This document shows positions 1 to 26,458 of a stretch of DNA of 26,458 nucleotides, piece by piece. Under the pieces are notes generated by a model. It ran no database searches. It was not told the DNA's origin and saw only the letters and a program-made list of their open reading frames with translations. Where the stretch lies: positions 1 through 26,458 of the IMG/VR virus record IMGVR_UViG_3300024239_000235. One strand, written 5' to 3'. Every line of letters begins with the position of its first letter. Position 1 is the stretch's first letter. The translations under genes were made by a program, and so were the position numbers. Source of the DNA: a virus.

Positions 1-324
1 CCAACACACAGTAAAAATAATACACAAAAACTAAATGGATTAATTGTTCCAGTTTTACCGAAATTTATTAAAGAAAGAAGATGGTTCTATAAAACAAAAT
101 TTCAATATAGAACAGAAGATATTATTTTATTTACTAGTAGAATTCAAAAATGGGTTGATACTGGAATTAGTATGGAATTAACAATTAATCCAGATATGTC
201 TCCAAGTATTAAATCTATTTCAGATACAATATTAAAAGCATTTTTAGAGAAATTATTAAAAGCAGTTTATTATTCACTAACTGTTGATGGTTCGGCTCAT
301 ATTTGCACAGACTGTGCAAATTAA
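1..324 (+). CDS. nrdA: Ribonucleoside-diphosphate reductase large subunit, C-terminal part (partial)
   Basis: The reading frame is open from base 1 to the TAA at 322-324 and gives the last 107 residues of a protein whose start lies outside the window. The stretch GISMELTINPDMSP, followed by a helix ending LKAVYYSLTVDG, matches the C-terminal part of class Ia NrdA. The final residues CTDCAN contain the CxxC pair that is known in this family to pass electrons from thioredoxin to the active site. NrdA reduces ribonucleoside diphosphates to deoxyribonucleotides. nrdB follows 28 bases downstream, and a thioredoxin gene at 19405 could supply reducing power. Confidence 0.88.
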   Translation, partial: PTHSKNNTQKLNGLIVPVLPKFIKERRWFYKTKFQYRTEDIILFTSRIQKWVDTGISMELTINPDMSPSIKSISDTILKAFLEKLLKAVYYSLTVDGSAHICTDCAN

Positions 325-352
325 AAGTAAAATATAAATTTAAAGGAAATTA

Positions 353-1411
353 ATGTCAAATTACAATAAAAAATTAGAGAAAAAACTATTATTTAATCCA
401 AATGCTATTGAAGATTTAAAAATATTTGGTGGTGAAACATCAAATATTTTAGATCTTTCAAATATACCAAAAGATTGTGAAATATTTCACAAATGTGTTG
501 ATACATTATATAATAACAATTGGTTACCTCATAAGGTTAGTATGGACTCAGATAAGTATGATTATAAAAACAGAATGACTCCTGATGAAATTGAAGCATA
601 TGATAATATTTTATCTTTTTTAGCTTTTCTAGATAGTATACAAACAAACAATTTACCAAATATTGCTGGTTATGTCACAAACCCACACGTTGTTTATGCA
701 TTATCAAGACAAACTTGGGATGAAGCATTGCACAGTAAATCTTATGGTTGGATATTTAGTTCTTTAATGTCTAAAGAAAAATCAAGAGAATTATATTTTA
801 AATGGAAGGAACACCCATTGATGCTAGAAAGAAATAAGTTCATTGCCAAAATATATCAAGATTTTGTCGATAATCCTTCAGAATTAAATTTTATAAAATC
901 AGTAATCGCAAATTATATGCTTGAAGGTCTTTATTTCTATAATGGGTTTCAATTTTTTCACAATTTAGCAAATAGAGGGTTAATCACCGGAACAGATACT
1001 CAAATTTCATATATTCAAAGAGATGAAATTGTGCATTGTACAATATTTGAAAATATAATTAAAATTGCAAAAAAAGAAAATCCTGAATTATTTTTAGAAC
1101 ACAAAGAAACATTTAGAGAAATGTTCAAAGTGGCAACACAATGGGAAATTGATTTTAGTTGTGATGTTATTGGTGATAAAATTTTAGGTATGAGTAAAAA
1201 TAGCATTAGTGATTATGCTAAATATTTATGTGATTATAGATTGGAAAATATTGATGAAGAACCAATGTTTGGAATTAAAGAAAATCCATATAAACATTTA
1301 GAAAAACAAGCAGGTGTTTCAGATGAGACATCAAATAGAAGTAATAATTTTGAAGTAACAAGTATTACATATAAATCACCAGAAATTTTAAATGAATGGG
1401 ATGAAATTTAA
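353..1411 (+). CDS. nrdB: Ribonucleoside-diphosphate reductase small subunit (R2)
   Basis: 352 aa, ATG preceded by AAAGGAA. This is the radical-generating R2 subunit that pairs with NrdA to make dNTPs for phage DNA synthesis. All di-iron ligands expected from E. coli R2 are visible: D94 (in FLDSIQ), E124 and H127 (DEALH), E191 (LEGLYFY), and E225 and H228 (RDEIVH). The radical tyrosine is Y131, four residues after H127 as in E. coli Y122. The spacing of 34 residues between E191 and E225 equals that in E. coli. So it is an intact class Ia R2. The gene ends directly in a terminator hairpin, so nrdA-nrdB probably form the end of one transcript. Confidence 0.96.
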   Translation: MSNYNKKLEKKLLFNPNAIEDLKIFGGETSNILDLSNIPKDCEIFHKCVDTLYNNNWLPHKVSMDSDKYDYKNRMTPDEIEAYDNILSFLAFLDSIQTNNLPNIAGYVTNPHVVYALSRQTWDEALHSKSYGWIFSSLMSKEKSRELYFKWKEHPLMLERNKFIAKIYQDFVDNPSELNFIKSVIANYMLEGLYFYNGFQFFHNLANRGLITGTDTQISYIQRDEIVHCTIFENIIKIAKKENPELFLEHKETFREMFKVATQWEIDFSCDVIGDKILGMSKNSISDYAKYLCDYRLENIDEEPMFGIKENPYKHLEKQAGVSDETSNRSNNFEVTSITYKSPEILNEWDEI

Positions 1412-1436
1412 AGCTAGATAGAATTATCTAGCTTTT
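1410..1436 (+). terminator. Rho-independent terminator after nrdB
   Basis: Perfect 11-bp stem AAAGCTAGATA (1410-1420), 4-base loop GAAT, complementary arm 1425-1435, then TTTT. It begins inside the nrdB stop codon. The same stem is reused after uvsW, and close variants follow hsp20, uvdE and the gene at 23624. Confidence 0.9.
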
Positions 1437-1488
1437 AAGTTTAAAACTTATTTTAAATTTTATTTAGTTCTATAACTAAAACATATAT

Positions 1489-1989
1489 CTATTTGCTTTT
1501 TGGTAATCTATACATGCTTTCAAATATCTCAAATTCTTTATTCTTCCCTTTATTTTCAACAAAACCAAATCTTTTGTAAAATTCAATTAATCTCTTTTTA
1601 TTTCCGCCAAATTCATCAGATGGTGAAAGTATTATAATTTTATTATTCTTATCTGCATATTCACATATATCTGTCATTAACTTCGTGCCTGCTCCAGTAT
1701 TTTTCTCTTTAGTTATAATTAAATCAATACTTATTTTATTGTCAAATTCATAAATATTAATTGTGCTAAAATATTCTTTGTACTTATCTTTTAATGATTT
1801 TATAAAATTAGTATTTTCTTGAAGCCAATTTCTAAAATTTTCATTTATCTTTAAAATTTTCTTTAAAGTTCCAACTATTCTTGCATAATCTTCACCATAT
1901 TCACCTTTTAAATTATCCCATAACTTCTCAACTTCATCTTCTGTTTTACCTGATTTTTTAGCAAAACTTTTAATAACGGCATTTGGCAT
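1489..1989 (-). CDS. GNAT-like acetyltransferase with N-terminal phage domain
   Basis: 166 aa, start chosen at the ATG preceded by AAGGAG. Residues 1-45 (MPNAVIKSFAKKSGKTEDEV...) resemble a small helical domain seen at the start of several large-phage proteins (from memory). The C-terminal part, with GAGTKLMTDICEYADKNN and a later FYKRFGFVENKGK, looks like the acetyl-CoA-binding and last-strand region of a GNAT fold. The acetyl-CoA loop is weak (TGAGTKL). Substrate unknown. The gene is on the minus strand with a T4-late-like TATAAATA 20 bases before the start, divergent from the metalloprotease at 2092, so it is probably expressed late and could be a virion or modification protein. Confidence 0.6.
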   Translation of the reverse strand: MPNAVIKSFAKKSGKTEDEVEKLWDNLKGEYGEDYARIVGTLKKILKINENFRNWLQENTNFIKSLKDKYKEYFSTINIYEFDNKISIDLIITKEKNTGAGTKLMTDICEYADKNNKIIILSPSDEFGGNKKRLIEFYKRFGFVENKGKNKEFEIFESMYRLPKSK

Positions 1990-2009
1990 ATTATTCTCCT
2001 TTTTAAAAA

Positions 2010-2017
2010 TATTTATA
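2010..2017 (-). promoter_or_regulatory. Late-type promoter (TATAAATA)
   Basis: Reads TATAAATA on the minus strand, 20 bases before the ATG at 1989. This equals the T4 late promoter consensus. Such octamers occur by chance in AT-rich DNA; position in front of a start supports function. Confidence 0.6.
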
Positions 2018-2021
2018 ATAT

Positions 2022-2050
2022 AAATTTAAAGAATTTTTTGAACTTAAATA
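2022..2050 (+). repeat. 29-bp intergenic repeat, left copy flanking the metalloprotease gene
   Basis: Identical over 29 bases to 2852-2880. The core TTTTTTGAACTTAAAT (2034-2049) recurs elsewhere in both orientations. This copy lies between two divergent late-type promoters. Confidence 0.85.
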
Positions 2051-2066
2051 ACTGTTTTTATGTTGT

Positions 2067-2074
2067 TATAAATA
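2067..2074 (+). promoter_or_regulatory. Late-type promoter (TATAAATA)
   Basis: TATAAATA ends 17 bases before the chosen start at 2092, the same spacing as at other late-type genes here. Its position also argues that translation starts at 2092 and not at the upstream in-frame ATG at 2038. Confidence 0.65.
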
Positions 2075-2091
2075 ATTCAAAAAGGAATAAA

Positions 2092-2859
2092 ATGACATTT
2101 AGAGAATGGTTAAATAAAAAGGAAACTACAAAAATAATAGAAGAAATAAAAGATCAAACAAATGAAGAATTTTGGGAAGAAATAGATGAATTCACAAGAA
2201 AATCAGCTATTCTAAATAATCATGTTCCTTGTGGAGCAACATTAGAATGGGTTAAAGAAACACAAGCATTTATGAATGAAGGAATCATAAAACCTGAATT
2301 AATTTCAATAAATACACATGATGAAAGTAAATTAAACTCAGAATTTAAGAAATATAATATAAATTTTATAAAAGATAACAAAAATCTAAATGCACATTAT
2401 GATAAAAAGACAGATACTATAACTATTATGTATTCAGAAAGAGACACATTTAACGAGATTGAAGCAATGATTGGACATGAGATGGTTCATAAAGAACAAC
2501 ATAAAAAATCCAATGAATATTTTAAACAATCAGAAAGAACTATAGAAAAAATAAATGATCTTATCCAAAAGAAAATAAAACTTCTAAAAGAACATGGAGG
2601 GATTTTAAAGCATTCAAATGAATTAAATAAATTAAATTTAGAAATAAATAAAATTTATAATTATTTTTTATATTCTACACCTTATGAAAAAATGGCTTAT
2701 GCATATCAATTTGTATATATGAATAAAAACATGAATCCAAATGATATAATAAATAAATTAAAAAATGATGTAGAAACAAAAGACTTTCCGATAACTTCAG
2801 ATTTTAAAAAATATATTGCAATGTATTGGTTATTAAGAAATAAGAAAATAGAAATTTAA
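2092..2859 (+). CDS. HExxH metalloprotease with capsid-targeting-like N-terminus
   Basis: 255 aa. The start is placed at 2092, not at the in-frame ATG at 2038, because AAAGGAA precedes it and because the N-terminus MTFREWLNKKE then lines up with three other proteins here. H129-E130-M131-V132-H133 is a zinc-metalloprotease HExxH motif. P197-Y-E199-K-M-A fits the third-ligand glutamate of gluzincins (inference). The protein is a clear paralogue of the one at 25155-25856: both share HYDK/YYDK before the motif, HKEQHK after it, and a C-terminus with KKYIAMYWL. No signal peptide or membrane segment. Flanked by a perfect 29-bp direct repeat, and its stop lies inside the right copy. Possible roles are a packaged protease injected into the host or a head-maturation factor. 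Confidence 0.75.
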   Translation: MTFREWLNKKETTKIIEEIKDQTNEEFWEEIDEFTRKSAILNNHVPCGATLEWVKETQAFMNEGIIKPELISINTHDESKLNSEFKKYNINFIKDNKNLNAHYDKKTDTITIMYSERDTFNEIEAMIGHEMVHKEQHKKSNEYFKQSERTIEKINDLIQKKIKLLKEHGGILKHSNELNKLNLEINKIYNYFLYSTPYEKMAYAYQFVYMNKNMNPNDIINKLKNDVETKDFPITSDFKKYIAMYWLLRNKKIEI

Positions 2860-2880
2860 AGAATTTTTTGAACTTAAATA
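2852..2880 (+). repeat. 29-bp intergenic repeat, right copy flanking the metalloprotease gene
   Basis: Perfect copy of 2022-2050, 830 bases away in the same orientation. It contains the stop codon of the metalloprotease gene (2857-2859). Confidence 0.85.
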
Positions 2881-2908
2881 TTTTGCTTATTTAGAAGTAA
2901 ATATTTGA

Positions 2909-2932
2909 AATTAATATTCTTTAGTATATAAT
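2909..2932 (+). promoter_or_regulatory. Middle-type promoter upstream of uvsW
   Basis: AATTAA (2909-2914), 12 bases, then TATAAT (2927-2932) with a TTTAG run just before it. Variant of the CTTTAA-N12-TATAAT class found nine times here. Confidence 0.7.
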
Positions 2933-2954
2933 AAAAGAAAAAAAAGGATATTAT

Positions 2955-4640
2955 TTGATAATACAAAAACAAGATGAATCTTATACTTTACTTATTTCTG
3001 AAAATGATTCAGATAAATTAACTCTTCAAGGTGTTCATGATTTTCTTAAAGCCGAAAAACCTGACGCAAGATACAATTTTAAAGTTCAAAGGGGCTGGGA
3101 AAGTCCCTTTCATTATTTTTCAGAAGTTAAAAAACACGGTAACCAATCTGTTCTAAGATTACTATCAGGGCACTTAGACTTAATAAAAAACTTTAATATT
3201 CCAAATTTACCAAAAACACAATCAGAATTTACAGAAAAAGAAATAGATTCAAGTTTAAAAGAAATTATTTCAATGATGCCTTTTGAGCCTTATGACTATC
3301 AGTTAAAAATTGTAAAAGATTCTTTATTAAATCCTAAACAAATGTCGTTAGCTTGTACCTCTGCAGGTAAATCTTGTGCGATATTTATGATAATGTATTT
3401 TTTATATACAAAAAATAAAGTTGGTTTAGTTTGTGTTCCAAATATATCATTAACAACACAAATATACGGTGATTTTAAAGATTATTTTCATAAAGATTAT
3501 GCTAAAGAAAGAGATAAATTTTTATCCAATATTCAATTACAGGGTGGGGGAAAAGAAAGTACATTTGATACATTTTTAACAATAACAACATGGCAATCTT
3601 TATTAAATAGAAAAGAACATCTTTCAAAATTTGAATTTATTTTATGTGATGAAGTTCAAAGATATGCTAGTGATGAAGTATCACAAATTATTAAATTAAC
3701 TAATAATGCAAAATACAAATGGGGTGTTACAGGAACCTTACCAGAAGACCCTTTAGCAACAATGAACTTAATTGGTATGTTTGGATTCCCAAAAAGATAT
3801 ATTAGAGCATGTGAATTAATTGAAAGAGGTCTAGGTACACCAGTTGAAATAATTTCATTTATCATTAAATACACTGATGAAGAAAAAAGATTATTTAATT
3901 CATTACCTAAGGGTCAATATGCTAAACAATTAGCATTTATAAAAGAACACCAAAAAAGAAATGAATTTGTAACAGATTTAATAATTAAGGTTAAAAATAC
4001 GGGTAACACGATTATTTTAGGTAGCCACACACAGCACATTAAAGATACTTTTATTGAAGTTATGAAAAAATTATATCCTGATGTTGAAGTTCAAAATAAA
4101 GATATAACAGGTAAAAAATCATTTGAATTTCAAAAACAATATGGTGTTTATTTTATTAATGGCGAAGATAATGCAGAAACAAGGGAATTAACAAGAAAAA
4201 TTCTTGAAGAAAAACATTATATTTTTGAATTTGAAGATTCAAATCATATAACTTTAAGTGAAAATGAATTTTATAAAGATACATTAGTTAAAGATTTAAT
4301 AGATAATTATTCTATATATAAAGAGATAAAAAGCATAAATTTAAGAAACGAAATTTTAATTTCAAATTATCAAATTTTATCGGCAGGAGTAAATATACGA
4401 AGGCTATTTAACTTAATTTTTATCAGCCCATTGAAAGCTTATACTACAATTACGCAAAGTATTGGAAGAGGTTTAAGATTACATCCAGATAAAAAAATAT
4501 TTAGAGTATTTGATTTAACAGATGATTTTGGAATCAGAAAACCAGGTGGAATTTTTTATAAGCAATATGAGGAAAGAAAAAGACATTCATATAATTCTGA
4601 AGGTTATCCAATAACTGAAAAAGAATTTAATTTATTTTAA
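2955..4640 (+). CDS. uvsW: UvsW-type superfamily 2 DNA/RNA helicase
   Basis: 561 aa starting at TTG, chosen because AAAAAGGA lies 7 bases upstream and no closer ATG fits. SF2 motifs in order: YDYQ near 113-116, Walker A CTSAGKS at 134-140, DEVQ Walker B at 232-235, VTGTL motif III at 258-262, and QSIGRGLRLHP motif VI near the C-terminus. The motif I wording and the LIGMFG stretch after motif III match T4 UvsW. UvsW unwinds branched recombination intermediates and R-loops, and in T4 helps switch from origin-dependent to recombination-dependent replication. About 60 residues longer than T4 UvsW, mostly before motif I and in the C-terminal half. Own promoter at 2909 and terminator at 4639. Confidence 0.9.
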   Translation: MIIQKQDESYTLLISENDSDKLTLQGVHDFLKAEKPDARYNFKVQRGWESPFHYFSEVKKHGNQSVLRLLSGHLDLIKNFNIPNLPKTQSEFTEKEIDSSLKEIISMMPFEPYDYQLKIVKDSLLNPKQMSLACTSAGKSCAIFMIMYFLYTKNKVGLVCVPNISLTTQIYGDFKDYFHKDYAKERDKFLSNIQLQGGGKESTFDTFLTITTWQSLLNRKEHLSKFEFILCDEVQRYASDEVSQIIKLTNNAKYKWGVTGTLPEDPLATMNLIGMFGFPKRYIRACELIERGLGTPVEIISFIIKYTDEEKRLFNSLPKGQYAKQLAFIKEHQKRNEFVTDLIIKVKNTGNTIILGSHTQHIKDTFIEVMKKLYPDVEVQNKDITGKKSFEFQKQYGVYFINGEDNAETRELTRKILEEKHYIFEFEDSNHITLSENEFYKDTLVKDLIDNYSIYKEIKSINLRNEILISNYQILSAGVNIRRLFNLIFISPLKAYTTITQSIGRGLRLHPDKKIFRVFDLTDDFGIRKPGGIFYKQYEERKRHSYNSEGYPITEKEFNLF

Positions 4641-4667
4641 AGCTAGATAGAAATATCTAGCTTTTTT
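4639..4667 (+). terminator. Rho-independent terminator after uvsW
   Basis: 11-bp stem AAAGCTAGATA (4639-4649), loop GAAA, second arm 4654-4664, then T tract. Same stem as the nrdB terminator. Confidence 0.92.
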
Positions 4668-4690
4668 AGTCTAGAAGAACTTTAATACTT

Positions 4691-4714
4691 CTTTAATATT
4701 CTTTTGTATATAAT
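4691..4714 (+). promoter_or_regulatory. Middle-type promoter
   Basis: CTTTAA (4691-4696), 12 bases, TATAAT (4709-4714) preceded by TTTTGTA. Drives the small-gene run that starts at 4739. Confidence 0.8.
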
Positions 4715-4738
4715 AAAATAAAAAATTAAGGATATTAA

Positions 4739-5110
4739 ATGGCTACAAGAAGCGCAATTTGGTACAAAGATGAAGAAAATAAATGCTATAAAGGCATTTA
4801 TTGTCACTGGGATGGTTATCTTTCATATGTTGGTAAAATTCTTTTAGAAAATTATTACACTTTAGATAAAGTTAAAGAATTAATTTCTTATGGTTCTGCC
4901 TCATCTATTGCGGAAACATTAGATAAATGTGAATTTTATAAAGACTTAAATAGAGAAGATATAACAATTTATGAAATTCAAAACTTAAAAGAAATAGATG
5001 AGTACTTAGAAGAATATACATATATTTTTGAAAATGAAAAATGGTTCATCTTAACAGGAAAAAATAAAATGAAAAGATTAACACCAAGATTAATTGAAAT
5101 GGACATATAA
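4739..5110 (+). CDS. Conserved phage hypothetical protein (MATRS / YCHWDGY family)
   Basis: 123 aa with a clear AAGGA site. The N-terminus MATRSAIWYKDEENKCYKG and the motif YCHWDGYLSYVGKILLENYY match a conserved family of unknown function found widely in phages (recognised from memory; no name). No catalytic motif can be assigned. It is the first gene after the promoter at 4691, and its stop overlaps the next start by one base (TAATG), so translation is probably coupled. Confidence 0.8.
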   Translation: MATRSAIWYKDEENKCYKGIYCHWDGYLSYVGKILLENYYTLDKVKELISYGSASSIAETLDKCEFYKDLNREDITIYEIQNLKEIDEYLEEYTYIFENEKWFILTGKNKMKRLTPRLIEMDI

Positions 5111-5340
5111 TGAACAAAAATACTATAAAAGAAATTGAATCTGCTTTAAAATTACATATTAACTACACTGGATATTCTTCGGGAGGTGAATATTTAAGAA
5201 GAATGGATAGATTAGCTTGGAATTATTCAGGTGCGCCAGCACTAAAGGTTTCTGCATTACTAGATGATTATTTTAAAGTTGTTAATGCCAATAATTTAGA
5301 TGAAGCAATTCAAAGATTAAAGGCTTTAGAGAATGCTTAA
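5110..5340 (+). CDS. Small hypothetical protein
   Basis: 76 aa, not recognised. Mixed helical protein with YSSGGEYLRRMDRLAWNYSG in its first half and a C-terminal helix (LDEAIQRLKALENA). Start overlaps the preceding stop by one base and its own end overlaps the next small frame, consistent with a translationally coupled operon. Confidence 0.72.
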   Translation: MNKNTIKEIESALKLHINYTGYSSGGEYLRRMDRLAWNYSGAPALKVSALLDDYFKVVNANNLDEAIQRLKALENA

Positions 5341-5506
5341 TCTTATAAAAGAACACAATAATAAACAAAAATTAAATTTTTTCTTTAAAGAAAAAATAGA
5401 TTTAAAACAATCTAAATTAGATTTTGAAAAATTATCAGATGAAGAAAAAATTTTTGGTTTAAAAATGCTAAAAGTGCAAATGATTTTAGACGGGAAGGAA
5501 AAATAA
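5333..5506 (+). CDS. Small lysine-rich hypothetical protein
   Basis: 57-aa frame (MLNLIKEHNNKQK...) that starts inside the end of the previous gene (8-base overlap) and stops exactly one base before the ATG at 5507. It fills a gap that would otherwise be empty in a tightly packed operon, and its KEKIDLKQSKLDFEKLSDEE region looks like an amphipathic helix. Its end supplies the GGAAGGA site used by the next gene. Not recognised. Confidence 0.6.
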   Translation: MLNLIKEHNNKQKLNFFFKEKIDLKQSKLDFEKLSDEEKIFGLKMLKVQMILDGKEK

Positions 5507-6034
5507 ATGAATTTGTTACAATTACACGGTTTAATTAAAAAACACGGATTTATTGCTGGTGGGGCTTGTAGAAGCACAATTCAGGATGAAGAAATAAAAG
5601 ATTTTGATATATTTTGTTTTTCTAAAGAAGATTATGAACCTTTAAAACAAATTATTTCAAATATGTACGGAATAAAAAGAGAAAATGAACTTGTTTATCA
5701 ATGTAATAATATTCAACTAATAAAACCACGAGAAAATAAGTACTTAAAGACTTATGGAACTCCTTATGAAGTTGTTAGTAAATTTGATTTTTCTGTGTGT
5801 AGAGTTTATACATTAGATGGAATTAATTTTATTAAAATAGATGAACAATTTGAGAATGATTGCCAAAAGAAAATTTTAAGAATTCAGAATATAGTTTGCC
5901 CAATTAGCACTTTAAAGAGAAGTATTAAGTACAGTAAAAAAGGGTATTTCTCACCTCTTAGAGAAATTCTTAAACTTTTTAATGAATATGCAGAAAGAGT
6001 TAGAAACGGAGATATAGATATTGATTCATTTTGA
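5507..6034 (+). CDS. Nucleotidyltransferase-fold protein, possibly truncated by an in-frame TGA
   Basis: 175 aa, ATG after GGAAGGA. Residues 14-36 contain GFIAGGACR followed by D32-F-D34-IF, the GG...R...DxD signature of Pol-beta/CCA-adding-type nucleotidyltransferases. A further acidic strand (KFDFSVCRVY) could complete the metal site. Substrate unknown; phages carry such proteins with unclear roles. Oddity: the frame stops at a TGA (6032-6034) but continues open for 20 protein-like codons to a TAA at 6095-6097, right before the next promoter. The original C-terminus therefore probably lay there. Confidence 0.65.
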   Translation: MNLLQLHGLIKKHGFIAGGACRSTIQDEEIKDFDIFCFSKEDYEPLKQIISNMYGIKRENELVYQCNNIQLIKPRENKYLKTYGTPYEVVSKFDFSVCRVYTLDGINFIKIDEQFENDCQKKILRIQNIVCPISTLKRSIKYSKKGYFSPLREILKLFNEYAERVRNGDIDIDSF

Positions 6035-6097
6035 ATTTCATCTAAATTCCCAAATGAAGAACTATATGAATTAATGCTAAAATATAATATAGATTAA
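6032..6097 (+). other. In-frame continuation after TGA (readthrough or recent nonsense mutation)
   Basis: After the TGA at 6032 the same frame encodes ISSKFPNEELYELMLKYNID and then TAA, six bases before the middle-type promoter at 6103. Composition is normal for a protein C-terminus. Either the TGA is a recent mutation, a sequencing error, or it is read through. TGA is used as an ordinary stop elsewhere in this window (for example 6616-6618). Confidence 0.5.
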
Positions 6098-6102
6098 TTA
6101 AA

Positions 6103-6126
6103 CTTTAATATTAGTTTGTATATAAT
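6103..6126 (+). promoter_or_regulatory. Middle-type promoter
   Basis: CTTTAA (6103-6108), 12 bases, TATAAT (6121-6126), with TTTGTA just before the -10. Confidence 0.8.
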
Positions 6127-6152
6127 AAATTATATAAATTAAAAGGTACTAT

Positions 6153-6389
6153 ATGAAAGATATAACATTAAATAACATATCAATTGAAAATTTTATTGAG
6201 TTGTGTACTTTTTTAAACTGCAAAACACTATTAGATGATATTGAGATGTATTATAATAAATATTTATTGTGTGATTCTTCTAAATATTATTTAGGATTTT
6301 ATTTACCAACTAAAGAATATTTATTAAAAGATATAGGAACTATCAATATGTGTAATTCACTGAATTACAAGAATATAATAAAGGAATAA
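6153..6389 (+). CDS. Small hypothetical protein
   Basis: 78 aa, AAAAGG ribosome site. First gene after the promoter at 6103. Not recognised; contains several Cys (C18, C23 region) and many Tyr/Leu, no motif that indicates function. One base separates it from the next ATG. Confidence 0.65.
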   Translation: MKDITLNNISIENFIELCTFLNCKTLLDDIEMYYNKYLLCDSSKYYLGFYLPTKEYLLKDIGTINMCNSLNYKNIIKE

Positions 6390-6390
6390 A

Positions 6391-6618
6391 ATGAACATAC
6401 AAGATGAAATTAACAACTTAAAAGAAAATATAAATGAAATAGAAAAACAAAAAGCAAAATTAGATTTTTATAATTCATTAATCCAAGCAGTTAAATGTGC
6501 TGGAGGAACTGGAGAAAATATCACTGAAGATATGACGGTGAAGGAATTAGCTGATATTTTTGCAATCAATAAAGTTAGATTTACTTATATTGGCGAATTA
6601 AAAAGAACTGTAAAATGA
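6391..6618 (+). CDS. Small coiled-coil hypothetical protein
   Basis: 75 aa. Residues 1-27 (IQDEINNLKENINEIEKQKA) form a likely coiled coil. The second half, GGTGENITEDMTVKELADIF, resembles a short domain found in small phage proteins of unknown role. Start follows AAAGGA. Ends in TGA, showing TGA acts as a stop here. Confidence 0.68.
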   Translation: MNIQDEINNLKENINEIEKQKAKLDFYNSLIQAVKCAGGTGENITEDMTVKELADIFAINKVRFTYIGELKRTVK

Positions 6619-6666
6619 TCAATTTGCATTTAAAAACTCTGTGTTTTAGTAAAATAAAGGATAAAA

Positions 6667-7608
6667 ATGAAAAGTACAGAATTAATAGAAATTGAAGCAT
6701 TTGAACAAGATACTGGGTTATATTATGTTGAATTACCAAATGGAATTTATGAAGTAAATAGTGAAAGAACAGAAATTTCGTATTCAAATAATAAAGTTAT
6801 TGTTGAACTAGAAAAAGACTTAAATATTTTTAAAATTAATAAATATACTATTGTTGATAATTATATTTATGAAAATGAATCTATTACAAAAGAAGCATAT
6901 GATGCAAAAGTAACAGAACTTAGACTTAAAGGTTATGATGATGATTTGGAATCTTGGTATGATATTGATTCAGAATATGAATATAAAAAATTCACACAAA
7001 AATGGAAACCTGAATATATTTCGACAGAAGTAAAACAACCAGTAAATTTCAATATTAAACATAGTATCTCAAGTCTTCCTAAATATATTGAACCAATGAG
7101 AAAATTAAATGGCGATTTGAAAAGTACAATTTATGTTTATAATCAACGTAAGCATATAGCAGATATTGTTAGAGAATTTCTTTTAAATATTGGATATACT
7201 GAAGCAAAAAGTGAATATACATCTGAAAATGAATTTTATATTACCCCTGATGGAATTAGATTTTCAAAATTTGGAAAAAGTAGAGATTTTATAACAATTA
7301 AAATGAATCTTCAAAAATATGAAGATAAAGGAATTTATAAAGATACTTACCAAAATGTATTTGATTTGTATAATAAGAATATTAAAGAAATTACAGAAAT
7401 TTTAACAATTTGGTATTTAAAAGATACAAAAATTGAAATTTCAACATATCTAGAATTAATTTCTAAATTAGAAAAATTTAAAAATGATGTTAATGCATTA
7501 GGGGTTTTATCAAAATTTAGTCCAAATAAAAATCAGTTAGTTATTAATATTAATAAATATATTAAAAAATTAAAATCTGAATTACTACAAAATGAAAAAT
7601 ATATCTAA
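6667..7608 (+). CDS. Hypothetical protein, 313 aa
   Basis: Largest unknown gene of this run. Start after AAAGGA. Soluble, charged, rich in Tyr, Asp and Lys; no signal peptide or membrane span. An N-terminal beta-rich part (ELPNGIYEVNSERTEISYS) is followed by a helical C-terminus (residues ~230-313). No catalytic motif seen. It overlaps the HAD gene by 17 bases, so the two are co-translated. Confidence 0.75.
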   Translation: MKSTELIEIEAFEQDTGLYYVELPNGIYEVNSERTEISYSNNKVIVELEKDLNIFKINKYTIVDNYIYENESITKEAYDAKVTELRLKGYDDDLESWYDIDSEYEYKKFTQKWKPEYISTEVKQPVNFNIKHSISSLPKYIEPMRKLNGDLKSTIYVYNQRKHIADIVREFLLNIGYTEAKSEYTSENEFYITPDGIRFSKFGKSRDFITIKMNLQKYEDKGIYKDTYQNVFDLYNKNIKEITEILTIWYLKDTKIEISTYLELISKLEKFKNDVNALGVLSKFSPNKNQLVININKYIKKLKSELLQNEKYI

Positions 7609-8050
7609 AATAGCATTATTTCTAGATATTGATGGTGTTCTAAATCAATATAATATAGATTCAAGAAAGTACAAATTAAAGAAGCACCAAGACTATAATA
7701 TGAAACCATATAAAAAGAAAATTTTAAAATTGACAAAATTAATTAAAAGGTACAATATTCACGTATATATCTTTTCTGCTTGGAGACAAAAAGAACTAGA
7801 AGAATATTTACCTTTTAAAATTTATGGTGACACTAGAAAATGGGCAGAAAATGTTATAGAAATTTCAAAAGAATATAAACACAATTTAATTATTGATGAT
7901 GAAATTCAATACAAAACAAGAATTTTTGGTCATGAAAGAATTCCTTTGCCTGAAAATATAATTCTTCACAAACCATATTATGAATTTGGATTAATAAATA
8001 AAGATTTTAGAAAATTAGAACATATTCTAGAGAATTTAATTAAGCTTTAA
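7592..8050 (+). CDS. HAD-fold phosphatase (HAD_SAK-like)
   Basis: 152 aa. HAD motifs: IALFLDIDGVLN (nucleophile Asp and acid Asp, motif I), YIFSAWRQ (Ser, motif II) and NLIIDDE (motif III acids). The layout LDIDGVLN...FSAWR resembles the small HAD domains seen in phages and in RNA-repair-associated proteins; a nucleotide or polynucleotide 5'/3' phosphatase role is possible but not shown. The gene starts inside its upstream neighbour, and its stop is part of the promoter hexamer for the next gene. Confidence 0.78.
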   Translation: MKNISKIALFLDIDGVLNQYNIDSRKYKLKKHQDYNMKPYKKKILKLTKLIKRYNIHVYIFSAWRQKELEEYLPFKIYGDTRKWAENVIEISKEYKHNLIIDDEIQYKTRIFGHERIPLPENIILHKPYYEFGLINKDFRKLEHILENLIKL

Positions 8051-8068
8051 TATTCTTTTGTATATAAT
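8045..8068 (+). promoter_or_regulatory. Middle-type promoter
   Basis: CTTTAA (8045-8050), 12 bases, TATAAT (8063-8068). Preceded by G, giving GCTTTA, the core of the T4 MotA box. It overlaps the stop of the HAD gene. Confidence 0.82.
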
Positions 8069-8096
8069 TATAATATATAAATTAAAGGATTATAAA

Positions 8097-8609
8097 ATGA
8101 ATAAATCATTAAAAACAGTTAAAGTTCAAATTCCCACTTATGAAGATGCTTGTAAATCTGATTATCTTGATTTTGGTACTATTTTTAGCACAAGTGATAT
8201 AATAAAAAATTATTTTTTAGATTTAAACTTAAAAAAGCAAGAGCTATTCAATGATTATAAAGAATATAAAGAATTTTTAAATGCTAATAAATTAAAATTA
8301 AGTCTAAATGAAATTTCAGTTGAAAATTATGTTGGAGAAGAATTTATAATTATTAAAAAAATAAAAGATAAATATAAATTAGATATTGAAAAATTGATAA
8401 AAATTTATTTTAATGAACCTTTAAAAAATTCTTATGAATATAATTTATCAAGAAATATTAAACAAAATTTTATTAAAATATCATCAGTATTACATTCTTC
8501 AAATGGTGAATCAAGAATTGAAACTAATTATTTAGTATATGAAGAAAATAAATTTGAACTAACTATTAGCGATATTTATATAAATGAAATATCTTATATA
8601 GAACTATAA
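8097..8609 (+). CDS. Hypothetical protein, 170 aa
   Basis: Start placed at 8097 (AAAGGA upstream), not at the in-frame ATG at 8058, which lies inside the -10 region of the promoter. Not recognised. Begins MNKSLKTVKVQIPTYEDAC; lysine- and leucine-rich helices in the middle, beta-rich end. No motif that points to a function. Confidence 0.72.
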   Translation: MNKSLKTVKVQIPTYEDACKSDYLDFGTIFSTSDIIKNYFLDLNLKKQELFNDYKEYKEFLNANKLKLSLNEISVENYVGEEFIIIKKIKDKYKLDIEKLIKIYFNEPLKNSYEYNLSRNIKQNFIKISSVLHSSNGESRIETNYLVYEENKFELTISDIYINEISYIEL

Positions 8610-8620
8610 AAGGAATTAAA

Positions 8621-9034
8621 ATGAAATATAAAAAAGATGTAAAAACAGTTTTAAATTTTAGAACAAAAGAACAATATAGATGTAATGTTTTAAAATTGAA
8701 TAGAGGTTGTGAAACTGAGTATAGTTTTGGTCATTGGAAATGCGGATATATTTATGTTTCGATCATTAATTACAAATATATTGATTCGTCTAAATTAAAT
8801 GTTCACGGTGGAACAACCTATGAAAGTTATTCGGGTGACAAAAAATATATTGTGTTTGGTTTTGATTGTGCACATTATGATGATTCACCAATATATATTC
8901 CTAGACCAAGAAGTACAGGGTATTGTAAAAATGAATTGATTCATTTATCAAAACAAATTAACAAAATGATTTTATCTGGAAGAAAAAGAATGATTAAAAA
9001 TAAAATTAAATTAATTAAAGAACTTATAAAATGA
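8621..9034 (+). CDS. Conserved phage hypothetical protein (GHWKCGYIYV / FGFDCAHYDD family)
   Basis: 137 aa. The pattern WxxGYIYVSI ... VHGGTTYESYSG ... YIVFGFDCAHYDDSP followed by a C-terminal helix matches a family of unknown function that recurs in phages of many hosts (from memory). The conserved His, Cys and Asp residues (HGG, DCAH, DD) could bind metal, but this is not shown. AAAGGA site. Overlaps the next gene at ATGA. Confidence 0.78.
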   Translation: MKYKKDVKTVLNFRTKEQYRCNVLKLNRGCETEYSFGHWKCGYIYVSIINYKYIDSSKLNVHGGTTYESYSGDKKYIVFGFDCAHYDDSPIYIPRPRSTGYCKNELIHLSKQINKMILSGRKRMIKNKIKLIKELIK

Positions 9035-9639
9035 ATTATAAAATATGCTTAAGACATTCTGGGCCAAATGATAATTGCTTTTTATTTTGGGGACCAAATA
9101 ATTCTGGGTACACAAGATGTATTGAAGATGCTGGTTTATATGAAGATTCAGATGTTGATTATAAAACTCAAATTAAAAGAGGTGATTTTTTAGTCCCTGA
9201 AGAATTTGTAAAAGAACATATGAAAGAAGTTAGATTGCCGGTGTATGGTGATCACAAAGAAGAATATTCAGGTAGAAATATTTTTAATGCATTACCAAAT
9301 ACAGGAGACATTAGAAAATTATTAGGAATTAATATTTTAAATTTTCATTTAGATGGAAATAGAAATAGTTTTAATGCTTATTTTAAAAGTATAATTAAAG
9401 AAGTACTTAAAACAAAATTTTGTAAAGATTTGTTTCATATTCAAGGTAAAAAGGAATATTTTGATGAATGGTACTATGTTGAATGCACGGTTGAAGCTAA
9501 AAATAGAAATCAAGCTATTGAAAAAGCTAGACATGAATTATTTTTAGATGAATATTCTTACATTGAAATCAAGAAAATGGTTTCTTGTAAAAAACTAAAA
9601 GAAACATATTTTCATAAATGGGCAAAAATCAAAAATTAA
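9031..9639 (+). CDS. Hypothetical protein, 202 aa
   Basis: The N-terminal part FLFWGPNNSGYTRCIEDAGLYE resembles a short conserved phage motif (WGPNxxGYT...AGxY) often found in small unknown phage proteins. Residues ~150-170 (WYYVECTVEAKNRNQAIEKA) resemble a beta-hairpin plus helix. No assigned function. Start overlaps the previous stop (ATGA). Last gene of the run before the promoter at 9642. Confidence 0.72.
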   Translation: MNYKICLRHSGPNDNCFLFWGPNNSGYTRCIEDAGLYEDSDVDYKTQIKRGDFLVPEEFVKEHMKEVRLPVYGDHKEEYSGRNIFNALPNTGDIRKLLGINILNFHLDGNRNSFNAYFKSIIKEVLKTKFCKDLFHIQGKKEYFDEWYYVECTVEAKNRNQAIEKARHELFLDEYSYIEIKKMVSCKKLKETYFHKWAKIKN

Positions 9640-9641
9640 GA

Positions 9642-9665
9642 AATTAATACACTTTAGTATATAAT
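9642..9665 (+). promoter_or_regulatory. Middle-type promoter
   Basis: AATTAA (9642-9647), 12 bases, TATAAT (9660-9665) preceded by TTTAGTA. Confidence 0.7.
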
Positions 9666-9689
9666 AAAATAAACATAAAGGAGACTTTC

Positions 9690-10025
9690 ATGAAAAATGA
9701 ACAAAAGATATATATAAAAACACAATATGCAGATGTAACAAGTTTTAAATTTACTTTACACGCTTTAATTTTAGGTGGTGAACCAACTGGAATTAGAAAA
9801 ATCTCAATAACAATTCCGGAGAATATGAAAGAAACAGAAGAAGAAAAAAATTGGATTAAATTATGTTCAGAATTTACTGAATTACTAAAAGATTGTTATT
9901 TAAAAGGTGCTTATAAAACAAAGACTAAAGTACCTTCAGATGTTAAAAAATTAAGAATAAGAAATTCAAAAGAAGCTTATTATTATTTTAAATCTGATAA
10001 TGGTAATTATATTGAAAAAAGATAA
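9690..10025 (+). CDS. Hypothetical protein, 111 aa
   Basis: ATG after AAAGGAGA, a strong ribosome site. Not recognised. Beta-rich start (KIYIKTQYADVTSFKFTLHA) and an EETEEEKNW-like helix. It is the first gene after the promoter at 9642, and its stop is one base before the start of the tagged metalloprotease gene. Confidence 0.7.
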   Translation: MKNEQKIYIKTQYADVTSFKFTLHALILGGEPTGIRKISITIPENMKETEEEKNWIKLCSEFTELLKDCYLKGAYKTKTKVPSDVKKLRIRNSKEAYYYFKSDNGNYIEKR

Positions 10026-10026
10026 T

Positions 10027-10719
10027 ATGTCATTTAGAGAATGGTTAAAAGAAAAAGAAATGACAGAACGAAATATATTAATAAGTTTTCAAAATTTTTT
10101 TGTTGAATCAGACGAAACAGCTGCTCTTAATGAATCAGTTATTACTAAAATTAAGAAGATTTTTCTATTAAAAGATGCAGATTCAATTGTAAAAAATTTC
10201 AAAGATATTTTTAGCATTAAAGATGATATTAAAATTTCAAAAATTAATATTGGTGGTGCAAATCTTGATACACTAGAAATAACATATAGTTCATTGAGCA
10301 CATTAATTCATGAATTAATTCATTATTTGCAATTAAGAGCAGGTGTATTAAAAGATATATACTCATATCCAGAATATACTAATTGTGGAATATTAAGATA
10401 TATGTTACAACCTTTAGAATTAAATAATTGGGCTATTTCACTGGCTTGTGAATCTCTTCAGTATAACTCTTTTGATGATTTTTTGAAAATATCCGAGGAA
10501 TTACCAATAGATAAATTTGAAAATGCTAACAAAACAGATAGATTAAAACATTGTTTACATCTATTAACACATAATATGAATTGTGACAAAAAATATAATA
10601 TTAGAAAGCAATATAAAGAAAAATTATTAAAATTGGCAAAACAATATTCATTAGTAATAAAATCGCTAAATAAAGACATAACAGAACATTATGTTAAAGA
10701 AATTGTAGATATATTATGA
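10027..10719 (+). CDS. HExxH metalloprotease-like protein with capsid-targeting-like N-terminus
   Basis: 230 aa. Start taken at 10027, one base after the previous stop, so the N-terminus MSFREWLKEKEMTE aligns with those of 2092, 22880 and 25155. H95-E96-L97-I98-H99 is an HExxH motif (STLIHELIHYLQ), and PLE121LNNWA supplies a plausible third zinc ligand at gluzincin-like distance. Outside these motifs it does not look like the other two HExxH proteins, so it is a distant relative or an independent protease with the same tag. M12-T-E14 could be a prohead-protease cleavage site. Unlike the other two, it lies in a run driven by a middle-type promoter and has no TATAAATA just upstream. Confidence 0.7.
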   Translation: MSFREWLKEKEMTERNILISFQNFFVESDETAALNESVITKIKKIFLLKDADSIVKNFKDIFSIKDDIKISKINIGGANLDTLEITYSSLSTLIHELIHYLQLRAGVLKDIYSYPEYTNCGILRYMLQPLELNNWAISLACESLQYNSFDDFLKISEELPIDKFENANKTDRLKHCLHLLTHNMNCDKKYNIRKQYKEKLLKLAKQYSLVIKSLNKDITEHYVKEIVDIL

Positions 10720-10949
10720 TTAAATGTTTAAAAATATCAAAAATATTATTTGATGAATTTTTTACTATTGATGTTTCAGATAAGAATGTGAATTTAATAG
10801 TAAAAAGCAGATTTGGTGAATCCGATATAATAGATATTGATAATTGGTATTATTTAGATAATATAGATTTCGTAATTCAAAGACTTGAAACAGCTGATGG
10901 GAATATTTGGGAAAGATCTAAATATGATGGATTCTTCAGATTAAATTAA
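10716..10949 (+). CDS. Small hypothetical protein
   Basis: 77 aa, start overlaps the preceding stop (ATGA). Not recognised. Sequence is beta-rich with aromatic residues (DIDNWYYLDNIDF) and ends ERSKYDGFFRLN. Probably co-translated with the metalloprotease-like gene. Confidence 0.68.
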   Translation: MIKCLKISKILFDEFFTIDVSDKNVNLIVKSRFGESDIIDIDNWYYLDNIDFVIQRLETADGNIWERSKYDGFFRLN

Positions 10950-10958
10950 AGGACAGAA

Positions 10959-11138
10959 ATGAAAATAACAGAACTAAAAATATATGAAGTAAATGGTAAG
11001 AAATTTGACACAATTGAAGAAGCAGAAATGTATATAAAAACACAAGAACTACTTCAAAAATTATACAAAGAACAAGGTGTAAAAAATGAAGAAATTCTCC
11101 TTGCTAAAATAAAGGAAGATATTAATTTCAGCTTATAG
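10959..11138 (+). CDS. Small helical hypothetical protein
   Basis: 59-aa frame between two genes, with AAAGGA 6-7 bases before the ATG. Begins MKITELKIYEVNGKKFDTIEEAE, a beta-beta-helix pattern common in small phage proteins, followed by a long helix. No function can be given. It removes a gap of about 190 bases in an otherwise continuous operon. Confidence 0.62.
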   Translation: MKITELKIYEVNGKKFDTIEEAEMYIKTQELLQKLYKEQGVKNEEILLAKIKEDINFSL

Positions 11139-11144
11139 AAATAA

Positions 11145-11648
11145 ATGAAAATTAAAGGAACACTCATATCTATTAATGATAATTTTGATTTTGAAAATAA
11201 ATCAATACAATCAAATATCAAATTATTAGAAATGAAAATTAAAGACAATAATAACACAGATTTAATAAGAAATTCTTTTGGACATTATTTAGCAATGGAA
11301 TTTATTTGTAATTTAGATGAAATCATTAATAAGAAGATCAGTTTATTACATGATATGAAAAATGAATATTATGAAGACAATAGAGAAAGTATTTTTCTTG
11401 AATTAGAAAAAATAAAAGAAGAAATTAATAGCTTATCAATTGATTTTTATATAGAAAAAGAATTAGCTTTAAATACAATTAAAAACTATTCAGATGTATA
11501 TATTGAAGAATTGATTAAAATCAATAAAAATATAAAAGAGATTGAATTTCAAGATTGTGATGAATGTGGTTCTTTAATGCAGTATTTACCTTCTTATAAA
11601 GGTTATTGTTGTTTCAATGAAGATTGCTTTGAAATAAAATTTAATTAA
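11145..11648 (+). CDS. Hypothetical protein with C-terminal zinc ribbon
   Basis: 167 aa. Mostly helical with charged heptad-like stretches (residues ~20-125). The C-terminus holds CDECGSLMQYLPSYKGYCC and then NEDCFE, a four-cysteine zinc-ribbon pattern (CxxC ... C..C). Likely nucleic-acid or protein binding; the target is unknown. The ribosome site is weak (no AAGGA within reach; the upstream stop is six bases away), so translation may be coupled. Confidence 0.68.
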   Translation: MKIKGTLISINDNFDFENKSIQSNIKLLEMKIKDNNNTDLIRNSFGHYLAMEFICNLDEIINKKISLLHDMKNEYYEDNRESIFLELEKIKEEINSLSIDFYIEKELALNTIKNYSDVYIEELIKINKNIKEIEFQDCDECGSLMQYLPSYKGYCCFNEDCFEIKFN

Positions 11649-11659
11649 AAGGAAAATAA

Positions 11660-12172
11660 ATGACAATTATGAGAAATGGCAGACCTACTATTATAGATAC
11701 TATAAGTACTAGAACTATTGAAGCTATAATTTCAAGAGATGAAATGCAATGTGCTATTTATCAAAATGTTATAGACAAAGAAAATTTAGTTCTTATTAGT
11801 ATTGGTGAACCAGGAAGAGAAGAAACAATTTTAACTTCAGATTTTGTAAAAGATTTTAAAGATGTTCTACAAGTAGAATTTTGGGATATTGAAGAAGACT
11901 TTTCTGAATACAAAATTATTGCAGATGAACAAGCAAAATTAATTCAGGATTTTATTATAAAAAATAAAGACAACAGATTTATTATTAATTGTCAAGCAGG
12001 TATAAGCAGAAGTGCAGCAGTAGGAAAAGCTATAGAATGTATTAAGTTCTTTGGAATAGGTGAAGAAGCTAAATACAATTATTTAACATCTTTTAATTCT
12101 GAAATTTCTGCTCATAGTAGATATTGTCCGAATTTAACAGTATTTGATAAAATCGTAAAGGAATACAAATGA
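11660..12172 (+). CDS. Tyrosine/dual-specificity protein phosphatase-like protein
   Basis: 170 aa. INCQAGISRSAAVGKA contains the phosphatase P-loop C-x5-R with C111 as nucleophile and R117 binding the phosphate. The usual His before the Cys is Asn here. FWDIEEDFSEY (residues ~74-84) is a candidate for the general-acid Asp loop. This is the cysteine phosphatase family that acts on phosphotyrosine/serine or on RNA 5' ends; the substrate cannot be read from sequence. AAAGGA site; ends overlapping the next gene (ATGA). Confidence 0.8.
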   Translation: MTIMRNGRPTIIDTISTRTIEAIISRDEMQCAIYQNVIDKENLVLISIGEPGREETILTSDFVKDFKDVLQVEFWDIEEDFSEYKIIADEQAKLIQDFIIKNKDNRFIINCQAGISRSAAVGKAIECIKFFGIGEEAKYNYLTSFNSEISAHSRYCPNLTVFDKIVKEYK

Positions 12173-12375
12173 AGAAATTAAAACAAACTGAATGGATAAG
12201 TGAAATAAGATGCCCATTTTGTGGTGAAAAGCATGAACCTGAAGATGTACTACCTTATGATATGACATATGATGGCGAACACGAAGATAATATAACTTGT
12301 GATAATTGCGGAAATAAATTTGATTGTTATTTAAGCGTTACATATGAATTTAAAACATATGAATCAGAGGATTAA
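12169..12375 (+). CDS. Small zinc-ribbon protein
   Basis: 68 aa. RCPFCGEKHEP near the start and TCDNCGNKFDCY about 30 residues later make a two-knuckle CxxC/CxxC zinc ribbon, followed by a beta-rich acidic tail. Such proteins often bind nucleic acid or partner enzymes; the role here is unknown. Translationally coupled to the phosphatase-like gene. Confidence 0.78.
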   Translation: MKKLKQTEWISEIRCPFCGEKHEPEDVLPYDMTYDGEHEDNITCDNCGNKFDCYLSVTYEFKTYESED

Positions 12376-12414
12376 TTTGTTTAATTCTTCTTCATTTAAA
12401 CAAAAGGAATAAAA

Positions 12415-12711
12415 ATGAACATTGAAAATAGAAACTTTAGATATGCATATTTAAAACAAATAAGAAAAGATAAAGCAAGAAAGCTCTTTTATGAAGGTAC
12501 AGAAATTTATATTCTCCCAAAACAAATAAATCCATTTAGTTATCACAATTATTTGCATAAAATAAAACACTCTTTGGGATCAATTGATTTTGATGTATTG
12601 TGCGAATTTGAAAGAAAAGACAGATTCAATAATAAAAATGGTAATCTTTATTATTACTATTTAGATTTAGAAAACCCAAGAGAAATACCAGATATATTTT
12701 ATAAGGGCTAA
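12415..12711 (+). CDS. Hypothetical protein, 98 aa
   Basis: AAAGGAATAAA before the ATG. Not recognised. Basic, with many aromatic residues (FRYAYLKQIRKDKARKLFY; NLYYYYLDLENP). RKDKARKLF plus EGTEIYILP resembles a short beta domain of unknown role. Ends two bases before the ATG of a small membrane protein. Confidence 0.68.
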   Translation: MNIENRNFRYAYLKQIRKDKARKLFYEGTEIYILPKQINPFSYHNYLHKIKHSLGSIDFDVLCEFERKDRFNNKNGNLYYYYLDLENPREIPDIFYKG

Positions 12712-12713
12712 AA

Positions 12714-12878
12714 ATGAAAAACAATAAAACTAAAAAATCCAATCATATGAAACTATATGAAAAATACATGCACAAAAATTCAAAAGGTGTTTCAGATATA
12801 CCAATTATTTATTTTATGGGTACAATTATTGCTTCTTACTTTATTTTGATTAGTTTAATAATTTTATATAATAAGTGA
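12714..12878 (+). CDS. Small single-span membrane protein
   Basis: 54 aa. Basic, soluble N-terminus (MKNNKTKKSNHMKLYEKY) and one hydrophobic segment, residues ~29-52 (IPIIYFMGTIIASYF onward to LIILY), with a short basic end. Small phage membrane proteins often act in superinfection exclusion or lysis control; nothing here decides this. Confidence 0.6.
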   Translation: MKNNKTKKSNHMKLYEKYMHKNSKGVSDIPIIYFMGTIIASYFILISLIILYNK

Positions 12879-12936
12879 ATTTGAAAAATAGATTTAAAAA
12901 TTTAAAGAAAACATCTAAAATAAAAAGGATAATAAA

Positions 12937-13032
12937 ATGAAAATAACAGAAAATCAAATTAAAAATTTAGGTCTTCAAAAAAGTAAAGATACTTATATAG
13001 AAGTTTTAGTTGAAGGTGTAATATATGAATAA
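12937..13032 (+). CDS. Very small hypothetical protein
   Basis: 31-aa frame with a good AAAAGGA site 8 bases upstream. It overlaps the start of the next gene by 8 bases, typical of coupled genes. Sequence MKITENQIKNLGLQKSKD then YIEVLVEG. Too short to assign; could be a leader for the next gene. Confidence 0.45.
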   Translation: MKITENQIKNLGLQKSKDTYIEVLVEGVIYE

Positions 13033-13465
13033 TAATGATAATTTCTATATTATTAAAGATGTAAATATTCAAAAATTTCCATTCAATTCTAATACATTCT
13101 TAGAAAAAAGAAATTATTTAGATATTTTATGCATTAAAGAAAAATTAAATGAACCAGGTAGTGATTATGCATTTGATTTATATGCTGAACAGGAGTCAGT
13201 AGAATTACATAAATATATTCAAGAGTACAATGGAATTAAACAAGAATATAATTTTGGTATTTCTAAAGTTGCAGCAGAAAAATTTCCTATTTTAAAATTA
13301 CTTAAAGAAACTACAGAAGAAAATAAAGAACTTCAAAAATCAAATTCTAAACTCACTGATGATATAAAATATCTGAAAAACGAACTAAAAATTTCTAAAT
13401 TCACAATTGAAAATTATAGAAAAAGCAAAATTATTAAATTTTTAGAATATTTTAAATTAATTTAA
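13025..13465 (+). CDS. Hypothetical protein with C-terminal coiled coil
   Basis: 146 aa. Residues ~95-130 (TTEENKELQKSNSKLTDDIK and onward) form a likely coiled coil, ending in a basic helix. The N-terminal part is globular and unrecognised. No strong Shine-Dalgarno, so translation probably depends on the overlapping upstream mini-frame. Confidence 0.68.
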   Translation: MNNNDNFYIIKDVNIQKFPFNSNTFLEKRNYLDILCIKEKLNEPGSDYAFDLYAEQESVELHKYIQEYNGIKQEYNFGISKVAAEKFPILKLLKETTEENKELQKSNSKLTDDIKYLKNELKISKFTIENYRKSKIIKFLEYFKLI

Positions 13466-13474
13466 TGAGATAGA

Positions 13475-13666
13475 ATGAAAATATTTAAAACCGAAAATAA
13501 TTGTTTGTATTGCAAAAATGCAATTTTAAAGAATTGGCGAAGAATTAGAACATATGAATGTAAATTTGAAATTATACAAGATTTGAAATATTGTTATAAA
13601 TATAGAAACCCAAAATTAAAAGAACTTAGAAAAAGAATTAAAAAGAAAAGGATATATAAATGCTAG
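13475..13666 (+). CDS. Small basic cysteine-containing protein
   Basis: 63 aa, very lysine/arginine-rich at the end (KELRKRIKKKRIYKC). Cysteines: CLYC near residue 10, C at ~29, C at ~40 and a terminal C. A compact zinc site is possible. Overlaps the next gene by 7 bases. The ribosome site is poor (GATAGA). Confidence 0.58.
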   Translation: MKIFKTENNCLYCKNAILKNWRRIRTYECKFEIIQDLKYCYKYRNPKLKELRKRIKKKRIYKC

Positions 13667-14313
13667 TATTAAAAAGTACATATTTAGAATTAAAAGAAGA
13701 GTACCAGGATTTTAAAGATAAAATTTTAGATACAGTTGAATTAGAAACAAATTTAAAGAAAATACATACTTATAAATTTCCAAAAGTTGTTGAAGAAAGA
13801 ACAAAAAAGGAATTAAATATTTCTGATAAAGAATTAAATCTTATAATTATTGATTTCTTTGATTATATGTACACAGTACAAAAATACAAAAATGTAGATA
13901 TGCTTTCAAGAACAACAGATGTTCTTTGGCACAATTTAATATTGGATACAAAAGCATATTTTGATTTTTGTTTGAATTACATTGGATTTTTTGTTCATCA
14001 TGAACCATATTTAACAGATAAGAAAATAAATTCTGTTGATTTAATTGATATACAAAATAAATACACTAATGCAAATATTCCATCAGGATATAGAAATTAT
14101 AGAGATTCACAAATTTCTAGTTACTCAACCACAGATTTAAGCACTTATTTATTGTTTTATACAGTTATTGAAAATTCAAATACGCTGCAAACAAATAGTA
14201 CAACAGAAAATACAAGTAGATGTTCAAGTTCTTGTAGATCATCTTGTTCATCAAGTAGCTCGTGCGGTAGTTCTTGTTCTAGTAGTTCAAGCAGTTCAAG
14301 TTGTTCATCTTAA
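13660..14313 (+). CDS. GRDP-like (glycine-rich-domain family) protein with Ser/Cys-rich tail
   Basis: 217 aa. The central block, VLWHNLILDTKAYFDFC followed by YIGFFVHHEPY, matches the WH...Y..FC...G...HH.P signature of the GRDP-like family (W90-H91, H113-H114). Bacterial members often end in a Gly/Cys-rich tail. Here residues 187-217 are a low-complexity tail of 22 Ser, 6 Cys, 2 Arg and 1 Gly. Serine codons vary (TCA, AGT, TCT, AGC, TCG), so the tail is selected as protein and is not a simple DNA repeat. Function of the family in bacteria and phages is unknown. AAAAGG site. Confidence 0.7.
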   Translation: MLVLKSTYLELKEEYQDFKDKILDTVELETNLKKIHTYKFPKVVEERTKKELNISDKELNLIIIDFFDYMYTVQKYKNVDMLSRTTDVLWHNLILDTKAYFDFCLNYIGFFVHHEPYLTDKKINSVDLIDIQNKYTNANIPSGYRNYRDSQISSYSTTDLSTYLLFYTVIENSNTLQTNSTTENTSRCSSSCRSSCSSSSSCGSSCSSSSSSSSCSS

Positions 14314-14325
14314 AAGGGGGTTAAT

Positions 14326-14532
14326 ATGACAAAAATAAAAGTATATTTTATAGACTATAGCACAAATAATTCATTTGCAGAAACTAAAATGTATTTAGAA
14401 GATTTAGATATTTTGAAAAATTCGAATATTATTAATTATATGGGTACAGCTTATAAACTAAAAAATAAAACAGTTTACTTTGGTATAGATAGTACTATCG
14501 ATTATATAGCATTAAATTTGAAAAAGGTCTAA
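14326..14532 (+). CDS. Small hypothetical protein
   Basis: 68 aa after a strong AAAAGGGGG site, the strongest in the window, which suggests high expression. Beta-rich (KIKVYFIDYSTNNSF ... KTVYFGIDSTIDYIAL). Not recognised. Probably translated with the Ser/Cys-tailed protein upstream. Confidence 0.68.
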   Translation: MTKIKVYFIDYSTNNSFAETKMYLEDLDILKNSNIINYMGTAYKLKNKTVYFGIDSTIDYIALNLKKV

Positions 14533-14537
14533 AGCAA

Positions 14538-14545
14538 TATAAATA
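14538..14545 (+). promoter_or_regulatory. Possible late-type promoter (TATAAATA)
   Basis: TATAAATA 28 bases before the phoH start, wider spacing than at the other late-type genes, so it may be a chance match. Confidence 0.35.
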
Positions 14546-14573
14546 ATTCTATAAATTAAAACAAAGGATAAAA

Positions 14574-15932
14574 ATGCTAGAGAAACTAGAAGTACAAAAT
14601 AAAAAGGTGTATTGCCTCGATACCAACATAGTTCTTGACAACCCATCAAATATTTTAAAATTATATGATAATGGGAATAACTCTATAATTATACCAGAAG
14701 TTGTTCTGGATGAAATAGATAATAAGAAATCTGGTTTAGAAGAAATCAATTACAATGCGAGACAATTTGCTAGATTGTTAGAAGATTCAGAGATTATCTG
14801 TAAAGAAAATATTGGTGATTTACTTTTAATAAAGACTAAAATTGTGTCTTTAGATGTTGAATTATTTATTGTTTCTAAAAACAAATACGAATGTGAAACA
14901 ACAAATATAGCATTAAATATTCTTAATGATAGAAAAATTTTAGAAGTTGCTAAAGATGCTCAACAATACTTTAATATTATAACTATTAGTTTAGATATTA
15001 TGTTTAGAACAAGAGCATTAAGTTTGGGTATTCCAGCTGAAACTTTAACGGGCAAAGATGAAGTGATTATATTCGAATTCCATAAATCATTAACAGTCGA
15101 TAATTTTAATGGAAAATTATCCGATATAAAGGATGAAATTAATAATTTATCGCCAGAGACTTCATCATTAGAAGTAACAAATATAAATGGTAAAAAATTC
15201 TTTTACTTTAAAAATAGAAATAATAATTTTGAATTAATTGATGATAAGAATGAAAAGAAATTTCCTGCACCACCTTTAAATTTAATGCAAAAAGTAGCAT
15301 CAAATATTATTTATGATGAAGCTGATATTTCGGTTGTATTCGGAGCAGCAGGTTGTGGTAAAAATATTGTGGCATTAAGTTCAGCTATGAGATTAATTGA
15401 TACTAAAGAATATAATAAAATCTACTATATTAGAAGAACAATTGTATCTGGAGACACAGAGGATGAACTTGGGTTTTTACCAGGAACACTAGATGACAAG
15501 ATGGCTGGATATAACTATCCACTGGAAGATTCTTTAACTAAAATAGCTAAACTTAAAAAGAGAAGTGCTAAAAAAGAAGAAATTGATGAAATTGTGAGTG
15601 ATTATAAAAAGAAATATGATATAGAATATCTTTATGCTGGACATTTAAGGGGGAGTACATTAGAAGATAATTCAATACTTATAATAGATGAAGCTCAAAA
15701 TGGAAGTATTAGTTTTATGAAAACTGTTATTAGTAGGGTTGGGCCGAATAGTATTGTAATTGTTTTAGGTTCCAATAATCAGATTGACTCTAAGTATCTT
15801 AATAAATATAATAATGCTTTAACAGCATTAATGAAAAAATCAACTAAAGATAATTCGTTGAGCTTAAGAGTGATTGAACTTAAAAATGTTATAAGAAGTA
15901 AACATGCCGAATGGGCTGATATAGAATTTTAA
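14574..15932 (+). CDS. phoH: PIN-PhoH fusion ATPase (PhoH2-like)
   Basis: 452 aa, AAAGGA site. Residues ~10-155 form a PIN nuclease domain (VYCLDTNIVLDNP with D16; PEVVLDEID at 41-49). Residues ~235-452 form a PhoH ATPase: Walker A GAAGCGKN at 257-264, IRRTIVSGDTEDELGFLPG at ~286-304, and Walker B ILIIDEAQN at 368-376. PIN-PhoH proteins are RNA helicase/RNases in bacteria, and phoH is a frequent phage gene. Odd: the Walker A ends GKN, lacking the Thr/Ser that normally holds Mg2+, so ATPase activity may be altered. Confidence 0.88.
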   Translation: MLEKLEVQNKKVYCLDTNIVLDNPSNILKLYDNGNNSIIIPEVVLDEIDNKKSGLEEINYNARQFARLLEDSEIICKENIGDLLLIKTKIVSLDVELFIVSKNKYECETTNIALNILNDRKILEVAKDAQQYFNIITISLDIMFRTRALSLGIPAETLTGKDEVIIFEFHKSLTVDNFNGKLSDIKDEINNLSPETSSLEVTNINGKKFFYFKNRNNNFELIDDKNEKKFPAPPLNLMQKVASNIIYDEADISVVFGAAGCGKNIVALSSAMRLIDTKEYNKIYYIRRTIVSGDTEDELGFLPGTLDDKMAGYNYPLEDSLTKIAKLKKRSAKKEEIDEIVSDYKKKYDIEYLYAGHLRGSTLEDNSILIIDEAQNGSISFMKTVISRVGPNSIVIVLGSNNQIDSKYLNKYNNALTALMKKSTKDNSLSLRVIELKNVIRSKHAEWADIEF

Positions 15933-15942
15933 AATATCACAA

Positions 15943-15950
15943 TATAAATA
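15943..15950 (+). promoter_or_regulatory. Late-type promoter (TATAAATA) before the homing endonuclease
   Basis: TATAAATA 21 bases before the start at 15972. T4 homing endonuclease genes are also known to carry late promoters. Confidence 0.5.
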
Positions 15951-15971
15951 GTATAAAAATAAAGGATTAAT

Positions 15972-16712
15972 ATGTTTTATACTGTTTATAAAGTAACAAA
16001 TCTATTAACTGGGCACATATATGTTGGAGCACACAAGACTAAAGATTTGAGTGACGGTTATATGGGTTCAGGTGTTGTGATAAATCATTCAATTAATAAA
16101 TATGGTATTGAAAACTTCAAGAAAGAAATTTTATATTTATTAGATTCTAAAGAAGAGATGTATCTTAAAGAAAAAGAAATTGTTAATGAAGAGTTTTTAC
16201 TAAGAGAAGATACATATAATCTTAAACAAGGAGGCGACGGAGGTTGGGATTATATAAATTCCAATCGTTTAAATGTGACCGAAAAAAGTTTAGCAGCCTC
16301 ACTACAAAATTTAGAAAAAGCAAATGCTAAAAATAGAGAATTATTTGAAAAAGGTTTACATAGAAAGGGATTTAAACACACTGATGAAACAAAGCAAAAA
16401 ATAAGCAAATCAAACATTGGGAAACAAGCAGGTGAAAATAATCCAATGTACAATAAAAAGGCTATTAAGAAAGATGGAATTAGTATTTGTGTTGACATTA
16501 GTTTATTAGAATCGTATTTTGCAGAAGGATGGGAACTTGGACAAATTCAAAATAAACCAGATTTCAGTGGGGATAAAAACCCACAATATGGTAAAGTATG
16601 GTTCACCAATGGAGACATATCTTTACCCATAACTAAAGACAAAATTGAAGAATATACAGCAAATGGTTTTTGGAAAGGAAGAACACTAAAACAATACAAC
16701 AAAAGTAAATAA
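15972..16712 (+). CDS. GIY-YIG homing endonuclease (Seg-like)
   Basis: 246 aa, AAAGGA site. N-terminal GIY-YIG nuclease domain: FYTVYKVTNLLTGHIYVGAH, then KYGIENFKKEIL and an E-containing helix (KEKEIVNEEF). C-terminal DNA-binding repeats of the NUMOD3 type: GFKHTDETKQKISKSNIGK, GENNPMYNK and GDKNPQYGKVWFTNG. Free-standing, sitting between phoH and dda, as expected for a mobile intergenic homing gene that cuts related phages lacking it. No intron signs around it. Confidence 0.9.
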   Translation: MFYTVYKVTNLLTGHIYVGAHKTKDLSDGYMGSGVVINHSINKYGIENFKKEILYLLDSKEEMYLKEKEIVNEEFLLREDTYNLKQGGDGGWDYINSNRLNVTEKSLAASLQNLEKANAKNRELFEKGLHRKGFKHTDETKQKISKSNIGKQAGENNPMYNKKAIKKDGISICVDISLLESYFAEGWELGQIQNKPDFSGDKNPQYGKVWFTNGDISLPITKDKIEEYTANGFWKGRTLKQYNKSK

Positions 16713-16745
16713 AAATTTGCTGAAAAAGTTTTTAGCTCAAAATAA

Positions 16746-16768
16746 AGATAAAGGTTAACCCTTTATCT
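16746..16768 (+). promoter_or_regulatory. Hairpin just upstream of the dda ribosome binding site
   Basis: Perfect 9-bp stem AGATAAAGG (16746-16754), loop TTAAC, second arm 16760-16768, ending two bases before the AAAGGA site of the TTG-started dda gene. No U tract follows, so it is not a standard terminator. It could stabilise the mRNA 5' end or affect access to the start. Confidence 0.5.
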
Positions 16769-16780
16769 GAAAGGAAATTA

Positions 16781-18103
16781 TTGAAATTAACGGAAGATCA
16801 ACAAAGAATACACGATGATATTATAAAAAATATTCATCAAATTGTCCCAAAATACACAAAGTACAAGAAAAATGAAAGAATGTTCAGCATAGAAGGTTCC
16901 GCGGGAATGGGTAAAAGTGTTTTAACTGCATTTTTGGTAAAAAGTCTTTCCGCAGATTTTAAAATTAGAGTAAGTACACCAACTCATAAATCTTTGGGTG
17001 TTCTTTCTGAAATGCTTTCGAAACAAAAATCATTCGATATACAAAAAACTACAATTCACAGTTACTTAAAACTAAAACCAAAAGAAGATTTTAATAATGG
17101 TACATTAGTACTTGAAATAATACCTGACTCAAAAATTGAAAAAGTAGATATTTTATTTATTGATGAAGCTTCAATGGTTGGTAAAAGTCTTTATAAATTT
17201 ATAGATGATGCACTAGAAAGAGGCTATATTAAGTGCATTATTTGGATTAGTGATAAGCACCAACTTAATCCAGTTCTAGATGAAATAAATCCAATTTATG
17301 ATATGAATATTAGAAAATATTCTTTAACAAAAATAATTAGACAAGCTGAAGGTAACCCAATTATCGAATTAGCAACAAAATTTAGAAAATGCATTGAACA
17401 CGATATTTATCCAAATAATAATACAATTTTAAATGCAATAAAAGAAACGTCTGAAAAATTCTCTGAAATCGAATTATATAGCAGTAGTGAATCTTTTATG
17501 AATAGATATTTTAGTACAAAATATAATTTTTATGATAATTCATTAATTTCTTATACAAATAATAATATAAATTATTTGAATAAAACAATTAGAAATATAT
17601 TAATTCCAAATTCAGAGAATTATGTTCCTGGGGAGCATTTAGTATTTAATGCTGCTCACGCCCAAAATGATACAATTGTTCACAATAATAATGAAGTTAT
17701 CGAAATAAAAGAATTATCTAAAGAATATTCACATGAACATGGTTTTTATTATTGGAATATAACAGACACAGAAGATAAATCATTTAAAGCGGTTGATATA
17801 GATGATTGGAATATATTTGATTCAGAAGTTAAAAAATTGGCTAGTGCTGCATCAAGCGCAACTGATAAGGCATCTAAAAGAGAACTTTGGGGAAGATATT
17901 TTGATTTAAAAAATGAATTTCAGAAAGTATCATATACTTATGCTTGCACAATTCATAAAGCTCAAGGTAGTTCAGTTAATGAAATTTTTATTAATTTAAA
18001 AGAATTATTTTATTACAGAGAACACATAGGAAATATTGATTTTTTAAAATTACTTTACGTAGCTATAACAAGAACAAAATATAATTGCATATTTTTAATT
18101 TAA
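16781..18103 (+). CDS. dda: Dda-type 5'-3' DNA helicase (superfamily 1)
   Basis: 440 aa, almost exactly the length of T4 Dda (439 aa). Starts at TTG after GAAAGGA. SF1 motifs: QQRIHDDII (Q motif), Walker A GSAGMGKS near residue 38-45, VDILFIDEASMVGKS (Walker B), WISDKHQLNPV (motif III), TYACTIHKAQGSSVNE (motif V) and LLYVAITRTKYN (motif VI). In T4, Dda acts at replication origins and displaces proteins ahead of the fork. The preceding hairpin and the following middle-type promoter frame it as its own unit. Confidence 0.92.
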   Translation: MKLTEDQQRIHDDIIKNIHQIVPKYTKYKKNERMFSIEGSAGMGKSVLTAFLVKSLSADFKIRVSTPTHKSLGVLSEMLSKQKSFDIQKTTIHSYLKLKPKEDFNNGTLVLEIIPDSKIEKVDILFIDEASMVGKSLYKFIDDALERGYIKCIIWISDKHQLNPVLDEINPIYDMNIRKYSLTKIIRQAEGNPIIELATKFRKCIEHDIYPNNNTILNAIKETSEKFSEIELYSSSESFMNRYFSTKYNFYDNSLISYTNNNINYLNKTIRNILIPNSENYVPGEHLVFNAAHAQNDTIVHNNNEVIEIKELSKEYSHEHGFYYWNITDTEDKSFKAVDIDDWNIFDSEVKKLASAASSATDKASKRELWGRYFDLKNEFQKVSYTYACTIHKAQGSSVNEIFINLKELFYYREHIGNIDFLKLLYVAITRTKYNCIFLI

Positions 18104-18127
18104 CTTTAATATTCTTTAGTATATAAT
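18104..18127 (+). promoter_or_regulatory. Middle-type promoter
   Basis: CTTTAA (18104-18109) starts one base after the dda stop; 12 bases; TATAAT (18122-18127) preceded by TTTAGTA. Confidence 0.82.
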
Positions 18128-18156
18128 ACTATTAATAAAACAAAAAGGATATTAAA

Positions 18157-18342
18157 ATGGAAGCATGTATAGTTATTGCTAAATTAATTGGTATTTTAAA
18201 TTCTGAACCAATTGATGTTTATAAAATAGATTGTTATGAAACATCTCATAATGTTATTTTACAAAATAAAGAATTTATTGAAGTAAATTTTCTAAAGATA
18301 AATTCTGATTTATCTTATAATATAGAAATAAAGGATATATAA
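18157..18342 (+). CDS. Small hypothetical protein
   Basis: 61 aa, AAAGGA site, first gene after the promoter at 18104. Not recognised. Hydrophobic start (ACIVIAKLIGIL), then a beta-rich region. Ends exactly one base before the next ATG. Confidence 0.65.
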   Translation: MEACIVIAKLIGILNSEPIDVYKIDCYETSHNVILQNKEFIEVNFLKINSDLSYNIEIKDI

Positions 18343-18927
18343 ATGAAATTAAGTGAGTTTTTAAGAGAAAATAATGCATATGAGTTGTTTTTGAAAAATT
18401 TTAATAAAATTTTCTTTAAAAACAGTGGTGACTTAAATATTGAAATATCTAATTCACATAAATGGGAAGATATTAATTATTGGGCAGCACTATCTATAAA
18501 ATGGGATTACATAGTAAATGATTTAAAGGAATATGATATGAATTGGCTTTTAGATGAAAAATGTAAAAATGAATTTAAAAATAATTTTAAAGATTATGAT
18601 TTATTTGGTGGATTTGATGGCGAAATTTTAAAAGAAATTGATGGATACTATATAGGTTGGGCGGATGTTCCTGGTTATGGTTTGGCATCTTGTAAATGGT
18701 CAAAATCTGGAACAACTAATTATGCTTGTTATGAATTAACACCAATTACCAAAGAATGGTATGAGATTGATACTCATTGGATTTTAACAAAAGAAAATAA
18801 CACAGATTTTAGACCAAGAAGAAAATTTAAAATTGCTTGGACAAAAGATATTAAAGATTCTTTAATTGCGACTGGATGGAGATTTGCAACACCCGAGGAA
18901 ATAAAATATTTAAAGTTAGAGAATTAA
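18343..18927 (+). CDS. Hypothetical protein, 194 aa
   Basis: Begins MKLSEFLRENNAYELFLKNF, then a Trp- and Gly-rich middle (GYYIGWADVPGYGLASCKW) and an end with GWRFATPEEIKYL, a short motif seen at the end of other phage proteins. No catalytic motif. The first ten residues loosely resemble capsid-targeting peptides but lack the FREWL pattern, so this is not counted with that set. AAAGGA site; one base before the next ATG. Confidence 0.68.
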   Translation: MKLSEFLRENNAYELFLKNFNKIFFKNSGDLNIEISNSHKWEDINYWAALSIKWDYIVNDLKEYDMNWLLDEKCKNEFKNNFKDYDLFGGFDGEILKEIDGYYIGWADVPGYGLASCKWSKSGTTNYACYELTPITKEWYEIDTHWILTKENNTDFRPRRKFKIAWTKDIKDSLIATGWRFATPEEIKYLKLEN

Positions 18928-18928
18928 A

Positions 18929-19201
18929 ATGAAAGCTTATGCTATCAATCATAATAATAAATATATAAGTTTGGAACTTCATGCCAACAATTATTATGAT
19001 GAAGTTGATTGGTATGAAGCAACTTTAGATGATAAAGATTTCTATATAACAACATCTAAACGAGAAATAGAAGAATTGTTGTCTGCACTTGAGAATGGAA
19101 CCCGTTTTCAATATAAATATATTGAAATACAACCAACCGATGATTGGTTTAATCGAGTAAAAGGGTATAAAATTGTTAAATTTAACTTAGTAAAGGATTA
19201 A
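18929..19201 (+). CDS. Hypothetical protein, 90 aa
   Basis: Not recognised. Alternating beta strands and a helix (KREIEELLSALENG), with WYEATLDDKDFYITTSK. Tight spacing on both sides (one base upstream and downstream) indicates a coupled operon. Confidence 0.66.
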   Translation: MKAYAINHNNKYISLELHANNYYDEVDWYEATLDDKDFYITTSKREIEELLSALENGTRFQYKYIEIQPTDDWFNRVKGYKIVKFNLVKD

Positions 19202-19202
19202 A

Positions 19203-19316
19203 ATGAAAATAAAAGTTTTTGAAAAAGATGGTACAACAAAAATTATTGAAGTACTTACATCAGAAGAAGTTTCTGAACTAGCTGAAAAATATGATAGATG
19301 GGAATGGGTTATTTAA
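19203..19316 (+). CDS. Very small hypothetical protein
   Basis: 37-aa frame starting one base after the previous stop, with AAAGGA upstream. MKIKVFEKDGTTKIIEVLTS then a helix and DRWEWVI. Looks protein-like and fills the space before the tRNA remnant. No function assigned. Confidence 0.52.
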   Translation: MKIKVFEKDGTTKIIEVLTSEEVSELAEKYDRWEWVI

Positions 19317-19330
19317 CTCATTCTTACTTG

Positions 19331-19379
19331 TGCTAATTTCTAAGTGGTAGATTAAGTGGTTCGAACCCATATATTAGCA
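19331..19379 (+). pseudogene. tRNA-like remnant lacking the anticodon arm
   Basis: Acceptor arms TGCTAAT (19331-19337) and ATTAGCA (19373-19379) pair over 7 bp. A D-arm follows (stem TCT/AGA, loop AAGTGGT, 19339-19351), then after only about 4 bases a T-arm with the canonical loop TTCGAAC (19360-19366) and stem GTGG/CCAT containing one G-U pair. The whole unit is about 49 bases: positions corresponding to the anticodon stem-loop and most of the variable region are absent. Probably a decayed tRNA gene; it cannot decode. CCA is not encoded. Confidence 0.6.
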
Positions 19380-19404
19380 AATTAATATAATTAAAAGGAT
19401 ATAA

Positions 19405-19683
19405 ATGAAAGTAACAGAAATTACTGAAGGTAAAGTTCTATATAAAATCTCGGCTTCTTGGTGTATGCCATGTCGAAAATTAACGCCAATCACAAATTCA
19501 TTAAAGAGTGAAGGGTTGAATATTTTAGAAATTGATATTGATGAAAACCCTGAAATAGCGGAAAAATATAATATTAGAAGTGTTCCAACAGTTATTCTTT
19601 TAGAAGACGGTAAAGAAATTGATCGATTTATGGGACTTAGATCAAAAGAAGAAATTTTAAATTTTTACAATCAAACAAAATAA
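19405..19683 (+). CDS. Thioredoxin
   Basis: 92 aa, AAAGGA site. ISASWCMPCRKLTP contains the redox-active WCxxC motif, and SVPTVILLEDG holds the cis-proline loop; GLRSKEEIL matches the end of the fold. Short but complete for phage thioredoxins. It is the natural reductant for the phage-encoded class Ia ribonucleotide reductase, whose large subunit keeps its C-terminal CxxC. Followed nine bases later by hsp20. Confidence 0.92.
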   Translation: MKVTEITEGKVLYKISASWCMPCRKLTPITNSLKSEGLNILEIDIDENPEIAEKYNIRSVPTVILLEDGKEIDRFMGLRSKEEILNFYNQTK

Positions 19684-19692
19684 GGAGAAATT

Positions 19693-20145
19693 ATGTTAAT
19701 TAAACACATTGATGCAAAATCATTAAAAGAAATGGAAAAATTTATGAAGGAACTTTTAAATACTGATTTTAAAGAAAGAAATATTAAAGATACAGTAAAT
19801 GAAACAATTGACGATATAACTAAAAAAGCAAAAAATATTTGGGAATTTGATAAAACTGAAAAAACCGCCGAGTACAAACTTAAAGAAGAAGGTGATTTAT
19901 TAACAGTTGCTGTCCCGGTTGTTGGAATCTCTAAAGATGCTGTTTCTGTGTCTATGTCTGATAATGAATTATTAATCGAAACAAATGCTGACACATTACC
20001 ATTTGGTTCAAAAAATATTAAATTAACATTAGTTATTAGAGATGATTTTATTAATTCTGATATCGATGCAACTTGTGAAAATGGTTTACTGAATATCTTT
20101 TTAACAAAGAAAGCACCAAAACAAAAAACAATTAAAATTATGTAA
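19693..20145 (+). CDS. Hsp20 / alpha-crystallin small heat-shock protein
   Basis: 150 aa, AAGGAG site. Residues ~55-150 form an alpha-crystallin domain: EYKLKEEGDLLTVAVPVVGI, then ELLIETN and the signature ENGLLNIFLTKKAPK near the end, finishing KTIKIM. The N-terminal ~50 residues are helical and charged. Small chaperones of this type are common in T4-like phages of aquatic bacteria, where they are thought to help fold structural proteins. Ends at a terminator. Confidence 0.9.
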   Translation: MLIKHIDAKSLKEMEKFMKELLNTDFKERNIKDTVNETIDDITKKAKNIWEFDKTEKTAEYKLKEEGDLLTVAVPVVGISKDAVSVSMSDNELLIETNADTLPFGSKNIKLTLVIRDDFINSDIDATCENGLLNIFLTKKAPKQKTIKIM

Positions 20146-20150
20146 AATTG

Positions 20151-20182
20151 AAGCTAGGTACTTAATTGTATCTAGCTTTTTT
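20151..20182 (+). terminator. Rho-independent terminator after hsp20
   Basis: Stem AAGCTAGGTAC (20151-20161) with one G-U pair, loop TTAATT, arm 20168-20178, then T6. Variant of the common stem. Confidence 0.9.
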
Positions 20183-20196
20183 AGTTTAGAAGACAA

Positions 20197-20212
20197 ATTT
20201 AAGTTCAAAAAA
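20197..20212 (-). repeat. Copy of the intergenic element, minus orientation
   Basis: Reverse complement of TTTTTTGAACTTAAAT, located between the hsp20 terminator and the uvdE promoter. Confidence 0.75.
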
Positions 20213-20240
20213 TCTTTTAAATTTTAAAGATTTAATTTAT

Positions 20241-20264
20241 CTTTAAATATTTTTAGTATATAAT
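20241..20264 (+). promoter_or_regulatory. Middle-type promoter upstream of uvdE
   Basis: CTTTAA (20241-20246), 12 bases, TATAAT (20259-20264) preceded by TTTTAGTA. Confidence 0.82.
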
Positions 20265-20291
20265 ACTTTAATTTAAAAATTAAGGATATTT

Positions 20292-21209
20292 ATGGCTTTA
20301 AAACTAGGATTATGTTGTTTATTTTATAATGAACCAATTAAATTCAAAACATACACAAATACAGCATTACAGAAATTATCTACAAAAGAGCAAAAAGAAA
20401 AAATACAATCTATTATATTACATAATATTAGTACTTTACAAAAAGCAATTGATTATTGCTATAAAAATAATATAACATCATACAGATTTAGCTCTGATTT
20501 GTTCCCGCACTTCCAAAAAATTAAAGAAATTTTAACAGAATCTGAAATAAATTTTCTCTTTGAAAAATTATCAAAAGTAGATAATAAAAATGTTACACTT
20601 TCTTGTCATCCTGGACAACACGTTAATCTTGGTTCACTAACCGAAGATGTTGTTAAAAATTCTATTGCAGATTTAGAATATCATAGATTATTATGTGAAT
20701 CTTTAAATGCAAAAGAATGCAACATACATCTAGGTGGTCAGTATGGAAATAAAACAGAAGCAAAAAGAAGATTTATAGAAGTAGTAAATAAAAATAATCT
20801 AAAGTACTTAACAATAGAAAATGATGAACTTTCATATTCAGTAGAAGATTGTTTGGAAGTTGCAAATGAATTGGTTATTCCTGTTACATTTGATTTACAT
20901 CACCACAGATGTCATGCTTTAAATCAGGATTATAGTTCTGAATTTAGTGAATATGAATTATTTTTAAAATGCAAAGATACTTGGATAAAGGCTGGTTACA
21001 ACTATATGAGAATGCATTTATCAAATCCTAAAGAAAATTATAGTACTCCATCAAAAAGTAGAGCCCATTCTGATTTAATTCATGATGTGAATTCAATTCC
21101 TGAATGGTTAATAGAAGAATCTAAACATTTTGATATTCATTTAGATATTGAAGCAAAACACAAAGAAGTTGCTATTTTTAAGTTATTAGAAGATATGAAA
21201 GCTAAGTAG
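20292..21209 (+). CDS. uvdE: UV-damage endonuclease (UvdE/UVDE)
   Basis: 305 aa, AAGGA site. TIM-barrel UVDE family: KLGLCCLFYN start, YRFSSDLFPHF, SCHPGQHVNLGS, NIHLGGQYGNK, LTIENDE, VTFDLHHHRCH and DIEAKHKE follow the family order and supply the His/Glu/Asp metal ligands. It nicks DNA 5' to UV photoproducts and other lesions, giving the phage its own repair. The last four codons (AAA GCT AAG TAG) form the left arm of the terminator, so CDS end and terminator overlap. Confidence 0.93.
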   Translation: MALKLGLCCLFYNEPIKFKTYTNTALQKLSTKEQKEKIQSIILHNISTLQKAIDYCYKNNITSYRFSSDLFPHFQKIKEILTESEINFLFEKLSKVDNKNVTLSCHPGQHVNLGSLTEDVVKNSIADLEYHRLLCESLNAKECNIHLGGQYGNKTEAKRRFIEVVNKNNLKYLTIENDELSYSVEDCLEVANELVIPVTFDLHHHRCHALNQDYSSEFSEYELFLKCKDTWIKAGYNYMRMHLSNPKENYSTPSKSRAHSDLIHDVNSIPEWLIEESKHFDIHLDIEAKHKEVAIFKLLEDMKAK

Positions 21210-21225
21210 AAATACTTAGCTTTTT
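21198..21225 (+). terminator. Terminator overlapping the end of uvdE
   Basis: Stem AAAGCTAAGTA (21198-21208), loop GAAA, arm 21213-21223, then T run. Lies between convergent genes and its A-rich left side could also terminate minus-strand transcripts. Confidence 0.9.
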
Positions 21226-21264
21226 GAGTATTCTAAGATTTAAGTTCAAAAAATATTTTAAATT
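21198..21264 (+). repeat. 67-bp terminator-plus-element module, copy 1
   Basis: Matches 24002-24068 at 66 of 67 positions by direct reading (difference at 21226). It contains the terminator and a minus-oriented intergenic element core at 21238-21253. Both copies sit at convergent gene ends. Confidence 0.88.
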
Positions 21265-21266
21265 TT

Positions 21267-21971
21267 TTAAATTCTTATCATTGGTTTTATTGTTCCTTCT
21301 GTAATAGTATCTATAAAAATATTTTCTTTCTTTACCTTACCAACAAATTTTATGTACCCTTCTTTATCAATAAATATAATATTGTGCTTATTAAAATAAT
21401 TTTCATAAACAAATTCTCTGTACTTATTTTCTATTTCTAAAAATTCAGTAGTATTTCTTGCTTCTGAGATTTCTGAACCCTTAGGAATAAAATTAAAATA
21501 GTCCTCAATTATATTTATTAAAGACCTTACACAAAACGAACTACCTAACTTAAAATTACTAAAATATAACTCTTCTGATTTATATTTTTTGGAAACTATA
21601 CAATGTTTTATTTCATAATGCTTATAATTTATTATAATGTCTTTCCCTGATGAACTCATTGGACTTAAATAAGAATTTTTTATTAGTAAATAAAGCATTA
21701 CTTCTGCATTACCCGTTCTTTTCAAAGGATAATTAAATAATCTATTAAAAAGTTCTGCATTTTCTTTTATTTCTTTTATGTATTTGTTTAATAAATAAAT
21801 ATCTTTTTGCTTTTTAATTTTTAGTTCTTTTATATTCTTTTGAAACCAATATTTTTCAAAAAGTTCTTTAATTTCATGTTTAGAAATAGTACTTTCAAAA
21901 TGTTTTCTATCTATATTAAAATACATGTATTTAGTAGCAATCTGTTCTAAACAATTTGAATTTTTAGACAT
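21267..21971 (-). CDS. Hypothetical protein with possible PD-(D/E)xK nuclease fold
   Basis: 234 aa, AAGGA before the ATG. The middle region RTGNAEVMLYLLIKNSYLSP...GKDIIINYKHYEIKHC has a Glu-containing helix followed by D...ExK (GKDIIIN, YEIK), which resembles a PD-(D/E)xK nuclease core and a domain seen in T4-like phage virion proteins (from memory). The rest is unrecognised. Minus strand with TATAAATA 17 bases before the start, so probably late; a structural or packaged role is possible. Confidence 0.6.
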   Translation of the reverse strand: MSKNSNCLEQIATKYMYFNIDRKHFESTISKHEIKELFEKYWFQKNIKELKIKKQKDIYLLNKYIKEIKENAELFNRLFNYPLKRTGNAEVMLYLLIKNSYLSPMSSSGKDIIINYKHYEIKHCIVSKKYKSEELYFSNFKLGSSFCVRSLINIIEDYFNFIPKGSEISEARNTTEFLEIENKYREFVYENYFNKHNIIFIDKEGYIKFVGKVKKENIFIDTITEGTIKPMIRI

Positions 21972-21988
21972 AAATATCCTTTTTTAAT

Positions 21989-21996
21989 TATTTATA
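21989..21996 (-). promoter_or_regulatory. Late-type promoter (TATAAATA)
   Basis: Minus-strand TATAAATA 17 bases before the ATG at 21971. Confidence 0.6.
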
Positions 21997-22019
21997 TAGC
22001 ATGTTTGAATTTTAAAAGA

Positions 22020-22034
22020 TTTTTTGAACTTAAA
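22020..22034 (+). repeat. Copy of the intergenic element, plus orientation
   Basis: TTTTTTGAACTTAAA between a minus-strand late-type promoter and a plus-strand middle-type promoter. Confidence 0.72.
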
Positions 22035-22038
22035 CAAA

Positions 22039-22062
22039 CTTTAAACAAAAATAGTATATAAT
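22039..22062 (+). promoter_or_regulatory. Middle-type promoter
   Basis: CTTTAA (22039-22044), 12 bases, TATAAT (22057-22062). Confidence 0.78.
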
Positions 22063-22088
22063 TATTCAAATTAAAATAAAGGAAAAAT

Positions 22089-22388
22089 ATGAATTCAAAT
22101 ATTGAAATTTATGGGTCTGATGCTGATGGTAATAGAAGTGTTGTAATAAAAAATTATATATTAAGTGCCTTTAACGAAGATGAAATTATTGAGCAATTAT
22201 ACCCAGAATTTTTAGACGGTTTCACAACAGGTAAAAGAATTGTGTTTATTCACAATGAAAAATCTGATTCTGAATTAGAAATTGAAGTTCACATTGAAGA
22301 TTATTTTAAAGAACTTTTAGAAATGGCTAAATCAGATGAAGCTTTGGAAAATGATTTAGAAATTCAAGAATGGTTAAATTCTCTTTAG
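22089..22388 (+). CDS. Small acidic hypothetical protein
   Basis: 99 aa, AAAGGA site, strongly acidic C-terminal helix (EMAKSDEALENDLEIQEWL). Beta-rich first half. Not recognised; monocistronic-looking, with its own promoter and another promoter right after it. Confidence 0.7.
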   Translation: MNSNIEIYGSDADGNRSVVIKNYILSAFNEDEIIEQLYPEFLDGFTTGKRIVFIHNEKSDSELEIEVHIEDYFKELLEMAKSDEALENDLEIQEWLNSL

Positions 22389-22400
22389 AATTTAATTTTT

Positions 22401-22424
22401 CTTTAATCATTTTTAATATATAAT
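22401..22424 (+). promoter_or_regulatory. Middle-type promoter
   Basis: CTTTAA (22401-22406), 12 bases, TATAAT (22419-22424). Confidence 0.78.
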
Positions 22425-22451
22425 TATAATATATAAATTAAAGGATATAAA

Positions 22452-22640
22452 ATGAAAAAAGCAGAATTAGAGAATTTATTAAACGATATTATATCAAAAA
22501 TAAAAACACCTGATTATGAAGTTAAAAAAATTGTTTTAGGATTAAATTACGCAATTAATAATTTTGATAATTTATCGAAACTACATAAAAAACGATTACC
22601 TGAATTAATAGAAGAAGCAAAAGCTTTAACAAATATATAA
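22452..22640 (+). CDS. Small helical hypothetical protein
   Basis: 62 aa, AAAGGA site. Entirely helical by appearance (KKAELENLLNDIISKI ... LPELIEEAKALT). No function. Its stop codon is embedded in the TATAAATA late-type promoter of the next gene. Confidence 0.66.
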   Translation: MKKAELENLLNDIISKIKTPDYEVKKIVLGLNYAINNFDNLSKLHKKRLPELIEEAKALTNI

Positions 22641-22643
22641 ATA
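22636..22643 (+). promoter_or_regulatory. Late-type promoter (TATAAATA)
   Basis: TATAAATA overlapping the stop of the upstream gene, 25 bases before the ATG at 22669. Confidence 0.55.
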
Positions 22644-22668
22644 AAATAAAAAAAGGAAAATTACACAA

Positions 22669-22875
22669 ATGGGAAAATTTAGATCTTACTTAAATTCAAT
22701 TGGATTAAATGAGGAAGATATGGGAACTGGTTCAGCAGATATTGCTACATTTACAGGAAAATTAGATACAGTTAAAAGAAATAAACACCTTGAAAAAGGT
22801 AAAAAATGTATTAAACATGGGGTAAGAAATTGTCAAAAATGCCAAGATGAACTAGAAGATTCTAAATGGAAGTAA
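22669..22875 (+). CDS. Small phage protein with possible head-targeting N-terminus and Cys motif
   Basis: 68 aa, AAAGGA site. Starts MGKFRSYLNSIGLNEEDMG and continues GTGSADIATF, a pattern I associate with small proteins of T4-like phages that have capsid-targeting-like starts; L-N-E (residues ~13-15) would fit the prohead protease preference. The C-terminus KCIKHGVRNCQKCQDE has three Cys and one His that could bind zinc. Late-type promoter upstream; the next tagged gene follows 5 bases later. Function unknown. Confidence 0.68.
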   Translation: MGKFRSYLNSIGLNEEDMGTGSADIATFTGKLDTVKRNKHLEKGKKCIKHGVRNCQKCQDELEDSKWK

Positions 22876-22879
22876 TTAA

Positions 22880-23548
22880 ATGTATAATATGATAACATTT
22901 AAAGAATGGCTAAAAGAAAAGGAAATGGAATTACAAGAGTATAAAGATTTTGCCAAAATGAATGAAGTATTTGAATATATCGCGGATTATAAAAGGGTTG
23001 ATTCATCTGAATATATAAGTTATAGAGAAAAACAACTAAAAATGAATGATCCAAATTTTTTAAAATTGGCTGGGAATTTAGAAGAGAAGAGAAAAAGAGA
23101 GCACGGACCAAGAGTTCATTATTATAAATATATGAACTTTTTAATATATTATGGAAAGTTTAAATATTCAAATAAGTATGAAATACATTTTGTTGATACA
23201 ACAAATTTAGATCCAAACATAATAGATGGTAATGGTAATTATAGTAAAATTTTTAGTGCAGTTATGAGTATTTTAAAAAACAAACACTTTGATGCAAACA
23301 GAGTTGATAACATTTATATTGTAAATAACAACACAAAAAAGATTAATTTCTATGAAGTGCTTATTAAAAATATATTAAAAAAATATAAAATAGATGATTG
23401 GTTTGTTCTTAATGATAGAAGAGGTTTAGTTATTTCCAAAAATAATAAAATAATAACTGAAAGAGACGAACTTGTTTCAAAGTGTTTATTATCTCAAGAA
23501 GATAAAGAACTTTTAGATAGATTAGATGAAAACAATAATTATATATGA
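22880..23548 (+). CDS. Unknown protein with capsid-targeting-like N-terminus
   Basis: 222 aa from the ATG at 22880 (GGAAG seven bases upstream); an alternative start at 22889 gives MITFKEWLKEKE, which aligns best with the tagged proteins at 2092, 10027 and 25155. L-Q-E follows shortly after, a possible prohead-protease site. The body is not recognised and has no HExxH. It includes EIHFVDTTNLDPN, VDNIYIVNNNTK and a basic, soluble C-terminal half. Co-transcribed with the small Cys protein from a late-type promoter, which fits a packaged head protein. Confidence 0.7.
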   Translation: MYNMITFKEWLKEKEMELQEYKDFAKMNEVFEYIADYKRVDSSEYISYREKQLKMNDPNFLKLAGNLEEKRKREHGPRVHYYKYMNFLIYYGKFKYSNKYEIHFVDTTNLDPNIIDGNGNYSKIFSAVMSILKNKHFDANRVDNIYIVNNNTKKINFYEVLIKNILKKYKIDDWFVLNDRRGLVISKNNKIITERDELVSKCLLSQEDKELLDRLDENNNYI

Positions 23549-23588
23549 ACTAAGTGAAATTAAAAGTTTAGATATACAAAAATTATTT

Positions 23589-23596
23589 TATAAATA
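23589..23596 (+). promoter_or_regulatory. Late-type promoter (TATAAATA)
   Basis: TATAAATA 27 bases before the start at 23624. Confidence 0.48.
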
Positions 23597-23623
23597 TTTA
23601 AAATTATAAAATAAAGGAAAATA

Positions 23624-23968
23624 ATGCAAGAACAAGAAGAAAAACAAACTGGAAATATTAAAATTGGAAGAAGAGTGTTCAAATTAATTACAGGAGAATT
23701 GGTATTTGGAGAATGTGAAACAGTTACAACTAAAAATGGTCAAACAGAAATATTAATTAAAAACCCATACACACCTTTAAATGGTGGTATTGCACAATAT
23801 TGTATGCAAGAATTGGCAGGTTCGCCAGCAGCAATTCAAATACATCCAATGAATATTATTTGGCAAACTTTTTTAAGTGAATTTGTTGAAGCGGATAAAG
23901 CTTATACCGAAGCAACAACACCTAAATCTGGTATTATTACAGATATGAAAAAACCAATTATTATTTAA
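23624..23968 (+). CDS. Sm-like small phage protein
   Basis: 114 aa, AAAGGA site. RVFKLITGELVFGECETVTT followed by ILIKNPYTPL and a late AAIQIHPMNIIW resemble the Sm1/Sm2-like barrel pattern (LxTGExxxGE ... IxNP) that I associate with small proteins of T4-like phages. Whether it binds RNA is unknown. Ends at a truncated copy of the intergenic element and then a strong terminator. Confidence 0.58.
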   Translation: MQEQEEKQTGNIKIGRRVFKLITGELVFGECETVTTKNGQTEILIKNPYTPLNGGIAQYCMQELAGSPAAIQIHPMNIIWQTFLSEFVEADKAYTEATTPKSGIITDMKKPIII

Positions 23969-24001
23969 AGAATTTTTTGAAAATAACTGATGATGATATT
24001 T

Positions 24002-24030
24002 AAAGCTAAGTAGAAATACTTAGCTTTTTT
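24002..24030 (+). terminator. Rho-independent terminator
   Basis: Stem AAAGCTAAGTA (24002-24012), loop GAAA, arm 24017-24027, then T6. Same stem as after uvdE. Confidence 0.92.
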
Positions 24031-24068
24031 AGTATTCTAAGATTTAAGTTCAAAAAATATTTTAAATT
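24002..24068 (+). repeat. 67-bp terminator-plus-element module, copy 2
   Basis: Near-identical to 21198-21264. It contains a minus-oriented element core at 24042-24057 and again separates convergent genes. Confidence 0.88.
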
Positions 24069-24081
24069 CTTAAAAACTGAA

Positions 24082-25089
24082 CTACAAAATTGTAAATATT
24101 TTTGTTTTTGATGTATAATTCCCATTTTCATCTGTTATTTTTAGCAGAACTTCAATATCTCCAGCAGCATTTGCATTTAGAACAGCTTTATCTTTATTTC
24201 CATCGATACTAGCATCACCACTTAAAATATTCCATTCAAAAGTCAATTCTCTTATTGTACTATCAATATCTTCCCAAATTGCTAAAATTTCATTTGGCCC
24301 AACTTGCACATTATCACCAACTATTTCAATAATTTTTGGATGTGTATCAACCATATCAACAATAAATGTTTCAGGGTCAGTAACTTCATTATCGATAACT
24401 TCACCAGAGAATACAATCTTTTTAGAATGCTCTGTACTGATATCAACTGGTTTATCTGGTGTTGTACTAATAATCATTTTAAAATCTTTAATTCTTTCAA
24501 TACTTCTAATTGGTGGGTAAATATTGCCTTTTATTGATATTCCACAAGAAACAGTAACAATATTATTTGAAATTTCTTCATAATCTTCTGTACTAATTCC
24601 AATATCTAATAATGAAACCGGAATTCTAGTTGGTTCATCTAAATTTACTGCATCATAAACATCAATATTTACAATTGGATTAAATTTTGAAGCAATTTGT
24701 TCAATAATCATTGTGGCTTCATTCATACCTCTACAAATAATTGCTAATTCAAACATAAATTCATAAGGAACTGAATTATAAAGAAATTCAAAATTATTTT
24801 CATTTGCTTTAGTATTTACTTTTACGTGTTTATTTGTTGTTCTTTGTTCAGATTTAACCATTGCACTCCAAAGCAAATTTGCTCTAGGAAGAACATTAAA
24901 ATTACCTGATAAAATTTGTTCTGTTGTGTGTTCATCTAAAATTTTTGATTTTTCTCTACTTGAAAATCTAACAGGTATATTTCTACTTGTTATTTCCCCT
25001 GCAGAATTTTTATATTGTACTTCTAAATCATTAAATAAATTTAAAATTGCTCCCACATATGTTCTTATTGTTCCGTGATGATAAAACAT
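24082..25089 (-). CDS. gp15-like tail sheath stabiliser with C-terminal Ig/PKD-like extension
   Basis: 335 aa, AAGGA site. Residues 1-195 follow T4 gp15: FYHHGTIRTYVGAILNLFND, IPVRFSSREK, LPRANLLW, VPYEFMFELAIICRGMNEAT, IIEQIASKFNPIVNIDVYD and a final YPPI at 191-194. gp15 caps the tail tube and sheath and links tail to head. T4 gp15 is 272 aa; here residues ~250-335 add a domain ending SKTKIFTIL with NILSGDASIDGNKDKAVLNA, which looks like an Ig/PKD-type beta sandwich. Minus strand, late-type promoter. Confidence 0.75.
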   Translation of the reverse strand: MFYHHGTIRTYVGAILNLFNDLEVQYKNSAGEITSRNIPVRFSSREKSKILDEHTTEQILSGNFNVLPRANLLWSAMVKSEQRTTNKHVKVNTKANENNFEFLYNSVPYEFMFELAIICRGMNEATMIIEQIASKFNPIVNIDVYDAVNLDEPTRIPVSLLDIGISTEDYEEISNNIVTVSCGISIKGNIYPPIRSIERIKDFKMIISTTPDKPVDISTEHSKKIVFSGEVIDNEVTDPETFIVDMVDTHPKIIEIVGDNVQVGPNEILAIWEDIDSTIRELTFEWNILSGDASIDGNKDKAVLNANAAGDIEVLLKITDENGNYTSKTKIFTIL

Positions 25090-25160
25090 TTTTAGTCCTT
25101 TTTAAAATTATTTATACCCAAAAGAATTTAAAGAATTTAAAGAATTTTTTGAACTTAAAT
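25087..25160 (+). repeat. ~74-bp direct repeat, left copy flanking the second metalloprotease gene
   Basis: Matches 25854-25926 except for one T indel and one A/T change. It carries, for the minus strand, the start codon, AAGGA site and late-type promoter of the gp15-like gene, and on its right side the element core TTTTTTGAACTTAAAT (25145-25160). Confidence 0.9.
25109..25116 (-). promoter_or_regulatory. Late-type promoter (TATAAATA) of the gp15-like gene
   Basis: Minus-strand TATAAATA, 19 bases before the ATG at 25089, inside the long repeat. Confidence 0.65.
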
Positions 25161-25856
25161 TTTATCTCTAATTAACCAATACATCGCAATATATTTTTTA
25201 GTTATATTATTTAGTGGTATTTTATCATCTTCTAAATGTTTAAAAATTTCTTTGGGGCTTGAATCTTTGTAATTTTTAACAAATTGGCAAGCATAAGCCA
25301 TACTTTCATATGGTGAAAGATATTTGAACTCGTCAAGTAATGCTAATCTTTCTTTATTTTTATTCCAAGCAATAGAAGGATTTTTTGGATTAGTCATATC
25401 TAGTGAACTTATTTCTTTTCCTAATGCATTTATTTTTTTAATCATTATCTCTGATTGTTTAAAATAGTTTTCTCCTGCTCTTTTATGCTGTTCTTTGTGA
25501 ACAAGTTCGTGTGCAACCATAGCTTCTATAGAATTATTATCTACTTTTTTATCATCAAAGAATATATGAACTTCATCTTTTTGCTTATCATAGTATCCGC
25601 TTAACTCATTTGTTGCATAATGAAATATAATATTTTGATTTTTAAATTCAGAATTTAATTCGTCTATGTTTTTAGTTTTTATCTTTATTTTTTCTGGAAG
25701 AATAATAGCTTCTTTCAATGGGATTATACCATAAGCCATTTCTAAAAATTCAGGTGAAATATATGCTTTATCTATTTTTCTTTCTATTTCTTTCAATTCT
25801 ATTTCATAAAATTCGGTTATTTCTTTTGTTTTTAACCAATCTTTAAAATTTATCAT
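25155..25856 (-). CDS. HExxH metalloprotease with capsid-targeting-like N-terminus (paralogue of 2092-2859)
   Basis: 233 aa, AAGGA site. N-terminus MINFKDWLKTKEITE carries the shared tag, and I13-T-E15 fits the (I/L)xE prohead-protease site. H116-E117-L118-V119-H120 is the HExxH motif; SPYE184SMAYA provides a likely third zinc ligand. Paralogous to 2092-2859 along its length (LNSEFK, EAMVAHELVHKEQHK, YFKQSE, KKYIAMYWL). No signal peptide. It sits on the minus strand between two copies of a ~73-bp repeat, and its stop codon lies in the left copy. Probably a late, possibly packaged, protease; target unknown. Confidence 0.75.
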   Translation of the reverse strand: MINFKDWLKTKEITEFYEIELKEIERKIDKAYISPEFLEMAYGIIPLKEAIILPEKIKIKTKNIDELNSEFKNQNIIFHYATNELSGYYDKQKDEVHIFFDDKKVDNNSIEAMVAHELVHKEQHKRAGENYFKQSEIMIKKINALGKEISSLDMTNPKNPSIAWNKNKERLALLDEFKYLSPYESMAYACQFVKNYKDSSPKEIFKHLEDDKIPLNNITKKYIAMYWLIRDKI

Positions 25857-25926
25857 TTTAGTCCTTTTTAAAATTATTTATACCCAAAAGATTTTAAAGA
25901 ATTTAAAGAATTTTTTGAACTTAAAT
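25854..25926 (+). repeat. ~73-bp direct repeat, right copy flanking the second metalloprotease gene
   Basis: Near-identical to 25087-25160, 767 bases away in the same orientation. Its element core is at 25911-25926, and it lies between divergent late-type promoters. Confidence 0.9.
25875..25882 (-). promoter_or_regulatory. Late-type promoter (TATAAATA) of the metalloprotease gene
   Basis: Minus-strand TATAAATA, 18 bases before the ATG at 25856. Confidence 0.65.
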
Positions 25927-25938
25927 AAGCTTTCAGCT

Positions 25939-25946
25939 TATAAATA
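25939..25946 (+). promoter_or_regulatory. Late-type promoter (TATAAATA)
   Basis: TATAAATA 17 bases before the ATG at 25964, divergent from the promoter at 25875. Confidence 0.6.
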
Positions 25947-25963
25947 AAATAAAAGGAGTTACA

Positions 25964-26110
25964 ATGAACATATATGAAGCAGTTCTGAAAAGAAAAGAAG
26001 AACTTTTTGAAAAACATAATCTTGATATAAGAATAAAAAAATCTAAAATTTATGATTTTAAAAATAGCAAAAAAGATAATCCTTGTTGTGAACTGCTCCC
26101 TCATTTATGA
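25964..26110 (+). pseudogene. 5' part of a late gene interrupted by a tnpB element
   Basis: ATG after a strong AAAAGGAG site and a late-type promoter. The frame gives MNIYEAVLKRKEELFEKHNL and a basic stretch, then runs at about 26088-26095 into the terminal hairpin of the mobile element, where it stops (TGA 26108-26110; last residues ELLPHL come from the element). The genuine part is about 42 residues, helical and lysine-rich, not recognised. The rest of the gene should lie beyond the other end of the element, outside this window. Confidence 0.6.
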
Positions 26111-26260
26111 GGGAGCTTCCTAATTAAAATTTTCTATTGAAAATTAGCAAAAGGCTATCCGGGCAGTCCCTGCCCTTAAATCTCTAGAGTTAAGCTCTAG
26201 CTATTATATTTAAACAAGCATTTAAATCTCTATCTATAATATTGTCACATTCTGAACAAT
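26090..26260 (-). ncRNA. Candidate omega RNA (reRNA) of TnpB
   Basis: TnpB systems are known to make an RNA covering the 3' end of tnpB and the right end, with a guide at its 3' end from flanking DNA. Here hairpins at 26084-26100 region of the +200 block (26184-26189/26195-26200), 26161-26165/26171-26175, 26128-26134/26139-26145 and 26095-26103/26108-26116 form a structured stretch downstream of the tnpB stop. The guide would be read from minus-strand sequence just below ~26090. Ends are approximate. Confidence 0.5.
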
Positions 26261-26458
26261 TGAATGTTCTATCTTTAAGAGTTAAATCTTGTTTTATTGT
26301 TCCACATTTAGAACAAGTTTTGCTTGTGAAAGCAGGATTAACTGAACTAATATGGATTCCAAACTGCACACTTTTCCATATTAGTATTCCATACATCAGT
26401 CCTGGAGACAATGCTAAAATATTTTTCCTCATTGTTTTAGAACCTTTAGTTCCTAAAT
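26190..26458 (-). CDS. tnpB: TnpB RNA-guided nuclease, C-terminal part (partial)
   Basis: Open from the window edge to TAA at 26190-26192; about 88 C-terminal residues. The stretch ALSPGLMYGILIWKS precedes VNPAFTSKTCSKCG, then NCSECDNIIDRDLNACLNI. This is the OrfB zinc ribbon (CxxC...CxxC) inserted before the last RuvC motif, whose catalytic Asp is in DRDLNA. Both zinc pairs and the Asp are present, so this end looks intact. TnpB cuts DNA next to a short target motif using an omega RNA. The ATG at 26430 is internal and is not taken as the start. Confidence 0.88.
   Translation of the reverse strand, partial: LGTKGSKTMRKNILALSPGLMYGILIWKSVQFGIHISSVNPAFTSKTCSKCGTIKQDLTLKDRTFNCSECDNIIDRDLNACLNIIARA

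Follow-up and report, generated by a model that had tools for sequence, protein, structure and literature searches.

The locus and its repeated leader

The window, the whole 26,458-nt stretch of DNA analysed here, is a 26-kb virus fragment derived from a metagenome and belonging to an uncultured T4-like phage, and its repeat locus is known from one contig in a single assembly. Two genes follow each other on the minus strand, a probable zinc metalloprotease gene (25856-25155) and then a gene for a T4 gp15-like tail sheath stabiliser (25089-24082), and a common leader precedes both. The identity of the gp15-like gene is solid (Pfam T4-gp15_tss, E=1.6e-34; phrog_227), as the first-pass annotation had proposed. 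Beyond the protease gene lies a divergent late-type gene with its ATG at 25964 and a TATAAATA box on the plus strand at 25939-25946. This small gene (25964-26458) seems to be interrupted by a fragment of an IS200/605 TnpB gene (26190-26432, minus strand), and 26115-26215 is 89% identical to a stretch of the relative G001 described below.

The common leader forms the best repeat pair within the window. Copy 1 (25087-25160, 74 nt, minus strand) holds the leader of gp15 and the 3′ end of the protease gene with its stop codon, and copy 2 (25854-25926, 73 nt, minus strand) is the leader of the protease gene. Alignment confirms the positions of the two near-identical repeats first noticed by eye and the differences between them, namely one A/T substitution and one indel, where copy 1 reads CAT-TTTT-AGTCC and copy 2 reads CAT-TTT-AGTCC. 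Without gaps, 25090-25160 and 25856-25926 agree at 70 of 71 positions. The shared sequence can be written as ATTTAAGTTCAAAAAATTCTTTAAATTCTTTAAA(A/T)TCTTTTGGG-TATAAATA-ATTTTAAAAAGGACTAAAA(A)TG. Each copy was said to supply the minus strand with a promoter, a ribosome site, a start codon and the core of a repeated element, and all of these are located in both: the TATAAATA late-type promoter and the AAGGA Shine-Dalgarno (SD) sequence lie at 25109-25116 and 25096-25100 for gp15 and at 25875-25882 and 25862-25866 for the protease gene, each followed by ATG, while the core occupies 25137-25160 and 25903-25926 on the plus strand, the latter between divergent late promoters. The TATAAATA...AGG...ATG pattern occurs nine times in the window as against zero to two times in shuffled sequences. 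The late-type promoter class is thus real as a sequence pattern, and its boxes are presumably used in transcription. Searches found no further occurrence of the exact leader sequence in IMG/VR, and neither tRNAs nor Rfam families in the window.

Copy 1 contains, at its far end, the stop codon of the protease gene (25155-25157). The distance from one copy to the next (766/767 bp) is therefore precisely the length of a single gene with its leader, and a crossover between the copies would excise the protease gene without remnant while gp15 retained a complete leader.

The probable protease genes

The gene at 25155-25856 encodes a protein of 233 amino acids with the motif HELVHKEQH and an invariant Glu in YExMAYA. 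A test for zinc ligands, HExxH plus a third ligand, found H116, E117, H120 and E184 invariant in five homologues that share 40 invariant columns. This pattern upholds the label of metalloprotease gene given earlier, whereas the Pfam match (M76, E=3.7e-4) is sub-threshold and no fold match is significant, and the product is best called a probable metalloprotease. Its structure model is mediocre (pLDDT 68), and the best-placed, non-significant fold matches are ZMPSTE24, BlaR1, ArdC and IrrE-like proteins (zinc proteases or zincin-like). A sequence search of the PDB gave no match, and no homologue was found among 50,697 phage GenBank records. The first protease gene of the window (2092-2859, plus strand) is 43% identical to the second and also has a capsid-targeting-like N-terminus. 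A third HExxH protein (HELIHYLQLR; 10027-10719), 23% identical to the second protease, begins with MSFREWLKEKEMTE, which is likewise capsid-targeting-like.

A dispersed core in the intergenic regions

The 24-nt core, TTAAAGAATTTTTTGAACTTAAAT, is found at eight sites of the window in both orientations, with 0.01 expected by chance. Besides the two copies at the gp15 locus, it lies downstream of gp15 after a terminator hairpin (24042-24065, minus), with a late leader of the minus strand on one side and an early promoter of the plus strand on the other (22012-22035, plus), at 21238-21261 and 20197-20220 (both minus), each time after a terminator hairpin, upstream of the first protease gene (2026-2049, plus) and at the stop codon of that gene (2856-2879, plus). 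The last two are direct repeats of each other, with 34 nt at 97%. In the window and G001 together, 25 of 29 copies with at most three mismatches are non-coding, though 86% of the sequence is coding (P=6e-18), and the one window copy scored as coding is a spurious ORF opposite a leader. The neighbours of the core are late leaders in sense or antisense orientation, early promoters or terminator hairpins.

A role of the core as an RNA hairpin or terminator is ruled out by folding against shuffled sequences: z values for the core and the leaders are 0.4, 0.5, 0.6, 0.4 and -1.0 (core 0.4), as against about -4 for the hairpins adjoining other core copies. The core is also ruled out as a required part of the late promoter. 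It lies near 16 of 35 late-leader genes, and because the other 19 have none nearby, late expression does not depend on it.

Outside the window the core occurs in other IMG/VR records, from two metagenomes. The near-identical records G007 (L078, 6480-6664) and G009 (L081, 1814-1944) carry it in a tandem array of 54-bp period with four and three units, respectively, a copy number that is uncertain in short-read assemblies. An identical 74-nt block of terminator plus core is shared by the window (20151-20224) and G010 (26560-26633), phages that are otherwise divergent, and the homology of G010 to G001 starts about 50 bp past that block. The core pattern was not found in bacterial genome contigs, which therefore provide no link to a host, and genome searches with NrdB gave distant relatives.

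Early promoters are repeated as well. Near-identical repeats of about 65 nt carrying TATATAAT lie at 4680-4740, 6082-6152, 8024-8099, 18083-18153, 20220-20290 and 22382-22457.

A related phage with a similar arrangement

G001 (IMG/VR record 3300034072_001378, 127 kb) aligns to positions 1-9667 of the window, mostly at 84-100% identity. It encodes gp23, gp22 (by resemblance and position) and a gp21-type prohead protease (Peptidase_S77, E=6e-29), whereas the window fragment does not reach the head genes. Three homologues of the protease are present in G001. The ortholog of the first window protease lies between 58-nt direct repeats of 96.6% identity that again contain the core, TATAAATA, an SD sequence and ATG. 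The second 58-nt copy leads a gene for a 441-amino-acid virion protein (phrog_1645) that is inserted after the protease gene and missing from the window. The right boundary of this insertion is not a second core copy, so that not every event can have been a simple crossover between repeats.

Identity between the window and G001 is 99.4% over 1-1900 and about 90% over 2201-2800. In the interval 2001-2200, where the leader of the first protease gene and the start of its coding sequence lie, identity drops to 70-76% among aligned bases, and about 49 gap columns come in addition. This places a mosaic breakpoint in the leader. Around the first protease gene, both window copies of the core read AAAGAATTTTTTGAACTTAAATA and both G001 copies read AAAAGATTTTTTGAACTTAATA. 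Core variants that are alike within a genome and different between genomes at orthologous positions, at a few sites here, are the pattern expected from gene conversion or unequal crossing-over. Other differences in gene content, at about 4735, 5510 and 8090 of the window, coincide with start codons or repeated early promoters or lie close to them. The gains and losses that lie at or beside several of the early promoter repeats resemble the behaviour of true PeSLs, the shuffling modules of T4-type phages discussed in the last section. Two stretches, 6101-6600 and 4901-5100, are at least 99% identical to G001 within a 90% background and are probable recombination tracts, and the first of them begins at an early promoter.

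Capsid-targeting-like N-termini

Codons 1-15 of the second protease, MINFKDWLKTKEITE (25812-25856, minus strand), encode a predicted capsid targeting sequence with an [LI]xE cleavage site. In T4, the capsid targeting sequence of the internal protein IPIII is MKTYQEFIAE, in which residues 4, 7, 8 and 10 matter for targeting and processing (PMC9026906). The second protease begins MINFKDWL, with F4, W7 and L8, as against MKTYQEFI in T4, and has ITE at residues 13-15. Seventeen ORFs in the window, G001, G007 and G010 match the motif M-x-x-F-[RK]-[ED]-[WYF]-[LVI], or 18 with a GTG-started protease of G001; one further match in these four records looks accidental and is left out of the 17. All seven protease homologues, which range down to 27% identity, carry the N-terminal motif, and two distant ones begin MKFKEFI and MRFKDYI. 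About 13 proteins unrelated to the protease also have a targeting-like N-terminus. An [LI]xE in residues 6-20 accompanies 18 of 18 targeting-type N-termini as against 40 of 139 other ORFs (29%), a count in which the 18 are not independent, as they share the motif. The second protease seems to be packed into the phage head.

In G001, the genes for two proteins whose bodies are unrelated agree at 55 of 57 nt over the SD, the ATG and the targeting codons, so the targeting segment as well moves from one gene to another. In the window, the protein of 22889-23548 begins MITFKEWLKEKEMELQE and is predicted to be head-packaged. The gene at 37064-37642 of G001 (6065-6643 of contig L048) gives a weak ART-PolyVal match, has the N-terminus MKNTFLDYVSSINE and possibly encodes an Alt-like packaged ADP-ribosyltransferase. 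In a more distant phage (L102, 1268-2362), three consecutive genes begin MKTFREF, MKFKEFI and MKNFKEF; the products of this cluster, a relative of the protease among them, are predicted to be head-packaged.

Direction of change at gp15

In gp15 relatives at 52% identity (L009, L012) and in Vibrio phage Va1, gp15 adjoins a divergent gene with no protease gene between them. A TATAAATA-type leader at gp15 is present in L009 and Va1 as well. Since these distant relatives have gp15 beside a divergent gene, and in the window a divergent late-type gene stands on the far side of the protease gene, the latter is probably the inserted partner, a newcomer beside gp15. The search of viral contigs gave only four gp15 relatives, all at 52% (two pairs of near-identical phages) and too diverged for a comparison of leaders. 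Five further core-bearing records contained no gp15, and the gp15 region is absent from G001, so that none of the relatives found is near enough to display a gp15 junction with one leader and no protease gene. An insertion of the protease gene by duplication of the leader of gp15, or the reverse, had been proposed from the sequence. Its first half, the arrival of the gene, is made likely by the protease-free relatives; a one-off duplication does not hold, as the repeat belongs to a dispersed intergenic module. Because that module is found in both orientations and beside early promoters, late promoters and terminators, it is just as possible that gene conversion made the leaders alike, or that the gene arrived with its leader attached.

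Interpretation and alternative explanations

The best explanation, to which a probability of about two in three may be given, is that the protease gene belongs to the accessory late genes and sits in a recombination-prone cassette bounded by repeated core-leader modules. The proposed unit begins with core and late promoter, continues with SD, ATG, targeting peptide and gene body, and ends at a stop codon in the next core; at this locus it stands head to tail with the gp15 leader. Because leader and core are repeated, units could be deleted, added or swapped. Homologous recombination of the phage, which in T4 operates at homologies of 6-10 bp (PMC9391042), would delete the protease gene while gp15 keeps an intact leader, and at any other core it could likewise insert or exchange such units or make them uniform. 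At gp15 itself, excision or insertion would proceed through the 73-bp copies. The product would enter the prohead and be cut by the gp21-type protease; ejection would bring it into the host, with some host protein as its presumed target soon after infection. Read directly from the DNA are the repeats, the dispersed core, the arrangement of the G001 ortholog, the mosaic breakpoints at a leader and the targeting segment on unrelated genes.

The alternative that survives best is an ancient arrangement with ongoing gene conversion, in which the protease gene has long stood beside gp15 and its flanks are kept alike in the absence of any recent insertion. The core variants around the first protease gene suggest that flanking copies are indeed homogenised, and this account is compatible with the cassette in all but timing. 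It is nevertheless unlikely, as gp15 relatives of three lineages, though distant, have no protease gene there.

Selection alone is less probable still. It would hold the leaders identical through a shared need for strong late control, with no recent duplication or recombination. Both copies are complete and plausible late leaders, and late leaders generally share TATAAATA, an A-rich spacer and an SD sequence. Among 34 late-type leaders of 70 nt each from the window and G001 (561 pairs), however, the gp15 and protease leaders rank first at 97%, as against a median of 69%, which bears out the earlier statement that the two genes have one leader in common. The remaining late leaders of these phages resemble one another only to about that median, and the identity extends over the spacer and the core, which are missing or variable in most of them. 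Moreover, the most similar pairs are physical neighbours: ranks 2 and 3 (34551/37064 and 112350/113126 of G001) also join neighbours on the same strand less than 3 kb apart, and the top three all fall among 19 neighbour pairs (P about 3e-5).

It is very unlikely that a false join at the 71-nt near-repeat placed the protease gene beside gp15. Repeats of about 71 nt can confuse short k-mer assembly and the locus rests on a single contig, but two differences between the copies make their paths separable, and for the equivalent structure in G001 two separate metagenome assemblies agree completely (L053, L072; 100% over 3869 nt). A target-site duplication left by a transposon or homing insertion, suggested by the nearby TnpB fragment and by the frequency of TnpB-type elements in related phages, is rejected, since 73 bp is far too long, IS200/605 elements, as is established, make no target duplication, there is no transposase or endonuclease gene in the unit, and the repeat has the look of a working leader, with a core dispersed over many other sites without any transposase.

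The mobile cassette therefore remains the preferred reading, and it may be extended, tentatively and with the balance tilting against it, to a plug-in loading system. An exchangeable block of core, late promoter, SD and targeting codons, recombined before and at the end of unrelated genes, would in one step make new proteins late-expressed, head-packaged and injected, the injected metalloprotease family being the main cargo. If the cassette reading is right, it would explain at the level of sequence how T4-like phages exchange the proteins that they inject together with DNA: the control region would travel between repeats as one unit with the packaging tag and the gene, and its loss would spare the leader of the neighbouring essential gene. 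The probable head-packaged metalloproteases form a family whose effect on host defences could be assayed, and the motif could be used for listing injected proteins of this phage group.

Comparison with known systems

Judged by capsid protein (69% identity) and by gp15, the closest cultured relatives are those of the Vibrio phage Va1 group, in which small proteins beside the head genes begin M(K/N)FKEYL. Unlike the window phage, Va1 has no core in its genome, which was searched for it, and no protease gene beside gp15.

The repeats of Campylobacter group II phages CP21/CP220, which are T4-related, are similarly AT-rich and short, have a common core, occur in direct and inverted orientation and enclose genes; they form tandem arrays of variable copy number (PMC4546147). 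Their units share only AACTTAAA with the core described here, and their long arrays stand between modules of 28-55 kb. No copy of the present core within three mismatches was found in 54 kb of CP21. The 13-nt core of CP21, AAACTTAAAGCAA, has no exact copy and three one-mismatch matches in G001, as against 46 within one mismatch in CP21 itself. Reading the units rules out a common origin of the two kinds of repeat.

The closest parallel for the N-termini is provided by the T4 internal proteins IPI-IPIII (PMC9026906). The T4 sequence MKTYQEFIAE|A aligns position by position with, for example, MITFREWLAE|K, and the two share aromatics at positions 4 and 7, I/L at 8 and E at 10. The internal protein genes also vary between related phages. 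Unlike the T4 proteins, most bodies are here unassigned or protease-like, and packaging and cleavage are predictions from sequence.

For the repeats the parallel is the PeSLs of T4-type phages, which are described in the account cited as small promoter-bearing intergenic repeats at which genes are shuffled (Arbiol 2010, Comeau 2014; cited in PMC4503421). As at PeSLs so described, several differences in gene content between the window and G001 fall at repeated early promoters. As to gene gain, loss or exchange between close relatives, by which PeSLs are also recognised, the mosaic breakpoint and the gene gain of G001 at the core and leader near 2000-2900 may point that way. Compared with that description, the repeat differs in sequence and has a late-type TATAAATA box in place of an early sigma-70 promoter, although other core copies adjoin early promoters; it contains no terminator stem-loop, although terminator hairpins often adjoin the core; and the cargo is a gene with a capsid-targeting-like N-terminus. 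The two missing features, early promoter and stem-loop, set this counterpart apart from the PeSLs. On the best reading, it would be a late-promoter counterpart of the T4 shuffling modules that moves genes for head-packaged proteins.
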